From the NCBI GenBank assembly GCA_937924525.1, contig CALDSU010000001.1, positions 186,001-250,000 on the forward strand: 64,000 nucleotides of DNA, written 5' to 3'. Positions within the stretch are counted from its first letter, which is position 1; each line of letters starts with the position of its first letter. Below the pieces are notes generated by a model, which saw only the letters and a program-made list of their open reading frames with translations, was not told where the DNA came from and did not search any database. Positions 1 to 64,000 of this stretch are shown here, in pieces. The position numbers and the translations under genes were made by a program. Source of the stretch: an uncultured Bryobacteraceae bacterium. Its GTDB lineage: Bacteria > Acidobacteriota > Terriglobia > Bryobacterales > Bryobacteraceae.

Positions 1-19
1 CACCCCCTTCGCCACCAAC

Positions 20-49
20 CCGGAAACTCTCCGTCTCCTGCGTTTCCGG
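20..49 (-). terminator. possible hairpin downstream of asnB-like gene
   Basis: An 8-bp inverted repeat (CCGGAAAC at 20-27 with GTTTCCGG at 42-49, 14-nt loop) lies just past the stop codon of the asparagine synthetase-like gene. It is not followed by a T-tract on the minus strand, so it may be a mere hairpin or a Rho-assisted stop. Confidence 0.3.
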
Positions 50-54
50 AAGGC

Positions 55-1989
55 CTACGGGTCGGGCGGCGCGGCGGCCCCTTGGCGGGCTAACTGGTCA
101 ATGAGGAGTTGCGTGGAAAGGACGCCGACGACGGCCATGTTGTCGGCCGCGCTCCATACGCCGCCGCGGCGCGCCTTGGCCGCCAGCGCCTCCACGGCGG
201 CCGGATGGAAGATGCCATCCTGCCGCACGCGGCCGGGGCTGAGCAACTCCTCTACATAATCCGGGGCGCGGGGACCGAAAAAGCAAGCTGCGTCCGGCGC
301 GCGATAAGGTTGTTTGCGGCGCGCAAGAATGGCGGGCGGCGCCAGCGCTTGCGCGCACTTCCTGAGCAAGTACTTCTCGTTGAGCACTTTCATCTTCCAG
401 ACCGCCGGCAGCCGCGCGGCGAATTCCACTACGCCTGGATCCAGGAAAGGAAACCGTCCCTCCACCGCATGGGCCATGGCGACCCGGTCTCCCTGCGACG
501 AAAGAATGTATCCGGGCAGCAGATAGCGAGCTTCCAGATACTGCGCGCGCGTGAATGCGTCCCAAGCGGCGTACGCGGGAGGAAGCAAGCCGCCCAGCAC
601 GGCGAGCGGATCGCGGCCTGCCAGTTCGGCTCTCACCTGGTCCGAGAACAGGGTCTTCAACCGCGCCGTCATCCGCCACCGCGGCAGGTGAGAAAAGAAG
701 AGGCTGTTCGCCTCTTCCGGCCGGAGGCGGTAGAACGCCTCCAAATAAGCCTGGGATTGGGCCTGAGTCCGCCTCTGGTAGGGATAGAGGCGGCGAAGCA
801 GCAGCGAACGGAAACGGGACCCCGGCTGGGCCGCCCAGAAGGAGCGGATCTTGACTTCCTTAAAGATGTCATAGCCGCCCAGCATCTCGTCGGCGCCTTC
901 GCCGGTGAGCACCACCTTGAAGCCGCGCCGGTGGACCAGGTCCGCCAGCAGGTACATGGGGGCCGGCGCCGTGCGCAACACCGGCTTCTCGGTGTGGCGA
1001 ATGACCGCCGGGAACACCTGGGCGATGTCGGCCGCGGTGCAGCGGAGTTCCTCATGCTCGGTTCCCAGCGAGTCGGCCGCGGCGCGCTGATACCGCCCTT
1101 CGTCCAGATCCTGCTGGTCGAATCGCACCGAGAACGTGCGGAGGCGCGCCACGCCCGTCTCCCGAATCAGACTCGCGATTACCGTCGAGTCCAGCCCTCC
1201 GCTCAAGTAGGCTCCCACCGGCACGTCGGCGCGCAACCGCAAGCGGGTCGCCTGCCGCAACAGCTCCAGCAGACGCCGGGCGGCGGTTTGCTCCGTATCC
1301 GTGGGCGCTTCGGCGCAGTAATGCAGATCCCAGTGCGTTTGCAGCCGCAGTTCTCCCGCCGTCCACCACGCCGAGCACCCGGGCGGAAGCTCGCGCACTC
1401 CCACAAACGCAGTGCGCGGGGGCAGGGTATGCCAGAAGGTGAAGATTTCGTCCAGGGCTTCCAGGTCCAGAGCGCGAGGGACGGCGGGATGGACAAAGAG
1501 CGCTTTGATCTCGGAAGCAAAGAGCAACATGCCCCCGAGCTGGATGTAATACAGCGGCCGCACGCCCAGCCGGTCGCGGGAAAGAAACAGCCGCCGCCCG
1601 CGCCGGTCCCAGATGGCGAACGCCCACTGGCCGTTCAGCCTCGAGACGCACTCCGCGCCGTATTGCTCGAACAGCCGGAGGACCACCTCCGTGTCGGATC
1701 GCGTGACGAACCGCTGTCCGCGCGCGCAGAGCTCCTCGCGCAGTTCCAGATAGTTGAACACTTCGCCGTTGAATACGATCCACAGCGAGCCATCTTCGGT
1801 CGCCATCGGCTGCCCCCCGCCCTCCAGGTCGATGACGCTGAGCCTGGCGTGTCCTAAGGCGGCGCAGGAATCCACGTAAACGCCCGAATCATCCGGTCCG
1901 CGGTGACGCAGGGCGTGAACCATACGCCGAACCAGCATTGCTCCCTCCCGAGGGGGCGATTCGGCTGCGTAACCGGCAATGCCACACAT
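55..1989 (-). CDS. asnB: asparagine synthetase (glutamine-hydrolysing)-like amidotransferase
   Basis: 644 aa, the usual size for the AsnB family. The start is placed at the ATG that leaves Cys2 (MCGIAGY) as the N-terminal glutaminase nucleophile; a longer reading would bury that cysteine. Residues 2 to about 200 form the class II glutaminase domain (RHRGPDD near 29, FNGEVFNY near 73), and SGGLDS at 263-268 is the ATP-pyrophosphatase loop of the synthetase domain. Family members make asparagine from aspartate and glutamine, but AsnB paralogues in polysaccharide loci often amidate uronic acids or other acidic groups. Its position beside an EPS operon makes a polymer-amidating role possible. It points away from the plus-strand beta-helix gene across a 556-bp gap, so it is probably transcribed separately from the main EPS operon. 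Confidence 0.9.
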   Translation of the reverse strand: MCGIAGYAAESPPREGAMLVRRMVHALRHRGPDDSGVYVDSCAALGHARLSVIDLEGGGQPMATEDGSLWIVFNGEVFNYLELREELCARGQRFVTRSDTEVVLRLFEQYGAECVSRLNGQWAFAIWDRRGRRLFLSRDRLGVRPLYYIQLGGMLLFASEIKALFVHPAVPRALDLEALDEIFTFWHTLPPRTAFVGVRELPPGCSAWWTAGELRLQTHWDLHYCAEAPTDTEQTAARRLLELLRQATRLRLRADVPVGAYLSGGLDSTVIASLIRETGVARLRTFSVRFDQQDLDEGRYQRAAADSLGTEHEELRCTAADIAQVFPAVIRHTEKPVLRTAPAPMYLLADLVHRRGFKVVLTGEGADEMLGGYDIFKEVKIRSFWAAQPGSRFRSLLLRRLYPYQRRTQAQSQAYLEAFYRLRPEEANSLFFSHLPRWRMTARLKTLFSDQVRAELAGRDPLAVLGGLLPPAYAAWDAFTRAQYLEARYLLPGYILSSQGDRVAMAHAVEGRFPFLDPGVVEFAARLPAVWKMKVLNEKYLLRKCAQALAPPAILARRKQPYRAPDAACFFGPRAPDYVEELLSPGRVRQDGIFHPAAVEALAAKARRGGVWSAADNMAVVGVLSTQLLIDQLARQGAAAPPDP

Positions 1990-2285
1990 AGATGGTCCAA
2001 AGTTCAGGCTTGAGAGCGGTTGGCTCGCCGCGGCGTGCGCGCGGTGTGTACGGGGAGGTTCCTGAACGTGCCCGCACAAACCATACTTAGGACATCTCCC
2101 AAAAACACCCTAGAGCGGCCTAAGGTGCAAAGCTTACTACCATCCCTCTTCCTGATCTGTTCGTTATTTGATCGCCTTTGTTTGCCTTATCCGACCATGC
2201 TTGATCGCTCTATTCTACTCGCCAACTCGACCTAGCCGGGATGCATCGGGCGGCTGCTAGTACTATGGCCTCGTCGAAAGCCCCG

Positions 2286-2315
2286 TTAGCAGTACGACTA
2301 GTACCTTCCGATAAT
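2286..2315 (+). promoter_or_regulatory. candidate sigma70-type promoter for beta-helix gene
   Basis: TTAGCA (2286-2291, 4/6 to consensus), an 18-bp spacer, then GATAAT (2310-2315, 5/6). It would give a leader of roughly 225 nt ahead of the GTG at 2546. Found by eye only. Confidence 0.35.
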
Positions 2316-2529
2316 GAGGGGCAGTCCATGGGAACGGCAGCAGCCAACGCACAACTCTTCCTTGCGATTCCGCCAGGCGCGCGTTCTTTTGGAATCAACA
2401 GATCGAAGAGAAGAGACACGGCAAGGCCTTTTGGGCGGCACCCGGAAGGGCTCCGCATTCTGGCGTTGTGGTGTCCCGCCACACCCGCGGAAGCGCATCC
2501 GGCGATCCAGCGGGCGGCGATCCATTGCC

Positions 2530-2535
2530 AAGGAG
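2530..2535 (+). promoter_or_regulatory. Shine-Dalgarno site fixing the GTG start at 2546
   Basis: AAGGAG lies 10 nt before the GTG at 2546. It supports that codon over an upstream in-frame ATG at 2468, which would add 26 residues unlike a signal peptide. Confidence 0.7.
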
Positions 2536-2545
2536 TATCCAAACC

Positions 2546-5500
2546 GTGAAATCATTGCAAAGTCCCCCCCTCTTTCAGGCAGCCATCGCATGGGCGAGGG
2601 GCGGCTGGAAAAGAGCCGGCATCGGCGTACTTGCCGCCATCTTGCTCCCCGTCCTCGGCCAGGCGGCGTCGCCAGTTCTGTATTTCTCCGACCTTGACTG
2701 GGGTCCCAAATCGGGTTGGGAAGGTTCGGCCACCCGAGGCGCCGCCGTCACGGTGTGGGGACAAAACCTCGGGACGGTGCGCGGCTCGAGCTACATTACC
2801 GTCAACGGTGCGGCGCTGACCTCCGACGCCGACTACGCCGAGTGGGGCGCCACGGGCCCCGCCCGCGGCTTGAGCCGCATCACTTTTTGGATTAACGCGA
2901 TGGCGCAGGACGGACCGGGCGTCATCACGGTTACGGTGAACGGCCAGACTTCGAACGCCTTGCCGTTCACGGTGGCCCCCGGCGTCATTTATTTCGTCTC
3001 GCCGGCAGGGAGCAACGCCAACAACGGTCTGCGCGCCTCGACGCAGAGCGCTGGCAACGGCCCGTTTCGGGACCTGTTTATGTTTAACCCCGGCCTGGAC
3101 GCGATGCACTCGGCGGCCAACCGCAACCCCTCCGGGGATGGCCAATACATTGTGTACGTCCGGGCGGGAACCTATACGACGCTGGACGTGGACGGAGCTT
3201 TCCTCGCGCTGCGGGGTCCCTATGGCGGCCCCACGCGGCGCAAGGCGCTGGTCGGCTACCCGGGGGAAACGCCCCTGCTGAACGCCGCGGCCGCAAACCG
3301 CGGCGTGGTGTGGCCGGCCAACTACAGCCCCTATGGCCGACTGAGCTATTTCACCTTCGCCAAGTTGAATATCGTCAATGGCACATGGGCGTACGGGCTG
3401 TGGGGCGATCACAACCGGGTGGTTGGCAACTCCATGCGGGATATGCTGGCGAACGCGTGGACCGGCGTCGTGATGGTGGACAATTCGCAGTATTCCAAGA
3501 TTTATGGAAACCTGTTTGAGCGCTGCGGCTACGATTCCTACAAACACAATATCTACATCAAAACGCACCGTGACTACGTCGCCGGCGATCAGAGCGTAGA
3601 CTACACCGACATTGGCTGGAACGAGTTCGCCGAAGCCTGGGCCGGAAGCGATGCGCGCGGCGGCGTCATTTTCGTCTCCCGCGAGGGCGGCGCCACGGGC
3701 AAGTACACAGGCAACACCACCATTCACAACAACTACTTCCGCGATGGAAATATGGACTTTATCTACGTCGGGGACAGCACCCCCATTGGGGATGTCACGG
3801 TGTACAACAACGTTTTCCGGGGCGGCACCAGCATCAACGGCGGGATTACGCTTTACGCGGGGACAACCAACGCGTTCTTCTACCACAACACGTTTTACGA
3901 GACCGGCGCGGCCAACCAGCCGATGATTTGGGCGACGGGCACTGCCCGGGCGGTCTTCAAGAACAACATTTGGCATTCCCGGTCCGGCCAGCGCTTCTTT
4001 CTGCTCGAATCCTGGCAAGGCGCCACCATCAACTCGGAGCGGGATTTGTTCTTCAATCCGGGCGGTTCGACCACGCCGCCATCGGGCACTAATGTCACGG
4101 TAACGGGAGCGGTCACCGCAAACCCGATGTTTGTGAACCCGTCCGCCAACGACTATCGCTTGCTTCCTGGCAGTCCGGCGATGGATGCCGGGACCGCGGC
4201 GGTGGCCGGAGTGGTGTCCCGGGATTATGACGGCAACCCGCGCCCTCAGGGTGGGACGCCCGATATCGGCGCCTTCGAGTTCCTGAGCGGCACGCCGGCC
4301 GTGGTTGTCGCCGTCGTTCCTTCCTCGGTGAGTTTGCAGGGCGGTGGTTCCCAGCAATTCACTGCTTCGGTGAGCGGGGCGAGCAATCCTGCCGTCAGTT
4401 GGTCGATGAACCCCATCCTTGGCACGTTGAACAACGGCCTGTACACGGCGCCCCTGACCGTCGCGAGCGCGCAGACAGTAACGATCACCGCCACATCCCT
4501 AGCCGACCCAAGCCGAGCGGCCAGCGCCGTGGTCAACTTGATTCCTCCGCCGCAGATCAGCGTCAGCGTAAGCCCGGCCAGCGTCAGCCTGGGCCAAGGG
4601 CAAAGCCAGCAGTTCGCCGCGACGGTGGCCGGCGCGACGAACACCGCCGTCACCTGGTCGCTGAGCGCGCCGGTGGGCACGGTCTCCGCCAGCGGCTGGT
4701 ACACTGCGCCGGCGACGATCTCCGCGCAGCAGACGGTGCAACTGATCGCCACCTCGGTGGCGGACAGCGCCAAGTCGGCGGTCGCGGTCATTACTTTGAT
4801 TCCGCCGGCTCCGCCGGTTTCGGTTAGTGTGAGCCCGGCCAGCGTCAGCCTGGGCCAAGGGCAAAGCCAGCTGTTCGCCGCGACGGTGGCCGGCGCGACG
4901 AACACTGCCGTCACCTGGTCGCTGAGCGCGCCGGTGGGCACGGTCTCCGCCAGCGGGTGGTACAGCGCGCCGGCGACGATCTCCGCGCAGCAGACGGTGC
5001 AGGTCATCGCGACGTCCGTAGCGGATCCGAGCCGCAGAGCGTCCGCGGCCATCACCCTGACGCCGCCTCCGCCCGCGATCGCAGTGACCGTCACTCCTGC
5101 CTCGGTCACTTTGCAGCCAGGCCAAACCGCGCAATTTTCCGCGAACGTGCCGGTCACCTGGTCGCTGAGCGCGCCGGTGGGCTCGATTTCCGCCACGGGG
5201 TTGTACACCGCGCCGGCCGCCTCGCAAACTTCGCTCACCAGTTCGGCCACTTCGCAAACCGTACTGGTCGTCGCCCGCTCCACGGGGGATCCCAGTCTCT
5301 CCGCTACCGCGAGAGTGGAGTTGCTGCCGCAAGCGGCGCCTTATCGCGTTTCCTGGACGCGGATCAGCAACCGGCAAGTCCGCGTGGACTGGGTCGCGCC
5401 CGCGGGCCGGCCGGCAAAAGACTACCTGGCGCTTACCGGGTACGGCTCGCCGCACTGGTGGTGCCTCTGGGAGCGGACTACGGGCGGGAAAACCGAAGGC

Positions 5501-5893
5501 AGCTTCACTCTGGATCTGCCCACGAATATCGGGCTGTGGGAGTTCCGCTACTATCTGGCCGGCGGCAGCTATCAGTTGGCCGCGCGCAGCGCGCCTCTGG
5601 CGGTCAACACCAAGAGTTTTGGCGTGACGGCGGGACAAACGTCCGTCACGGCGAGAGGCGTGTTGACGGTGACCTTCACCGCGCCTCCGGGCCGTCCCAC
5701 CGGATGGGCGGACATCGTGGGCCTCTATCGGACGGACGCGGCCAACGATGCGCCCGTATGGCGGGAGTACACGCGCGGCGCCACGCAAGGGACGTTCACT
5801 TTGGCGGCGCCGGTAACGGCCGGAACGTATGAGTTCCGCTATGTGATCGACCGGACAGCGGCGGCGGTCAGTCTGCCGGTCAGCGTGCGGTAG
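2546..5893 (+). CDS. secreted right-handed beta-helix protein with Ig-like repeats
   Basis: 1115 aa. An N-terminal signal segment (about residues 1-42, basic stretch then hydrophobic VLAAILLPVLG) is followed by an IPT/TIG-like domain (about 45-140), and then a region starting IYFVSPAGSNANNG that reads as a parallel beta-helix (about 145-590, many NN and GNxF turns). Four BIG2-like Ig modules follow (about 590-930), two of them nearly identical. The C-terminus has two copies of an approximately 90-residue module with W/F-RY motifs (DYLALTGY and GWADIVGLY). Beta-helix proteins of EPS loci are often lyases or epimerases, but no catalytic residue could be assigned, so the substrate is unknown. 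Its N-terminal half resembles the product at 9581-11917. It ends at a strong intrinsic terminator facing the EPS operon. Confidence 0.8.
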   Translation: MKSLQSPPLFQAAIAWARGGWKRAGIGVLAAILLPVLGQAASPVLYFSDLDWGPKSGWEGSATRGAAVTVWGQNLGTVRGSSYITVNGAALTSDADYAEWGATGPARGLSRITFWINAMAQDGPGVITVTVNGQTSNALPFTVAPGVIYFVSPAGSNANNGLRASTQSAGNGPFRDLFMFNPGLDAMHSAANRNPSGDGQYIVYVRAGTYTTLDVDGAFLALRGPYGGPTRRKALVGYPGETPLLNAAAANRGVVWPANYSPYGRLSYFTFAKLNIVNGTWAYGLWGDHNRVVGNSMRDMLANAWTGVVMVDNSQYSKIYGNLFERCGYDSYKHNIYIKTHRDYVAGDQSVDYTDIGWNEFAEAWAGSDARGGVIFVSREGGATGKYTGNTTIHNNYFRDGNMDFIYVGDSTPIGDVTVYNNVFRGGTSINGGITLYAGTTNAFFYHNTFYETGAANQPMIWATGTARAVFKNNIWHSRSGQRFFLLESWQGATINSERDLFFNPGGSTTPPSGTNVTVTGAVTANPMFVNPSANDYRLLPGSPAMDAGTAAVAGVVSRDYDGNPRPQGGTPDIGAFEFLSGTPAVVVAVVPSSVSLQGGGSQQFTASVSGASNPAVSWSMNPILGTLNNGLYTAPLTVASAQTVTITATSLADPSRAASAVVNLIPPPQISVSVSPASVSLGQGQSQQFAATVAGATNTAVTWSLSAPVGTVSASGWYTAPATISAQQTVQLIATSVADSAKSAVAVITLIPPAPPVSVSVSPASVSLGQGQSQLFAATVAGATNTAVTWSLSAPVGTVSASGWYSAPATISAQQTVQVIATSVADPSRRASAAITLTPPPPAIAVTVTPASVTLQPGQTAQFSANVPVTWSLSAPVGSISATGLYTAPAASQTSLTSSATSQTVLVVARSTGDPSLSATARVELLPQAAPYRVSWTRISNRQVRVDWVAPAGRPAKDYLALTGYGSPHWWCLWERTTGGKTEGSFTLDLPTNIGLWEFRYYLAGGSYQLAARSAPLAVNTKSFGVTAGQTSVTARGVLTVTFTAPPGRPTGWADIVGLYRTDAANDAPVWREYTRGATQGTFTLAAPVTAGTYEFRYVIDRTAAAVSLPVSVR
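4571..4740 (+). repeat. near-identical Ig-module repeat, copy 1
   Basis: First copy of a segment of about 170 bp repeated 261 bp (87 codons) downstream at 4832. It lies inside the beta-helix gene and encodes a BIG2-like module (SVSPASVSLGQGQSQ...). Only a few bases differ between copies, so duplication or homogenisation is recent. Confidence 0.85.
4832..5001 (+). repeat. near-identical Ig-module repeat, copy 2
   Basis: Second copy of the segment at 4571-4740, in the same frame. Flanking modules on both sides are related but much more diverged. Confidence 0.85.
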
Positions 5894-5908
5894 ACGCATT
5901 TGCTTGAG

Positions 5909-5953
5909 GCGGGAAACCGTGCCGTTTCGCCGGTCCGGTTTCCCGCTTTTCTT
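5909..5953 (+). terminator. Rho-independent terminator of the beta-helix gene
   Basis: Perfect 10-bp stem GCGGGAAACC (5909-5918) with GGTTTCCCGC (5937-5946), 18-nt loop, followed at once by TTTTCTTT. It starts 15 nt after the plus-strand stop codon and separates that gene from the converging EPS operon. Confidence 0.85.
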
Positions 5954-5967
5954 TGTGGCCGGCACGT

Positions 5968-8841
5968 TCATAACCGGAAGGCCTCGATGGCCAAAGGGTC
6001 CAGCGCGACGCGCAGGAACCGGGGTGTGGCGGGCTGGTCCGCAAGGTGGAGCAGCCGCAGGAAGAACGCCTCGGCGGGACCGTTCGGATGCCGCAGCGGA
6101 AGGCACTTCGAACAGGACGCGCCTTGGGGATGCACAATGCGCCTGACGATTTCATGAAGGCCGGGCTGCCAGGCTCGGGTGGCGATGTGGCAGCCCAGCC
6201 GGCGGGCGGCCTCCGGGCAAGAGACTTGAGCCGGCGCGAACGCCCGGTTCGCAGCCTGAAACATAGGCAAGTCTGCTTCCGTATCTCCCACGGCAATCGT
6301 TTCCAGGTGCGACCGTCCGGCCACCTGGAGGAGCGCGCGGAGCCCCTGGCCTTTGTCGGAGTCCACCGCGGTGATGGTGGAATCGGTAAAGGTCTGGTGC
6401 AGTTGGAGACCGTGCAACCCCAGCCGGTGCAGCAGACCGCGCACCAGCGTCTCCGGCAGCGGCACGGGAACCCCGCGCGCGAACGTATAGGCGCGGACAC
6501 AGAAGCGGCAGCCCTCATGGCAAAACACGCCGGGCAGGCCGGCGAGTTCGGCGCGCAGGCGTTCCAACTGCCGGAGGGAGGAGTCGCTCAACAGCACGCG
6601 CTCGCGGCCGCTGATCGCGTCCCAAACGTAGGCGCCATATTCGGCGACGCCTCCGGCGCAGCCGTAGATATCGCAGTAGGCGCGCATCTCGGCGGCGGGC
6701 CGGGCGGTATTGAGGGCGATGGTGAAACCGTGGGAGCGGAGCAGCGAGATGGCTCGAATCCCGGCGGCCGTCGTCGAGGGAAACCCAAAGACTTGCTTGT
6801 CCAGCACGCCATCCACGTCGAGCATGACGACGGGAGCGCGCCAGGCAACCAGAGGCGCGGGCTGCGCGACGCGGGCGCAGAAGCGCGCGGTGCGCAACGT
6901 GAGGAACTCGGCGGCGTCACGGTAGCGCTGGTGGTAACGCGTGTGGCGGACGGACTGGGCCGCGTCCCGCAAACCGTCGGCCGCCCTGGCCATGGCCCAC
7001 GTCCCGGAGAGGAGCTGATAAAGGAGCAGGCGCCGGGAAACGTCCGTATCGCCGGAGGCGCGGGCATAGGCCGTCACCATCGCTTCTTCCTGTTCCTCCG
7101 TCAGCCGGCACGTCAGCGCCGCCTCCGCCAGGTCGTACGCCGGGTCGGTGACGTTGAGCTGGTGTTTGCCCATGCCGTGGTGTTCGAAGTCGGTCTTGAG
7201 CCAATGTCCGTCGCGGGCGATCCATTCCTCGGGGCGCATCTTGCCGTCCAGCAGCGCCGGGCGTGCGCAGGCCAACAGCCGGCTGAGCCGGACTCTCAGA
7301 CGCGGGCGGGCCAGCACCGCGGCGACTTTGTTCCCGTAAGCGCCGCTCAGCACCGCCGCCAGTTCCTCGACTCCGCGATGCTGGCCTGCCCGGGCGAGCG
7401 GCGGCGTCGGGTCAAGCGGCAAGGCCAGCGTGCTGGCGCGCGCCGCCACGTACGTCGCGGCGGCCGCGGCCAAACTCTCCCGTGGTTCCTCTGTTTGGCC
7501 GCCCAGGGGATCGACCCACTCCTCCAGGAGAACGCCATCGCGCAGGCTGAGCACGTGGGGCACGCAGGACGCCAGACGGGTGCCGGCGAGGAACGCGTGG
7601 TAGCTCAGCCAGCCCCACCCGACGCTCTTGGCCAAGACGCGGAACGGGGCGGCAGCTCCCGGCGTGGTCACTGCAAACACCCGCTTTAGCCGCGCGTGAA
7701 ATCCTGGCTCCTGCGAGGCTGCCAGTTCCGCATCGCGGTCGAGCGCCGGCGCGACTTGGCACGGCGCGCCGTCCAGCAAGGCGGCGAGCCGCTCGCGGAT
7801 GGCCTCCGGACGAAGCAAAGAGACCTTGTGCCACTCTCCGGGTTCCAGGGTCACGCTGCGAACCGCGGCCAGGATGCCGCCGGCCGCTCCTTGGCGCCAG
7901 TCGCGCCGGTAGGGGTGGACCGGAAAGAGCGCCACGATGTCCTCCACGCCAAAGCCCGCGCGGCGCAGGAGGTCGATTCCGCGCGCCACGGTGTCCGCTG
8001 AGTACACCGGTTCGTCCACCAGGAGGGCGAGCGCCCCACGTCCCTGCATCCGCCGCAGCCAGCGTTCCTCCCGCGCGGAAACGCCTGCTTTCGGGCGCAG
8101 GGTAAGCGCATGGACTTCCGAGAACCCCGCGCGGAGCAGACAGGAGCGGACCAGCGGCGCGAAGTACGCTCCCGCAGTGCGCAGACCAGCGACCAGCACC
8201 GGACGACGGGGTCCAGAATACGCGGCGATGAATTTGCGGGCGAGCGTCCACGCATCGTGCGGCGTCAGGTCTTGCGAACGGAAGGCGGCGGGGACGCGCG
8301 CCCGCCACGCCAGCAGCGTCGGCGGGAGCCGTTGCGCGAGCAGATCGCGGAGGGGCGCGCCAGCCTCCGGTCCGGCGGCGCGCGCCGCCGGCGGGGCGGC
8401 GAACGGCGTCAGCGCCTCCTCCCATTGGTCGCGCCACCGCGCCACGCGCCGCCAGCGAAGGTCCCGGAGGAGCGCCGCGCCGCGGCAGAACCGGTCCAGC
8501 GGACCGGCAGCCAAACGTGCGGAGCGAAACACCCGCGCTGCGCGCAAGAAGTCGTACCGCGGGCCCAACAGGAACTCGTCCGTGGCTTCGGCGATCAGGC
8601 AAGCGAGCAGGAAAATGTTCTGCCGCACCTGCTCGCCCTGCCAGTCTTCGAGCGGCTCGCCCAGGCGGCGGAGTTCCTGACGCAGGAAGGCGATGGCCTC
8701 TCCCACCGAAGGAAACGCGTTCAGGCACCAGGGGTAGCTTCCGTAGAATTCAGCCTCGGCGGCGGGCGGCGTCAGAGCCGCCGTGGCGGGCCTGCTTAAG
8801 GCGTTCGCGACGCAGTCTGCAACGTGGTTGGCGCTTGGCAT
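5968..8841 (-). CDS. PRTase-like / APH-kinase-like / HAD phosphatase fusion protein
   Basis: 957 aa, not recognised as a named family. Residues 1-200 have no clear domain. Residues about 212-310 look like a type I phosphoribosyltransferase core: strand VLVAGL, then LLVDEPVYSADT (273-284) in place of the PRPP loop. Residues about 380-640 resemble an aminoglycoside/choline-kinase fold: a beta-3-like Lys (LAKS, 402-405), KTDFEHHG (549-556) like the DFG position, and DPAYDLAEA (566-574). Residues 668-900 are a Cof-like HAD phosphatase: DVDG (675-678), Thr712, Lys830, GDTEAD (852-857). The ATG at 8841 is preferred to a TTG two codons upstream; neither has a good ribosome site, and the gene overlaps the methyltransferase by 46 nt, suggesting coupling. 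It is the last gene of the EPS operon. It may build or recycle a phosphorylated sugar or nucleotide-like group; this is inference. Confidence 0.7.
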   Translation of the reverse strand: MPSANHVADCVANALSRPATAALTPPAAEAEFYGSYPWCLNAFPSVGEAIAFLRQELRRLGEPLEDWQGEQVRQNIFLLACLIAEATDEFLLGPRYDFLRAARVFRSARLAAGPLDRFCRGAALLRDLRWRRVARWRDQWEEALTPFAAPPAARAAGPEAGAPLRDLLAQRLPPTLLAWRARVPAAFRSQDLTPHDAWTLARKFIAAYSGPRRPVLVAGLRTAGAYFAPLVRSCLLRAGFSEVHALTLRPKAGVSAREERWLRRMQGRGALALLVDEPVYSADTVARGIDLLRRAGFGVEDIVALFPVHPYRRDWRQGAAGGILAAVRSVTLEPGEWHKVSLLRPEAIRERLAALLDGAPCQVAPALDRDAELAASQEPGFHARLKRVFAVTTPGAAAPFRVLAKSVGWGWLSYHAFLAGTRLASCVPHVLSLRDGVLLEEWVDPLGGQTEEPRESLAAAAATYVAARASTLALPLDPTPPLARAGQHRGVEELAAVLSGAYGNKVAAVLARPRLRVRLSRLLACARPALLDGKMRPEEWIARDGHWLKTDFEHHGMGKHQLNVTDPAYDLAEAALTCRLTEEQEEAMVTAYARASGDTDVSRRLLLYQLLSGTWAMARAADGLRDAAQSVRHTRYHQRYRDAAEFLTLRTARFCARVAQPAPLVAWRAPVVMLDVDGVLDKQVFGFPSTTAAGIRAISLLRSHGFTIALNTARPAAEMRAYCDIYGCAGGVAEYGAYVWDAISGRERVLLSDSSLRQLERLRAELAGLPGVFCHEGCRFCVRAYTFARGVPVPLPETLVRGLLHRLGLHGLQLHQTFTDSTITAVDSDKGQGLRALLQVAGRSHLETIAVGDTEADLPMFQAANRAFAPAQVSCPEAARRLGCHIATRAWQPGLHEIVRRIVHPQGASCSKCLPLRHPNGPAEAFFLRLLHLADQPATPRFLRVALDPLAIEAFRL

Positions 8842-9410
8842 GGGCAATTTTCGCGCTGTCCGGCGCGGAGCGGCTTACGGGCCACCAGCGTGACCTCGAT
8901 CTCATCGATTCCGCCCAGCAGGTACGCCAGAAAGCGCTCTCCAAATGTGGGATGACGATCAAGCAGCCACTGCGCGAACTTACCCCAAACGCCGTAGATC
9001 GACCGCCACGGCTTCTCCGCCAAGTAGCGAAGGCGCACGGCGCAGACGGCAAAGCGCGCGGGCGTGTAATACGAGTACGCGTTCTCTCCGAAATACGCAA
9101 ACGATTCGGAAGTGAAACAGTGTTTATGGGTGGGGTCTTTCCAGGCGTACCGGCCCGTGTAGTGGGGCACCCGGATGCGCACCGCCGCCCCGTCGCGGGC
9201 GATCCGCCATATCTCCGCCAGCGTGCGGACCGGATCGTCGAGGTGCTCCAGGATGTGATGCAGAAAAACCTCATCGGCGGCGTCGGAAGCGAACGGATAG
9301 GGAAACCGGTTCAGATCGCAAATCACGTCCACCGCCGGCAGTGCGCGCACATCCACGCCGATCGCGCCGGGGTGTTTGCGAAGCCCGCAGCCGATATCCA
9401 GGCGGATCAA
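8796..9410 (-). CDS. class I SAM-dependent methyltransferase
   Basis: 204 aa. The TTG at 9410 is chosen because GAGG sits 8 nt upstream and the product then begins IRLDIGCG, the usual opening of this family with SAM motif I at the N-terminus. Other signs are DLNRFPYPF (about 32-40) and HHILEHLDD (about 50-58), the motif II/III region of type-11 methyltransferases found in sugar and EPS loci. The acceptor is unknown. An upstream TTG at 9509 would add 33 residues of low-complexity character. The gene follows a 170-bp gap after the beta-helix gene, the largest gap in the operon, and its 3' end overlaps the fusion gene. Confidence 0.75.
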   Translation of the reverse strand: MIRLDIGCGLRKHPGAIGVDVRALPAVDVICDLNRFPYPFASDAADEVFLHHILEHLDDPVRTLAEIWRIARDGAAVRIRVPHYTGRYAWKDPTHKHCFTSESFAYFGENAYSYYTPARFAVCAVRLRYLAEKPWRSIYGVWGKFAQWLLDRHPTFGERFLAYLLGGIDEIEVTLVARKPLRAGQRENCPCQAPTTLQTASRTP

Positions 9411-9580
9411 CGGGCGGCCCTCGCCGATGACTCGGCACGAAGCGGCAGTTCGCCGCCCGGCCAGTGGAACGTAAAGGCCCGAGCAAGGAGCGCACCCCGC
9501 CCGGACCAACGGCCGAACTTTTTGCGGCGGGCGGGGCCGAAACAGATTGGCATCTCAACCTCTCGATCCGGGGAATCCCG

Positions 9581-11917
9581 TCAGCGGACGGCAAACGTCA
9601 CATCCCGGCTGGCGGCGTCTCCCGCCCGCAAGGCGATGGGTATGGCCTCGCCGGTTCCGGTGTGCGCCGGGATGCGGGCGTTGATTTGAAATACGTTCGA
9701 CAACAGACCCCAGGCTGCGCCCGCGTAAAGCAGGTCCGCCTGCTGTCCGTCCAGCCAGACGGAGACGGGCGCAAGGGGCTGTGGCAAGGGCGGTTCCGCC
9801 GCGCGTCCGGTATGGCTGGGCGGGTCGGTGCGCCCGAGTCCAGCGGCGTAGAACACGATGATGGAGGTTCGCGGGGCCGGATGGCTGGTGGAGTTGAGCG
9901 TGCCGTCCTGGTTGATCACCAGCGCCTGCCCTTCCCCGGAGCCATCGGCTGTGAAGATCGCCGGTGAAGCACGGGTCACCGGAATCCCGATCTCGTTGGA
10001 GCGTTCGCCCCGAACCTCGACCGCGATCCGCACCTCCCCGGCCTCCGGCAGATCATAGGGCAGAAGGGCGGTCACCTGGCGAGCGCTGGCGTAAAACAGG
10101 GGAACCGGTGTATCCCCGGCGAACACCCGGGTTCCCCCCAGATTGCTGGTGGCGACGCCGTTGTCCATCACCACGGAGCAAGGCGGATCCGGCCCCAGGT
10201 TCCATCCCAGCAGCACCGCCACCGATCCCGGGGCTAAAGGTTCAGCCTGCATACTCGCCCCGTTGACCACCGAGTGCAGCGTGGGCGTCCGGGGCAGGAA
10301 TTCGAACGCGCCGGTGTCACAGGCGCTTCCTTGCGGCCGCGGCCGCCCGTCGAAATCTTCGGGCGCCAGAGCGAGCGCCGTGGTCTGATCGATGGCCGCG
10401 CTCCCTGGCAACAGGTGAAAATCCAGGGCGGACGCGTTCGCGAATTGCACCGGACCGGTTACCGGATTGCTGTCGCCGCGGCCCCGCACCACGGGCGCTC
10501 CCGGGTGGTAGGAGTTGCCAGCCAGTGTCACGTTGCGCGCCACTTCCCCGTTCTCCACGTGCGCCGCGGCGAACCATTCGCAGTTTTGCCGGCACGCCGC
10601 ATTCGCAGCCTGGTAGAAGAGATTGTTGCGGATGTCCACCTGTTCCAGGCTCGGGTCGCTGGCCACGTACAGTGCCTGGCGGCCATTCTGGTAGAAGGTG
10701 TTGTGATACACCTTCAGATCGCGCGCAATGCCTTGAAGCACTAATCCCGCGTGATTGTTGCCAGCGAACACGTTATTCCGGATGATCACGTTCTCAATGC
10801 GGTTCCCGTAGTTGCCCTGGTCCCCCATGGCGACAATCATGCCGGAACGCTGAGTCGAATTCTTCAAGACATTGCCCTCGACGAGCACGTTGCGGATCAC
10901 GCGCACAAAGTCAGCCGCCTCGCGCCGCTCGTCGTAGAGGTGCAGGCCGTAGCCGGGCGGGCCGCTGCCGATGTTGTACAGGATTTTCTGGTTGCTGCCC
11001 TGCGAGATGTAATAGCAGTGCCCCATGGTGCCGACGCTGCTGCCGGAGACCTCGCAGACATTGCCGGCCACCAGGTGCTCGCTGCCGTGAGCATCCACCG
11101 CGGCCCAGGCGATCTGTCCCGCGAAGGTGTTGTTCACGAACCGCGCGGCGGTCTGGTTGCGGCTCGCCCACCCCACGGCGTTGAGCGATTTCCCGTTGCG
11201 GAAGCGCAGGCCGGCCACGGTGACGTAGCTGGCGTCGAGCAGGAAGTCGCGCTGGGGATTGTCCAGCACAGCCTCTTCGCCGGGGAAATTCCGGATGGTC
11301 TTGGGCTGGCCGGGCGCGCCCCCCTGGCTTTCGCGAATCCAGATCTCGCCCTCGGGGTAAGTTCCGCCGCGGACCAGCAGAACATCGCCGGGACGCATGA
11401 TCTCGGCGGCGGCGTGCAGAATCGTGGCGCAGGGCGAGGTTTCTGAGCAGGGGGCGGAATCGGAGCCTCCCGGCGCGACATAGTAAATCCGGCCGGAATT
11501 CACGGTGAAGCGATGGCCGGCGTTGGAATCCTGTCCTCCGACGGTGACCACCACGGGGCCGCCCTGCACGCGCGGGCCGGGCTGGACGACGATCATGTCG
11601 AGGTAAGGATTATGGGCATTGTTTTCGCCCCAGATCAGGTACGCGGCCACCTCCACGCCCCCGATTGTGACGCGGGAACCGCCGCGCGCCGCGCCGAAAC
11701 CTTTGCCGAAAATGGAAATCGGAGCGCCCAGATTCCTGGGTCCGCCCCGGTTGGGGCCGCTTTCGGTGTCCAGAAAAAATACCCGCGGTCCGGCAATCGC
11801 CTCCGCCCGGGATCGATCCGGACCCGGCAGCGCGGCAGCCAGCGGGATCGCACGGTGCGGAGAGGGGTGCGTCCCCAGCACCAAGATGCAGAGCGCGAAG
11901 GGACGTTTCCAGGTCAT
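9581..11917 (-). CDS. secreted beta-helix protein with TIGR03437-like C-terminal domain
   Basis: 778 aa with an N-terminal hydrophobic signal (RPFALCILVLG). An IPT-like domain (about 45-140, PISIFGKGFGAARGG) leads into IYYVAPGGSDSAPCSE and a right-handed beta-helix (about 145-545; repeated NNxF and N-xV-I turns). Residues about 550-778 match the C-terminal domain frequent in Solibacter secreted proteins: NGAS near 548, VTALLPYDLP, PAIFT, GQALVINQDGTLNS, IIVFYAAGLG. The domain order parallels the protein at 2546-5893. The role is probably in EPS modification or cell-surface attachment, but no catalytic site was recognised. The ATG overlaps the flippase stop (ATGA, 11914-11917), indicating translational coupling in the EPS operon. 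Confidence 0.8.
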   Translation of the reverse strand: MTWKRPFALCILVLGTHPSPHRAIPLAAALPGPDRSRAEAIAGPRVFFLDTESGPNRGGPRNLGAPISIFGKGFGAARGGSRVTIGGVEVAAYLIWGENNAHNPYLDMIVVQPGPRVQGGPVVVTVGGQDSNAGHRFTVNSGRIYYVAPGGSDSAPCSETSPCATILHAAAEIMRPGDVLLVRGGTYPEGEIWIRESQGGAPGQPKTIRNFPGEEAVLDNPQRDFLLDASYVTVAGLRFRNGKSLNAVGWASRNQTAARFVNNTFAGQIAWAAVDAHGSEHLVAGNVCEVSGSSVGTMGHCYYISQGSNQKILYNIGSGPPGYGLHLYDERREAADFVRVIRNVLVEGNVLKNSTQRSGMIVAMGDQGNYGNRIENVIIRNNVFAGNNHAGLVLQGIARDLKVYHNTFYQNGRQALYVASDPSLEQVDIRNNLFYQAANAACRQNCEWFAAAHVENGEVARNVTLAGNSYHPGAPVVRGRGDSNPVTGPVQFANASALDFHLLPGSAAIDQTTALALAPEDFDGRPRPQGSACDTGAFEFLPRTPTLHSVVNGASMQAEPLAPGSVAVLLGWNLGPDPPCSVVMDNGVATSNLGGTRVFAGDTPVPLFYASARQVTALLPYDLPEAGEVRIAVEVRGERSNEIGIPVTRASPAIFTADGSGEGQALVINQDGTLNSTSHPAPRTSIIVFYAAGLGRTDPPSHTGRAAEPPLPQPLAPVSVWLDGQQADLLYAGAAWGLLSNVFQINARIPAHTGTGEAIPIALRAGDAASRDVTFAVR

Positions 11918-13446
11918 GCTCGCCTCTCAATCAGCCATTCCGCAGCCCGCCGGACGCGCGCGTCGAGCGCATACAGCGCCGCCAGGTACACGCCCAGCGC
12001 CGCGGTGCTCTTTCCCGCCAGGTTCCAGGCGGGGTGCCTGGTTTCGATCAGCCACGCCGCCAGCCAGGCCGCGGCCGCGGCCATCGCATATCGCCCGCAG
12101 GCGCGGCCTGGCCAGCGCAGCGGCAGCAGGCGGCGGGACGCTCCCGCCAGCCAGACGGTACACAAGGAGAAGCTCAACAGGGCCGCGCACGCGCCGCCGG
12201 CCAGCCCCAGCCGGGGTAGCAGCAGCCAGTTGAGCGAAACATTCACGACCGCGGACGCAAGCAGGATGCCCGCCATCGTCACGGTGCGCTTGTGAATCAG
12301 CAAGCCCGCCGCCAGAAACAGGTGCGCCGTGTAGACGAGCAGCCCCGCCAGCAGGGGTGGAATCAGCGCGCCCGCGCCCGCGTACTTGGCGGAGGCCAGC
12401 ACCAGGACGAGGTCCCGCGCACCCGCGACGGCAAGGGTGAGAATCGCCGCCGCCCCCATCAGAAACCAGTCGAAGGAGACGGTGAGGAATTCGATCGTGC
12501 TCTCGCGTCCCTCCGTGTTCCAGATCCGCATATAGATCGGCGTCAGCGCCAGACTCAGCGGCGTGATCAGGAACTCGTTGGCGTGTTGCGCCAGCCCGTA
12601 GGCGACCGAGTAGAGACCCAGCGCCTCTCCGCCGAGAAAATGGCGGATCAGAAACCGGTCCGTGGAGCCCAAGACGTTGAAGGAGAACTCGTAGACGACC
12701 AGCGGCGCGCCATACAGGATGCTGGCGCCGAGCAGCGTGCGGTCGAAAGCGGACGGCGCCAGCAGACCGCGCCGCAACAGCCAGACGCCCAGTCCGGCGA
12801 CCAGCAAACTTTCCACCGCGATCGCACCGGCAAAGAAAGAACGGGCGTGACGCCCCAGCACGGGCAGCCAAAGGCAGACCGCCCCGAGCGTGGCGGCCTT
12901 GGAAGCAACCAGCAGCGCGTTGTACGTCTTGGTGCGCTCTTCCACCCGCAGGAAAGTCCACAACATGGACCCGGCCGAACGCAGCAGCAGCAGGACGGCC
13001 AGCACGGACACCAGGGCCGCCAGCGCGCCGTCCATCACCGACCGGGGCAGGAAGCGCGCGAAGGTGACAAAAAGCAGGGCCGCCGCGCCAGACGAAACCA
13101 GCACTCCGAGCAAGAGCGTGGAAAAGTAGGCCCGCCGGGCCGTGGCGTCGCTTTCGAAGCGGGGCCCGTCGTAGAAGCGCAGCGCCGCGTTCTGCAAGCC
13201 CAGTTTTGCGCCCCCCCACAGCAACAGCAGCGTTTTCTGCGCCAGATCGATCAATCCGTACTGCGCCACGGGAAAGACTCGCGTGAAGATCGGAAAGGAA
13301 ATCAAGCCGAAGGCAAAGGAGCCCGCCAGTCCTGCCAGGTAGTGGGACGCCTGGAGCCGCAGCCGGTGGATTTCCTCGGCGATGACGCCGGAAGTTTCCC
13401 CGGGAGCGGGGGGCGGCGCGACCGCGGCGCCGGACACTCTCGTCAT
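11914..13446 (-). CDS. Wzx-like polysaccharide flippase (MOP superfamily)
   Basis: 510 aa with about 12-14 hydrophobic segments and a short cytoplasmic N-terminus (residues 1-40). YGLIDLAQKTLLLLWGG and GSTDRFLIRHFLGGEALGLYSVAYGLA are typical of the polysaccharide synthesis (RfbX/Wzx) group. It should move the lipid-linked repeat unit from the inner to the outer face of the cytoplasmic membrane. The start is the ATG at 13446, overlapping the upstream glycosyltransferase stop by ATGA; upstream codons in frame are low-complexity. It belongs with the Wzy-like gene at 20734 and the Wza/Wzz genes in a Wzx/Wzy-dependent pathway. Confidence 0.88.
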   Translation of the reverse strand: MTRVSGAAVAPPPAPGETSGVIAEEIHRLRLQASHYLAGLAGSFAFGLISFPIFTRVFPVAQYGLIDLAQKTLLLLWGGAKLGLQNAALRFYDGPRFESDATARRAYFSTLLLGVLVSSGAAALLFVTFARFLPRSVMDGALAALVSVLAVLLLLRSAGSMLWTFLRVEERTKTYNALLVASKAATLGAVCLWLPVLGRHARSFFAGAIAVESLLVAGLGVWLLRRGLLAPSAFDRTLLGASILYGAPLVVYEFSFNVLGSTDRFLIRHFLGGEALGLYSVAYGLAQHANEFLITPLSLALTPIYMRIWNTEGRESTIEFLTVSFDWFLMGAAAILTLAVAGARDLVLVLASAKYAGAGALIPPLLAGLLVYTAHLFLAAGLLIHKRTVTMAGILLASAVVNVSLNWLLLPRLGLAGGACAALLSFSLCTVWLAGASRRLLPLRWPGRACGRYAMAAAAAWLAAWLIETRHPAWNLAGKSTAALGVYLAALYALDARVRRAAEWLIERRA

Positions 13447-14666
13447 CGTTCTGCCTTCACCAAGCCGGACGCCTGGGCGGCGCGCCGCTCCCCGCCCAGC
13501 GCATCCCGGTAGCAATCGCGGGTGCGGAGCGCGATGTCGTCCCAGCGCGGCAGGCGCGCCTGGGCCGCTTGCAGGTTGCGCGCCAGCCGGCTCCGCAAGC
13601 CTGCGCTGGCCGCGAGGCGGCACAAGGCATCCGCCCACGCGGAGACGTCGCCGCAAGGGACCAGCAGCGCGTTCTCCCCGCCGGCGAGCATCTGCTCGAA
13701 GGCAGGCAGTTGCGTGGCGACCACCGCCTTGCCGCGCACCAGCCCGGTCATCAGCGCCCCACTGGTGGTGATCTCCTGGTAGGGGTAGACCAGCACGTCC
13801 GCGGCGGCGAAGTAGTCGCTGAGTTCCCGCCGGGAGAGGAATCGCAGGTCCAGGTGCACACTGCCCCGTAAGTCAAGCTCCGCAGTCTCATGGATCACCT
13901 GCCGCGCCAGCGCCGGTTTGCCGCTCCCCGCGATCACCAGCCGCGCGTGCGGGTACCGTGCGCGGACTTCACGCCAGGCGCGCAGCAGGAACGAAACGCC
14001 CTTGTAAGGCCGCAAAATCCCGTGCCAAAGAAAGACGCAGCCGTCGGAAGGTAAACCGAGCCGCGCGCGCGCGACGCCCGGCGCGGGCGCGCCGTCTTCT
14101 TCGAACAGGGGACCGTGGGGAATCACGGCGATTCGCTGGCCGGGGATGCCGAACTCAGCGGCCAGCCGGCGCGCCGTTTCCTCGTCATGACAAACCAGCC
14201 GGGCGGCTGACTGGTAGACGCGGCGGTACGTCTCCCGGCGTCGCGCTCCGGTGTCCTGCGGCAACAGGTTGTGAACCGTGTAGACAATGGTCACGCCGAG
14301 GGCGCGAACCGCCCGAAGAAACCAACGCTCCAGGGGACAACCCCAGCGCAAGAGCGGCAAAAACTGCACATGGAGCACGTCCGGCCGGCGGATGGCGAAA
14401 CGAACCAGCAGCGCGGCGAGATTCAGCAGGTATTCGGCGAGCTTTGCCGGCCGCCGCAGCAGCGCGGGAGCGCGCCAGGCGAAGTTCACCAACCCCGGAT
14501 CCGGCCCCAGACCCAGGTGCGAGAAGCACTCCGGGTCATGGTGATAAGTAATCGTGGCGGGCCAGACCCGCACGTTTCCGGCGCTCGCGAGGGCGGCGCA
14601 CAGATGGCCGACATAGTAAGGCACCACGGCGAGGGCGTCCAGCACCACCACCTGCACGGACATCAT
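13443..14666 (-). CDS. glycosyltransferase family 4
   Basis: 407 aa, GT-B fold. The N-terminal half carries VLHVQFLPLLRWG and YTVHNLLPQD. The C-terminal half has FLWHGILRPYKG (about 220-231), LVIAGSG, and the donor-site region YPYQEITTSGAL (about 297-308) with a Thr-rich variant of the usual E-x7-E pocket. It likely adds one sugar to the lipid-linked EPS unit at the cytoplasmic membrane. Two ATGs in tandem at 14666 and 14663 follow GGGAGAG, so the start is certain to one codon. The stop overlaps the flippase start. Confidence 0.85.
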   Translation of the reverse strand: MMSVQVVVLDALAVVPYYVGHLCAALASAGNVRVWPATITYHHDPECFSHLGLGPDPGLVNFAWRAPALLRRPAKLAEYLLNLAALLVRFAIRRPDVLHVQFLPLLRWGCPLERWFLRAVRALGVTIVYTVHNLLPQDTGARRRETYRRVYQSAARLVCHDEETARRLAAEFGIPGQRIAVIPHGPLFEEDGAPAPGVARARLGLPSDGCVFLWHGILRPYKGVSFLLRAWREVRARYPHARLVIAGSGKPALARQVIHETAELDLRGSVHLDLRFLSRRELSDYFAAADVLVYPYQEITTSGALMTGLVRGKAVVATQLPAFEQMLAGGENALLVPCGDVSAWADALCRLAASAGLRSRLARNLQAAQARLPRWDDIALRTRDCYRDALGGERRAAQASGLVKAER

Positions 14667-14687
14667 GAACTCTCCCGCGAGGAAGGT

Positions 14688-16622
14688 CTACGAGATGGAT
14701 ACCGGGGCTGCGGCCGCCAGCCGCGCGGCGATCTCTTCGCGCGGCGTCTGGACGCACACAGGGCTCGCGGGCGCGGGCCGGTACTCGGTCACCAACTGCG
14801 CCAGGTGCGTCAGGACCGCCTCGCGTTCCCCTCTCCACAACAGGTACTGCAACTCGGTGATCCAGGGCACCAACTCTTCCAGGTCCCGGCGTTCGCCCTG
14901 GAAGACGCGAATCTTTTCCTGGGCGGTAGGCAGCCACTGCTCGGCTTCCAGTTGCAGATCCTCGTGCAGCTTTTCGCCAGGGCGCACGCCGGTGTACTGA
15001 ATCTCGATGTCATCGCCGGGCGCGAGGCCGGCCAGCAAGATCATTTTGCGGGCGAGATCGACGACCCGTACGGGCTTTCCCATGTCCAGCACAAAGATCT
15101 CCGAACCGCTGGCGATGGTAACGGCTTGCAGCACCAGTTGCACCGCCTCTTGGACGGTCATGAAGTAACGCCGCATTTCGGGATGGGTGACGGTCACCGG
15201 CCCCCCGGCCGCGATCTGTTTCTCGAAGATGGGCACCACGCTCCCGTTGCTCACCAGCACGTTGCCGAAGCGGACGCTGACGAACCGGGGAGGAGGGCCC
15301 GGGCCCAGGGGCGGCCGCGCGGCGGACACCAGAATCTCCGCCACCCGCTTGGTGAGCCCCATCACGCTGCTGGGGTTGACCGCCTTATCCGTGGAGATCA
15401 ACAGAAAGCGCGAAACCTGGGCCCGCCAGGCGGCCTGCACCAGGTTCCAGGTGCCCAACACGTTGTTGCGTACGGCCTCGCCAACCTGGCGCTCCATCAA
15501 CGGCACGTGCTTGTAGGCCGCCGCGTGAAAGACGACGTCCACGCCGCGCTCGTCGATCACCTGCTCCACGCGCCGCGCCTCACGAATATCGCCGATCTCG
15601 GGGGCCAGCGGCAGGGAGGGAAATTCCCGCCGCAGCCGCGCCTCCAGATGGAACATTTCGGTTTCCGCCTGGTCGAAAGCCACCAGTTCGCCGACATGCA
15701 GTTGCGCCAGCTGACGGCAGAGTTCCGAGCCGATGGATCCGGCCGCGCCGGTGACCAGCACGCGGCGGCCCCCCAGGCAGCGGCGGACCGGCTCCAGGTC
15801 GAGCTGCACCGGTTCGCGGTCCAACAGTCCCGCGACGGACAACTCGTGTGTCCGGCTCGAGGTGGTCTTTCCGCGAAGCAGGTCGCCCAAGCCGGGCACG
15901 ACGCGGCTGGGAAGCCCCGCCGCGCGCCCCCGGTCGAGCGCGGCGCGAAGCTGACGTCCGGTGGCCGAGGGCATCGCCACCACCACCTCCGCCACGGGTT
16001 TGCCGTGGTCCCGGCAGCGGGCCGCGATTGCCCGGAGACGGTCGCCGGGGCCGAGTACCGGGAGGCCAAGCAGCCTGGCGCCCTGCTTCCGGGGGTCGTC
16101 GTCGACGAATCCCACCACGCGGTAACCCAGGGCCGGATTGCCCCGGATCTCCCGCGCCAGATCCAGGCCGGCTACGCCAGCGCCGTAAATCAGCAGATTC
16201 TTGGTATTGTGGCGCGCCCGCCACGCCGCCGCCACTTCCCACCAGCCTCGCGCCGCGAAGCGCGCTCCGGCGGTGACAAAGAAGCAGAGCAAGGCGTCCA
16301 GCAGGTAAATCGAACGCGGGAAGGCGGGGCCGATGCCCCAAAACCACGCCCCGCCCGCGGCCAGCGAAGCCAATCCGTTGGCTCGCGCCAGGTCCAGCAG
16401 ATCGGCGAAGGTGGCGTACCTGGCGCAGCGGTCCAGGCCCACGGGCAAAGCCGCGAAGACGAGCGTCTTGAACAGCACGGCCAGCGCCAGACCGTGCCAG
16501 AGCGCCGTCCACTCGTGGGATGGCAGGGCGAACTCGAACCGCAGGAGCCAGGCGGCGCCATACGCAACGGCGATCAGCAGGCTCCACAGAGGCCACGCCC
16601 AGATTCGTCTTGCTCGTGTCAT
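14688..16622 (-). CDS. membrane NDP-sugar 4,6-dehydratase/epimerase, FlaA1/CapD family
   Basis: 644 aa, the normal length of the CapD/PglF/WbpM group. About four membrane helices occupy residues 8-130 (WPLWSLLIAVAYGAAWLLRF first). A CoA-binding-like Rossmann domain follows (about 135-260, LLIYGAGVAGLDL). The catalytic SDR domain starts at VLVTGAAGSIGSE (about 285) and carries STDKAVNPSSVMGLTKR (about 410-426), the active-site signature of the group. These enzymes convert UDP-GlcNAc-type sugars to 4-keto-6-deoxy or epimerised products. The next gene upstream is a DegT aminotransferase, the expected partner for making an amino-deoxy sugar. Start ATG 16622 directly precedes the first helix. Confidence 0.9.
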   Translation of the reverse strand: MTRARRIWAWPLWSLLIAVAYGAAWLLRFEFALPSHEWTALWHGLALAVLFKTLVFAALPVGLDRCARYATFADLLDLARANGLASLAAGGAWFWGIGPAFPRSIYLLDALLCFFVTAGARFAARGWWEVAAAWRARHNTKNLLIYGAGVAGLDLAREIRGNPALGYRVVGFVDDDPRKQGARLLGLPVLGPGDRLRAIAARCRDHGKPVAEVVVAMPSATGRQLRAALDRGRAAGLPSRVVPGLGDLLRGKTTSSRTHELSVAGLLDREPVQLDLEPVRRCLGGRRVLVTGAAGSIGSELCRQLAQLHVGELVAFDQAETEMFHLEARLRREFPSLPLAPEIGDIREARRVEQVIDERGVDVVFHAAAYKHVPLMERQVGEAVRNNVLGTWNLVQAAWRAQVSRFLLISTDKAVNPSSVMGLTKRVAEILVSAARPPLGPGPPPRFVSVRFGNVLVSNGSVVPIFEKQIAAGGPVTVTHPEMRRYFMTVQEAVQLVLQAVTIASGSEIFVLDMGKPVRVVDLARKMILLAGLAPGDDIEIQYTGVRPGEKLHEDLQLEAEQWLPTAQEKIRVFQGERRDLEELVPWITELQYLLWRGEREAVLTHLAQLVTEYRPAPASPVCVQTPREEIAARLAAAAPVSIS

Positions 16623-16642
16623 TTTCCGTTTGTCCCGTTGGT

Positions 16643-17854
16643 TCAGACCGCGGCGGCCAAGCCGGCCACCTTCGTTTTGCGGTGCGCGCGCGCCACCTGT
16701 TTGACGGCCTCGGCGACGTATGCCACCTGGTTTTCGGTCATCGCCGGATACAGCGGCAGCGAGATCAACCGGGGATACAGCGCCATCGCCCGCGGGCACG
16801 CCGCGGACGCGCGGCCGGCCCACCCCGCATACGCCGGGTGCAGAGGGATGGGGATAAAGTGCACGCTGGTAGAAACCCCCAGGGCGCGCAGCGCGGAAAT
16901 GAATTCCGCGCGAGGGACCGTGAGTTTCTCCAGGCGAAGCCGGAGCGTATACAAATGCCAGGCATGCCGGCAGTCGGCACGATCCGGGGGAAGCCCGACT
17001 TCTTCGACGTCCGCCAGCAGCTCATGATAGAGACGCGCGTAGCGGGTGCGCACCCGCGTGAACTCCTCCAACCGGCGAAGCTGGTGCACGCCGAGAGCCG
17101 CCTGAATGTCGCTCAGATTGTACTTAAATCCCGGCTGCAGCACCTGGTATTCCCACCGGCCGCGGGCCGCATAGCGGCGCCAGGCGTCGCGGCTGATGCC
17201 ATGGAGACACAACACGCGCATGGCTTCCGCGAGATCTTCTTCGTGGGTGGTCACCATGCCGCCTTCCCCCGTCGTCAGGTTCTTGGTCGCGTAAAAGCTG
17301 AAGGCGCAGGCGTCGCTGTGTTCGTCGGCGGCGGGATCGCCCGCGCCGACCGGCCAACCTTGATACCGGGCGCCGGCGGCGTGGGCGGCGTCTTCAATCA
17401 CGCGCAGTCCGTGGAGGCGCGCGAGCGCCCAGAAGGCGCGCAGGTCGCACGGGAGCCCCGCAAAGTGCACCGGGAGGATCGCCCGGGTGCGCTCCGTGAT
17501 GGCGGCGGCTGCCGCCTGGGGATCGAGGTTGCCGTCTTCGCCCACGTCGGCCAGCACCGGGCGGGCGCCGGTATGCAGAATGACATTCACGGTGGCGCAA
17601 AAGGTCAAGGGCGTGGTGATCACTTCCGCGCCCGGTCCGAGATTAAGGGCCGCCAAAGCCAGGTGCAGGCCTGCGGTGCAGGAGTTCACCGCGAGCGCGT
17701 AGGGCGCTTCCACATAAGCGCGGAACTCGCGCTCGAACTGCTCGACGCGCGGTCCCGAGGTCAGCCAGCCGGATTGGAGGGTCCGGACCACTTCTTCGAT
17801 TTCTTCCACGCCGAGGCTCGGACGGTGGAAGGGAATCTCTTGGTAGGGCAACAT
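16643..17854 (-). CDS. DegT/DnrJ/EryC1/StrS sugar aminotransferase
   Basis: 403 aa, fold-type I PLP enzyme. IPFHRPSLG at the N-terminus is typical. The cofactor lysine is Lys191 in FSFYATKNLTTGEGG, with the PLP-contacting Asp in VIEDAAHAAG (about 152-161). It should transaminate a 4-keto sugar nucleotide, consistent with the dehydratase encoded 20 bp downstream, so the pair probably makes a 4-amino-4,6-dideoxy sugar. Start ATG 17854 has a weak GAGAAA upstream. A second, distinct DegT protein is encoded at 49600-50838. Confidence 0.9.
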   Translation of the reverse strand: MLPYQEIPFHRPSLGVEEIEEVVRTLQSGWLTSGPRVEQFEREFRAYVEAPYALAVNSCTAGLHLALAALNLGPGAEVITTPLTFCATVNVILHTGARPVLADVGEDGNLDPQAAAAAITERTRAILPVHFAGLPCDLRAFWALARLHGLRVIEDAAHAAGARYQGWPVGAGDPAADEHSDACAFSFYATKNLTTGEGGMVTTHEEDLAEAMRVLCLHGISRDAWRRYAARGRWEYQVLQPGFKYNLSDIQAALGVHQLRRLEEFTRVRTRYARLYHELLADVEEVGLPPDRADCRHAWHLYTLRLRLEKLTVPRAEFISALRALGVSTSVHFIPIPLHPAYAGWAGRASAACPRAMALYPRLISLPLYPAMTENQVAYVAEAVKQVARAHRKTKVAGLAAAV

Positions 17855-17884
17855 CGCTTTCTCGCTTGCTCCCCCCGCTGGGGG

Positions 17885-18556
17885 TCAATCGGCCGACACG
17901 GCCCCGGCCGGTTTACGGACTTTCCGCCGCCGGCCGAGGCCCGACGGCAGCAACGGCGCCGCGGCGGCGACGATCACCCGCCATGCCGTGCGCGCGACGC
18001 AAGCGGCGTCGGTCCAAGCCGTACGCCTGCGGGCGTATTCCAGGTCGCGGAGAATCTTCGGGGCGAGCAGGTGGGTCAGATAGTATTCCTCCGGATCCGC
18101 GCCGGGCGGAATCCGTTCGGCTTCTTCTCCGGCTGCCAACTGAGAGGGACCGGTGATGCCCGGTTGCAGCGCCAGCACGGCGCGCTGCGCGGCGGTGTAA
18201 TGTCTCACCACGGAAAGGGCCTCCGGGCGCGGGCCGACCAGGGTGACGTCGCCGCGGAGCAGGTTGTACAACTGCGGCAATTCGTCGAGCTTCGCGCGGC
18301 GCAGCCAAAAGCCGAGCCCGGTGATCCGCCGATCCCGCGGCCCTGTGATCGCGGGTCCCTGGCGGTCGGCGTGCCGGATCATGGTGCGAAATTTCCATAA
18401 GCGAAAAGGCCTTCCGTCCCGACCGGCGCGCCAGGCGGCGAAAAAAGGACCTCCGGGCGAGCTGGCGGCGACCGCAATCGCCACCAGCGCCAACAGCGGG
18501 CTCAGCAGCGCCAGGGCCGCCGCCGCCACCGCCAGGTCGATCGCTCTTCGGATCAT
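17885..18556 (-). CDS. EPS-initiating sugar-1-phosphate transferase (WbaP/PglC-type)
   Basis: 223 aa, close to the minimal catalytic form without the extra N-terminal membrane domain of WbaP/WcaJ. One N-terminal hydrophobic hairpin (about 5-33) is followed by LWKFRTM (about 53-59) and KLDELPQLYNLLRGDVTLVGPRP (about 89-111), the signature of bacterial sugar transferases. It would load the first sugar phosphate onto undecaprenyl phosphate. The start at ATG 18556 overlaps the preceding glycosyltransferase stop by ATGA; a longer reading lacks membrane character. Confidence 0.92.
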   Translation of the reverse strand: MIRRAIDLAVAAAALALLSPLLALVAIAVAASSPGGPFFAAWRAGRDGRPFRLWKFRTMIRHADRQGPAITGPRDRRITGLGFWLRRAKLDELPQLYNLLRGDVTLVGPRPEALSVVRHYTAAQRAVLALQPGITGPSQLAAGEEAERIPPGADPEEYYLTHLLAPKILRDLEYARRRTAWTDAACVARTAWRVIVAAAAPLLPSGLGRRRKVRKPAGAVSAD

Positions 18557-19599
18557 GGGTGTTCGTGGGTCAACCGGTTGAAGATCGAGTCGCCGTCCAC
18601 CCGGCGTCCGCGCCGCAGCTCCGCTCCCAAACCGGCGAGAAAACCCAGCCCGTACGCGCAGTGAAACGTTGCGAACGCCGCGGGTAGCCACGGCAGCGTG
18701 TCCCATCCGTGGCGGCGGGCGGTAACGAGCGACGCCGCCAGGAGGGAGGCGGCATAGGCGAAGTTCAGCAGCGCCCAGCCGGCGCCCCACCAGCCCGGAA
18801 CCCCGCCCGCCAGCAGCGACCCCAGCGTTCCGCCCGCCAGCGAGACTTGGGCCAGGACAAAAGCAGCGGGCGTTAGATGCCGCCACGACCCCGCGCCGTG
18901 CTTGCGGATCACGGCGACTTTCCAGAATCCGTACTGCGCGTACTGCCCGAACAGGGCGCGGAGCGTAGCGCGCGGTGCGTACCAGGAGCGGATGCGCGGA
19001 TTCTGCCAGATGCGGCCCCCGGCGCGGCGGAGACGGAGATTGAACTCGTCGTCCTGATTGCGGACCAGCGTTTCATCAAAGCCGCCCAGCCGTTCGAACA
19101 CCTCGCGCCGCCAGCAACCATAGGGGACCGTATCCACCCAGCCCTCGTAATCTTCCCGGTGAAAGCGCGCGCCGCCGGTGGAGAAGCGGGAATGGTAAGC
19201 TCCGGCGATGGCGCGCGCCCGCGCTCCCGCCGCCTCCGTGCGCGCGGGTCCCCCGACGTTGTCCGCGCCGGTGGCCAGCAGGGTGGCCACGCATGCGGCG
19301 CAATAGTCGGGCGCGTACCGCGTATGCGCATCCAAGCGGAGCACAATCTCACCTCGCGCCACGCGAAGGGCCGCGTTGAGCCCCGTCGAGGCAATGCGGC
19401 CGGGATTGTCGATGAGCCGCAGGCGGACGTGCCGCCGCGCATAGCCGGCCACGACCTCGCGGGTGCCATCTTCGCTTCCGCCGTCCGCAATGATGGCTTC
19501 CCAGTCCAGTTCGCCCATCCGCTGCTCCCGCAGCGAATCGAGGAACGATCGAATGTGGCGGGCTTCGTTCCGGCAAGCGACGATCAACGAGATCCGCAT
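18553..19599 (-). CDS. glycosyltransferase family 2, ExoA-like
   Basis: 348 aa. The GT-A domain starts ISLIVACRNEARHI, with ADGGSEDGT (about 38-46), a DAH in place of DxD (VLRLDAHTRYAPD, about 88-100), and NQDDEFNLRLRRAG (about 185-198). Two or three C-terminal membrane helices (about 240-320) fit ExoA/succinoglycan-type enzymes that act at the inner membrane. It probably adds an internal sugar to the repeat unit. It lies 9 bp after the neighbouring GT4 and overlaps the sugar transferase start. Confidence 0.87.
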   Translation of the reverse strand: MRISLIVACRNEARHIRSFLDSLREQRMGELDWEAIIADGGSEDGTREVVAGYARRHVRLRLIDNPGRIASTGLNAALRVARGEIVLRLDAHTRYAPDYCAACVATLLATGADNVGGPARTEAAGARARAIAGAYHSRFSTGGARFHREDYEGWVDTVPYGCWRREVFERLGGFDETLVRNQDDEFNLRLRRAGGRIWQNPRIRSWYAPRATLRALFGQYAQYGFWKVAVIRKHGAGSWRHLTPAAFVLAQVSLAGGTLGSLLAGGVPGWWGAGWALLNFAYAASLLAASLVTARRHGWDTLPWLPAAFATFHCAYGLGFLAGLGAELRRGRRVDGDSIFNRLTHEHP

Positions 19600-19608
19600 A
19601 CGGCAACG

Positions 19609-20730
19609 CTAGGCGGCCGGGCGACGAAGCCGTCGAAGGGACAGCGCCTCAGCATACAAACGCAAGTACGCCTCCGCCATGCGGTCGGCGGAGAAATTGC
19701 GGGCGACGTGCACGCGGCCCTGCCGCGCGAGGCGCTGCGCCAGCTCCGGGTCGCGCAACAACCGCAGCATGGCCTGCGCCAGCGCTCCGGGGTTCCGCGG
19801 TTCCACGAGCAAACCCGTGACGCCCGGAATCACGACGCGGGGCACGGAACCCACGCGGGTCGCAATGACGGGCCGGTTCGAGGCCATCGCTTCGAGCAGG
19901 CACATCGGCAAGGCCTCCGTTTCCGAGGGCAGCACCACGAAATCGAAAGAGGCATAAACCGCCGGGGTGTCTTCCCGCGCCCCAGTGAACAGCACCTGAC
20001 GGCTGATACCCAGCGCCGCGGCCCGCGCTTCCCAAACCGGGCGGCAGGGGCCGTCCCCCACGAATGCAAACGCCGTGGCCGGACGGCAGCGGATGACTTC
20101 CTGGACGGCTTGCAGCAGCGTTTCGCCGCTTTTGGCGGGAACCAGGCGTCCCACGAACCCACCCAGCCGGTCGCAATCCGGCGGCAGGGAACGGCGGAGC
20201 GTTGGTGCGGCTTCCCGGAAGGGGCGGGGATCTACTCCGTTGGGCAAGGGAGCGGCCCGCACCCCGCAGCGGCGCAGGATATCCGCCACCGGCTCGGAAG
20301 CCGCCGCCACACGATCGAACCGCCGCAACACCAGCCGGTCGAGCGCGGCGTAGGCGCGCATCCTCAACCGCCGGTCCGGCCAGTTGTGGCAGGTGGCCAC
20401 CAGCGCGACGCGGCCGTCGCGGGCGGCGCAGTAGCCGTAAACGTCCGCCTTGTAGCCGTGCGTATGGAGCACGTGCGCCGCGTGGCGGTCCAGCACTTCG
20501 CGAATCCGTCGCGGAGTGCTCCGGTCCCACCGCCCGCGGCAGGGCACCAACTCGACCGGAAGGTCCGCGCGGCGCGCCGGTTCGGCCGTTTCCAGGTGCG
20601 GCCCGCGATCATCCAGAAAGAGGGCGATGACGCCATGGTGTCCCCGGCGCACCGTCGCTTCCGCCAGCGTCAGCATCATGTTCTCCGCGCCGTAATGCCC
20701 TTCGCTGCTGATCAGGTGCAGAACGTTCAT
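19609..20730 (-). CDS. glycosyltransferase family 4
   Basis: 373 aa, GT-B. N-terminal LHLISSEGHYGAENMM is the common acceptor-side start of this group. The C-terminal half has FVGRLVPAKSGE, FVGDGP, and SETEALPMCLLEAMASNRPVIATRVG, which contains the E-x7-E nucleotide-sugar site (about 268-276). It likely transfers one residue in EPS repeat assembly. It follows the Wzy-like gene by 3 bp. No membrane segment is present, so it is expected to be peripheral on the cytoplasmic face. Confidence 0.88.
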   Translation of the reverse strand: MNVLHLISSEGHYGAENMMLTLAEATVRRGHHGVIALFLDDRGPHLETAEPARRADLPVELVPCRGRWDRSTPRRIREVLDRHAAHVLHTHGYKADVYGYCAARDGRVALVATCHNWPDRRLRMRAYAALDRLVLRRFDRVAAASEPVADILRRCGVRAAPLPNGVDPRPFREAAPTLRRSLPPDCDRLGGFVGRLVPAKSGETLLQAVQEVIRCRPATAFAFVGDGPCRPVWEARAAALGISRQVLFTGAREDTPAVYASFDFVVLPSETEALPMCLLEAMASNRPVIATRVGSVPRVVIPGVTGLLVEPRNPGALAQAMLRLLRDPELAQRLARQGRVHVARNFSADRMAEAYLRLYAEALSLRRLRRPAA

Positions 20731-20733
20731 GCT

Positions 20734-22080
20734 TCACCTGGCCGCGAGGACCGGGACTGCTGCTTCGGCAACGGCGCCGGCGCTCGCCCTCTCGTGATCC
20801 AGTTGCCGGGCGCGCGCCGCCAAACCGGCCAACACCCAAAAGAAGCCTTGAATTTGCAGATAGGTCCAGCGGTCTCCGAACGCATTCGACACCGCCGCGC
20901 AAATCACCCAACCCGCCATGCCCAAGCCGACACCGGCCCAAAGAGGATCCGTCGCCCCGCGGAACAAACGCCATCCCTCCAAGAAACTGCGCGCGAGCAG
21001 CGCGACGAACAGCGCCAAGCCTGCGACGCCGGTCTCGACCAGCACCTCCAGGTAATAGTTGTGCGTGTCGCGGTAACTTCCCACGCGCCCCAGGTAGGGA
21101 TAGGTGTTGAATCCCGTCCCCAGCGCCGGACGCGCGCGAATCAGTTCCCAGGAGTCTTCCCACAGGGCGATGCGCAACTCCGCGGAATGGTCAAGCTGGC
21201 CGTCCTCGCCGCGCGTCATCCGCACCCGTTCCACCACCGCGTGGGGGACGACCGCAGTCCACACCAGGGCGAACACGGCGAGCAAGACCAGCAGCAAACG
21301 CTGCTTGACTAAGCCGAGGAATAGCCAGCCCGCCAGAAACGCGGCGTAGGCGCCCCGCGACAGGCTGTACAGGAGGCAAAGCGCGGAGTACGCCGCCAGC
21401 CCCAGATAGGCGAGCCGGAAGCGCCGGCGAGCCTCGCACGCGGCCATCGCCAGCAGGAACGTCGCGGCCTGGGCCTCGAACGCGGCCAAGCCGTTGACGC
21501 CTGCGTACCCCATGGATCCTCCGGCGCTCAAGGTGTCGCGCAGTTCCTGCGAGTAAGAAGAAAAATCCCGCCCGCTCACCGTCCCCCAGAAGGAGCGGTC
21601 CAGTTGCAGCATGGCCAGGCCCATGAGCGCCAGCAGAATCCGCGCCTCGCGGAGGTTGGTCACCGCCGAGGCGGTGACGAAGAACAGGGCCGGCATGGTC
21701 ATGTAGGCCAGCCAATCCGCGAACCGCGGGTCGCCGGGCAGGGGCGGGGCGGCGCCCAGATGCCCGGCGCCCGCCCATAGGGAAGCGAACGTAAAGAGGC
21801 CATACATCACCAGCAGGCGGGTCCACGGGGTGGCCGGCAGGACAGGCTTCCCTTTGCGCCACAAGCCGAGTCCAATGCCGAGCAGCATCACGTAGACGAC
21901 GCTCTCCCCCCAGGGAAAACCGTTCAGCCGGTAGCGCACGGTTTGCAAGGGGAGCAAGGGCGTCAGAAAGTAAAGGCCGGCAACGGGCCGCCAACAGACG
22001 GCGGCCAGCAGCGCGGCGATGGCCAAGCCGTACAGGGCATAGCCGACATATCCTTCCAGTCCGAAGTTATAGAAGGGCAC
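20734..22080 (-). CDS. Wzy/O-antigen ligase-like polysaccharide polymerase
   Basis: 448 aa with about 11 membrane helices. The periplasmic loop holds GTGFNTYPYLGRVGSYRDTHNYYLEVLVETG (in two parts around residues 310-345), where the GTG...HN-x6-ETG pattern is typical of the Wzy_C/O-antigen ligase fold. It should join lipid-linked repeat units after export by the flippase. The GTG at 22080 is chosen because the product then starts with PFYNFGLEGYVG before helix 1; the upstream in-frame part overlaps the preceding glycosyltransferase. It still overlaps that gene by 14 nt. Confidence 0.87.
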   Translation of the reverse strand: MPFYNFGLEGYVGYALYGLAIAALLAAVCWRPVAGLYFLTPLLPLQTVRYRLNGFPWGESVVYVMLLGIGLGLWRKGKPVLPATPWTRLLVMYGLFTFASLWAGAGHLGAAPPLPGDPRFADWLAYMTMPALFFVTASAVTNLREARILLALMGLAMLQLDRSFWGTVSGRDFSSYSQELRDTLSAGGSMGYAGVNGLAAFEAQAATFLLAMAACEARRRFRLAYLGLAAYSALCLLYSLSRGAYAAFLAGWLFLGLVKQRLLLVLLAVFALVWTAVVPHAVVERVRMTRGEDGQLDHSAELRIALWEDSWELIRARPALGTGFNTYPYLGRVGSYRDTHNYYLEVLVETGVAGLALFVALLARSFLEGWRLFRGATDPLWAGVGLGMAGWVICAAVSNAFGDRWTYLQIQGFFWVLAGLAARARQLDHERASAGAVAEAAVPVLAAR

Positions 22081-23296
22081 GGCCGCTCGCCTGATTCTCC
22101 GCGCCGCCGGGCGCGGGCCAGCTTGGCATGCGCCGAGCAGGCTGGCGCGCAAAGCCTGGAACGCGCGCCAGGAGCCCGTCGTACAGAGCCGCCAGTTGGC
22201 TCACCATGGCGTTCAGGCTGAAGCGCGACTCCACAATCTGCCGGCCGGCGCGTCCCATGGCGGCCGCGCGCGCCGGACTGCGCAGGAGTTCCACGACTGC
22301 GTCCGCCGTCTCTTGTTCCGCTCCCAGGGGGGTGAGGTAGCCGCTGCGCTCGGACGCCACGACTTCGGCGTTGCCGCCGACGTGGTGCGCCACGCACGGG
22401 AGCCCGCACGCCATCGCCTCGAGCAGGGCATTGGACAGTCCTTCGCTGAGCGAAGGCAGATAGAACACGGTGCACGCCTTCAGCACGGCCGCGACGTCAT
22501 CCCGTCCGCCCGCGAAATGGACGCGCCCGGCGACGCCGAGCTGTTCGGCCAGAGCGCGCACCCGCTGAAAGTACGCTGGGTCCAGCGGGGCGCCGACCAC
22601 CAGGAAGTGCGCGTCCGGCGCCTGGCGGCACACGCGGGCCGCCACCCGCACGAGCTGATCCGTACCTTTGACAGGACGAAGGTTGCCCACCGAAACCACC
22701 ACGGGCGCGCCGTCCGGCAGTCCGATCCCGGCGGGACGGTGAGGCGGCATGGCGTCGATCTCGTCGAGGTCCACGCCATTGCGCACGGTCACCACGCGGC
22801 TGGGATCGAGGCGGTCTTGCGCGACGTGCCACACGCGAACCTCTTCGGACACCGCCTGCACCTGGTCGAATAGCGGCGCCGCCGCACGGTAGGCCAGCCG
22901 TTGCGGCAAGGTGCGGTCGAAGCCCATATCCCGGCGGCTGGAAATCACCACCGGGGTCCGGCTCAACGTGGCCACCACCCCGCCGAGCAGGTCCGAGGCG
23001 GGGAAGAACGTGTGCAGGATCGCCACCCGCTCGGCGCGGAGCAGGCGTGACAGAAGCCAGGCCGCCCGCCACGCACTGATCCCCCACAGGTGGTGCACGG
23101 GCAGGCAGTGCACGGGGCACGCGAAGCGGTCCCGCGCCACGCGCGCCGGCGCGCTGGCCAGCGTGGCGATCGAACAGGAATATCCTTCCTTAGGCAGCGC
23201 GCGAACCAGACGCCGCAACACGCCCTCCGCGCCCCCCGCCGCCGAGTAGAGCACGTCGATCAGAAACAGCACCCGAGGATGGGAGACCGGGCTCAT
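22067..23296 (-). CDS. glycosyltransferase family 4
   Basis: 409 aa, GT-B. VLFLIDVLYSAAGGAEGVLRRL opens the acceptor domain, split by GGAEG. VSVGNLRPVKGTDQLVR (about 203-219), FLVVGAP, and SLSEGLSNALLEAMACGLP with E-x7-E (about 298-306) mark the donor domain. It is likely another EPS repeat-unit transferase. ATG 23296 overlaps the deacetylase stop by ATGA. The last 30 residues are proline/alanine-rich and overlap the polymerase start, so they may be non-essential. Confidence 0.88.
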   Translation of the reverse strand: MSPVSHPRVLFLIDVLYSAAGGAEGVLRRLVRALPKEGYSCSIATLASAPARVARDRFACPVHCLPVHHLWGISAWRAAWLLSRLLRAERVAILHTFFPASDLLGGVVATLSRTPVVISSRRDMGFDRTLPQRLAYRAAAPLFDQVQAVSEEVRVWHVAQDRLDPSRVVTVRNGVDLDEIDAMPPHRPAGIGLPDGAPVVVSVGNLRPVKGTDQLVRVAARVCRQAPDAHFLVVGAPLDPAYFQRVRALAEQLGVAGRVHFAGGRDDVAAVLKACTVFYLPSLSEGLSNALLEAMACGLPCVAHHVGGNAEVVASERSGYLTPLGAEQETADAVVELLRSPARAAAMGRAGRQIVESRFSLNAMVSQLAALYDGLLARVPGFARQPARRMPSWPAPGGAENQASGRALL

Positions 23297-24195
23297 GCGG
23301 CCTTCCCGGCGGAGACGCGGCTAGGTTCCGGTTCTCGTGCGGCCAGATGCCGCGCGTTCGCGCGCCACGCCCGCCAGAACACGCAATAATCGAACATCAC
23401 GGGCGAGAAGCGTCCCGTCAAACCGGTAAAGCTGCGCTCCCACACGCAGACGCGGGGCAAATCCCAGGGATCGCTTTCCTCGGTCCACACGCCTCGCCAC
23501 AGCGCGAAGGCGCGCGCAAAACCGGCCTCCCGGACCTGCCGCCGGAGCGCGGGCGAGGTGCGGCCATAGGGAAAGGCGAACACCGTGCACGGTTCCCCTA
23601 ACGCACGTTCCAGATCCGCCTTGGATCCGGCGATTTCCGCGCGCGCCTCCTCCGCGCGGAGCTCCGGCAAGGCTGCGTGGGTGCGGGTATGCGCGCCGAA
23701 CCGGATGCCAGCACGCCGCATGCGCCGGATCTCCTCCCAGGAAAGGGCGCGATCGGCGGCGGTGGGGGTTTCCGCCGCAAACGGCAGGATCTGGCCACAG
23801 AGCGAGGGGCACACGAAAACGACCGCCGGGCAGCGGCACTCGCTGAGCAACGTTACCAAGCCAGCGTTGTCGGCCCAGCCGTCGTCGAAGGTCAGCGCGA
23901 TGCGGATCCTTCCGGGTTTACCGCCCGGCTCGGCCTCCGCCGCGTCAACCGGCAGGTGATGCCGGGCCATGTGCTTTAGCACCGCCGCAAACGTCTCGGG
24001 TCGGACGATCATGCCCGGCAGGCGGAAACTCGGCCGGCCGTCCTGCTCGTTGAGGACCCGGTGAAACGCCAGCACCACCACCGCCCCCTGGGACCGCAGA
24101 CGGCGTTGGACCCACCACAACGCTCCCGAGCGCGCGAGACACTCGGCCCACACGCGTTGCGCCAACCGCCGCAGCCATCGTGCTCCGTCCGTCAC
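23293..24195 (-). CDS. polysaccharide deacetylase (NodB/CE4)
   Basis: 300 aa. The NodB domain carries motif 1 LTFDDGW (101-107, Asp-Asp) and motif 2 HTRTH (169-173, metal His pair), then FAFPYG (about 210-215). CE4 enzymes remove N- or O-acetyl groups from glycans. There is no clear signal peptide, but the N-terminus is basic and amphipathic, so its compartment is uncertain. The start is GTG 24195, overlapping the kinase stop as GTGA and preceded by GGGAGGAAG. It might trim acetyl groups from amino sugars of the EPS, with the neighbouring acyltransferase acting in the opposite sense. Confidence 0.87.
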   Translation of the reverse strand: MTDGARWLRRLAQRVWAECLARSGALWWVQRRLRSQGAVVVLAFHRVLNEQDGRPSFRLPGMIVRPETFAAVLKHMARHHLPVDAAEAEPGGKPGRIRIALTFDDGWADNAGLVTLLSECRCPAVVFVCPSLCGQILPFAAETPTAADRALSWEEIRRMRRAGIRFGAHTRTHAALPELRAEEARAEIAGSKADLERALGEPCTVFAFPYGRTSPALRRQVREAGFARAFALWRGVWTEESDPWDLPRVCVWERSFTGLTGRFSPVMFDYCVFWRAWRANARHLAAREPEPSRVSAGKAA

Positions 24196-25010
24196 CGGCG
24201 GCTTCCTCCCTTCCGCTCCGGATCGTTCCGGTAGTAGTAATAGGCGCGCGGGGGCTTCCAGAGGAACCAATCCACGGCGCTGTTCCAAACCACGCCCAGC
24301 AGTTGTGGGCTCAAAGTCCGCAGGGCCTCCAGGCAGGCCGTCCGGTCGGTATGGTCCTGGCGAATGACGAGCAGCACGCCATCACTGACGGCGCCGATCA
24401 ATTCGCCGTCGGCCAGTCCGGCGAAGGGAGGGCTATCGATGAACACGTGGCGGAATCGCTCCCGCAACATCGCCGCCAGCCGCGGCCACCGCGAAGAGGC
24501 CAGCAACTCGGCGGGGTTGGCGTGCCGCTCGCCCGCGGGGAGCACCCCCAACCCGGGCGTTTCCTCCAGCCGGCAGAGGGCATCCTCCAAGGGAACCTCG
24601 TCTTGCAGCAGTTCCGCCAGGCCGGGCCCCGGCGGCAGGCCCAAATAGCGGTGCACGCCGGGCCGCCGCAGGTCTCCGTCCACCAGCAGGACGCTCTCCT
24701 CGGTGCGCAGCGCGAATGTCGCCGCCAGGTGAATCGCGGTCAGCGTCTTGCCGTCGCCCTCCCCCGGGCTCGAGATCACAATCAGCGCGGGATGCCGCGG
24801 GTTGTGGAGCAGTTTGGTGCGAATCAGGCGGTACTGTTCTTCCGCTCGCGGGTTCTCTTCGCCCGACAGCAATAGAGGCGGTTTGCCGGGCGGACGCGTG
24901 CGCCACCGCCCGAGAATCGAAGACCGTTGCGCAGTCTCCGGCTCCCCTAACGGAGCCGGTGTTGCCTCCGCCGTCTCCGCCAGCCGAAGCGTGCAGAAGC
25001 CGTTCTTCAT
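24192..25010 (-). CDS. CpsD/Wzc-like BY-kinase (P-loop tyrosine kinase)
   Basis: 272 aa, cytoplasmic half of a bacterial tyrosine autokinase. Walker A SPGEGDGKT (81-89), Walker A' VLLVDGDLRRP (107-117), Walker B VFIDSPP (189-195). The C-terminus has a tyrosine cluster (YYYY, 257-260), the likely autophosphorylation site. Its membrane activator would be the Wzz-like protein encoded 3.1 kb upstream, as in split CpsC/CpsD systems, whereas Wzc of E. coli is fused. It should control chain length and polymerisation. ATG 25010 overlaps the acyltransferase stop (ATGA). About 60 N-terminal residues before EQYRLIRTKL are low in complexity. Confidence 0.9.
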   Translation of the reverse strand: MKNGFCTLRLAETAEATPAPLGEPETAQRSSILGRWRTRPPGKPPLLLSGEENPRAEEQYRLIRTKLLHNPRHPALIVISSPGEGDGKTLTAIHLAATFALRTEESVLLVDGDLRRPGVHRYLGLPPGPGLAELLQDEVPLEDALCRLEETPGLGVLPAGERHANPAELLASSRWPRLAAMLRERFRHVFIDSPPFAGLADGELIGAVSDGVLLVIRQDHTDRTACLEALRTLSPQLLGVVWNSAVDWFLWKPPRAYYYYRNDPERKGGSRR

Positions 25011-26143
25011 GACTCGCCACCCCAAACGCGGCGTCCCACGTTGCGAAGCTTGCGCAGGGCCCGGAACAACGCCCCCTTCCCTCCGGGATTTCCCGCGGCG
25101 GCCCAAACCAAGGGACGGGAACCCGTGGCCAAACGGCGCTTGTATTCCGCGTCGCCGGCCAGGAAGTCGAATTCGTCATAGCCCGACGCTAAGCAGTAGC
25201 GGACGCTCTCGGCCACGGTCAGCGTGCCCGGGCTCGACCGCGGGTCGAGGCCATAGTCGATGCCGGACTGATAGAAGCTGACGTGCCCCTGGTGCGCGAA
25301 CAGATACACGATGCCGAGCAGGTGGCTGCCTCCGCGCACCCGCAACAATAAGAGGCTGCGTTCCGGAAAACACCTGGTGATCAGACGGCGGTGAAACTCG
25401 ACGAAACGCCGAGAGGCGAACACGCTGCCCGGCCAGCGCGCCTGGCGGCGCGCCCGATTGAGGGCCGCCATTTCCTCGAAGCAAGCCAGCGCGGCGGGAA
25501 GGCTCTCCGGAGTTTCCACCACCAGGCGCTCTTGCCGTGCGAAGCGCCGCCGGCTTTGGCGGAGGTGCTTTCGGGTGGTCTTCCCGAGCACACTTTCGTA
25601 GTCGCCTCCGGACCGGCGGATAGCCGTCAGATCCGCGTAGAAGCTCTCCCTCCAGTCTTCCTCCCAGCGCAAGCCGGCGAGTTCCCGCCGCAGGGCGTCA
25701 TAGCCAGGACCGGGCTGGAATCCCTCCAGCCGGAGCTCGTCCCACCGCGCGGCGCGAAGGCGCGCCGCCAGCGCTGCGGCGACTGCCCGTTCCGCACCCG
25801 GGCGGCAGAGCAGGTCGTTATACTCCGGGTACGCCGCCTCGCGGGCATCCTCGCCGGACGTGTTCAGGAAGAGCCGTCGGTAGAGCCGGGCGGCGCCCGT
25901 TTGCGCCGGTTCGACCAGCAGGCACGCTCCCAGCGGTTGTCCGCCTCGGGCGAAAACAGCGATGCGCACCCGAAGGGCCGGGCCGAAAATGGCGATCCAC
26001 GACTCCACCCACGGTTCGCTCAAAAAGAAGCCGAAGCGGGTTGAGCTGCGGAACAGTTCATCCCACACCGGAGCGACCTGGGGCCACTCCTCGGGAGCGA
26101 ACTCGAGGCACTCCATCTTCTCGCTGGCCAAGGTAACCGGCAT
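25007..26143 (-). CDS. CelD/BcsL-like GNAT acyltransferase
   Basis: 378 aa. It has the double-GNAT layout of the CelD/BcsL/FemAB-like group: FFLSEPWVESWIAIFG near the N-terminus, a linker rich in basic residues (SVLGKTTRKHLRQSRRRF, about 185-202), and a second GNAT half with HVSFYQSGIDYGLDPRSSPGTL (in two parts, about 285-307) and EFDFLAGDAEYKRRLA (about 325-340). Members in EPS and cellulose loci are thought to acylate sugars or precursors. The donor is unknown. It lies 12 bp after the beta-barrel gene and is translationally coupled to the kinase. Confidence 0.8.
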   Translation of the reverse strand: MPVTLASEKMECLEFAPEEWPQVAPVWDELFRSSTRFGFFLSEPWVESWIAIFGPALRVRIAVFARGGQPLGACLLVEPAQTGAARLYRRLFLNTSGEDAREAAYPEYNDLLCRPGAERAVAAALAARLRAARWDELRLEGFQPGPGYDALRRELAGLRWEEDWRESFYADLTAIRRSGGDYESVLGKTTRKHLRQSRRRFARQERLVVETPESLPAALACFEEMAALNRARRQARWPGSVFASRRFVEFHRRLITRCFPERSLLLLRVRGGSHLLGIVYLFAHQGHVSFYQSGIDYGLDPRSSPGTLTVAESVRYCLASGYDEFDFLAGDAEYKRRLATGSRPLVWAAAGNPGGKGALFRALRKLRNVGRRVWGGES

Positions 26144-26155
26144 GGTCTTTGCTGC

Positions 26156-27469
26156 TCAGGAAAAGATATCGGCGGGGTTCCAGAACAGCGAAATTCGGAC
26201 GGCCACCACGGAGGCGGACAACGGCCCCGCCAGGCGGCCGCTGAGCCCTGCGCAAACGGCTGCCAGATGCACCCCGGTTTCCCGCGTGAGCGCCCGGGTG
26301 ACGCCCCACTGGGTGGTCCAACCCTGCAAGCTGGTTAGGTTGGCGCCCGCCAGCCGCTGGTAACTGAGACTGCTGGACAGTCCCCAACCGCCGTTGCGGG
26401 GTCTCCAGCGCCAGGCAGTCTCGCCGGCGATGGACCGGAGTCCCGCGACGCCGTAGCGGGCAGACAAGCCGCGTTGGGCAAGGATGGTGACCGTATGGGC
26501 GCCGCGCACGCCGCCCCATCCGCCGCTGGCCTGATAACTGCGCGCCGGCGGCAACGGCTCGGCAAGGATTTCCCGCATCGTTCCGTAGCCCCCGGCCAGG
26601 TATAGGAAAAACCGCTCGTTGAGGAAGTGGGTCAAAGTCAGACCGCCGTCCGCGGACCAGGTTTGGAGCAGCCCGGTGTAGGTGCGTCCATATCCCGCGC
26701 TCACGCCAACCGAGGTGCGCCGGTCGACGGCGAATTGCAGTCCGCCGCCCGTATTGCCCGTCGTAACGCCGCGCGCCATGGTTCTGGCGGGAAGATCGGA
26801 GCCGGCCTCCGCCGCGGGCGCGATCCTTTCACCGCCCACGAATCCGTACCAGGTCGCGCGGCGGCTTTGCGCCAGCGTTACGGCGCCGCGGCCGGCGGCG
26901 CGCCGCACCCGGCGGCCAAACAGCCATAGGTCGAGCGCGGGGCCCCCGGGAGTGCCCGCCGCCCGGATTTCCTCCAGCGAATCCCGCAACGCGGGGAAGG
27001 CTTGGCTCCGCGCCAGCGTGACCGCGCCGAAGGGCTCAAACAGCGTGGTCGACCAACGTCGCTGTTCGGCGGAGGCGTCGAAAGAAACCCGCGCGCGGCC
27101 CCCCTGGCCCTGTCGCACGGTCCAACGGACGGCGTGATCGAAACCGTTCCATTCCGGTTGGCGGCTGTTCCAGTCGTAGGAGGAAGCGTACGTCAGCAGG
27201 CTGTTTCCCGTCCTGCCGGCCACACGCCAGCCCACTTCGAGCGAAGCTCCGCCCGCCCCCAGCCTGCACTGCGGTTCCTGAAAACCGGGGCCCTCCAAGC
27301 TGGATGCCGACAGCCCCATGGCATACGCCGACACGGCACGCACGTTGGCACCCGGGCGGACGCGCGGCGGTTCGCTCTCCTCCTCCGGGGGAGGCTGGGC
27401 CAGGAGCCGCGCCGCCGAGGCGCAGAGCAGGAGGGCGCACCCTCCTGCGATGAGAAGCTGTTCACGCAT
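26156..27469 (-). CDS. predicted outer-membrane beta-barrel of EPS export
   Basis: 437 aa. A clear signal peptide (about 1-25, LLIAGGCALLLCASAARLLAQ) is followed by a proline/glutamate-rich linker and then alternating hydrophobic/polar strands with aromatic ends through to a terminal Phe region, as in 16- to 18-strand barrels. It is not assigned to a numbered family here; EpsL/VpsM- or WzpX-like porins in EPS operons are the nearest idea. GGAGGT 7 nt upstream fixes ATG 27469. Placement directly after the short OPX gene suggests that the two form the outer-membrane export channel. Confidence 0.7.
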   Translation of the reverse strand: MREQLLIAGGCALLLCASAARLLAQPPPEEESEPPRVRPGANVRAVSAYAMGLSASSLEGPGFQEPQCRLGAGGASLEVGWRVAGRTGNSLLTYASSYDWNSRQPEWNGFDHAVRWTVRQGQGGRARVSFDASAEQRRWSTTLFEPFGAVTLARSQAFPALRDSLEEIRAAGTPGGPALDLWLFGRRVRRAAGRGAVTLAQSRRATWYGFVGGERIAPAAEAGSDLPARTMARGVTTGNTGGGLQFAVDRRTSVGVSAGYGRTYTGLLQTWSADGGLTLTHFLNERFFLYLAGGYGTMREILAEPLPPARSYQASGGWGGVRGAHTVTILAQRGLSARYGVAGLRSIAGETAWRWRPRNGGWGLSSSLSYQRLAGANLTSLQGWTTQWGVTRALTRETGVHLAAVCAGLSGRLAGPLSASVVAVRISLFWNPADIFS

Positions 27470-27505
27470 GGTCGACACCTCCGTCAAAAAGCGCCCGCCG
27501 CCTGG

Positions 27506-28111
27506 TCAGCGCGGCACCACCAGCGTGTCGCCCGGCAGCAGGGTGATGTTCTGCTCCACCCGTTCGCCGCGCAGCACGGCGTCATAGTCAAACGGCAAAC
27601 GAATTTGCCGGCCATTTTGTACGCGGAGGATGTAGATCTTCCTCCGCTTGGCGTAGTCGGTGAGGCCGCCCGCCTCGGCCAGCGTTTGCAGGACGGTCAG
27701 CGGCCCGGTCAGCCGGATGGCGCCTTCCCGGCGCACCTCGCCGATGACGTACACGCGCTGGCTATGGATTTCGCGGACGGTCACACTGACCCGGGTGTCC
27801 CGCACGATGCGTGCGAAAAGCGCCGTCGCGGCAGCCTGCGCCTCCACGGGCGTAAGCCCCGCCACCAGCAACTCCCCGACCATGGGCAACGAGATGCGGC
27901 CGTCGGGCCGGACGGTGACCGAGCGCGCCGAAATATCGGGCTCTTTCCACACCTCGACGCTCAGCACATCGCCAGCGCCGATGCGGTAGTCCGGGAGCAG
28001 ACGCAAATCGTGCGTCACATGGCTTGCCGTGGGTCCGTCTCCCGGAGGGGCGCCCCACAGAGCCATCGCTGCGACGAGGGCTACGGCGCATCGCTGTCGA
28101 TCACGGTTCAT
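27506..28111 (-). CDS. Wza-like polysaccharide export (OPX) protein, short form
   Basis: 201 aa. Signal-like N-terminus (CAVALVAAMALWG) without an obvious lipobox. Poly_export domain about 40-118 (YRIGAGDVLSVEVWKEPDIS; VRPDGRISLPMVGELLVAGLT), then a SLBB domain about 119-170 (YVIGEVRREGAIRLTGPLTVLQTL). It ends 30 residues later, so it lacks the C-terminal amphipathic helix that spans the outer membrane in E. coli Wza (over 350 aa). It should form the periplasmic part of the export conduit. Start ATG 28111 with AAAGGAA upstream. Confidence 0.9.
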   Translation of the reverse strand: MNRDRQRCAVALVAAMALWGAPPGDGPTASHVTHDLRLLPDYRIGAGDVLSVEVWKEPDISARSVTVRPDGRISLPMVGELLVAGLTPVEAQAAATALFARIVRDTRVSVTVREIHSQRVYVIGEVRREGAIRLTGPLTVLQTLAEAGGLTDYAKRRKIYILRVQNGRQIRLPFDYDAVLRGERVEQNITLLPGDTLVVPR

Positions 28112-28157
28112 CCCCCTATTTCCTTTCGCGCAACCTCGGGGACACCGGGTTTCTCCG

Positions 28158-29681
28158 TCACGCCTGGCGCACTCGCAATTTGGGGATCCGACCCAGGATG
28201 GCCGTATCCGCCGGCAGTTCCCATTCGCCGAGCACCGCGTTCCGTTTCCACTCGAGGAGCAGGGCCAACCCGGCGGCAATCAGGAGGGAAGCCGCACTGC
28301 CCGCCGCGAGGAATAAACGCTTCCGGGGCCAGGCGGGCTTCTCCGGAGTTCGCGCCCGGTCGAGCAGGACGAATTTCTCGGCTTTTTCCTCCCGTTCCAT
28401 GTTCTGCGCCACATCGGCGGCCAGCTTCTTGTTGAGCAGGGAAGCGTAGTTGACGCGGGAGGTTTCATAATCGCGGGTAATGGCGGCCAGTTGCTGTTCG
28501 CGGATGGGCACATTTTTGAGCCTCAGTTGGACTTCGGCGATCTCTTCGAGAATGCGCTTGCGGCGGGCCTCGATGGCCTCGATCTCCTGCCTGGCCAGCG
28601 CAAGCTGGGCGCGGAGTTCGCGGATCCGCTCCCCCTCGGCGTCGGGCGTTTCGGGTGCGGGAGGCGGCTCGGCTGAGGCCGTCTGGGGCGCGGAAGGCGG
28701 TGGCGGCGCCGCGCGCTCGGCCTGTTCGAGCAGCGCCACCTCCCGCTGCCAACGCTGGACGTCGGGGTGGGTGTCATGGTAGCGCGATTGCAGTTCCGCC
28801 AATCGCGCCCGGGCCTGCTCCAGCGGGCTCGGCGGAGCCCCCGCCTGCGGTGATTCCGGAGGCCGCCCCGTCATCAGGGCGCGCAAGCGGATCCACTCCC
28901 GGCGTTCCCGCGCCGCCGCTTCCGCCAGTTTCAGGGAACTCTCAAGCGCCAGGCGGTTCTGCTGCGCCCGCGCCAGCGCATCTTGCGCGCCCTGAAGCTC
29001 CACCCGGCTTTGGCCAAGCATGGCCAGCAGGGTTCCTTCCTGCTGCGGCAGTTCGCCATTGAACAGCGCTTTGTAGCGGCTCAGCCGGGTTTCCTGCTCC
29101 TCCAAATTGCGTTTCGACTCGGCTAACTGGCGCTCCAGAAACTCCGACGTGCCTTTCGCCTCGGCCTCCCGCTGCCGGAGGTTCTCCGCGACAAAGAACA
29201 ACGCAATGCGATTGGCCGCCTCGGCGGCGATAGCTGGCTCGTAGGTCTGGTAAGAGACGCGAAACGCCCCGGGGCGCGACGTGCTCCACCCGCGCTCGAG
29301 AGCGATCCCGATATCTTTGCGCATGAACTCGAGCACTTCCTCGCGGGTTTGCCGCGCCCGGGCTTCCGGGTACAGACCGAATTCCTCGATCAGCGCCCAT
29401 AGGCGATCACGGCTGAGCACTTGCTGTTTCAGCCGGTCCAGCCGCGCCTCAGGCATGATCTGAACCGTGGCGGCGACGAAAGTCTCGGGAATCTTCTGCG
29501 TCTCGACCAGCACCAGCGCGTCGGCCCGATAGAGCGGCCGGAGGCGGCTCACGACGGCGACCGTGGCCGCCGTGCCCGCAAGCAAGACCGCGGCGATCAG
29601 CGCGCTCCGCCGCCACAGGGCGCGCGTGATCGACAGGGGGGCCCGCAACAATGCCCCCCCTGGGGTGTGCACCATGTTCAT
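28158..29681 (-). CDS. Wzz/GumC-like polysaccharide co-polymerase
   Basis: 507 aa. Membrane helix 1 at about 24-46 and helix 2 near 455-480 flank a large periplasmic region with long coiled coils (about 165-285 and 340-430). Residues about 310-345 are a Pro/Ala/Glu-rich insert. NVPIREQQLAAITRDYETSRVNYASLLNKK (in two parts, near 400-430) is typical of the GNVR region. It lacks the kinase domain, which is encoded separately at 24192. It should set EPS chain length and contact the OPX protein. The ATG at 29681 is preferred, with AGGGCGAC upstream, to a GTG at 29726 that overlaps the PilZ gene. Confidence 0.9.
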   Translation of the reverse strand: MNMVHTPGGALLRAPLSITRALWRRSALIAAVLLAGTAATVAVVSRLRPLYRADALVLVETQKIPETFVAATVQIMPEARLDRLKQQVLSRDRLWALIEEFGLYPEARARQTREEVLEFMRKDIGIALERGWSTSRPGAFRVSYQTYEPAIAAEAANRIALFFVAENLRQREAEAKGTSEFLERQLAESKRNLEEQETRLSRYKALFNGELPQQEGTLLAMLGQSRVELQGAQDALARAQQNRLALESSLKLAEAAARERREWIRLRALMTGRPPESPQAGAPPSPLEQARARLAELQSRYHDTHPDVQRWQREVALLEQAERAAPPPPSAPQTASAEPPPAPETPDAEGERIRELRAQLALARQEIEAIEARRKRILEEIAEVQLRLKNVPIREQQLAAITRDYETSRVNYASLLNKKLAADVAQNMEREEKAEKFVLLDRARTPEKPAWPRKRLFLAAGSAASLLIAAGLALLLEWKRNAVLGEWELPADTAILGRIPKLRVRQA

Positions 29682-29719
29682 GTCGCCCTGCCTTCTCCCC
29701 CTGTGGCCCGGGATGCCCT

Positions 29720-30208
29720 TCAGCACCAGGGCCGACTCTTCGCGCAGTCCTCCCGCATCGGTTCGCGGAGGATTTGATGGCGCTCCACTTCAACGGCCAG
29801 TTGCCACGGCCACTCCGCGCTCGCCTGGTGTGCAACCCGCACCACCCGGCCGGCGCCCCACAGCACGACCTCGAAAGATTCCGGCTGGTTGGTCAGGAGA
29901 TAGATGCGGAACTGAATCCGCTCCCGCGGGCGGAATTCCTGGACGCCGGCCTCGGCCAGCACAAACAGCACGCCGCGCGAACTGATGTTCATCGTGAGGG
30001 CGTCCTGCCGCAGCTCGGGCCGGCGCGTTTTCCAGATTTCGCCTGGAAGGCGCAATGCATAACGCCGCGCCCGGCGGCGGTCATCTTGCGATTGCTGGGG
30101 CGAGACGCCGGGCTGTTCCTGGAGTCGCGGTCCCGAACGCGCGGTGAAGGCCCACCACACGGACGGGTAGTGTTCGGCCGGCCGGCCGTTCAGGTATTCG
30201 ACTGGCAT
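29720..30208 (-). CDS. PilZ-domain protein (putative c-di-GMP receptor)
   Basis: 162 aa. After a 40-residue leader, RRRARR (44-49) supplies the RxxxR motif and NISSRG (74-79) the D/NxSxxG motif of canonical c-di-GMP-binding PilZ domains. The rest forms the expected beta-barrel, with PRERIQFRIYLL and VVRVA. It would give a cyclic-di-GMP input to EPS synthesis or export. The ATG at 30208 lacks a Shine-Dalgarno sequence, and upstream in-frame codons overlap the antiterminator gene. It is the second gene of the operon, 59 bp after the antiterminator. Confidence 0.8.
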   Translation of the reverse strand: MPVEYLNGRPAEHYPSVWWAFTARSGPRLQEQPGVSPQQSQDDRRRARRYALRLPGEIWKTRRPELRQDALTMNISSRGVLFVLAEAGVQEFRPRERIQFRIYLLTNQPESFEVVLWGAGRVVRVAHQASAEWPWQLAVEVERHQILREPMREDCAKSRPWC

Positions 30209-30267
30209 GGGAGGTTGGTCCGGCTGTTTGGCAGCCGGACCCCGGTTTACGGCCTGCGCCGCGACGG

Positions 30268-30843
30268 TCAGGCGGCGTGGGCGTCGCCTGGGGGGGGACG
30301 CCACTCCGCTCCAAGGCTTGGCAGGCGCGGCCGCTGGTCCAACGGCCGGATCGATTCGCGTCCCACTTCCACCGCGACGGAGCGTTGCAGAAGAGTGACC
30401 GAAAGGATCAGCCGGTGTGTCCCCTTGGAGGATTCCAGAATTCCCTCCAGCCCGCGCAAGGGCCCGCATTCGATGCGCACGCGGTCGCCCGTGGTGAGAA
30501 AGGGCCAAGGTCCCAAGTTGCGGCCCCAGGCGAGGATGCGCCGGATCGAATCGAGCTCTTGCGGGTCGACCGGAGCCGGTCTTCCGCCGAAGGAAATGAT
30601 TTCGAAAACTCCCGGGATTCTCAGAATCGGCAGGCGATTCGAGAAGTCGAACTGACTAAACACATAGGTGGGAAACAGTGGCATCTGCACGCCGCGGTTG
30701 TGATTCCCCCAGCGGCGGCGCGCTTCGTAGAGGGGCAGAAATTCTTCATACCCCAGCCCTCGAATTGCGTTGGCGACTGCTTTTTCGTGATGAGGCTTTA
30801 CGTAGAGGCAGTACCAGGGAAAAGAAATATGTTCTGAGCCCAC
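30268..30843 (-). CDS. UpxY/RfaH-like transcription antiterminator (NusG paralogue)
   Basis: 191 aa. The NGN domain opens SFPWYCLYVKPHHEKAVANAI (in two parts, residues 7-27) and contains PLFPTYVFSQFD (about 55-66) and PGVFEIISFGG (about 77-87). The C-terminal KOW-like part is at about 118-170 (GDRVRIECGPLRGLEGI). UpxY proteins of capsule loci bind RNA polymerase and allow transcription through long operons. The start is set at GTG 30843, because GGAGGG lies 8 nt upstream; an ATG at 30864 has no ribosome site. As first gene of a 19-gene operon it fits the operon-specific NusG paralogue role. Confidence 0.9.
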   Translation of the reverse strand: MGSEHISFPWYCLYVKPHHEKAVANAIRGLGYEEFLPLYEARRRWGNHNRGVQMPLFPTYVFSQFDFSNRLPILRIPGVFEIISFGGRPAPVDPQELDSIRRILAWGRNLGPWPFLTTGDRVRIECGPLRGLEGILESSKGTHRLILSVTLLQRSVAVEVGRESIRPLDQRPRLPSLGAEWRPPPGDAHAA

Positions 30844-30965
30844 GCCGGAAACCCTCCGACCCATCGACCGTGCGTCCAGGGGCTTCTTTGGTGCTTCCAG
30901 AGGCTATGCTCGCGCCCTCCCACAGTCCCACGACCACGGGGGGCATCCAAAAAACTCTGGTTCTC

Positions 30966-30994
30966 TATTTACGCCGGAATAGCTTATTTGTCAA
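30966..30994 (-). promoter_or_regulatory. sigma70-type promoter of the EPS operon
   Basis: Minus-strand TTGACA (30989-30994, 6/6), a 17-bp spacer and TAAATA (30966-30971). Transcription would start near 30958, leaving a leader of about 115 nt before the GTG of the antiterminator gene. The leader contains a run of six T residues early on, a possible pause site. No ops-like element was identified. Confidence 0.65.
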
Positions 30995-31080
30995 CACGGA
31001 ATCCCTGGTACCAGCCGGACGGGAGGTAATGGCTAGTACGAATCGCGCTCCGGCGCCGGACCTTAGGGACGAAGGAAAAT

Positions 31081-32427
31081 TTACGCCAGAATTGCCCGCA
31101 CCACTTCGCCGTGCACGTCGGTGAGGCGAAAGTCGCGGCCGCTGTAGCGGAACGTGAGGCGCTTGTGATCGAGCCCCAACAGGTGGAGGATGGTGGCGTG
31201 CAAGTCGTGGACATGCACTCGGTTTTCCACTGCTTTGAAGCCGAACTCATCGGTGGCGCCATACGTCATGCCGCCCTTGACGCCGCCGCCCGCTAGCAGG
31301 ACCGAAAACCCATGGACATTGTGGTCGCGGCCGTTGCCCAGCTTCTCCAAACCACTGTTCTGAATCATAGGGGTGCGACCGAACTCGCTGCCTACGAGGA
31401 GGAGCGTCTCCTGAAATAGCCCGCGCTGTTTCAGGTCCCGGATCAGCGAGGCGATGGCCGGGTCCGCCTGCCGCGCCAGACGCTGGTGGGCCATGATGTC
31501 GTCATGGCTGTCCCAGGGCTGGAAATTGCCAAAGTAAACCTGCGCCATCCGTACGCCGCGTTCAATCAGGCGGCGGGCCATCAGACAGCCGCGGCCGAAA
31601 TCCGAATCCCCATAGGCGGCCCGCGTGGTCTCCGATTCCCGGGAGATATCAAAAGCTTCCGGCGCTTCCGTCTGCATCTGGAAGGCGACCTCCATCGCCT
31701 GGATGCTGGACTCGAGTTCCGGCTGGCGCGCGGTGTACATCCGGTTGAGACGGGACAGAAGGCGGAGCTGCTTTTCCTGCTGCCCAAGCGACAGATCGGG
31801 ATTGCGGATGTTCTGGAGCAGTTTGTCGATCTCCCGCTCGCCGTTGGGGATATACGTTCCCTGGTACATGTTCGGCAAAAACGCCGACGACCAAAGCTGT
31901 GCTCCCATCACAGGAAAGCCAGGGCACATGACGACGAAGCCGGGAAGGTTCTGGTTCTCGGCGCCCAAGCCATAGGTCAGCCAAGAACCCAGCGAGGGGC
32001 GGCCCGCCAACTGGTGTCCACAATTCATCAGCATCATCGACGGGCCGTGGTTGCCGTTATCGGCCCACATCGACCGGATGACACACACGTCGTCGATCAG
32101 CGCGCCCACCTGCGGGAAAATCTCGCTGACTTCGATGCCGCTCTGGCCGCACTTGCGAAACGCGAACGGCGAGCGCATGAGGTTGCCGGAGGCGCGGTCG
32201 GTCTGGATTTTTGGTCCGGGCATCGGCTCGCCGTGCCGTTTCGTCAACGCGGGCTTGGGATCGAAGGTATCCACCTGGGATACGCCGCCGTTCAAATACA
32301 GGAAGATCACCTGCTTCGCCTTCGGCGCGAAGTGAGTCCCCTGCTGGCGCGCAGCCAGGGTGTGGGCCAATCCGAGGGCGCCGAACCCGGCCCCCATCGT
32401 CCTGAGCAGATCGCGGCGGTTGATCAT
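31081..32427 (-). CDS. DUF1501 secreted protein with Tat-type signal
   Basis: 448 aa, the full family length. The N-terminus INRRDLLRTMGAGFGALGLA has a twin-arginine and hydrophobic segment typical of Tat export. Conserved blocks include FLYLNGGVSQVDTFDPKP, DNGNHGPSM, and SEFGRTPMIQNSG, plus HDLHATILHLLGLDH near the C-terminus, which places it in the sulfatase/alkaline-phosphatase-like superfamily. The activity of DUF1501 proteins is not established. They usually sit beside a DUF1549/DUF1553 cytochrome-like gene; none is present here. GAGGTG 6 nt before the ATG supports the start. Confidence 0.9.
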   Translation of the reverse strand: MINRRDLLRTMGAGFGALGLAHTLAARQQGTHFAPKAKQVIFLYLNGGVSQVDTFDPKPALTKRHGEPMPGPKIQTDRASGNLMRSPFAFRKCGQSGIEVSEIFPQVGALIDDVCVIRSMWADNGNHGPSMMLMNCGHQLAGRPSLGSWLTYGLGAENQNLPGFVVMCPGFPVMGAQLWSSAFLPNMYQGTYIPNGEREIDKLLQNIRNPDLSLGQQEKQLRLLSRLNRMYTARQPELESSIQAMEVAFQMQTEAPEAFDISRESETTRAAYGDSDFGRGCLMARRLIERGVRMAQVYFGNFQPWDSHDDIMAHQRLARQADPAIASLIRDLKQRGLFQETLLLVGSEFGRTPMIQNSGLEKLGNGRDHNVHGFSVLLAGGGVKGGMTYGATDEFGFKAVENRVHVHDLHATILHLLGLDHKRLTFRYSGRDFRLTDVHGEVVRAILA

Positions 32428-32469
32428 AGGCGCACCTCGCTTACCCGGCGGAACGCGGATTTTCCCGAT

Positions 32470-32499
32470 TCTATACCAACGCGCCTCGCTATGGGGCAA
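32470..32499 (-). promoter_or_regulatory. candidate promoter of the DUF1501 gene
   Basis: Minus-strand TTGCCC (32494-32499), an 18-bp spacer and TATAGA (32470-32475), about 43 bp before the ATG at 32427. Confidence 0.45.
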
Positions 32500-32539
32500 G
32501 CGCTCCGCCCAAGCCCGCTGTGGCGGTGGGGGCGGGTCC

Positions 32540-33118
32540 TTACTCGGCGGCGCCGGAGGCGATGCTCCGCAACTCGTCTACCGTGCGCGCCAGTTCCGCC
32601 GCCAGGGCCGCCGGACCCCGCCGGGAGAAGAGACTCACCAGTTCGCCGTAGTACCAGAGCGTCTCGTCCCGGCCCGCGTTGAAGCGGCGCCACAGCGCTT
32701 CGCCGTGCTGCCGGTAATCGAGCAGCAGCGTGCGGGCGTTGTGCAGTTTGTCCGCGCAGGAGACCAGCAGCACCGCCGGGCTCGCCGTTTCCAGGTGCTG
32801 AAGGTACCCTTCCTTGCGGGACCGCCACAGCGGCTTGGGCTGGCCAAACGCGTCCGTGCAGCCTTCGACGATCGTGGCCACCGCCTCGCCAAACTCCTTG
32901 CGGATGGCGCGCAGCGTGGGTTCCCCGCCCTGATCTTCCACGGCATCGTGCAGCAGCGCGGCGATGGCCTCCTCTTCACTACCGCCCTGCTCCAGCACCA
33001 GCGCGCAGACCGAGAACAAATGAGACAAATACGGGATTTGCGTGCCCTTGCGCAGGTGGGTGCAGTGCAGCGCCGCGGCGAAATCCAGGGCCCGCCGGAA
33101 GGTCGGGGTAATAATCAT
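32540..33118 (-). CDS. stand-alone RelA/SpoT-type HD hydrolase (possible small alarmone hydrolase)
   Basis: 192 aa. The sequence follows the metal-dependent HD domain of Rel/SpoT: RKGTQIPYLSHLFSV (23-37, first His33), ALLHDAVED (54-62, HD at 57-58), EFGEAVATIVEGCTD (about 74-88), and CADKLHNARTLL (about 120-131, final Asp). No synthetase, TGS or ACT domain is present, so it resembles MESH1-like small alarmone hydrolases that remove pyrophosphate from (p)ppGpp. Other substrates are possible. The ATG at 33118 has no Shine-Dalgarno sequence but does have a -10-like TAGACT 5 nt upstream. Confidence 0.8.
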   Translation of the reverse strand: MIITPTFRRALDFAAALHCTHLRKGTQIPYLSHLFSVCALVLEQGGSEEEAIAALLHDAVEDQGGEPTLRAIRKEFGEAVATIVEGCTDAFGQPKPLWRSRKEGYLQHLETASPAVLLVSCADKLHNARTLLLDYRQHGEALWRRFNAGRDETLWYYGELVSLFSRRGPAALAAELARTVDELRSIASGAAE

Positions 33119-33123
33119 GCTTG

Positions 33124-33129
33124 AGTCTA
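33124..33129 (-). promoter_or_regulatory. -10-like hexamer, possible leaderless start of HD gene
   Basis: TAGACT on the minus strand ends 5 nt before the ATG at 33118, where no ribosome-binding site exists. Confidence 0.35.
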
Positions 33130-33181
33130 CCGCGCGGCCGCGGCTGGGTTCAGCGGAAGCGGGGGCGCCCGCCACTCCTGC

Positions 33182-33187
33182 TATCCT
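33182..33187 (+). promoter_or_regulatory. -10-like hexamer, possible leaderless start of thioredoxin-like gene
   Basis: TATCCT ends 7 nt before the ATG at 33195. No Shine-Dalgarno sequence is present. Confidence 0.35.
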
Positions 33188-33194
33188 GGCTTTC

Positions 33195-34136
33195 ATGCGT
33201 CTCCTCGTGATCGTTCCGCTGCTTGCCGCGAGCATCGCGCACGCCGCGCTGGTCGGGCACGTGCGGCGCGCCCTCGCGGCGAACGACTTTACCAAGGCTG
33301 AAGCGCTGGTCCGGGAGTTTCGCCAGACCCGCGGCGCCACGCCGGAGATGATCCTCGGGCTATCCTGGCTGGGTCGGGGCGCGTTGGCGGCGGGCGATCT
33401 CGACGCCGCCGAACGCTACGCCGCCGAGACGCGGGCGCTCTGCCTGGAGGCGCTCCGGTCGCGAAAGCTGGACGCGGAGAAGGACCTGCCGCTGGCCCTT
33501 GGCGCCTCGCAGGAAGTGCACGCCCATGTGCTGGCCAGGCGCGGCCAGCGCTCCGAGGCCCTGGCCTTCCTCAACCAGGAGTTGACGCAGTACCGCGACA
33601 CCTCTATCCGAACGCGCCTCCAGAAGAACATTCATCTGCTCAGCCTGGAAGGCCGTCCCGCGCCGCCGGTGGCGATTGCGCAGTATGTCGGCCCGGAGGC
33701 GCCCAAGCCGCTGGAGGCGCTGAAGGGCTCCCCGCTCATCCTGTTCTTCTGGGCGCACTGGTGCGGCGACTGCAAATTTCAGGCGCCCATCCTGGCGCGG
33801 CTGGCCGGAGAATTCGGACCGCAGGGTCTGAAAATCATAGCTCCCACCCAGCGCTACGGCTACGCCGCGCGCGGCGAAGAAGCTTCGCCGGACGAGGAAT
33901 TCGCCTACATTGGTGAGATCTATCGCCAGTTCTACGCTGCCATCCCGGGCCTGACGGCGCCGGTGGACGAAGAGACCTTTCGCAACTACGGCGCCAGCAC
34001 CACCCCGACCCTCGTGCTGGTGGACCGGCAGGGACTCGTGCGCCTCTATCACCCCGGGCGCCTGACCTACGAGGAACTGGCGCCGCGCGTGAAGTCGCTG
34101 GTGGAAAGCGGCGTCAGACTTTCAGCAACTCCATAA
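33195..34136 (+). CDS. secreted TPR plus thioredoxin-like (TlpA/ResA family) protein
   Basis: 313 aa. A signal peptide (1-17, LLVIVPLLAASIAHA) precedes a helical TPR-like region (20-155) and a C-terminal thioredoxin fold. The active site is WCGDC (189-193), with STTPTLVLVD (cis-Pro) near 278. It is expected to work in the periplasm on thiol/disulfide chemistry; the partner is unknown. The start is set at ATG 33195, since upstream codons in frame run through the divergent HD gene. Its last 23 bp overlap the convergent argR gene. Confidence 0.82.
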   Translation: MRLLVIVPLLAASIAHAALVGHVRRALAANDFTKAEALVREFRQTRGATPEMILGLSWLGRGALAAGDLDAAERYAAETRALCLEALRSRKLDAEKDLPLALGASQEVHAHVLARRGQRSEALAFLNQELTQYRDTSIRTRLQKNIHLLSLEGRPAPPVAIAQYVGPEAPKPLEALKGSPLILFFWAHWCGDCKFQAPILARLAGEFGPQGLKIIAPTQRYGYAARGEEASPDEEFAYIGEIYRQFYAAIPGLTAPVDEETFRNYGASTTPTLVLVDRQGLVRLYHPGRLTYEELAPRVKSLVESGVRLSATP

Positions 34137-34548
34137 ACCGCTTGCGCAGTTTCTCCGCTTGCGCGCAGTCCGGGGCGATGACCAGGACCGTGTCGTCGCC
34201 GGCGATGGTCCCCACCACTTCCGGCCATTCTTCGTTGTCCAGCGCCACCGCCACCGTGCTGGCGTTGCCGGGGTGCGTTTTTAGGACGACAAGATTCTGG
34301 GCGCCGGCGGCGTCCAGCAAAAACTCCGCCGCTAGCGATTCGAAAGACGGTCCTGGTTCTCCCGGGGCCATCTCCTGATACCCTTCCGGCGTCTTGACCA
34401 GGCGCAGTTCGCGAATATCGCGCGACAGCGTAACCTGCGTCGCCGCGATGCCAAGTTTCTTGAGCGCGCGGGCCAGTTCCTCCTGCGTGGAGATCCGCTG
34501 GGAGCGGATCAGCTTGAGAATCTGGCCCTGGCGGTACGACTTGCTCAT
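34114..34548 (-). CDS. argR: arginine repressor ArgR
   Basis: 144 aa, normal length. The N-terminal winged helix has TQEELARALKKLGIAATQVTLSRDIRELRLVK (in parts, 21-53) with the SRDIRELxLVK signature. The C-terminal hexamerisation and arginine-binding domain has TVAVALDNEEWPEVVGTIAGDDTVLVI (in parts, about 98-124), including the GTIAGDDT motif. With arginine bound it represses arginine synthesis genes. Its ATG overlaps the argH stop (ATGA), so it is the last gene of argFGHR, and ARG boxes lie in front of argF. It should therefore repress its own operon. Confidence 0.95.
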   Translation of the reverse strand: MSKSYRQGQILKLIRSQRISTQEELARALKKLGIAATQVTLSRDIRELRLVKTPEGYQEMAPGEPGPSFESLAAEFLLDAAGAQNLVVLKTHPGNASTVAVALDNEEWPEVVGTIAGDDTVLVIAPDCAQAEKLRKRFMELLKV

Positions 34549-35942
34549 GGGCTTGGCGCCGTCATTGTCTGGAGGCGGGCGCGCGCTTCGGCCAGGGCCT
34601 GCCGCACGTGCTCCGGCCCGGTCCCGCCCGGAATTTCGCGCGAGCGCATGCCCTCTTCCGGATTCATGAAGCGCGCATACCCACCGCCGGCGAACTCGGG
34701 CGCGAACTCAGCCAGCGCCGCTTCGGTCCAGTCGGCGGGCCGCCACCCGCGCTTCAGACTTTCCAGCACCAGCGACCCCACCAACTGGTGCGCCCGGTGA
34801 AACGGCGTGCCGGCGCGCGCCAGCGCTTCCGCCAGATCGGTCGCCACCACCCAGCTTGTCTCCGCCGCCGCGCGCGGCGTCTCCGGACGCAGGACCACGC
34901 TCTCGGCGACCACGCGCGCCATCTCCAGCGAGCCGTGCAGCTGATCAGCGGCGTTGAACAGCGCCGGCCACCCTTCTTGCAGATCGCGATTGTAGGTAGT
35001 GGGCAGCCCCTTCAGCATCACCAGCATCGCGGTCAATTCGCCGATGACGCGGCCGGCCTTGCCCCGGATCAGTTCCAGCGAATCCGGGTTCTTCTTCTGC
35101 GGCATGAGGCTCGAGCCGCTGGTGACGCCGTCGCCCAGTTCGAGCCAGCCGAACTCTTCGCTCGAATACAGAATCCAGTCCTCGGCCAGTCGGCTGAGGT
35201 GCAGCATGGTCGTGGAGGCGGCGTAGAGATAGTCGAGGACGAAGTCGCGGTCCGCCGAAACATCCATGCTGTTCGCGCTGACGGCCGCGAACCCGAGGTC
35301 GGCGGCTATGGCTTCCCGGTCGAACGGGAAGCCGCTGCCCGCCAGCGCGCCCGAACCCAGCGGCAGGACGTTCGCGCGCCGCCGGGCTTCAGCAAAGCGC
35401 TCGCCGTCGCGGGCGAGCATTTCGAAATAGGCCAGCAGGTAATGCGGCCACAGCACGGCCTGGGCGCGCCGCAGATGGGTGTAGCCGGGGATCACCGCCG
35501 CCGGATAACGCTCGGCCAGATCCAGCAAGGCGCTCATCAGCGCCGCCAGTCCGGCTCTTGCCTGGTCGCACGCGCCCCGCAGCCAGAGACGCGCATCCAG
35601 CGAGACCTGTTCGTTGCGGCTGCGCCCGGTGTGGATCTTGCCCGCCACCGCGCCCGCCCGCTCGCCGAGCAGGCGGATGACGAACGTGTGGACATCTTCG
35701 TCCTCGGCGCCGGCCAGCAGGTCCGGATCGGCCGCCGCGTCCCGCCGGATCGTCTCGAGCGCCTCCACCACCACGGCCCGCTCTTCCGGGGAAAGGATAC
35801 CGGCGCGCTCCAGCGCCCGCGCGAACGCCTGCGAACCCACGACATCCGCCTCCAGCAGGCGCCGGTCGAAGACGAGCGAGCCGGAGAAGCGCGCAAAAAC
35901 CTCCGACGGCCCGCTCTCGAAGCGTCCGCCCCACAGCTTCAC
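34545..35942 (-). CDS. argH: argininosuccinate lyase
   Basis: 465 aa, normal family length. KLWGGRF starts the protein. The superfamily signature is GSSLMPQKKNPD (about 280-291), HTGRSRNEQV lies near 107-116, and TTYNRDLQEGW near 319-329. It cleaves argininosuccinate to arginine and fumarate, the last step of synthesis. The start is GTG 35942, overlapping the argG stop as GTGA (35939-35942), so argG and argH are coupled. The reading frame stays open upstream through argG by chance. Confidence 0.96.
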   Translation of the reverse strand: MKLWGGRFESGPSEVFARFSGSLVFDRRLLEADVVGSQAFARALERAGILSPEERAVVVEALETIRRDAAADPDLLAGAEDEDVHTFVIRLLGERAGAVAGKIHTGRSRNEQVSLDARLWLRGACDQARAGLAALMSALLDLAERYPAAVIPGYTHLRRAQAVLWPHYLLAYFEMLARDGERFAEARRRANVLPLGSGALAGSGFPFDREAIAADLGFAAVSANSMDVSADRDFVLDYLYAASTTMLHLSRLAEDWILYSSEEFGWLELGDGVTSGSSLMPQKKNPDSLELIRGKAGRVIGELTAMLVMLKGLPTTYNRDLQEGWPALFNAADQLHGSLEMARVVAESVVLRPETPRAAAETSWVVATDLAEALARAGTPFHRAHQLVGSLVLESLKRGWRPADWTEAALAEFAPEFAGGGYARFMNPEEGMRSREIPGGTGPEHVRQALAEARARLQTMTAPSP

Positions 35943-37150
35943 TGGCCTTTGCCCTCGAGCATGGCCTTCACCTTGATCGGCAGGCCGATCAGGTTGATGA
36001 ACCCGAGCGCGTCCTTCTGGTCGTAGCTCGCTCCCATGGTGAAACTGGCGATATCGAGCGAATACAGCGAGTGGGGCGACTTCCGCGACACGGGCGAAAC
36101 GTTGCCCTTGTACAGCCGCAGCGTTACCTCGCCAGTTACGGTTTGGGAAGTGGCGGCGAAGAACGCATCCAGCGCTTCCCGCAACGGGGTGAACCACAGC
36201 CCGGCGTAAACCATTTCGGCGTAGTCGAGCGCCAAACGCTGCTTGTAGTGCAGGGTGCGGCCGTCCAGGGTAAGCGCCTCCAGTTCCCGGTGCGCCAAGT
36301 AGATCAGCGTGCCGCCCGGGGTCTCGTAGCACCCTCGCGACTTCATGCCCACGAACCGGTTCTCGACCAGGTCGATCCGCCCGACGCCGTGCTCGGCGCC
36401 GATGCGGTTCAGCGTCTCGACGATGCCCACGCCGCTCCGCTTCTCGCCGTTCACGGCCACGGGCACCCCCGCGGCAAAGCCGATGGTGACGTCCTCGGGC
36501 TGGTCCGGCGCTTCCGCCGGACTCTTGGTCAGCATCCAGACGGCGTCCGACGGCGCGTGGGCGGGATCTTCGAGTTCGCCGCCCTCGTGGGATATGTGCC
36601 AGATGTTCCGGTCGCGGCTGTAAATCTTCGTGGTGGTCTGCGAGATCGGCACGTGGCGCTGCCGCGCGTACTCGATGGCGTCTTCCCGCGATTGGATCGT
36701 CCACTCGCGCCAGGGCGCGATCACCGCCAGGTGCGGCGCCAGCGCCTTGTAGGTCAGTTCGAAACGGACCTGGTCGTTGCCCTTCCCCGTGCAGCCGTGC
36801 GCGAGACCGTCGCAACCGGTGCGCAGCGCGACCTCCACCTGCTTTTTGGCCAGCAGCGGCCGCGCAATCGAGGTGCCGAGCAGATACTTGTGCTCGTAAA
36901 TGCCGCCCGAGCGCACCAGCCGCCACAGGTATTCGGTGACGAACTCCTCGCGAATGTCCTCGACGTGACATTCGGAAGCGCCCGTCTTCAGGGCTTTCTC
37001 GCGCAGTCCCTCCAGTTCTTCGCCGCCTTGGCCGACATCGCCGCACACGGCGACCACTTCGCAGCCGTAGTTCTCTTTCAGCCAGGGAATAATGACGGAA
37101 GTATCCAGTCCGCCGGAATAAGCCAGCGCGACTTTCTTCGGTTTATGCAT
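35939..37150 (-). CDS. argG: argininosuccinate synthase
   Basis: 403 aa, normal length. ATP-pyrophosphatase P-loop AYSGGLDTS (10-18); GCTGKGNDQVRFE (about 119-131) binds citrulline and ATP; NIWHISHEGGELEDP (in the 180s-190s) is conserved. It joins citrulline and aspartate with ATP. The citrulline comes from the ornithine carbamoyltransferase encoded 36 bp upstream. AGAGATAACCTT precedes the ATG and may serve as a weak ribosome site. Confidence 0.97.
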   Translation of the reverse strand: MHKPKKVALAYSGGLDTSVIIPWLKENYGCEVVAVCGDVGQGGEELEGLREKALKTGASECHVEDIREEFVTEYLWRLVRSGGIYEHKYLLGTSIARPLLAKKQVEVALRTGCDGLAHGCTGKGNDQVRFELTYKALAPHLAVIAPWREWTIQSREDAIEYARQRHVPISQTTTKIYSRDRNIWHISHEGGELEDPAHAPSDAVWMLTKSPAEAPDQPEDVTIGFAAGVPVAVNGEKRSGVGIVETLNRIGAEHGVGRIDLVENRFVGMKSRGCYETPGGTLIYLAHRELEALTLDGRTLHYKQRLALDYAEMVYAGLWFTPLREALDAFFAATSQTVTGEVTLRLYKGNVSPVSRKSPHSLYSLDIASFTMGASYDQKDALGFINLIGLPIKVKAMLEGKGQ

Positions 37151-37186
37151 AAGGTTATCTCTTCGGATCGTAGTTCGCCGAACGCG

Positions 37187-38131
37187 TCAGCCCAGCAACA
37201 TCAGCAGCAGCGCTTTCTGGGTGTGTAGGCGGTTCTCGGCCTGGTCGAACACTCGCGACTGGGTCGATTCGATCACCTCGTCGGTGACTTCCTCGCCACG
37301 GTGCGCGGGCAGACAGTGCAGGAAGATGGCGCCGGGAGCGGCTTGTTTGAGGAGCGCCGCGGTCACCTGATACGGCTGGAAGTGACGCCGGCGGGTCTCG
37401 GCTTCGGCTTCCTGACCCATGCTGGCCCACACGTCGGTGTAGACGACGTCCGCGCCGCGGACCGCCTCTTCCGGACTGGCGGTCAAGAGCAGTTCCGCGC
37501 CGTTGGTGCGGGCGGCCGCCTGGGCGCGTTCCGCGATGTCCGCGCTGGGGGCGTAATCCGGAGGCGTCGCCACGCGCACGTTCATCCCCAGGCGGCACGC
37601 CGTCAGCATGAGCGAATGCGCCACGTTGTTGCCGTCGCCGGTGTACGCCAGCGTGCGGCCACGCTCCGCGCCAAAAGCCTCCCGGATGGTCAGCAGGTCG
37701 GCCAGCGCCTGGCAGGGATGATAACGGTCGCTCAGCGCATTGATGACCGGCACGGCGGACCAGCGCGCCAGGTCCTCCACCGTGGTCTGTGAGAACGTGC
37801 GCGCGACAATGCCGTTCACCCAGCGGTCCAGGTTGCGCGCGACGTCCTTCAGCGGTTCTCTCCCGCCGATCGGTCCGTCCACGGCCACCGCCTCCCCGCC
37901 CAGTTGCTTAATCGCCAGCTCGAACGTCAGGCGCGTGCGCAGCGAGGGTTTCTCGAACAGCAGGGCGATGGACTTGCCCGGCAACGCCTGGGCATAGCGC
38001 GTGGGCGTTTGCTTCATCTCCGCGGCGAGGTCGAGCAATTTCTCGACTTCGTCGTCGAGCAGGTCGAGGTCACTCGTAAAGTCGGGAGCGTGCATTCGGA
38101 GGATCTGGTCGGGATGAAGAGCAGCGGACAC
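37187..38131 (-). CDS. argF: ornithine carbamoyltransferase
   Basis: 314 aa from GTG 38131, or 302 aa from ATG 38095 (MHAPDF), which matches the usual family start; the true start is open. Carbamoyl-phosphate site SLRTR (63-67), HPCQ (138-141), and ornithine-side motifs DVWASMG (about 232-238) and HCLP (271-274). The SMG motif favours ornithine over acetylornithine as substrate. First gene of argFGHR; the promoter overlaps tandem ARG boxes. Other arginine genes (argA-argE) are not in this window. Confidence 0.94.
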   Translation of the reverse strand: MSAALHPDQILRMHAPDFTSDLDLLDDEVEKLLDLAAEMKQTPTRYAQALPGKSIALLFEKPSLRTRLTFELAIKQLGGEAVAVDGPIGGREPLKDVARNLDRWVNGIVARTFSQTTVEDLARWSAVPVINALSDRYHPCQALADLLTIREAFGAERGRTLAYTGDGNNVAHSLMLTACRLGMNVRVATPPDYAPSADIAERAQAAARTNGAELLLTASPEEAVRGADVVYTDVWASMGQEAEAETRRRHFQPYQVTAALLKQAAPGAIFLHCLPAHRGEEVTDEVIESTQSRVFDQAENRLHTQKALLLMLLG

Positions 38132-38144
38132 GGCAGGCGCCTTC

Positions 38145-38178
38145 TGAATGTTTATTCAATACGATGAATAATTACACA
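38145..38178 (-). promoter_or_regulatory. tandem ARG boxes (ArgR operator)
   Basis: Box 1, TGAATGTTTATTCA (38145-38158), is a perfect 5-4-5 palindrome and matches the ARG-box core TGAATwwwwATTCA. Box 2, TGAATAATTACACA (38165-38178), matches the left half fully and the right half partly. Box centres are 20 bp apart, close to the 20-21 bp used by hexameric ArgR. Box 2 covers the -10 element of the argF promoter and box 1 the start region. Confidence 0.85.
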
Positions 38179-38197
38179 GTACGAGGCGCCGCGTCAA
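38168..38197 (-). promoter_or_regulatory. argF operon promoter
   Basis: Minus-strand TTGACG (38192-38197), an 18-bp spacer and AATTAT (38168-38173). The -10 lies inside ARG box 2, the arrangement expected for repression by occlusion. Confidence 0.6.
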
Positions 38198-38213
38198 TCG
38201 CCCGGGGCTGCCG

Positions 38214-38219
38214 TACAAT
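38214..38219 (+). promoter_or_regulatory. -10-like hexamer, possible leaderless start of cyclase gene
   Basis: TACAAT ends 7 nt before the ATG at 38227, which lacks a Shine-Dalgarno sequence. The -35 region (38191-38196) is poor and overlaps the -35 of the divergent argF promoter. Confidence 0.4.
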
Positions 38220-38226
38220 ACGCGAC

Positions 38227-39234
38227 ATGATGCGCTCTGCGGTTTGGACGGGTTTGCTCGCGGCGGCGGCTTCGGCGTCCGCGCAGGAATTGAAAGGGTG
38301 GACCCCAGGCAAGGGCTTCGGCTGGGTCTACGGGCCCCAGGACGAAGTTGGCGCGCTCAACGCCATCACCACGCCTGAACGCGTGCTGCGCGCCCTGCGC
38401 GAGGTAAAGAAAGGCAAAGTTTATGATCTGGGCGTCCGCGTGGACCGCACTTCGTTCAAGTGGCCCGGCCATTCGCCGACCGAGATCATTTCGTTTCGTT
38501 CCCCCGAGGGCGTCAAGCGCGGCAAGGACGCGCCGCAGTTCACCGCCAGCTCGAGCAAGCTGGGCTGGCACAGTTGCGCACTGTTCATCTCGGACAATCT
38601 GGGCACTCAGATTGACGGCTTGGGCCACATCACCAAGGGCGACGACCACCACTGGTATAACGGGTTCCGCGCCGCCGAACACGACACCGACTTCGGCATT
38701 CTGAAGGCCGACGCGGACAAGATTCCCCCGATTGTCGCGCGGGCCGTGCTGATCGACGTGGCAGGCTGGAAAGGCGTGGACGCCCTGCCGTCCAACTTTC
38801 CCATCGGGCCGAAGGAACTCCAGGCGGCGCTGGCGCGGCAGCAGGTCGATGTCGAACCCGGCGATATCGTCCTTATCCGCACCGGCGCCGCGCGCCACTG
38901 GGGAGAAACCGGCGCCGATCACCAGAAACTGGCGGAACACGATTCGGCGGGTCTCACGTTGGCGGGCGCGAAGTGGCTGGTCGAGCAGAAAGGCGCCGTG
39001 ATGATCGGCGCGGACACCAGCGGCATGGAAGTCGGCCAGGATCCCGCGCTGCCCGGGGCGGTGATTCCCGTGCACGAGTACCTGCTGGTGGAGCAGGGCG
39101 TCCACATCGGAGAACTGCACTTTCTCGAAGAACTGGCGCGCAACCGGGCATACCGGTTTACCTACGTGGCGATGACCAATCGTCTGAAGGGCACGGTGGC
39201 CGGGACGGCCATGCGCCCCATCGCCATCGAATAA
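38227..39234 (+). CDS. secreted cyclase-family (kynurenine formamidase-like) hydrolase
   Basis: 335 aa. A signal peptide (1-20, MMRSAVWTGLLAAAASASAQ) precedes a PF04199-type fold. The metal-site strand reads NLGTQIDGLGHI (about 121-132) where the family pattern is HxGTHxDxxxH, so two of the usual histidines are Asn and Gln while Asp and the last His remain; this variant also occurs in other bacterial cyclases. Further marks are GDIVLIRTGAARHWGE (about 218-233) and IGADTSGMEV (about 260-269). Substrate unknown. The gene diverges from argF across about 95 bp. Confidence 0.85.
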   Translation: MMRSAVWTGLLAAAASASAQELKGWTPGKGFGWVYGPQDEVGALNAITTPERVLRALREVKKGKVYDLGVRVDRTSFKWPGHSPTEIISFRSPEGVKRGKDAPQFTASSSKLGWHSCALFISDNLGTQIDGLGHITKGDDHHWYNGFRAAEHDTDFGILKADADKIPPIVARAVLIDVAGWKGVDALPSNFPIGPKELQAALARQQVDVEPGDIVLIRTGAARHWGETGADHQKLAEHDSAGLTLAGAKWLVEQKGAVMIGADTSGMEVGQDPALPGAVIPVHEYLLVEQGVHIGELHFLEELARNRAYRFTYVAMTNRLKGTVAGTAMRPIAIE

Positions 39235-39271
39235 AATACGCCCCAGCGCCGGACGGAATCCGGCGCCGGGG
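39231..39271 (-). terminator. Rho-independent terminator of the TonB-dependent receptor gene
   Basis: A 13-bp stem with one mismatch (CCCCAGCGCCGGA at 39241-39253, TCCGGCGCCGGGG at 39259-39271) with a 5-nt loop. On the minus strand it is followed by TATTTTATT. It lies 22 bp after the receptor stop and may also help stop the convergent cyclase transcript. Confidence 0.75.
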
Positions 39272-39293
39272 TCAACCTCGCGGGCTTCGCGAA

Positions 39294-42200
39294 TCAGAAC
39301 TTGAAATTCAGCGAAAACTGGAGTTGGCGGGGCGGCCGCGTCGACGTGATCCGCCCGGAGTTGATGTTTCCGGACTGAATCGTGGAGTTGGATGCCGCGC
39401 CCCATTGGGTGTGATTGAAAGCGTTGAACATCTCCAGGCGGAACTGAATCCGCGCCATCTCCCCGATGGGCGTCATCTTGCTGAAGGCGAGGTTCCAGGT
39501 GTTGATGCCGGGATCCTCGAAGACGCCCATGTGGGAATTGCCCCAGGTGCCGAACGCCGGATTGACGAAGCAATTGGCGTTGAACCAGCCAAGCCGGCCG
39601 CGGCCGCCCGGCACGTCGCGGGCGTCGCAGATGCGGTCTGGCATGATCCCGTAGCCGGTGCCCGAGACGTCATTGGTCGTGACGCGCCGCCAGGCGCCGG
39701 TGGTCATGTCGACAATGCCCGACACCGTCCAGCCGCGAATCACGCCGGCGCCGATGCCAGTGGTTCCGCTGCCGAACTGTTTGCCGGGCCCAAAAGGCAT
39801 TTCGTAAGAAAAGCTGTTGATATAACGGAGGCGGGGCGTTAGCTCCGCCGGCCCCTTCCAGATGTACGCGTAGTCGTTGTGCTGGTTGCCAACGTCGCTC
39901 GCTCCAAGCACGGAGCTGGCGATGTTCTTGGCGAACGTGAAACTGGACAGGTACGTCAACCCCTTCCAGTTGTTGTTCCGGATGTTGCCGGCGACGCCGT
40001 GGTAATTGGAGAAGCCGATGGGCACCCAACTGCCGATGACGCCCCACTTGTTGGCGAACTTGCGCCTCGCGTCGATGGGCACGGTGGCCAAATTACCTTG
40101 AGGAAGCGCGGGGGGATTGACATCCACGAATTGCGGCAAGCGGATCGCCTTTACCCCCTGGTAACTGATTTCCGCCGCCCAGTCGGTGGTGAGGCGCTGT
40201 TGGATGCTCGCCGACCATTCACCCACGCGGGATACCGGGTAGTCCTGGCGGATGAACCGGAAGGTGTTGATCGGCCGGGCGAACGGCTGCGGAATCGCCG
40301 TGGGCCCGGCGAAGGGGTAATTGCCGTTTACACGGAGGCTGGGCACCTGCTCTCCGGAAGACGCCTGGGTCTCATAACGCAGGCGGAACGGACCGACCGC
40401 GGAACTGATATCCGACAACTGGTTGGTGTTGGAGTTGCCGTCATAGTAGAAGCCCGCACCCATGCGCAACACCGTGCGCGACGTCACGCTGTAAGCAAGA
40501 CCCAGCCGCGGCGCAAAGTCCAGGTTCGAAGTGCGATGGCCTTCCCGGGGCAGGTTCGGGTTTAGCGGGGCACTCTTCCCGAAGCCCTTCGCCGGATCCA
40601 GATAGTCGAGCGGGTTCTGCAGCACATACAAAATGTCGCCATTGATTTCGTCGAACGTCGCCACGGTGTGCCGCGGCACCAGCCAGGGCGTCCAGTGTTC
40701 GTAGCGCAATCCGTAGTTGAGCGTGAGGCGCTGCGTGACGCGCCAGGAGTCCTGGAGGTAGACGCCATAGTAGCGCTTATGCCCGCGATAAGGAGCGTTG
40801 TTGAGTTGGAACAGCCCGCTCAGGGGCGTGCCAAGCAGATAACTGGCGAACGCGTTGCCGCCCGGCGCGGTGATGCCCGCGGCGGCACGCGCCTGATTGC
40901 ATGCGGAAGTCGCGGGTCCGTCCGGACACGCTTGCGTATACACCGGCGTGAAGGTGAACGAACCCTTGTCGTTCGACTGGGTCGGGTAGTAGAAGCGCCG
41001 CTCAATGGTCTGGAAGCCGAACTTGAAATTGTGGCGGCCGCGAATGTAAGTCAGGTCGTCGCCGAGCTGATACAGATTGTCCGTGCCGTCCAGCAGGAAG
41101 CTCAGCGTCGCATTCATGTTGAAGCCCGTCCCGCCGAAGCTGGGGCCTCCTGGGAGGTTGGAGGTGTTCCGCAGGCCGATGGCGGCGGAAGCGTCGGGTA
41201 CGTTAAGATCCTTGCCGTACAGCCATTTGGGCCGGGCGTAGCCGACCGTGACGTCGTTCACCAGCGCGGGCGAGATCACCCGCGTCCAGTGCACGGCCAC
41301 GTTCATGTCGCTCGAGTTCTGGGACAGACCCGCCAGCGATTCAATAGACTGATTCGCCGTCGGGGTCAAGGTCTTGCCCCAACGGCCGTAGATCCGGTCC
41401 TTTTCGCTCTTGGCCCAGTCGACGCGGAACAGGCCCTGATCGCTGTCGACGCGCTGGCTGGAAAACGCCGCGTAACGCGGGATGCCGTCAATCACGGTGT
41501 TGGGCCGCTGCACGTAGTTCTGGAGAAACTTCAGCGTCACCGGGTCGGTGCAGGGCGCGGTCGGTCCGCAGAGCGGCGACTGCGCCTGCGGGATGCGGTT
41601 GCCGGGGAACGGACGCCGCAATCCGGTCTGCGGGTCAAAGTCGAACGGGTTGTAAATCACCGGCGTGGGCAGGAAAGTGCCTCCCGGCCCCGGCGGACGG
41701 TAGTTGGAAAAGTCTCCGGCGCGCAGTTCGTCCGTGGGCACCGTCACAAAACTGAACGTCGACTGGCGGACGCGCAAGCCTTCATACGCCGCGAAGAAAA
41801 ACACCCTGTTACGGATCACCGGCCCGCCCAGCGCCCCCCCGAACTGGTTCTGGCGGAACGGATTCTTGGCGCGCGCGTTCAGGTTGTTGAAAAACGTGTT
41901 GGCGTCGGTCTTCTCATTCCGGAGAAACTCGTACGCTTCGCCGTGAAACGCGTTGGAGCCGCTCTTGGTGATCACGTTGACAAACGCCACGCCGTTGCCG
42001 AACTCCGCGCTCAAGCTGGAAACGTGAATCTTGACCTCCTCGATCGCCGAAGGTGGATGCTGCGGCGTCGCCTGGCGGTATACCGAGCTCTGCACGTTCA
42101 CGCCGTCAATCGACACATTGGTGGCCGAGTCTCGATTGCCAGCAGCGAAGATGCCCGACTGGCGGAAGATCGGGTTGGTCTGGTTGGCGCCCAGCACCGC

Positions 42201-42737
42201 GTTGTTCGAAAAAGCCGCGAACGACGCCTGCGGGGAGAGGCTTTGCAGGGAGACGTGCGGGAGGGTGACCGCGAGATCGAAGAAGTTGCGCCCGTTCAGC
42301 GGCAGGTTCTCCACCAGCGTATTGACGATCGTGCCGGAGATCTCCGCCGAAGCGGTGTTGATCAGTTCGGCGCCCTCGGCCGAGACGGTGACCGACTCGG
42401 CGGCGTCGCCGACTTGCAGGCTGAAGTCGACCTGCGCCGGCTGCGTCACCTGCGCGACGCGGTTCTTGACCTCCGAGCGCTTGAAGCCTGCGGCTTGCAC
42501 GGAGATGTCATAGGTGCCGGGCACCACCGACGGAAACGAGTAGGCGCCGCTCGTATCGCTGGTGACCGAGCGCTCTTCCCCCGTGCCGGTATTGCGAATC
42601 GTGACCTTGGCGCCGGGAACCGCGGCGCCGGTGGGGTCGGCGATCAATCCTCGAATGCTGGACGATGTTTCCACTTGAGCCCACATCACCGTCGCCAGCA
42701 GCGCAAAGCAGACGATGAGCCCTCGGCGAGTACTCAT
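39294..42737 (-). CDS. Oar-like TonB-dependent outer-membrane receptor
   Basis: 1147 aa. A signal peptide (1-20, GLIVCFALLATVMWAQ) is followed by a carboxypeptidase-regulatory-like domain (about 22-105, SSSIRGLIADPTGAAVPGAKVTI), a plug-like domain (about 120-260, ENLPLNGRNFFDLAV), and a large beta-barrel ending in Phe (FSLNFKF). This layout is the Oar/TonB receptor family greatly expanded in Acidobacteria. The ligand is unknown; no SusD partner lies nearby. AAGGAGGT 7 nt upstream fixes ATG 42737. A good promoter lies about 130 bp upstream and a terminator just after the gene, so it is probably monocistronic. Confidence 0.93.
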   Translation of the reverse strand: MSTRRGLIVCFALLATVMWAQVETSSSIRGLIADPTGAAVPGAKVTIRNTGTGEERSVTSDTSGAYSFPSVVPGTYDISVQAAGFKRSEVKNRVAQVTQPAQVDFSLQVGDAAESVTVSAEGAELINTASAEISGTIVNTLVENLPLNGRNFFDLAVTLPHVSLQSLSPQASFAAFSNNAVLGANQTNPIFRQSGIFAAGNRDSATNVSIDGVNVQSSVYRQATPQHPPSAIEEVKIHVSSLSAEFGNGVAFVNVITKSGSNAFHGEAYEFLRNEKTDANTFFNNLNARAKNPFRQNQFGGALGGPVIRNRVFFFAAYEGLRVRQSTFSFVTVPTDELRAGDFSNYRPPGPGGTFLPTPVIYNPFDFDPQTGLRRPFPGNRIPQAQSPLCGPTAPCTDPVTLKFLQNYVQRPNTVIDGIPRYAAFSSQRVDSDQGLFRVDWAKSEKDRIYGRWGKTLTPTANQSIESLAGLSQNSSDMNVAVHWTRVISPALVNDVTVGYARPKWLYGKDLNVPDASAAIGLRNTSNLPGGPSFGGTGFNMNATLSFLLDGTDNLYQLGDDLTYIRGRHNFKFGFQTIERRFYYPTQSNDKGSFTFTPVYTQACPDGPATSACNQARAAAGITAPGGNAFASYLLGTPLSGLFQLNNAPYRGHKRYYGVYLQDSWRVTQRLTLNYGLRYEHWTPWLVPRHTVATFDEINGDILYVLQNPLDYLDPAKGFGKSAPLNPNLPREGHRTSNLDFAPRLGLAYSVTSRTVLRMGAGFYYDGNSNTNQLSDISSAVGPFRLRYETQASSGEQVPSLRVNGNYPFAGPTAIPQPFARPINTFRFIRQDYPVSRVGEWSASIQQRLTTDWAAEISYQGVKAIRLPQFVDVNPPALPQGNLATVPIDARRKFANKWGVIGSWVPIGFSNYHGVAGNIRNNNWKGLTYLSSFTFAKNIASSVLGASDVGNQHNDYAYIWKGPAELTPRLRYINSFSYEMPFGPGKQFGSGTTGIGAGVIRGWTVSGIVDMTTGAWRRVTTNDVSGTGYGIMPDRICDARDVPGGRGRLGWFNANCFVNPAFGTWGNSHMGVFEDPGINTWNLAFSKMTPIGEMARIQFRLEMFNAFNHTQWGAASNSTIQSGNINSGRITSTRPPRQLQFSLNFKF

Positions 42738-42866
42738 TGAGACAACCTCCTTCGAAATTGGATAACCATGGAAATCCTCACTCCCATAACCACGCCTCGC
42801 GGCGGACGCGGCCGGCCAGAGCGGCGATGGAGAACAAAAACCTGATTGACACAAAACTTAGGCCCA

Positions 42867-42895
42867 ACGCTAACGAAGTCAACAGGAGATGTCAA
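42867..42895 (-). promoter_or_regulatory. promoter of the TonB-dependent receptor gene
   Basis: Minus-strand TTGACA (42890-42895, 6/6), a 17-bp spacer and TAGCGT (42867-42872). A second -35-like TTGACT overlaps the spacer and pairs with a weaker -10. The leader would be about 120 nt. Confidence 0.55.
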
Positions 42896-42979
42896 ATACC
42901 GAAATCGATGGGGCACAAATCTAATGTCGAGATGGAAAGCTCGTGAATCTGACTGGGGAACGGATGGGCGGCGGCGCCG

Positions 42980-44089
42980 CTATTCCAGCCGGAGCGCGGC
43001 GACGATCAGGCCCAGTTCGCGCGCATCGTCCGGGGTCGAGATCGTGCCGTCGACCTCGAACTCCAGCGCCAGTTCCGGCGCCGCCGGGAGCCGCCGTTCG
43101 TAAACGTAGTCGCCGGGCGCCGTGAACGTGGCCGGCGGCAGCGGCTGCCCGTTGGCGCGCCCCGTCAAAGTGACGGAGGCATGCGTCTCCAGCAGGGCGG
43201 GCGGCACATAGAGGGACAACCGCAGCGCCGGCGGACGCGCCGCTTCCCAGCGGGCGCGCGCCGCGAACCGCCGCCGGGTCCACCGCCAGCCCGTCCCTTC
43301 GGACGGATGCCAGCCCTCGCCCAGCTCGACGTTTGCCATTTCCCAGGTGCTGCGCGCCAGGCAGAAGACGCGTTCGTCGTGCTCCGGATGCACCGGGTCG
43401 GAGGCGCGTTGGTCGCCGGTGGCCAGCCAATCGAGGACTTCCCAATGCGCCCGCCGCAGCAGCCGCCGGAGGGCGGTTTCGGTGAAGATCCAGAAGTTGC
43501 TGTTGTCGTCGTTGAGTTCGCGCTCGTCCACCAGGTAGGCCAGGGGCTGGCCGCCGATCGGCGCGCCGTCCGGCAGGCGGCGCGCCACGCGGGTACTCAA
43601 GACGCAATAGCGGGCGTGGCGGGCGATGGTCTCCAGCACGGCGAAGGGATTCTTCAGATGGTAGAGCGCGCCCAGCAGCAGCGCCAGACCGCACCGTTCC
43701 ACCGGAAAGGTCCAGGCGCCATCGATATCGGCTTCCTGAATCGTGACCGACGAACCCAGCGCTTCCTTCAGGGCGTACACGCCGGCGAGGCTGTTGTGAT
43801 GGGTGACGGCGTAGTCGACCGCGTAGAGCGTGCATCCGAGCGACTCCAGGAAGAACGCCAGATCGCCGTCGGCGCAGCCCAGGTCGACGATCGGCTCGCC
43901 GCCCGCCAGTTCCAGCAAGCGCCGCCGGTCTCCGGTCAACAGGCGATCCAGGTGAACCAGGTTGGCCAGCGAATCGTAGGGATACCACCGGATGTCCGGG
44001 CGCGCGCGCTTCAGGGCGGACAGCCTCTGCTGAAACACCTCGGCTTGCCGCCGCAGGGCGGAAATATCGTCTGCCGGGCTCGCTACCAT
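42980..44089 (-). CDS. CmoB-like class I methyltransferase with C-terminal extension
   Basis: 369 aa. After a helical N-terminus comes WYPYDSLANLVHLDRLL (in the 30s-50s) and SAM motif I VDLGCADGDLAFFLES (about 66-81), then YAVDYAVTHHN and LLLGALYHLKNPF, as in the CmoB/DUF1698 group. Residues about 250-369 form an added beta-rich domain (LRLSLYVPPALLETHASVTL, FTAPGDYVYERRLP). True CmoB acts on tRNA wobble uridine, but Trp- and Arg-rich differences and the extra domain make a tRNA role doubtful. Its ATG overlaps the hydrolase stop by 7 nt. Confidence 0.7.
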   Translation of the reverse strand: MVASPADDISALRRQAEVFQQRLSALKRARPDIRWYPYDSLANLVHLDRLLTGDRRRLLELAGGEPIVDLGCADGDLAFFLESLGCTLYAVDYAVTHHNSLAGVYALKEALGSSVTIQEADIDGAWTFPVERCGLALLLGALYHLKNPFAVLETIARHARYCVLSTRVARRLPDGAPIGGQPLAYLVDERELNDDNSNFWIFTETALRRLLRRAHWEVLDWLATGDQRASDPVHPEHDERVFCLARSTWEMANVELGEGWHPSEGTGWRWTRRRFAARARWEAARPPALRLSLYVPPALLETHASVTLTGRANGQPLPPATFTAPGDYVYERRLPAAPELALEFEVDGTISTPDDARELGLIVAALRLE

Positions 44090-44778
44090 TCCACCGGTTT
44101 CCCGGGGACCAACTCCCAGATGTCCACCCCGAGGTGGCGCACCATGTCGGCCAGTTCCTTGGGCGTGCCGGTGAGCAGCGGGAAGGTGCCCCAATGCATG
44201 GGGATGACTTTCTTTGGTTGCAGCAGACGGCAGGCGATGGCGGCTTCCTTCGGCCCCATGGTGAAACGGTCGCCGATGGGCAGAAAGCAGAGCTCCGGCT
44301 CATACAGCTCGCGAATCAGCGCCATGTCGGAGAACACGTTGGTGTCGCCGGCGAAGTACGCGCGCCGGCCGTCCGCGAAGTGCAGGACATAGCCCGCGGG
44401 CTCGCCGCCGTACAACATGCGGCCGTCGTCCAGAATGCCGCTCGAATGGATGGCGTGCGTCATCGTGACCGTAACCGGCCCCAACTGGAGCGAGCCGCCC
44501 TTGTTCATGCCGTTGACGTTCGCCACGCCCTTTGACTCCAGCCAGTGCGAGACCTCGTAGATCGCCGCGATCTGCGGCTGGAACTGTCCGGTGACGCGCA
44601 GCGTGTCGCCGAGGTGGTCAAAGTGGCTGTGGGTGAGCAGCAGCACGTCCACCCGGTCCAGCGCGTGCTCCGCAGGGTAGGACGGGTTGCCTTCCATCCA
44701 GGGATCGGTCAGGATCACTTCGCCCGAGGGCAGGCGAAGGGTAAACGTACTATGGCCCAGCCAGGTGATTTCGATCAT
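44083..44778 (-). CDS. UPF0173 metal-dependent hydrolase
   Basis: 231 aa, the usual length. Metallo-beta-lactamase fold: THSHFDH (about 49-55), the IHSSG block near 110, FAGDTNVFSDM (about 142-152), and MHWGTFPLLTG (about 194-204). The ATG at 44778 has GAGGGG at a 7-nt spacing; an ATG two codons upstream is too close to that site. The cellular substrate of the family is unknown. It is coupled to the methyltransferase gene. Confidence 0.92.
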   Translation of the reverse strand: MIEITWLGHSTFTLRLPSGEVILTDPWMEGNPSYPAEHALDRVDVLLLTHSHFDHLGDTLRVTGQFQPQIAAIYEVSHWLESKGVANVNGMNKGGSLQLGPVTVTMTHAIHSSGILDDGRMLYGGEPAGYVLHFADGRRAYFAGDTNVFSDMALIRELYEPELCFLPIGDRFTMGPKEAAIACRLLQPKKVIPMHWGTFPLLTGTPKELADMVRHLGVDIWELVPGKPVEW

Positions 44779-44973
44779 GCGCATTCCCCTCAGATGATGC
44801 GGTCTTGCGCGCCCGGGAAGGCGGCGCGTTTCCATGATCGCACCCGGCAGCGCGCAGGGACAAGGCGCGCTCCCTCGCCCGCGCCCGCCGCGCCCGGAGC
44901 TGCCGGATAATAGAGGACGGCCGGCGGAGCTCCCGGCGGGCTTGCACCGGACGCTGGCGGGACGGAATGGATC

Positions 44974-45561
44974 ATGCCGCTGAAATCGTTGGATGAGTAT
45001 GTGGAGCTGGCCGCCGCGGCCCATGGGCACATGTGCGCCGGCCAAATGCTGGGTTTGCGTCTTGCGCTGCGCGGCCTGGAGTTGCTGGGCATTCAGGATC
45101 CCGCCGGCGCCGACCGGAAGCGCCTGGTGACCTTCGTGGAGATCGACCGGTGCGCCACCGACGCGATCCCCATCGTGACCGGCTGCCGCCTGGGCAAGCG
45201 CGCGTTGAAGTTCCGGGACTTCGGTAAGGTGGCGGCTACCTTCTGCGACCTGAAAGAAGACCGGGCGGTCCGTGTCGTCGCCCGCGAGTCGTCCAAGCAG
45301 AAGGCGCGGGAAATGTTTCCGGAAATCGCCGACCGCAACCAGCAGCAGATGCGGGCGTATCGCGAAATGCCGCCCGAGGAGCTGTTCGATCACCAATGGG
45401 TCCGGGTGCGGCTGGGACCGGAGGAGTTCCCTGGCTTCAGGGGGCCGCGGGTTGTTTGCGAGGAGTGCGGCGAAGGCATCAACTTTCAGCGCGAGGTCCG
45501 GCGCGCCGGGCGGGTGCTGTGTAAGGCGTGCGCCGGCGAGCGGTACTACGACCCGCTCTAG
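44974..45561 (+). CDS. FmdE-like zinc-finger protein
   Basis: 195 aa. The N-terminal FmdE domain (about 1-140) has AAAAHGHMCAGQMLGLRLAL (in two parts, 12-31) with His/Cys metal ligands, and EIDRCATDAIPIVTGCRLGK (in two parts, about 50-69). A C-terminal zinc ribbon CEEC...CKAC lies at about 167-187. FmdE homologues occur with formylmethanofuran/molybdenum enzymes in archaea but also as stand-alone proteins in bacteria, where their role is unknown. No molybdoenzyme gene is nearby. The next gene, thiE, follows after 39 bp. Confidence 0.82.
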   Translation: MPLKSLDEYVELAAAAHGHMCAGQMLGLRLALRGLELLGIQDPAGADRKRLVTFVEIDRCATDAIPIVTGCRLGKRALKFRDFGKVAATFCDLKEDRAVRVVARESSKQKAREMFPEIADRNQQQMRAYREMPPEELFDHQWVRVRLGPEEFPGFRGPRVVCEECGEGINFQREVRRAGRVLCKACAGERYYDPL

Positions 45562-45600
45562 AGCTGCGGCCGGCGGGACAACGGGAGGACGTGGCGCCCT

Positions 45601-46179
45601 TTGCTGCGCTACTACATCACGGACCGGCAGGCGCTCGGGGGCAGCCAAGCGCTGGTGGCCCAAGTCGCGCGTGTTTGCCGTGCGGGCGTGGACTACGTCC
45701 AGGTGCGGGAGAAAGATCTGGACGCGCGTGGGCTGTACGCACTAACGCGGCAGGTGATCGCGGCCGCCGCGCCCGCCGGGGCGCGCGTGTTGGTGAACGA
45801 CCGGACCGACGTGGCGCTGGCCGCCGGCGCCGCCGGGGTGCATCTGCGGGCGGGTTCCCTTGCGCCCCGCGAGTTGCGCCGGATCACGCCGCCCGGCTTC
45901 CTGATCGCGGTTTCCTGCCATTCCGCCGCGGACGTGGACGCCGCCGCGGCCGAGGGCGCCGACCTGGTCGTGTTGGGCCCCATCTTTGACACGCCGTCGA
46001 AGCGGGCTTACGGAGCGCCCCTGGGCTTGGCGGTCCTGCGGGAGGCCTGCGCGCGGGTGGCGATTCCCGTCCTGGCGCTGGGCGGCATCACCGCGGAACA
46101 GATCGCGGTGTGCCGGGAAGCGGGCGCCGCCGGTATCGCGGCCATCCGCCTGTTTCAGGCGGACGCCGCCAGCGCATGA
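45601..46179 (+). CDS. thiE: thiamine phosphate synthase (ThiE/TenI family)
   Basis: 192 aa, slightly shorter than typical ThiE. TIM barrel with YYITDR at the start, VQVREKDL (33-40), VLVNDRTDVALAAGAAGVHL (in two parts, about 63-82), LVVLGPIFDTPSK (about 121-133), and ALGGITAEQ (about 159-167). ThiE joins the thiazole and pyrimidine phosphates; TenI, a close relative, aromatises the thiazole, and the two cannot be separated with certainty here. Start TTG 45601; GGGAGG lies upstream at a longer than usual spacing. The gene overlaps the convergent DUF2520 gene by 25 bp. No TPP riboswitch was seen. Confidence 0.8.
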   Translation: MLRYYITDRQALGGSQALVAQVARVCRAGVDYVQVREKDLDARGLYALTRQVIAAAAPAGARVLVNDRTDVALAAGAAGVHLRAGSLAPRELRRITPPGFLIAVSCHSAADVDAAAAEGADLVVLGPIFDTPSKRAYGAPLGLAVLREACARVAIPVLALGGITAEQIAVCREAGAAGIAAIRLFQADAASA

Positions 46180-46973
46180 AGCGCTTCCTTCAGGCGCGGG
46201 TGCCGGCCGTACAACTCCAGAGCCGACGTGGCCGCGTTGCGGTAAAAGCGGCCCAGGACGGGGTTCGCGCGCGCCAGCGTCTGGAACTCGCGCAGCACCT
46301 GCTCCAGGTCGCCCGCCGCCAGCGCCCCGCTCCAGCTCTTGCGTCCGGAATAACAGTACGCCCGCAGCGCCTGCTGGATCTGCCGCTCCAGAATCGCCGA
46401 AGCGGCGGTCTTGTGAAAACCGCACGCCTGCAGCGATTGCATCGCCGCCTCCAGCAGCGGCACGAACACGCCTGTCGAGAGCGAGAGCGCGGCGCGATAA
46501 GCGGGCAAGCGCCCGGAATCGATTTCCGCAAACGTCGCCTGAAGTTCCCGGACCAGCCAGCGCGCCACCCGCACCGCCCCGGGACTGCCTTCCGCGATGA
46601 AGCGCTGGAGATGAAACCCCGTCACCGGATGCAGCGATCCGGTTTCCGCGCCGCGTTCGGCGAGCGGTTGCAGCGCCTGGCTGTCCGCCACCCCGCACAA
46701 CAAGGCAACGCGGCCCTTCCAGGAAAGAGCCTCCGCCAGCGCCTCAACGGTGCCGGGCACCTGCGGCTCCGGCACGGTGATGAGCACGATGGCGGATCGG
46801 TCGAGTTCGGCGTAACCACGGACGGGTACGCCGACGCCAAGCTGGTTGGCGATCCGGCTGGCCAGCCGGTACGAACGGGCCGCAACGGGCCCTAACCAGA
46901 CGGACAGGGAAGGTAGCTTGGTGACAAAGCAGGAAGTCACCCGTCCGCCGCCGACCAAAGCAAACTGCTTCAT
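46155..46973 (-). CDS. DUF2520 Rossmann-fold dehydrogenase-like protein
   Basis: 272 aa. The N-terminal NAD(P)-binding fold starts FALVGGGRVTSCF (4-16), then ITVPEPQV (about 65-72) and GSLHPVTGF (about 112-120, the DUF2520 mark). The helical C-terminal domain resembles 6-phosphogluconate/ketopantoate dehydrogenases. Function unproven. It lies 3 bp after uvrB on the same strand, so it is probably cotranscribed with it. Confidence 0.85.
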   Translation of the reverse strand: MKQFALVGGGRVTSCFVTKLPSLSVWLGPVAARSYRLASRIANQLGVGVPVRGYAELDRSAIVLITVPEPQVPGTVEALAEALSWKGRVALLCGVADSQALQPLAERGAETGSLHPVTGFHLQRFIAEGSPGAVRVARWLVRELQATFAEIDSGRLPAYRAALSLSTGVFVPLLEAAMQSLQACGFHKTAASAILERQIQQALRAYCYSGRKSWSGALAAGDLEQVLREFQTLARANPVLGRFYRNAATSALELYGRHPRLKEALHALAASA

Positions 46974-46976
46974 AAT

Positions 46977-48974
46977 TTACTCGGCCGCCAGACTCGCCAG
47001 GGCGCGGCCCTTGAGCGCCTTGACCCGGTCGCGGAGCTGCGCCGCTTTCTCGAACTCGAACTGGCGCGCCGCCTCCCGCATCCGCTCTTCGAGTTCGGCG
47101 ATCAACCGCTCCCGCGCCTCCGGCGTCAGGGCCTCCTCCGGCTCTTCCGTCTCCAGCGGCACCGTGACGTAGTCGGCCTCGCAGAGCGCCACCAGCGCCG
47201 AGTCGATCGGCTTGATGATGCTTTGCGGGACGATGCCGTGCTGCTCGTTATACTCCAGTTGCGCCCGCCGCCGGCGGTTCGTCTCGTCGATGGCGCGCCG
47301 CATGCTGTCCGTGAGCACGTCGGCGTACAGGATGGCGCGCCCGTGCACGTTGCGGGCCGCCCGGCCGATCGTCTGGATCAGCGAACCCGACGAGCGGAGA
47401 AAGCCTTCTTTGTCCGCGTCCAGAATCGCTACCAGCGACACCTCCGGCAGGTCCAACCCCTCCCGCAGCAGGTTGATGCCGATCAGCACGTCGAAGTCCC
47501 CGCGCCGGAGATCGCGCAGGATCTTGACCCGGTCGAGCGTGCTCACCTCGGAGTGCAGATAACGGCACCGAACCCCTACCTCGGAGTAATAGCTGGCCAG
47601 ATCCTCCGCCATCCGCTTGGTCAGCGTCGTCACCAGCACCCGCTCGCCGCGCTCGGCGCGCCGCCGGATCTCGGCGAGTAGGTCGTCCACCTGGCCCCGC
47701 ACCGGCCGGACCTCCACTTCCGGGTCCACCAGGCCCGTAGGCCGGATGATCTGCTCCACCACCACCCCACCGCTCTTGGTGAGCTCGTACGGGCCCGGTG
47801 TCGCCGACACGTAGATCACCTGATGCACCCGGTGCTCGAACTCCTCGAAGGTCAGCGGCCGGTTGTCGAGCGCGCTGGGGAGGCGGAATCCATGCGCCAC
47901 CAGCACTTCCTTGCGCGACCGGTCGCCGTGATACATGGCGCGCAATTGCGGCACCGTCTGATGGCTTTCGTCGATGAACAGCAGGGCATCGTGCGGCAGG
48001 TAGTCCAACAGCGTCGGCGGCGCCTCCCCGGGCAGCCGGCCCGAGAAATGCCGCGAATAATTCTCGATGCCGTGGCAGTAGCCGACCTCCTTAATCATCT
48101 CCAGGTCGAAGAGCGTGCGCTGCCAGAGCCGTTGCGCTTCAATCAGCTTGCCCTGCTGCTCCAGTTGCGGATGCCACCACTCGAGCTCCTGGCGGATGCT
48201 GTCGAGCGCCGCCGCCTTGGTCGCGGGGGTCATCACGTAGTGGGTCTTCGGGTAAATGGGCAACCGGGTGTACGTCTGGCGCACTTGCCCCAGCAGGGGG
48301 TCCACCTGCGCCAGATTGTCGATCTCATCGCCCCACATTTCGATCCGGTAGGCGTAGTCGTCGTAGGTGGGATACACCTCGATTACGTCGCCCCGCACCC
48401 GGAACGTGCCCCGCCGGAAGTCGTGGTCGCTGCGGTCGTAGAGAATCTCCACCAGTTTCCCCAGCAGTTCCTTGCGGGCGATGCGCTGGCCTTTTTCGAG
48501 CATCAGCAGCATGCCGTAGTAAGCTTCCGGCGAGCCTAATCCGTAAATGCAGCTCACGCTGGCGACGATGATGCAGTCGCGCCGCTCGAACAGCGATTTG
48601 GTCGCCGCCAGGCGCAGTTTGTCCAGTTCGTCGTTGATGGTGGCTTCCTTCTCGATGTAGACGTCGCTCGAGGGAATGTAAGCTTCCGGCTGGTAGTAAT
48701 CGTAATAGCTGACGAAGTACTCCACCGCGTTCTTCGGGAAGAACCCCTTGAACTCCTGGTAAAGCTGCGCCGCGAGGGTCTTGTTGTGCGCCAGAATCAG
48801 CGCCGGCCGGCCGGCGGCCTCGATCACTTTGGCCATGGTGAACGTCTTGCCCGAGCCGGTGACTCCCAGCAGCACCTGGTGGGGCTCGCCGTTGCGCAGG
48901 CCCCGCACCAGTTCCTCGATCGCGCTTGCCTGATCGCCCCGCGGTGAGTACGGAACCACCAGTTGGAAACTCAT
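46977..48974 (-). CDS. uvrB: excinuclease ABC subunit B
   Basis: 665 aa, the usual length. Walker A GVTGSGKT (about 37-44), beta-hairpin [14 protein letters not shown]-type box FIDESH, helicase motif QTIGRAARN, and a C-terminal UVR domain (about 625-660, [17 protein letters not shown]). It verifies DNA damage and loads UvrC in nucleotide excision repair. ATG 48974 gives MSFQLV; an in-frame ATG three codons earlier (48983) is equally possible. No LexA-type operator was recognised upstream. Confidence 0.97.
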
Positions 48975-49167
48975 AGTCCTCATTGTTCCGGCCGATTCGC
49001 CCGGACGCAACACAAAAATCCGGGAAGCCGGGGATGCCAGCTTTCCCGTTTTTGCTCACCCTCGCTTGGACCGCGCTGGCGCTACAAAAAGGACACCCGC
49101 TCCCCTCGCGGAGGTCTGCGCTTCCTTCGCGCGGATGCCGCCTTGAACCACATCGCAATTCCGGCGA

Positions 49168-49503
49168 CTAGTAGCGCGGAACCGCGGGATCCACCTCCAG
49201 GCTCCATCGGTCGATGCCTCCGGCCATGCTGGTGCACGCCGTCACGCCCTGCTCCCGGAGCCACGCCACCACCTGGAGGCTGCGCATGCCGTGATGGCAG
49301 AACACCACGATCGGCGTTTCTTCGCCTTCGAGCGAGGACAACGCGGCGGGGATGGTGCGCATGGGAATCAGTTCGCTGCCCGCGATGCGCGTCAGGGCGT
49401 GCTCTGAGGGTTCGCGCACATCGATCATCCGGATGGGTTGTCCGGCATCGAGCCACCGCTTGACGTCGAGCGGCGTGACTTCCCAGGGAAGTTCTTCAGG
49501 CAT
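49168..49503 (-). CDS. rhodanese-domain protein
   Basis: 111 aa, a single rhodanese domain. MIDVREPSEHALTRI (26-40) and the active-site loop CHHGMRS (69-75) with Cys69. Such small proteins move sulfane sulfur; the partner is unknown. Start ATG 49503 has no Shine-Dalgarno sequence but a GATAAT 6 nt upstream. Confidence 0.92.
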   Translation of the reverse strand: MPEELPWEVTPLDVKRWLDAGQPIRMIDVREPSEHALTRIAGSELIPMRTIPAALSSLEGEETPIVVFCHHGMRSLQVVAWLREQGVTACTSMAGGIDRWSLEVDPAVPRY

Positions 49504-49509
49504 ACTCTA

Positions 49510-49515
49510 ATTATC
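49510..49515 (-). promoter_or_regulatory. -10-like hexamer, possible leaderless start of rhodanese gene
   Basis: GATAAT (5/6) ends 6 nt before the ATG at 49503. Confidence 0.4.
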
Positions 49516-49587
49516 CGACGCGAGGCTGCGGGTGCGGGAAGTCCGGCCCCGGCACGCCCCGCCGTTGCGCGCGCTTGGCCCGCCTTG

Positions 49588-49593
49588 TATCGT
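49588..49593 (+). promoter_or_regulatory. -10-like hexamer, possible leaderless start of aminotransferase gene
   Basis: TATCGT ends 6 nt before the ATG at 49600. No Shine-Dalgarno sequence is present. Confidence 0.35.
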
Positions 49594-49599
49594 CGGGGC

Positions 49600-50838
49600 A
49601 TGGTGAAGGATCTCCCCGAAACCCTCGCCCTGCATGGCGGCCCGCCGGCCAAGCGCAGGCCGTTCGGCAAAGGACGCCGCCACGGCGAGCGCGAAAAACG
49701 CCTGCTGGAGGAGGTGGTCGACTCCGATGTGCTCTTTTACTTCTTCGGCGCCAAAGTTTTCGCCTTGCAGGAAGAGTTCGCCCGCCGGTACGGCAAGCGC
49801 CATGCCATCGCCTGTTCCAGCGGCACGGCGGCGGTCCACATCGCCGTGGGCGCGCTGAATCTGCCGCCCGGGCGCGAGGTCATCACCACCTCCATCACCG
49901 ACATGGGCACCCTCACCGGCATCCTCTATCAAGGTCTGGTTCCCGTTTTCGCCGACGTGGATCCGGGCACCTTGAACATGGATCCGGTGTCGGCGCGCGA
50001 GCGGATCACACCCAAGACCGGAGCCATCGTGGTGGTGCACCACAGCGGCCTGGCCGCGGACATGGACGCTTTCCTCGCGCTGGGACGCGAGTTCGGCATC
50101 CCGATCATCGAGGATTGCGCGCAGGCCTTCTGCTGCGAGTACCGCGGCCGGCTGGCCGGAACCATGGGCGTGCTCAGTACGTTCTCCCTCAACCATTTCA
50201 AACACATCACCTGCGGTTCCGGCGGCTTGGTCCTGACCGATGACGAGGCCCTGCGCTATCGCGCCACGTTGTTTCTCGACAAGTGTTATCAGCGGGAAGA
50301 AAAGATCCGGAACCCGTTCTTCCTGGCCCCCAACTACCAGATGACGGAACTCCAGGGGGCCGTCGCGCTGGCCCAACTCGAAAAAGTCAGCGAGATCGTG
50401 GAACGCCGCAACGCCCTGGGCACGCGACTGGACCGCCACCTGGCCGGGATCCCCGGCGTGACGCCGCAGGTCACCCCCGCCGGGTGCCGCCACACCTATT
50501 TCTTGTATCTGTTCCGGCTGGACCGGGCCGTGTTGCGCTGCCCCGCCCGCGAGTTCTCGGCGGCCCTGAACGCCGAAGGCGTCCCTAACGCGGACCACCT
50601 CATCACCGGCGGGCGGCCGGTGTACCTGTACGACATTTTCGTGAACCGCTCCGCGTTTCCCGGCACCAGCTACCCGTTCTCGCCGGAGCGCATTTACCAG
50701 CGCGGCGATTGCCCCGTGGCCGAGGCGGCGTTCGAGGACTGGATCACCATGAACGTTCACGAGCACTACACCCAGGAGGACATCGACGAGATGGCCTGCG
50801 GCGTGGCCAAAGTGGCGCGCTGGTTCGCGGCGCGCTGA
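49600..50838 (+). CDS. DegT/DnrJ/EryC1/StrS aminotransferase family protein
   Basis: 412 aa. SSGTAAVHIAVGAL (73-86) and IIEDCAQAF (169-177) are the PLP-phosphate and Asp motifs; Lys201 in SLNHFKHITCGSGG is the likely cofactor lysine. It differs strongly from the DegT enzyme of the EPS operon and has an extra N-terminal stretch (ALHGGPPAKRRPF) like that of StsC/scyllo-inosose-type and other soil aminotransferases. The substrate is probably a keto-sugar or keto-cyclitol. It is not in an operon with sugar genes here, so the pathway is open. Confidence 0.85.
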   Translation: MVKDLPETLALHGGPPAKRRPFGKGRRHGEREKRLLEEVVDSDVLFYFFGAKVFALQEEFARRYGKRHAIACSSGTAAVHIAVGALNLPPGREVITTSITDMGTLTGILYQGLVPVFADVDPGTLNMDPVSARERITPKTGAIVVVHHSGLAADMDAFLALGREFGIPIIEDCAQAFCCEYRGRLAGTMGVLSTFSLNHFKHITCGSGGLVLTDDEALRYRATLFLDKCYQREEKIRNPFFLAPNYQMTELQGAVALAQLEKVSEIVERRNALGTRLDRHLAGIPGVTPQVTPAGCRHTYFLYLFRLDRAVLRCPAREFSAALNAEGVPNADHLITGGRPVYLYDIFVNRSAFPGTSYPFSPERIYQRGDCPVAEAAFEDWITMNVHEHYTQEDIDEMACGVAKVARWFAAR

Positions 50839-50901
50839 ACCCGCCCGGAGCCCGCCGGAGCTTTCGAATCTTCCTCGGCCCGGCAGCATCAGCTAGGAGT
50901 T

Positions 50902-53013
50902 ATGGCCTCCCCAAACCGCCTCCTTCGGGAGAAGAGTCCTTACCTGCTCCAGCACGCTTACAACCCGGTGGACTGGTATCCCTGGGGCGAGGAGGCGTTT
51001 GCAAAGGCCCGCGCGGAAGACAAGCCCATCTTTCTTTCCATCGGCTACTCCACCTGCCATTGGTGCCATGTGATGGAGCGGGAATCGTTCGAAAACGAGG
51101 CGACGGCGGAAATTCTCAACCAGCACTACGTGCCGATCAAGGTCGACCGGGAAGAACGCCCCGACGTGGACCGCATCTACATGACTTACGTCCAGGCCAC
51201 CACGGGCGGTGGTGGCTGGCCGATGTCGGTATGGCTGACGCCGGAGCTGAAGCCGTTTCTGGGCGGCACGTATTTTCCGCCCGACAACCGCTACGGCCGG
51301 CCCGGATTCCCGGCGGTCTTGGAATATGTGGCGGAGAAGTGGAAATCCGACCGCGCCCGGATCATCGCCTCCAGCCGGCAGGTGATCGAGGAAATCCTGC
51401 GCCAGACGGCCATCGCGCCCGCCGCCCGCATTGCCGGAAAGGAGGCGCTCGAGAGTTGTTTTTCCGCGCTGCGCCGCAGCTATGACACCCGCCTGGGCGG
51501 CTTCGGCGGCGCGCCGAAGTTTCCGCGGCCCGTGGCGCTGAACTTCCTGTTGCGGTATTGGGGCCGCACCCGGAACGAGGAAGCCCTCGAGATGGTGCTG
51601 CGGACGCTCGACGCCATGGCCCGCGGGGGCATGCACGATCAGCTGGGCGGGGGGTTCCATCGCTATGCCGTCGATGCGCGCTGGTTCGTCCCGCACTTCG
51701 AGAAGATGCTCTACGACCAGGCCCAGCTCGCGGTTTCTTACCTCGAGGCGTATCAGATCTCCGGACACGAAGGCTACGCGGCGGTGGCGCGCGACATTTT
51801 CGAGTACGTCTTGCGCGACATGACCGGCCCGGCGGGCGGTTTCTATTCGGCGGAGGACGCCGACAGCGTCATGGATCCCGCCGAGCCGCACAGGAAGGGC
51901 GAGGGCGCCTTCTACATCTGGAGCCAGCAGGAGATCGACGACCTGCTGGGACAGCCCGCGGCGAAATACTTCAGCTATTACTACGGCGTCGAGGCGGGGG
52001 GCAACGTCGTTGAAGATCCGCACCAGGAGTTCACCGGGCGCAATATTCTGGCCGTCACGCGTTCCGTGGAAGAGACTGCCCGGCACTTCGACGCGTCCGT
52101 CGAAACGGTGCGCGCGGCGCTGGAGGAGGGCCGGCGGCGTCTGCTGGAGGCGCGCGGCCGGCGCGTCCGGCCCCACCGGGACGACAAGATCCTCACCGCC
52201 TGGAACGGACTCATGATTTCGGCCTTCGCCAAAGGGGGAGCGATCCTGGGCGAGCCGCGGTATCTGGCCGCCGCGCGGCGGGCCGCGGATTTTCTGACGC
52301 GCGAAATGTACCGCCCGGCCGAGCGCCTCCTGCTGCGTCGGTATCGCGACGGCGAGGCCGCCATCCCCGGCTTTGCCGACGATTATGCGTTCTTCGCGCA
52401 GGCCCTGCTGGATCTCTACGAGGCCGCCTTCGACCTGCGTGACCTGGATCTGGCCACCGAACTGACCCGGCGGCAATGCGAACTTTTTGAGGATCCTGAC
52501 GGCGGAGGCTTCTACAGCACGGCGGCCGGCGACCCGTCCCTGGTGATGCGGATGAAAGAGGATTACGACGGCGCCGAACCCAGCGGCAATTCGGTGACGG
52601 CGCTCAACCTGCTTCGCCTGGCGGAATACACCGGGGACGAGGCGTTTCGCCCTGCGGCCGAGCGCCTCTTTCGCGCCTTCTCGCCCCGCCTGACCACGGC
52701 GGGCGTCACCGTTCCCCAAATGCTGGTCGCCTTGGACTGGTTCCTGCACAAGCCCAAACAGATCGTGTTGGCGGGCGCCGCCGGATCCGCCGAACTGGCC
52801 GCGCTGGCCGCGGAAGTCCACCGTCACTACTTGCCTAATCGCGTGATCCTGATGCTGGATGGGGAAGACACGCGCCGCGCGCTGGCCGCCCGCCTGCCCG
52901 CCCTGGCAGGCATGGCGGCGGATCCCGGACCGGCCACCGCTTACGTGTGCGAAGACTTCACCTGCCGGTTGCCCGTCTCCGAACCGGCGGCTCTGCGTGA
53001 ACTGCTAAACTGA
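50902..53013 (+). CDS. DUF255 thioredoxin-domain protein (YyaL/SPATA20-like)
   Basis: 703 aa, normal length. The N-terminal thioredoxin-like domain (about 1-165) starts with [25 protein letters not shown] (in two parts) and has CHWCH (53-57) as CxxC. The rest is an (alpha/alpha)6 barrel, as in AGE/cellobiose epimerases, with [14 protein letters not shown] and PSGNSV. Function unproven; it is widespread in bacteria and animals. AGGAG lies only 2 nt before the ATG, closer than usual. Confidence 0.92.
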
Positions 53014-53050
53014 AACTTCCGAAAATTCAAACACGAACTCTGGAGGCCTT

Positions 53051-53563
53051 ATGGAAAGACCAGGCGCAACCACGATGAAGGGCAATCCGCTGACCTTGCT
53101 CGGACCCGAACTGAAGCCGGGCGATCCGGCGCCCGATTTTCACGTCGTCGACCCGACGCTTTCCGTCGTGGATCTGGCTAAGACTGGCAACAAGGTGCGC
53201 ATCATCAGCGTGGTGCCTTCGCTGGATACGCCGGTCTGCGACCTGCAAACCAAGCGTTTTAACGAGGAAGCGGGCCGCCTTTCCAACGTGGACATCCTGA
53301 CGGTGAGCATGGACTTGCCGTTCGCGCAGAAACGGTGGTGCGGCGCCTTTGGCGTGGAGAATGTGAAGATGCTGTCCGACCACCGGGACGCTTCCTTTGG
53401 GCTGGCGTACGGAACCTTGATCAAGGATCTGCGGATCGAGTGCCGGGCGATTTTTGTCCTCGACTCGCAGAACATCATCCGGCACGTCGAGTACGTCAAA
53501 GAGGTCGCCGATCATCCCAACTACGAAGCCGCCCTCGCCGCGGCTAAGGCGGCTGCGGCGTAG
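53051..53563 (+). CDS. tpx: thiol peroxidase Tpx
   Basis: 170 aa, normal length. Peroxidatic Cys63 in PSLDTPVCDLQTKRF and resolving Cys97 in RWCGAFG are both present, the atypical 2-Cys arrangement of Tpx. It reduces alkyl hydroperoxides and H2O2, with thioredoxin as reductant. GGAGG lies 4 nt before ATG 53051; an in-frame ATG at 53075 is an alternative start. Confidence 0.95.
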   Translation: MERPGATTMKGNPLTLLGPELKPGDPAPDFHVVDPTLSVVDLAKTGNKVRIISVVPSLDTPVCDLQTKRFNEEAGRLSNVDILTVSMDLPFAQKRWCGAFGVENVKMLSDHRDASFGLAYGTLIKDLRIECRAIFVLDSQNIIRHVEYVKEVADHPNYEAALAAAKAAAA

Positions 53564-53600
53564 CGTCATTCCGGCTGGGCGCGCGCTGCTGGAACAGACG

Positions 53601-54911
53601 GTGGGGCGCGCCGTCGAACATCCGCTGGTTCGCGGCGGCCTCACGTTTGTTGCGGGCATTCTGGCAGGCAATGCCCTGGGCTACCTGCGGATCGCGCTGA
53701 TCGCCTATCTGTTGGGCACCAGCAGCCTGGCCGACTCGCTGGCCGTAGCCTTCGGCCCGGTCGACTCCCTGAACCAGGTCCTAATCAGCGGCATGCTGTT
53801 TACCTTTGTGCCGCTGCTCACCGAGCGCAGCGGCGCGGACCGCCTCCGCCTGTTTCTCCGCATCCGCAGTCTGTTCACGCTGGCGTTCGGCGCTCTGAGC
53901 GGCGCGCTGATGGTCTTCGCTCCCCGGATCGTGGCGCTGCTGGCGCCCGGACTCGACGAGGCCGGCGCACTGGCGGCGACCCACATCCTGCAAGTGTCCG
54001 CGCTCTCGCCGCTGCTGGCCGGCGTCGCGGCCGCGCATTCGGCCCTGCTCTACACCGAGCGCCGCTTCGCGCCCGCGGCGTTTCACCAAGCGGTGCTCAA
54101 TCTGTTCACGATTGCCGCCACCGCGCTTGGCTGGACCCGCTTTGGCGTCTACAGTATTCCGTTGGGCTACACCGCGGGCGCGGCGGCGAACCTGGCCACC
54201 GCGTGGCTGGCCACCCGGCGCCCCTCGAGCGGCGCGCGGCCCGCGCTCGAGCCCGCCGCGCGCGAACTGCTCCTCCGCCCCGCCCCGGTGCTGCTTTACT
54301 CCACGCTACTGGCCCTGAACATCACGGTCACGCGCGCCTACGCCACCGAGTTGGGCTCCGGTACGGCGGCGGCATTCGAGTATGGCATGCGCTGTCTGGC
54401 CGTCCCCTTGGCGTTGCTGGTGAGCCCTTTGTCGCAGTCTTTGCTGCCCGAACTGGCCCGGCTGGCGGGCGCGGGCGACGCCGTCGGCGCCCGCCGGCTG
54501 GTCGAGCGCGCGTTGGGGCTCGCCGGCATGGCGGCCGTCGCCGGCTATGCGGCCAGCGTCCTGTTCTGCGAACCGTTGATCCGTTTCCTCTTTGAGCGAG
54601 GCCACTTCACTTCCCAGTCCACCCTCCTGGTCGCCACGGTCTTCCTCGGGTTTGCGCCCAGTCTCATCGGCTGGGCGATGCTCGAAATCCTCGCGCGGGC
54701 CTTCTTCGCGACGCATCGCCTGTGGTTGCCCGTGGGAGCGGCTGCGCTGGCCGTGGCCGTCAATGGCGGCTATATCCTGTGGATGCGCGATCCCCGCCCG
54801 GCGATGCTCGGGGTGGGCGCTTCCGCCGGCCTGCTGCTGGGGGTCCTGCCCCTGCTGGCGCGGCTGCGGAGCCAGCCGGCTTCGCGCGGACCTGCGGGGT
54901 CCGGCCAGTGA
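53601..54911 (+). CDS. MurJ/MviN-like lipid flippase (MOP superfamily)
   Basis: 436 aa with about 12-13 membrane helices. GNALGYLRIALIAYLLGTSSLADSLAVAF (in parts, about 22-50), LISGMLFTFVPLLTE, and ERGHFTSQST (about 365-374) match MurJ, which moves lipid II. It may instead serve another glycolipid. There is no ATG in a suitable place; GTG 53601, 37 bp after tpx, is the best start, with a weak ribosome site. Frame upstream runs back through tpx by chance. Confidence 0.78.
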   Translation: MGRAVEHPLVRGGLTFVAGILAGNALGYLRIALIAYLLGTSSLADSLAVAFGPVDSLNQVLISGMLFTFVPLLTERSGADRLRLFLRIRSLFTLAFGALSGALMVFAPRIVALLAPGLDEAGALAATHILQVSALSPLLAGVAAAHSALLYTERRFAPAAFHQAVLNLFTIAATALGWTRFGVYSIPLGYTAGAAANLATAWLATRRPSSGARPALEPAARELLLRPAPVLLYSTLLALNITVTRAYATELGSGTAAAFEYGMRCLAVPLALLVSPLSQSLLPELARLAGAGDAVGARRLVERALGLAGMAAVAGYAASVLFCEPLIRFLFERGHFTSQSTLLVATVFLGFAPSLIGWAMLEILARAFFATHRLWLPVGAAALAVAVNGGYILWMRDPRPAMLGVGASAGLLLGVLPLLARLRSQPASRGPAGSGQ

Positions 54912-54971
54912 CCGGACACCGTCTTCGCCGGGAGCTATACTGGACGCGACCGACGCCCTTTGGCAACCGGC

Positions 54972-55007
54972 GGAACGTGGAACGTGGGGACAGACGGAAC
55001 GTTTCCG
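54972..55007. repeat. GGAACGT triplet repeat with small palindrome
   Basis: GGAACGT occurs at 54972, 54979 and 54996; the last is part of CGGAA-CGT-TTCCG (54995-55007), a 5-bp stem. It lies in the 177-bp gap between two convergent genes and is followed by GGGTTTTC. It could be a REP-like remnant or weak terminator. No ORF in this gap is convincing. Confidence 0.4.
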
Positions 55008-55088
55008 GGTTTTCGCTGCCTTCCTCGCCGAAGAACGTCGCGGTCGGAGCGACTTCTCCCCAGCGCTTCGCTGCTTGGTGGAGGCCGG

Positions 55089-57299
55089 CTAGCGCACCAC
55101 CACCTTGGCTACGCCAGTGTTGCGCGCGGCGTCGGAGGCGCGGACGACGATGAGCCGTTCGCCCGGCTCCGCTTTCGCGATGCGGGCGGTGCAGGTTTCC
55201 TTGGGCGCGTCCAGCACGCCGTCGGACGGGCGGGCGGCCAGCCACGCCCCGCCGTCCAAAGCATACTCGCAGCGCCGGATCGGCGACAGCGCGTCCTCCG
55301 CATCGAATTCCACCTCGATCGCGCCGTCCGGGGTCCGCCGGGCGCGCAGCGTCACCTTGGGCGGCGTGTGATCGAGTTGCACCGGCGCGCTGGTCAGTTC
55401 CGCCTCGCACGCGTCTTCCGCCGGATTCGCCTCGCGGTCTGACGCTCGGACCCGGAACCAATAGCGGCCATCGGCCAGCGCTTCGTGGTCGATCGCGTGG
55501 TAGGCGTCGGTGAGGCCGCGCCTCAGCGTCTTCCACTCCCGCTCGCCTTCGCCGCGGAACTCGAGCGTATACACCAGCTTGTCGTGGTCGGGGTCCTCCG
55601 CCTGCCAGGTCACCCAGAGGGAGGTCGTCATCGCCGGCTGGGGGAGTTGAGCCGGTGTGCCGGTGGAAAGCTGCGGGCCGGCCTCTCCCGTGTCGGTCAC
55701 GGTGACCGCGTACGCGTCGCTCGAGGAAGACGTCGTTTGCGCGGGTTTCGCCGGCGTGGCCACCGACTGGTACTGTACGTTGATGCTCTTGATCACCGGC
55801 GGCTGGTTTTGCGGCAGGTACGACACCGACACGCGTTCCAACTCGGCGCCCCCGGACAGCTCCGCTTTCCATTGCAGGTAGCGCGCGTTGGGACTGCCGA
55901 CCTTGCCGGGAGCGGTCAGGGGCTCGGACCAGTCGCTCCACGTAGCATCGGGACGGGCGGAATTGCCCGCACGGGTGCGGACGCGGATGCCTTTCTCGGC
56001 GCCGCTCCACTCGATGCGGCCCCACCGGCCGACGACCCCGGCGTCGTGCACCGGCGATGTGTAGCTGCCGGAGGCCGCCGGTGTGTCCGCCAGTTGGTAG
56101 ATCTTGCCCAGGTTCGCCGTGGCGGCCAGCACCGCGCCGTCCCTCATCAGCAACCGGGTCGTCTCGCCTTCGTTCGTCTGGGCCAGCAAGGTCACCTTGC
56201 GGTCCGGCGTCAGCCGGTAGATCCGTCCGCTGGCATCCGTGGAGAACCAGATTTCGGCGTCCCGCAGCAGCAGGTCATACGCGTTCTCTTCTTTGGAAAT
56301 CCACAGCGTCTCCACCGTATTGTCCGGGCGGATCCGATAGAGTGCGGACTTGTCGAGGCCCGGCACGTCGGTGGCGGGCGTCAGCGTGGAGGTCACCGAG
56401 GGGGTGGGTTCCGCCGGCTTCGTTTCTTCCTGGAGCGGCTTCACCTCGACGCCGCCCTGCGCAACCTCGGCGGTCACCGTGATGGTGGTGACCGGCGTCG
56501 CGCCCGCCGCCGCGGCGCCCTTCTTGGCCGCGTGTTGCGCCGCCTGCGTCTTCTTGGCGACGCTGCCGCCTAACGCCGCCACGTACAGGGAGCCGTCCGG
56601 TCCCGTGGCGATGCTGCGAATTTCCGGCAGATTTGCATCATAGAGCGTGAATGCTTTCTCTCTGGCGATCACCCGGTAGAGGATGCCGTTCGGCTCGGTG
56701 CCGGCCAGCAGGCGGCCCTCGCGATCGAAACCGAGACTGGTGATGTGACTTTGGCCGGTATCGTAGTAGACTTCGCCCTGACCGGCGGCCGTCACCCGGA
56801 AGACCCGCCCCGGTTCGCCGGCGCCCACGTACAGCGCCCCATCCGCGCCGAAAGCCAATGCCCAAATGTATTTCGCCTTCGGGTCGAAGTATTCCGCGCC
56901 CTTTCCCTTTTCGATTCGATACACTTTGCCCTCCGGAGACGTCGCTGCAAACAGCACTCCCTTCTTGTCCAGCGCGAGCGCAAACACCTCCGGCTCTTCC
57001 GCGCTCCAGTAGAGTTCGCGCTGGCCGGCGGGACCGATGCGATACACCCGCCCGCGGTGCCCCGTGCCGGCGTACAGCGCGCCGCCCGGGTCCTGGGCCA
57101 CACACCAGATCGCCGGCTGATCGGAGGCGAACACACTGTCCAGCCGCGGCGCCAGGGTCAGGCGTCCTTCCTTGGTGAGGGCGACGGACTCGAACATGCC
57201 GGGCAGGAAATCCTGGTATGTGTTCAACTCCCAGGTGGTGGTGCTGGCCGCCGCCAGCGGCAGGACCGCTCCCAGCGCCAGCGCGAAAGTTCGGGTCAT
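55089..57299 (-). CDS. secreted beta-propeller protein with fibronectin-like C-terminus
   Basis: 736 aa. A signal peptide (1-19, FALALGAVLPLAAAS) precedes about six NHL/SMP-30-like blades (50-440; repeated GALYAGTGxxGRVYRI and GVLFAATSPEGKVYRI patterns). An Ala/Lys/Thr-rich spacer interrupts the propeller at about 250-310. The C-terminal half (about 440-736) has fibronectin- or cadherin-like beta domains (SLWVTWQAEDPDHDKLVYTLEF, in parts). No catalytic site was seen; binding or scaffolding outside the cell is likely. ATG 57299 overlaps the S55-like gene stop (ATGA). Confidence 0.75.
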   Translation of the reverse strand: MTRTFALALGAVLPLAAASTTTWELNTYQDFLPGMFESVALTKEGRLTLAPRLDSVFASDQPAIWCVAQDPGGALYAGTGHRGRVYRIGPAGQRELYWSAEEPEVFALALDKKGVLFAATSPEGKVYRIEKGKGAEYFDPKAKYIWALAFGADGALYVGAGEPGRVFRVTAAGQGEVYYDTGQSHITSLGFDREGRLLAGTEPNGILYRVIAREKAFTLYDANLPEIRSIATGPDGSLYVAALGGSVAKKTQAAQHAAKKGAAAAGATPVTTITVTAEVAQGGVEVKPLQEETKPAEPTPSVTSTLTPATDVPGLDKSALYRIRPDNTVETLWISKEENAYDLLLRDAEIWFSTDASGRIYRLTPDRKVTLLAQTNEGETTRLLMRDGAVLAATANLGKIYQLADTPAASGSYTSPVHDAGVVGRWGRIEWSGAEKGIRVRTRAGNSARPDATWSDWSEPLTAPGKVGSPNARYLQWKAELSGGAELERVSVSYLPQNQPPVIKSINVQYQSVATPAKPAQTTSSSSDAYAVTVTDTGEAGPQLSTGTPAQLPQPAMTTSLWVTWQAEDPDHDKLVYTLEFRGEGEREWKTLRRGLTDAYHAIDHEALADGRYWFRVRASDREANPAEDACEAELTSAPVQLDHTPPKVTLRARRTPDGAIEVEFDAEDALSPIRRCEYALDGGAWLAARPSDGVLDAPKETCTARIAKAEPGERLIVVRASDAARNTGVAKVVVR

Positions 57300-59056
57300 T
57301 CTTTGATTTCCACCTGGGCGAAGCGCGAACCGCTGACCACCCAGCCTCCGGAATCGATTTCGAGTTCAGCCAGGCGGGCGCCCTGGCTCGGCGCCTGCGT
57401 GCCCGGCAAGGTCTGCGTGCGGCCCAGAATCATCGCCACCGAGGCGGGCGGGTCGGATAGATCGGCGCCGTCCACCGTAAACGTCGGCTCCTGCCGCCAC
57501 ACGCGCACAAACGTTTTCGTACTCGGGCGCAGGGTATTCAGGGTGGCGATCAACTGGCCGGGGCTCCGGGGAGTGTTGAGCAGCCGCCGGATATCGAGCA
57601 GGTTGGCCGACAGGGCGTCGACCACCGTGAAGTTCAGCGTGCCGGGCGTCGCGCCCGGGGGGACGCGATAAGACGCCTTGCGGATCTCGTCGGCGCCGTC
57701 GGCCGCGCGCAGGACCACAAACAACTCGATCTCTTCGCCCGGCCGCACCGTGCGCCGGGACGGATACGCGTCCACCAGCACGGCTTGCCGCTTTTCGTTG
57801 CGCACTTCCAGATCCAGTTCCACCGCCTCGGGTCGCAGGCGGGCAAAACTGCTTTGCAGCGCGTACGCCAAGGGAAGCGCGGCGCCCAGCGCCGCCTGCG
57901 CCGCCGCTGTCGTGTCCGCCGTGTAGGTGTTGTGCAGGCGCAGAGGCTCGGCTTGTCCCGCGAAGCGGATCTGCCCGCGCAGCGCGATTGCGCCCGCGCC
58001 GGCCATCCGCTCGGTGGCGTCCAGCGCGGAGAAGGTCACCAGTTGCAGGAGGAACGGCGTGAGGAACCGGTCGTTGACCATCTCCATTCGGTAATCCGTC
58101 TGCCTTCCCCCGCCGCGAACCGTCAGTTTTATGGGGACCAGCGCCGCGCGCCGCCCCAGTTCTCCGCGGACCGCCGTATCGGAATCGTGCGAGATCACGC
58201 CCATCAATTCGCGAGCCGCCGAAATCTTAAACGAGGTGTTGAGCGAGGGCAGCACCGTCAGCACTTCGGCTCGGGTAAAAGGCATTTCCGCTTCGCCTAG
58301 CGCGAGGAACCGGTGGCCGAACGCGTACACCCGGTCGGCGTCGATGTGGGTCACCGTGCCGTCCGCGCCCACCGAAAGATCGCCCCGCACCAGTTGAATG
58401 CTGATCATTGATCCCGGCTGCAAGCGCCCGGGTGAACCCATGGCCGGCGCCGCGGCGGCGCCGCCCGAAACGCCCTGTACGGGCTCGAACCCTAACGCCC
58501 GCAACTGGGCGCTGAAATGGCCGACTGTGTTTTGGGTGAAACCGCTCAACCAGAGAGGAGTGGCGATGGGCATGAGTTGGGCGGCGCCCAGTTGGAGGAG
58601 TTCCCGCCGCGGCAGACCGGCCAGCAGGTTGTCCGGGTCAACGTGGACACGGCCTGCGGCGGGGGGCGGCGCCCCTGCCGTCGCCAACATCTCCTCGATA
58701 GGCCGGATTCCCGCAATCGGCTCCTTGGCGAAGGGAAACGCCATCGCCAGCGCGCCCGCCAGTTTGCCGTCGATATACACGGGACTGCCGCTCATGCCTT
58801 GCAGCACGCCGGTCCGCGCGATGGGCCCCCCCGAAAGCCTGCCCAGAATGACCGACCGCCGCGGCCCCGCATTCTCCAGCACACCCAGGATCTCGATCTG
58901 GAAATCTTCGATGCGATCTCGCGCAAACACGGTCTTCCCCGTGGCCTGCATTCCGGGCCGGACGTCTTTCAGCGGGAACACCGGCGTCTGGGCGCGCGCG
59001 CACACCAGCACCATGCCGGCCAGCGCCCAGTGAGTCAACGCGTGCATTCCCTTCAT
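57296..59056 (-). CDS. secreted SpoIVB/S55-like protein
   Basis: 586 aa with a signal peptide (about 1-22, WALAGMVLVCARAQ). The N-terminal part has DVRPGMQATGKTVF, ILGRLSGGPIARTGVLQGMSGSP (in parts, 70-92) and VYAFGHRF (243-250). GMSGSP is the active-serine motif of the S55 (SpoIVB) family. In Bacillus SpoIVB the serine motif follows the histidine; here it precedes it, so activity is uncertain. C-terminal beta-rich domains (about 300-586) are unassigned. The start may also be the ATG at 59047. It lies 11 bp after the ABC permease gene and overlaps the beta-propeller gene. Confidence 0.75.
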   Translation of the reverse strand: MKGMHALTHWALAGMVLVCARAQTPVFPLKDVRPGMQATGKTVFARDRIEDFQIEILGVLENAGPRRSVILGRLSGGPIARTGVLQGMSGSPVYIDGKLAGALAMAFPFAKEPIAGIRPIEEMLATAGAPPPAAGRVHVDPDNLLAGLPRRELLQLGAAQLMPIATPLWLSGFTQNTVGHFSAQLRALGFEPVQGVSGGAAAAPAMGSPGRLQPGSMISIQLVRGDLSVGADGTVTHIDADRVYAFGHRFLALGEAEMPFTRAEVLTVLPSLNTSFKISAARELMGVISHDSDTAVRGELGRRAALVPIKLTVRGGGRQTDYRMEMVNDRFLTPFLLQLVTFSALDATERMAGAGAIALRGQIRFAGQAEPLRLHNTYTADTTAAAQAALGAALPLAYALQSSFARLRPEAVELDLEVRNEKRQAVLVDAYPSRRTVRPGEEIELFVVLRAADGADEIRKASYRVPPGATPGTLNFTVVDALSANLLDIRRLLNTPRSPGQLIATLNTLRPSTKTFVRVWRQEPTFTVDGADLSDPPASVAMILGRTQTLPGTQAPSQGARLAELEIDSGGWVVSGSRFAQVEIKE

Positions 59057-59067
59057 TGTAGGCCCGG

Positions 59068-61650
59068 CTACTCCTGGCGCAGCGCTTCCAGCGGCTTCTG
59101 GTCGAGGATGCGATAACTGGCCGCCCACCCGGCGGCGTTGGCGATCAGCGCGCTGGCCAGGATGGCCGCCAGGTTCGGGAGCGGATCGAACCGGTACTGC
59201 GTCTCCAGCAGGCGCTTTAGAATCAGATTGGAGAATCCGCTCGCCAGCGCGCTGCCCATCACTCCCGCCGCCAGCCCCAACAGGAGAAACTCAACGGAGT
59301 AGATCGCTCGCACGCGCCGGCGGGTGGCGCCCAGCGTCTTCAAAATCACCACTTCGCGAACGCGCCGGAACCGGGTGCCCGCTACGCTGGAGGCGAGAAT
59401 CACCACGCCCGCCAGGATCGAGAACGCCGAGATGAAGCGCACCACCAGCGCAATCTGGTCAATCACCTCCTGCACGCGGTCCAGCACATCGGCAATGTTG
59501 ATGACGGAAACCGACGGGAACCGCTGGTACATGACGCGCTGCAAAGCCGCTACTTCGCGGGTGCGCACCCGCACGCCGCCGAAGTACAGCACCGGCAGCC
59601 CGTCGAGCACGCCCGGCGTGAACACAAAGTCGATGCTGGCGCCGGGGCGGATGGACTCGGTGCGGTGAATGGCCGCCACGCGCGCGGCGACCCGGCGCCC
59701 CTGGACGTTCCACGCGAGTTGCGCTCCCGGCTTCACGTTCAGAATGCGGGCAGCCTCTTCGGAGACCGAAACCTGCGGCGCTTGCCGGCTCCACGCGGTC
59801 CACCACGCGCCTTCGCGGATCTCGGTGTGCTCGGGCAGGTTTTCCGACCAGGTGATGGAACGCTCGCGCAAGTAGCGCCGCGCGGGCCCTTCCACTTTGC
59901 GCCTGGTCAGGTCGTCGCCGTTGATTTCCACCAGGCGGCCCGCAACCGCCGGCACCACCGAGATTTCCCCTTCCACGCCCTTGGCCTCCCGGAGAGTGGC
60001 GCGGAGGTCTTCCGCCTGGCTGCCGGTGATGTTGAGCAAAATGACATTGGGCATGCCCGGCGGGGCGCTCGCGGCAATCTGTTCCAGCATCGAGTGCTGC
60101 ACCAGGTAGACGGTGAGCGTAAACATCACGCCGATGCTCAGGGCTACCAGCACCGATTGGGCATGGTTGCCGGGACGATATAGATTGGCGACGCCGTGGC
60201 GGAGCGCGGCCGGCAGCGCGGCCAGCCGTGCGCGCGCCAGCACGCGCAGCGCCCGCAGCGCGCCCCAGGCCAGGGCCGACAGCAGGAGCAGGCTGACCAG
60301 CAGCCCGCCGACAAACCAGCCGGCTACGCGGAGCGAATCCCGCGGCGGTCCCGGCGTCAACCAGGCCGCAATGCCGGCGAGGCCCAGGAGAATCAGTCCG
60401 GCGGCGGCCGCCGGCGCCATCCACTGTCGCCAGCGTTGCCGCCACGGCGGCTGCGCTTCTTCCATGTCCCGGCGGAGGATCCGCAACGGCCGGATCTGGC
60501 GGATGCCGAGCAGCGGCGGCGCCAGGAACAGGAGCGTCGACAAGATGCCGATGGCCAGCGCCTCCGCGGCGGGGAGCCAGCCGAACCGCCAGCCGGGCGT
60601 CATCTGAAAATACTTCGCCAGCAGCAGCGGGAACGCGAGTTGCACCGCCTGGCCGACGGCGATGCCGCCCAGCGCTCCCGTCCCCGCCAGCATCATCCCC
60701 TGGAGCAGATAAATGCGCATCACCTGCCCCGAGCGCGCCCCCAGCGCCTTCATCACCGCGATGGAATCCATCTTCTGCTGCAAATGGGATTGCATGGCGG
60801 AGGCGATGCCCAGCGCGCCCACCACCACGGCGATCAGACTGATCAGGCTCAGGAAGGTCGTGGCTCGCTCGAGACCGCGGGTGACCAGCGGGTGCGTCTC
60901 GCGGAAATCCGCGATCAACGCCGTCGGAAAGGACTGCTGTACGCGCCGCCGCACTTCCTCCACTCCCGTGCCGGGCGCGGCGGCGGAGGGGAGCCGGAAA
61001 AGAAAACGCTGGGCGGCGCGGCTGCCTGGCTGCAACAGTCCGGTGCGCTCCAGTCCGGCGCGCGAGATGAGCACGCGCGGGCCGATGTTCAAACTTCCCA
61101 CCATGCGGTCCGGTTCGGCGGCAATCAGCGCGGTCACGGTGAAGTCCGCCCCGCCAAGGGTCATCCGGTCGCCCACACGGGCGCTCAAGCGCAGGAGCAG
61201 ATCTTCGGACACGCCCATCTGGTCCGGTCCCAGGCGCTCGCGCAAGGCGCCGGGCGGCTCCAACCTCACCGATCCGTAGAACGGGTAAACCTCCGGATCC
61301 ACAGCCTTCACCGAGACCAGCAGCGGATCGCCCCCTACGGCAGGGGCCATCATCGACACCGTCTCGGTAATCCACGTTCGCCGGACGCCCTGCTGTTCGA
61401 GCTCCGCCAGGACCTTTTCCTGTTCTTCGGTGGGGAGTTCAAACACCCGGACGGACAGGTCAGCGGCCATCAGCGTGCGCGCTTCCCGCAGCAGCAGGTC
61501 GCGGAACGCCTGGCTGAATCCGCGCACGCCCGACAGCGAACCTACTCCTACCGCCACCGCCAGCACCACGAATACGAACTTGGCGGACGAGGCGCGGGCT
61601 TCCCGCCAGGCGATCTTGAACGCCGTTCGCCAAGGAAACGCGCTATTCAT
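59068..61650 (-). CDS. YbbP/FtsX-type ABC transporter permease
   Basis: 860 aa, the full length of the two-repeat YbbP/LolE-like family. One N-terminal helix (about 22-42), a periplasmic MacB-like domain, three helices with EAQP-type FtsX core (about 285-400, QQKMDSIAVMKALGARSGQVMRIY in parts), four helices about 425-520, a second periplasmic domain, and a C-terminal FtsX core (about 740-860, REVVILKTLGATRRRVRAIY). It partners the ATPase, whose stop it overlaps by 8 nt. Such transporters act on lipids or lipoproteins in the inner membrane; the substrate here is not known. Confidence 0.9.
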   Translation of the reverse strand: MNSAFPWRTAFKIAWREARASSAKFVFVVLAVAVGVGSLSGVRGFSQAFRDLLLREARTLMAADLSVRVFELPTEEQEKVLAELEQQGVRRTWITETVSMMAPAVGGDPLLVSVKAVDPEVYPFYGSVRLEPPGALRERLGPDQMGVSEDLLLRLSARVGDRMTLGGADFTVTALIAAEPDRMVGSLNIGPRVLISRAGLERTGLLQPGSRAAQRFLFRLPSAAAPGTGVEEVRRRVQQSFPTALIADFRETHPLVTRGLERATTFLSLISLIAVVVGALGIASAMQSHLQQKMDSIAVMKALGARSGQVMRIYLLQGMMLAGTGALGGIAVGQAVQLAFPLLLAKYFQMTPGWRFGWLPAAEALAIGILSTLLFLAPPLLGIRQIRPLRILRRDMEEAQPPWRQRWRQWMAPAAAAGLILLGLAGIAAWLTPGPPRDSLRVAGWFVGGLLVSLLLLSALAWGALRALRVLARARLAALPAALRHGVANLYRPGNHAQSVLVALSIGVMFTLTVYLVQHSMLEQIAASAPPGMPNVILLNITGSQAEDLRATLREAKGVEGEISVVPAVAGRLVEINGDDLTRRKVEGPARRYLRERSITWSENLPEHTEIREGAWWTAWSRQAPQVSVSEEAARILNVKPGAQLAWNVQGRRVAARVAAIHRTESIRPGASIDFVFTPGVLDGLPVLYFGGVRVRTREVAALQRVMYQRFPSVSVINIADVLDRVQEVIDQIALVVRFISAFSILAGVVILASSVAGTRFRRVREVVILKTLGATRRRVRAIYSVEFLLLGLAAGVMGSALASGFSNLILKRLLETQYRFDPLPNLAAILASALIANAAGWAASYRILDQKPLEALRQE

Positions 61651-62311
61651 CAGCCACCACCAACCCGTCGCGCAACAGAATGCGCCGGTCGGCATGCCGG
61701 GCCAGCGTCGCGTCGTGGGTTACCAGCACGAGCGTCGTACCCTCGCGGCGGTTGAGTTCAATCAGCAGTTTCAATACCTGCTGCCCGTTGGCGCTGTCGA
61801 GATTGCCGGTGGGCTCATCGGCCATCAGGATAGGCGGCCGCAGCATAAACGCGCGCGCGAGCGCCACCCGCTGCTGTTCCCCGCCGGAAAGCTGTACCGG
61901 GTAATGGTCGCGCCGGTCGCCTAGTCCTACCGATTCCAGCAGCGACCGGGCGCGCTCGCGCCCCGGCCCGTTTCCCCCGGCGAGTTCATGCGGCAGCAGA
62001 ACGTTTTCCTCCGCCGTCAGCGTGGGAATCAGTTGATACGACTGGAAGACGAAGCCGAGCTTCCTCCCTCGCAGCAAAGCCAGGCGGTCTTCGTCGAGTC
62101 CCGTGATGTCTTCGCCATCCAGGACAATCCGGCCGGAAGTGGGCGTGTCCAGTCCGGCCAGCAGACCCAGCAGCGTGCTCTTCCCACTCCCCGACGGACC
62201 CATGATGGCCACAAACTGGCCGGCGGGAATCTCGAAGCTGAGCCCGCGCAAGATATCCACGCGGTGCGACGGCGTCGCGATCGATTTGGTGAGTTCCGCA
62301 ACCTGGATCAT
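61643..62311 (-). CDS. YbbA/LolD-like ABC transporter ATPase
   Basis: 222 aa. Walker A GPSGSGKS (about 38-45), Q-loop FVFQSYQLIPTLTAEENV, signature LSGGEQQRVALARAF (about 140-154), Walker B ILMADEPTGNLD, and H-loop VTHD. It belongs to the MacB/LolD/YbbA group that pairs with FtsX-type permeases. ATG 62311 (MIQVAELTKS) is the family-like start; another in-frame ATG at 62335 would leave only 9 bp to the divergent esterase gene. Confidence 0.93.
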   Translation of the reverse strand: MIQVAELTKSIATPSHRVDILRGLSFEIPAGQFVAIMGPSGSGKSTLLGLLAGLDTPTSGRIVLDGEDITGLDEDRLALLRGRKLGFVFQSYQLIPTLTAEENVLLPHELAGGNGPGRERARSLLESVGLGDRRDHYPVQLSGGEQQRVALARAFMLRPPILMADEPTGNLDSANGQQVLKLLIELNRREGTTLVLVTHDATLARHADRRILLRDGLVVADE

Positions 62312-62344
62312 GGCCGCGGGGCGGAACGTTATCATGTCTGGCAG

Positions 62345-63022
62345 GTGCGCACCCTCATCATTGTTGGACTACTTTCGCTCTTCCTTGGTTGTAGCAAATC
62401 CCCTGAGTCCTCCCCCGCGCCGCCCGCGGAGGCGACGCCGCCGGCGTCCGCCGCATCTCCTCCGCCCGACGGGCGTCCGGTCATCGTCGCGTTTGGCGAC
62501 AGTCTGTCCGCCGGTTTCGGGGTAGACCCGGGCGAAAGCTATCCCGACTACTTGCAGCGCGCGTTGGACGAGCGTGGCTATCGCTATCGGGTGATCAACG
62601 CGGGCATCAGCGGCGATACCACCAGCGGCGGCGTCGAACGGCTGCCCTCCGTTCTGGAGCACAAGCCCGCCGTCGTCATCCTGGAACTGGGCGGCAACGA
62701 CGGGCTGCGCGGATTCCCCGTTTCGCTCACGCGGCAAAACCTGGAACAGATGATCGTCGGGCTGCAGCAGGCCGGCGCTCGCGTCCTGCTGGCCGGGATC
62801 ACCCTCCCACCCAATTACGGCCAGCGCTACATCCGTGATTTTGAGCGGAATTACCAGGAACTCGCCAGGCAATACCGGACGCCGTTGATCCCCTTCCTGC
62901 TCGAAGGGGTCGCGCTCGAACCCGGCCTGATGCAACCGGACGGCATCCATCCCACGGCGGCAGGAAACCGCAAAGTCGCGGCCACGGTGCTGCGCTACCT
63001 GGAGCCTCTGCTTCAGAAATGA
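62345..63022 (+). CDS. TesA-like GDSL esterase/arylesterase lipoprotein
   Basis: 225 aa. A lipoprotein signal (LIIVGLLSLFLGCSKS, lipobox LFLGC with Cys at about 16) and a Pro/Ala-rich linker lead to an SGNH hydrolase domain: AFGDSLSAG (block I), INAGISGDTTSGG (block II, Gly), ELGGNDGLRG (block III, Asn) and PDGIHP (block V, Asp-His). Family members hydrolyse acyl esters or thioesters. Start GTG 62345. It diverges from the YbbA/YbbP-like transporter, the same arrangement as tesA and ybbAP in E. coli. Confidence 0.9.
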   Translation: MRTLIIVGLLSLFLGCSKSPESSPAPPAEATPPASAASPPPDGRPVIVAFGDSLSAGFGVDPGESYPDYLQRALDERGYRYRVINAGISGDTTSGGVERLPSVLEHKPAVVILELGGNDGLRGFPVSLTRQNLEQMIVGLQQAGARVLLAGITLPPNYGQRYIRDFERNYQELARQYRTPLIPFLLEGVALEPGLMQPDGIHPTAAGNRKVAATVLRYLEPLLQK

Positions 63023-63032
63023 CAGCGCACCG

Positions 63033-63575
63033 CTAGGGTTTTTGTTTTGCCCGCTCCCGTTGCGCCCGCGCCGTGGAGGGCGGCGTAATTCCTTTCGTCC
63101 GCAGGTAGCCTACCAGGTTTCCGTAGTGCTGATTCCAGTTCACCACCAGCCCGATCATGTGGTTCACGCGGGCGAACGGTTTGCCCTGCGACGGAGTGAC
63201 GATTTCCAGCGCCCGGGCGTCGGTCATGTCTTCATACAGCGGATCGCAGAAGGCGAACGAATCCTTTAGCCCCTGGACCAGTTCCGCCTTTGCCGTCACG
63301 CCCTGAAACTTCCTGGGATCCACCGGCGCCTCGACGTCTAGGGCCGCGCCGCACAGGTTGTAATTCATGACGATGTTGTGTTCCATCCACTCCGCGAAAC
63401 TGCGCTGGGGCGGCGTGAGGCGGTAGCGGTACTCGCTCTCCGGCATCAACTCGGCGGCTTCCACCAGGTTGAGCTTGGCGAGGTGATAACGCGGCCGGAG
63501 CGAATCCATGATGGGAGAACCGGATTGCGCGGCGGCGCACCAAGTACATGCCAGGGTGAAGATCAGGTTGCGCAT
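63033..63575 (-). CDS. secreted DinB-superfamily protein
   Basis: 180 aa. A short signal peptide (about 1-17, LIFTLACTWCAAAQ) is followed by a four-helix DinB-like bundle: PPQRSFAEWMEHNIVMNYNLC (in two parts, about 54-74) and VNHMIGLVVNWNQHYGNLVGYLRTKG (in two parts, about 137-162), with spaced His residues as metal ligands. Exported DinB proteins are common in Acidobacteria; their activity is unknown. TACAAT lies 14 nt upstream of the ATG. Confidence 0.8.
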   Translation of the reverse strand: MRNLIFTLACTWCAAAQSGSPIMDSLRPRYHLAKLNLVEAAELMPESEYRYRLTPPQRSFAEWMEHNIVMNYNLCGAALDVEAPVDPRKFQGVTAKAELVQGLKDSFAFCDPLYEDMTDARALEIVTPSQGKPFARVNHMIGLVVNWNQHYGNLVGYLRTKGITPPSTARAQRERAKQKP

Positions 63576-63605
63576 GGCGAAGTCCCGCCATTGTAGCGCG
63601 GGCGC

Positions 63606-64000
63606 TCAGAGCCCGACGCGGCGCCGGAAATCGTCCAGGCTGAACGCGTCGCTCCTGATGTAATCCATCAGTTCGCGCTCGCGCGAGCGGATCTGGTCCA
63701 CCTTCCCGGGCAGTTCTTCCTCGGCGCCCGGGGGTACCCGCAGCAGGCCGTTTTCGTCCCCGTGCAGCAGGTCCCCCGGCTTCACTACCAGGCCGCACAC
63801 CTGCACCGGCACGTTCACGCGCACGGCCCGGAAATAGGCATGGCTGACGACGGCGCCGCGCGCAAAGTAATGGAACCCGAGCCCCCGCACTTCGGGCAGG
63901 TCCCGCACGCCGCAGTCGCTCACCAGGCCGATGGCGCCCAGGCGGGTCGCCACGGTGGCCATCACTTCTCCGCAGTGGGCCGCATAGTCGCCATGTGGGC
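63606..64000 (-). CDS. RraA-family protein, partial (5' end beyond window)
   Basis: Frame is open to the window edge, so only the C-terminal 130 residues or so are visible. GEVMATVATRLGAIGLVSDCGVRDLPEVRGLGFHYFARG (in parts) matches the RraA/HMG-aldolase core, including the Asp/Arg pair (CGVRD), and VKPGDLLHGDENG matches the GD-x-x-xxD-x-xG loop. The family holds 4-hydroxy-4-methyl-2-oxoglutarate aldolases and the RNase E inhibitor RraA; without genome context the aldolase-like assignment is preferred. A GTG at 63965 lies within the conserved core, so it is not the start. Confidence 0.82.
   Translation of the reverse strand, partial: PHGDYAAHCGEVMATVATRLGAIGLVSDCGVRDLPEVRGLGFHYFARGAVVSHAYFRAVRVNVPVQVCGLVVKPGDLLHGDENGLLRVPPGAEEELPGKVDQIRSRERELMDYIRSDAFSLDDFRRRVGL

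Follow-up and report, generated by a model that had tools for sequence, protein, structure and literature searches.

A PRTase-like, kinase-like and HAD phosphatase fusion protein from a soil bacterium's sugar-coat gene cluster may add ribose to a coat sugar

Introduction

In the closest described systems, PRPP serves as donor and a HAD phosphatase assists in making ribofuranose, as set out in the accessible parts of the reports on Bcs3 (PMC10299916), gPRT+PRP (PMC11127046) and Cj1432 (PMC12096443). In these systems, as in the protein studied here, a PRPP-transferase and a HAD phosphatase are joined in one polypeptide dedicated to polysaccharide biosynthesis (same partial sources and PMC11231755). 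For gPRT-PRP, Bcs3 and Cj1432 the PRPP donor is shown in these texts, whereas for our protein we infer it.

The sugar-coat gene cluster of a soil bacterium, an uncultured member of the Bryobacteraceae, encodes a fusion of PRTase-like, kinase-like and HAD phosphatase parts. Unlike gPRT-PRP and the CriT-CrpP domains of Bcs3, it carries the kinase-like domain between the other two. According to the accessible text of PMC10299916, the acidic residues of CriT, D680 and E818, lie in different loops and the CrpP cap is mostly helical, whereas D276-E277 of the fusion are contiguous and type I-like, and its HAD module is of the IIB/Cof type by best families and folds. As HAD subclass and acidic pair thus differ from the Bcs3 domains, function is not transferable by homology; neither Bcs3 nor the T. 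composti enzyme is among the matches listed in our profile and fold searches.

PRTase and HAD genes also occur together in Ter-linked biosynthetic modules; the fusion, by contrast, sits in a polysaccharide context. The Ter system has two PRTases, as far as the accessible portion of PMC5512222 describes it. A Ter link, suggested by an earlier note on this DNA, had to be abandoned, as neither TerD (PF02342) nor PRTase_2 (PF15609) has a match at E 0.001 in the 99%-complete genome. BtrL is an O-ribosylating precedent, on which our literature search returned nothing useful.

Results

The window, i.e. the whole stretch of 64,000 nucleotides that was analysed, contains the fusion gene in a setting of polysaccharide genes (Table 1). 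On the plus strand, the same register of 5968-8841 is interrupted by stops. The earlier note had read the product as three modules in the order PRTase, kinase-like, HAD, which profiles and fold comparison bear out, and all motifs it quoted lie where it had placed them (LLVDEPVYSADT at 273-284, KTDFEHHG at 549-556, DPAYDLAEA at 566-574, DVDG at 675-678, T712, K830 and GDTEAD at 852-857). In the structure check, a PRTase fold was found before residue 640, while the kinase fold rests on profiles, its structure model being poor. The note knew of no named family with this layout, and we found no model covering it in Pfam, NCBIfam, PHROGs or PADLOC. The AlphaFold model of the full-length protein is weak overall (mean pLDDT 51.9); the N-terminal region (~28-170) can be aligned among the three-module copies. 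A role in anti-phage defence was rejected, with no PADLOC family matching at E 1 and the PHROGs match confined to the HAD part, as was a mobile origin, with no plasmid or phage match at 1e-5 and no relative in viral contigs.

Table 1. Features of the fusion gene and its neighbourhood in the window (residue numbers refer to the fusion protein)
Feature	Coordinates	Strand	Basis or remark
PRTase / kinase-like / HAD fusion gene	5968..8841	(-)	957 aa + stop, ATG at 8841
N-terminal helical region, residues ~28-170	8332..8760	(-)	low-confidence model, mostly helical
Type I PRTase fold, residues ~185-342	7816..8289	(-)	fold match, profiles, PF00156 in relatives
PRPP-loop LLVDEPVYSADT, residues 273-284	7990..8025	(-)	D276 with E/D277 in 21/21
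Choline-kinase/APH-like domain, residues ~381-664	6850..7701	(-)	HHalign to L066, PDB profile matches, weak fold matches
DGKMRPEEW, residues 532-540	7222..7248	(-)	occupies place of kinase HxDxxxxN
KTDFEHHG, residues 549-556	7174..7197	(-)	K549, D551, H555 in 20/20
HAD-IIB (Cof-type) phosphatase, residues ~667-905	6127..6843	(-)	PF08282, fold, profile
HAD motif I DVDGVLD, residues 675-681	6799..6819	(-)	D675, D677 in 10/10
HAD motif III K830 and motif IV GDTEAD (852-857)	6271..6354	(-)	K830, G852, D853, D857 in 10/10
Asparagine-synthase-type amidotransferase	55..2079	(-)	similar genes at L007, L008; more distant at L013
SAM methyltransferase gene overlapping fusion gene	8796..9509	(-)	PF08241 5e-6
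Polysaccharide flippase-like gene	11914..13656	(-)	PF01943
GT4 glycosyltransferase	13443..14666	(-)	
NDP-sugar epimerase/dehydratase (Polysacc_synt_2)	14688..16823	(-)	PF02719 6e-108
PseC-like sugar aminotransferase	16643..17854	(-)	PF01041; TIGR03588 below its cut-off
Polyprenyl glycosylphosphotransferase-like gene	17885..18886	(-)	TIGR03025 1e-54, below its cut-off
Glycosyltransferase resembling EpsD	18553..19599	(-)	NF041875 9e-21, below its cut-off
GT4-type glycosyltransferase	19609..20730	(-)	TIGR03088 1e-41, below its cut-off
O-glycosylation/O-antigen-ligase-like protein	20734..22152	(-)	TIGR03097 1e-18, below its cut-off
GT4-type glycosyltransferase	22067..23296	(-)	similar gene near fusion in L007, L104, L105, L106
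EPS chain-length determinant, XrtA-type-like	28158..29726	(-)	TIGR03007 2.7e-62, below its cut-off

Sequence profiles and the predicted structure support a type I PRTase fold for residues ~185-342. The best VIA-align match of this part is PyrR (4p83; Z 11.6, rmsd 3.4 over 130 residues), with 7rh8 (Z 11.2) and 6wn8 (Z 10.9) also falling within it; model confidence over residues 191-340 is 56-87 (pLDDT by blocks of ten). A profile of 12 sequences matches PDB entries of OPRT, UPRT, APRT and PyrR, among them OPRT 2wns at 3.8e-5. Separate PRTase profiles compared with the PRTases of the same genome gave E 0.0037 for all copies (0.0032 in a further run), 0.00067 for the three-module and 0.089 for the two-module copies. 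Pfam returned no PRTase match for the window copy alone, even at E 10; PF00156 is matched by four of the seven members of alignment A1, exceeding its cut-off in L011. With OPRT, UPRT, APRT and PyrR the module has fold, acidic pair and loop pattern in common, whereas it lacks a recognisable acceptor site, is joined to two further modules and resides in EPS operons. G219-x-R221-x-x-G224 and R249-P250 are invariant. Residue 282 of the PRPP loop is alanine in the window copy only and glycine in the other 20 of 21, yielding SADT instead of [ST]Gx[ST], by which PRPP binding could be weakened in this copy.

For the middle domain, the earlier proposal of an APH/choline-kinase-like fold stands as far as homology is concerned, with profile similarity to choline kinases and APH proteins (LicA 4r77, 3dxq, L066) strongest in the C-lobe. 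A 15-sequence profile aligned with L066, one choline-kinase-like protein, over 254 columns (HHalign probability 94.1%, E 1.3e-7 for this single comparison). In a sister run, the score of 49.1 compared with 17.5 for the highest of 60 column shuffles; this shuffle test used a two-row kinase set of L066 plus an extraneous 79-aa stretch of L099, leaving the L066-alone comparison unshuffled, and is lenient, as a control of the PRTase against kinases also came out just above its 60 shuffles (13.7 versus 13.4). Both choline kinases were found in the PDB in each of two runs (4r77 at 0.0013 and 3dxq at 0.013; then 3dxq at 8.5e-4 and 4r77 at 0.021). Two further PDB matches, 4cnl, which has short repeats and ranked second in both runs, and 2fvh, look accidental. 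Against 28 APH sequences including L066, the profile scored only marginally (E 0.054 with all copies, 0.051 with three-module and 0.54 with two-module copies alone; 0.047 with 15 copies). The motifs were aligned differently there than with L066 alone, from which the clear result stems. A structure model of the kinase-like part alone (mean pLDDT 48.0) was weaker than the full-length one; Foldseek gave no match for it at E <= 0.001, the best being LicA at 0.13, and its VIA Z scores of at most 7.6 are of a size that the tool itself rates as common.

What has changed is the active site. In the L066 alignment, K534 takes the place of the kinase catalytic Asp and E539 that of the Asn, and on this alignment the HxDxxxxN motif is absent from all 19 copies compared, the Asp position being occupied by K, R, H or Q and the Asn position by E or D. 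The family thus replaces HxDxxxxN by Dx[KRHQ][ML]xxx[ED]W, with W540, K549 and H555 conserved, while D551 and D570 sit at conserved Asp positions of the choline kinase/APH family. Given the substitution of the catalytic Asp, this is probably not an ordinary kinase; judged from sequence, the module more likely binds an acceptor or nucleotide, or performs an altered chemistry.

The C-terminal module, in turn, has what motif conservation supports as a complete HAD-IIB phosphatase active site: D675, D677, T/S712, K830, D853 and D857, spanning motifs I-IV, are kept in all ten copies counted. PF08282 matches above its cut-off (1.3e-8) and the NCBIfam Cof and IIB models match below theirs, while residues 667-864 superimpose on 1wr8 with a VIA Z of 15.1 and the profile finds 3fzq at 1.5e-16.

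The three-module fusion also occurs in eight other acidobacterial genomes, in one of them split over contigs, and on a short contig labelled Chloroflexi. The EPS setting assumed by the earlier note recurs in most of the loci for which sufficient sequence is available: the fusion is surrounded by glycosyltransferase, sugar-transferase, flippase or ligase-like genes in the window, L007, L008, L012, L104, L105 and L106 (the last three annotated by tblastn only), and glycosyltransferase genes have not been demonstrated beside it in L009, a short contig, L010 and L011. A gene near several fusions (L008, 20451-21617) has no PDB match. The overlap with the methyltransferase gene is real (46 bp), while its proposed role as partner is not universal, since a homologue adjoins the fusion in only 4 of 11 copies (the window, L008, L009 and L013), where L012 and L013 count as a single copy and L104 contributes two.

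A related form consists of the PRTase and kinase-like modules and lacks HAD; this two-module group, which has no name in Pfam or NCBIfam and is set apart with 100/100 support, is found in glycan clusters of Acidobacteriota and Alphaproteobacteria, for example on Sinorhizobium pSymB. Glycosyltransferase and epimerase genes lie beside it in L014, L037, L093, L094 and L095 (neighbours in L034-L036 are hardly annotated), and a TIGR04290 methyltransferase gene is near it in L014, L037, L094 and L098, the last being the S. meliloti 1021 pSymB stretch. We found no paper on TIGR04290/TIGR04295, nor on presumed S. meliloti locus tags. A separate gene for a histidine phosphatase or small HAD lies within ~3.5 kb in 7 of 11 two-module loci (a raw count with no chance control), as though the HAD module of the fusion took the place of an enzyme that is otherwise encoded on its own; in L034, L035, L036 and L096 the tested phosphatases were not near. 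An annotated HAD-like gene at a distance of 3.8 kb and a histidine phosphatase gene at 8.5 kb in L096 were left out of this count.

Discussion

We regard the fusion as an EPS-modifying enzyme that most likely acts by two-step ribosylation, PRPP-dependent O-phosphoribosylation of a glycan being followed by removal of the 5-phosphate, a reading to which we assign a probability of roughly 45%. In the first step, the PRTase module would place the 5-phosphoribosyl group of PRPP on a hydroxyl group, either of the glycan as it grows or of one of its precursors, probably with inversion; in the second, the fused HAD-IIB phosphatase would take off the 5-phosphate. The resulting ribofuranosyl substituent could be used by enzymes acting later, of which the neighbouring methyltransferase is perhaps one. 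This reading draws on the PRTase fold with its acidic pair in 21/21 copies and its invariant motifs, on the preserved HAD active site, on the glycan-gene neighbourhoods, on the two-module loci with a separate phosphatase, and on the precedents of Bcs3, gPRT+PRP and Cj1432, as described in the accessible parts of those reports. Counting against it are the differences from the Bcs3 domains in HAD subclass and acidic pair, the altered PRPP loop of the window copy, the weak matches of the two-module profiles when used alone (E 0.089 to the PRTases of the genome, 0.54 to APH sequences), the three fusion loci L009, L010 and L011 for which glycosyltransferase genes have not been demonstrated and the four two-module loci with none of the tested phosphatases nearby. 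Moreover, the histidine phosphatase gene of L093-L095 and L097 directly adjoins that of the inositol-3-phosphate synthase, and its product may serve inositol.

The closeness of the PRTase module to nucleobase PRTases (OPRT, UPRT, APRT, PyrR) would also fit a small-molecule route, in which a nucleotide or a ribosylated cyclitol, made for example on inositol, is dephosphorylated by HAD to a nucleoside-like or ribosyl-cyclitol block for the glycan. An inositol-3-phosphate synthase gene indeed neighbours the two-module form in L093, L094, L095 and L097; however, it is unmatched in the window, L007-L013, L014, L034-L038 and L096 (L104-L106 were outside this test), and with TerD and PRTase_2 matchless in the genome as well, we deem this route unlikely. 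Quite unlikely, too, is a regulatory reading, with the PRTase confined to sensing PRPP, the kinase-like module to scaffolding, and HAD left as the sole enzyme, which would work on a sugar phosphate during the supply of EPS precursors: PyrR, among the best fold matches, is regulatory in part, and the PRPP loop of the window copy is altered, but the PRTase residues are kept in 21/21 copies, including those without HAD. Very unlikely, finally, is phosphorylation of a sugar by the kinase-like domain and its methylation by the methyltransferase, as in methylphosphate-terminated O antigens, with PRTase and HAD doing something else; kinase-methyltransferase chain terminators exist, by the accessible text of PMC11231755, and the methyltransferases that overlap or adjoin the fusion or lie near two-module genes would suit it, but the catalytic Asp position never holds Asp (19/19) and the window methyltransferase is unmatched in the available stretches of L007, L010, L011, L104, L105 and L106.

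Returning to ribosylation, we tentatively propose, with some doubt, that PRPP-dependent glycan ribosyltransferases include one more class of independent evolutionary origin, in which a type I PRTase would be combined with a kinase fold minus its catalytic Asp, whose invariant D-x-[KRHQ]...[ED]W / K-x-D-x3-H site might serve to recognise the acceptor or to catalyse a new reaction. On this view, the two-module form would be an unnamed glycan-cluster component common to Acidobacteriota and Alphaproteobacteria, including Sinorhizobium meliloti, and in acidobacterial EPS operons the three-module form would have acquired a HAD-IIB phosphatase. If this is true, bacteria would have evolved the incorporation of ribose into their polysaccharides one more time, from a separate origin; an unannotated family on a model symbiont's megaplasmid would gain a testable function, and there would be a kinase-fold domain with a conserved yet non-kinase active site.

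A three-module protein in an exopolysaccharide operon

An earlier note had described a phosphoribosyltransferase (PRTase), a kinase-like part and a HAD phosphatase fused in one 957-aa protein. This fusion is real, with modules at residues ~185-342, ~381-664 and ~667-905, and all the motifs quoted for it lie at the residues assigned to them. In the 5.5 Mb source genome, the fusion (P0001) found no match at E 0.001 other than itself. Farther upstream of its gene, on the same strand, lie genes for a beta-helix protein, a flippase-like protein, glycosyltransferases, an NDP-sugar epimerase/dehydratase and a PseC-like aminotransferase, together with polyprenyl glycosylphosphotransferase-like, O-ligase-like and chain-length-determinant-like genes. 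Several of them resemble XrtA/PEP-CTERM families (TIGR03007, TIGR03025, TIGR03097), with scores below the NCBI cut-offs; we therefore name the cluster an EPS operon and not a proven XrtA system.

Features in the window and in stretches carrying related three-module genes
Stretch	Feature	Position	Strand	Remark
Window	Asparagine-synthase-type amidotransferase	55-2079		
Window	Fusion gene	8841 (ATG) to 5968	minus	957 aa
Window	Methyltransferase ORF	8796-9509		Upstream of fusion gene, 46 bp overlap
Window	Beta-helix/TIG protein	9581-11917		Within EPS operon; Solibacter C-terminal domain (TIGR03437, 3.7e-55)
L104	Group A fusion	12007-15174	same as group B fusion	G457 contig
L104	Group B fusion	6130-9000	same as group A fusion	G457 contig
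L012	CofD-family gene	1624-2688		4 bp overlap with fusion
L008	CofD-family gene	6335-7348		Near fusion
L008	Gene of a recurrent family	20451-21617		~7.6 kb from fusion
L009	Frame break in fusion gene	1100-1121		Deletion or assembly error
L013	Contig start	1-800		Fusion residues 596-712 (minus strand) and 797-953 (plus strand)

The HAD part is matched by PF08282 above its cut-off (1.3e-8), a six-sequence profile retrieved HAD-IIB structures (3fzq, 1.5e-16), and its comparison with 1wr8 gave a VIA Z-score of 15.1 (rmsd 3.1 over 179 residues). For the PRTase part, a Pfam search with the window copy alone returned no PRTase match, while PF00156 matched four of the seven members of the relatives' alignment A1, the L011 copy above the cut-off. 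A 12-sequence profile retrieved OPRT (3.8e-5), followed by UPRT, APRT and PyrR; with 15 sequences, OPRT was the single match at ≤0.01 (0.0011). Residues 185-342 scored VIA Z-values of ~11 against PyrR, UPRT and APRT. The PRPP loop of the window copy reads SADT; the loop glycine is present in the other 20 copies.

A kinase-like module with a probably altered site

The kinase-like part had no match in a Pfam search. Profile searches of the PDB retrieved a pair of choline kinases, 4r77 (0.0013) and 3dxq (0.013), which returned in a second search at 0.021 and 8.5e-4, respectively; 4cnl (0.01 and 0.017) and 2fvh (0.088), also retrieved, look accidental. In a single HHalign comparison, the module aligned with L066, a choline-kinase-like protein, over 254 columns (94.1%, E 1.3e-7). 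A sister run, whose target included one wrong row, scored 49.1, and none of 60 column shuffles exceeded 17.5; the test is lenient, as shown by the control pair of PRTase and kinases, which reached 13.7 against 13.4. Since this part is poorly modelled in the predicted structure, assignment of the kinase-like fold rests mainly on these profiles.

The L066 alignment places DGKMRPEEW over HNDLLAANF, so that D532 corresponds to the His, K534 to the catalytic Asp and E539 to the metal-binding Asn, and D551, farther along, to the Asp in DW(E). D532 and D551 are 19 residues apart in eight of ten listed copies (20 and 15 in the remaining two), which agrees with the 19-24 residues between the His and the DW(E) Asp in listed APHs (10 of 15 with both patterns found). 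The 19 copies that cover this stretch have K, R, H or Q at position 534, and none has D; all of them share D532 and W540 and carry E or D at 539. K549, D551, H555, D566 and D570 are invariant in all 20 copies. This pattern suggests that the canonical phosphotransfer base was lost and a conserved pocket kept. Because the motifs fell into a different alignment in a comparison with generic APHs (E 0.05), the mapping onto L066 is supported but not proven.

Distribution and phylogeny

What is most interesting here extends beyond the window, to an unnamed PRTase/kinase-like family found with glycan clusters in two phyla, whose HAD-fused branch belongs to acidobacterial EPS operons. P0001 matched 5 of 396 genomes of the phylum at 1e-5 (three-module form in four, two-module form, without HAD, in G269) and 4 of 257 of the order, the source genome included in both counts. 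With alignments of its relatives, 14 of the 396 were found at 1e-6 (A1; four by the HAD part alone) and 10 at 1e-10 (A9). A pattern scan of 84,980 species genomes, which detects close relatives only, confirmed 3 of 33 candidate stretches. Altogether, the three-module form occurs in eight other acidobacterial genomes (G177, G287, G341, G456, G457, G458 and those of stretches L007 and L008); the G341 gene is split over two contigs, and its pieces were excluded from the HAD count. A further fusion, in L009, carries a Chloroflexi label but may be mis-binned, as it shares its named soil series and methyltransferase neighbour with L008. The contig start of L013, with fusion pieces on both strands, is probably a fold-back assembly artefact.

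P0001 had no match among plasmid records, and the two-module query L014 had none among phages. Two two-module queries matched 89 plasmid records each, from Sinorhizobium, Roseomonas, Azospirillum, Rhizobium, Ensifer and Ciceribacter. In the tree, whose root is for drawing only and does not settle the age order of the forms, three-module and two-module groups are split with 100/100 support, and the three-module proteins form two groups (95/95 and 86/83).

Genomic neighbourhoods

Group A comprises the window, L007, L008 and one of two fusions that G457 carries on a single contig (L104), with L009 and L012/L013, outside the tree, assigned by similarity. EPS-type genes lie alongside wherever enough sequence is available, and a methyltransferase homologue adjoins the window fusion and, on the downstream side, the fusions of L008, L009 and L013. 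In group B (L010, L011, the other L104 fusion, L105 and L106), a FemAB/GNAT-like acyltransferase gene and a proline-dehydrogenase-like gene (L010 copy to 2ekg, 1.2e-20) directly precede the fusion in 5/5 cases, with a GT4 as well in L104, L105 and L106; this pair may attach a group derived from proline to the glycan. Between the two L104 fusions lie GT4, GNAT and proline-dehydrogenase-like genes. The recurrent family of L008, with members close to the fusion in L013, L104, L105 and L106, matched nothing in NCBIfam at 1e-5 or in the PDB at E 1.

Around two-module genes, parts of one glycan cluster are common to L014 and L037 (Acidobacteriota) and to L093, L094, L095 and L097 (Alphaproteobacteria), where the carriers are plasmids; L098, a second S. 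meliloti copy, also has parts. The cluster includes glycosyltransferases and epimerases (L014, L037, L093-L095), a beta-xylosidase-like gene (L014, L037, L093, L094, L097), a TIGR04290 methyltransferase (L014, L037, L094, L098), a TIGR04295 B12-radical-SAM protein (L014, L094) and inositol-3-phosphate synthase (L093-L095, L097, L098). L034, L035, L036, L038 and L096 have none of these genes, although L035 and L036 gave weak matches to oxidoreductases. A histidine phosphatase or small HAD also belongs to the shared cluster. A literature search under the cluster's TIGR names found no paper.

A predicted variant of PRPP-dependent glycan modification

The earlier link to Ter systems was not supported. 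PRPP with a HAD phosphatase is an established route of ribofuranose into bacterial polysaccharides (PMC10299916, PMC11127046, PMC11231755, PMC12096443): Bcs3 uses PRPP as the donor of Ribf-5-P, and the phosphate is taken off by its CrpP domain (PMC10299916); gPRT+PRP proteins (PMC11127046, PMC11231755) and Cj1432 (PMC12096443) do likewise. Both activities are predicted for the window protein, which is encoded in the same kind of operon and by analogy may work like them, with PRPP-dependent transfer to a glycan followed by phosphate removal by the HAD phosphatase. Unlike those families, it combines a PRTase whose acidic pair is contiguous, as in type I enzymes, with a phosphatase of the HAD-IIB type, which, on the features tested, places it outside them.

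Seven of the 11 two-module loci have a phosphatase gene within ~3.5 kb, a raw count, uncorrected for chance, that excludes L098 as the second copy of one species. The two unrelated kinds of phosphatase, histidine phosphatases (L093, L094, L095, L097, and L014 by motif) and small HAD proteins with Pfam scores below cut-off (L014, L037 and L038, whose two-module gene is only a fragment), fit a need for phosphate removal after transfer. Against ribosylation speak the SADT loop of the window copy and the four of 11 loci lacking a counted phosphatase; in one of these, L096, an annotated HAD-like gene and a histidine phosphatase, at distances of 3.8 kb and 8.5 kb, respectively, went uncounted. The histidine phosphatase in L093-L095 and L097 may instead serve inositol phosphate; the L094 enzyme scores best, below cut-off in both cases, with MSMEG_4193 and alpha-ribazole phosphatase.
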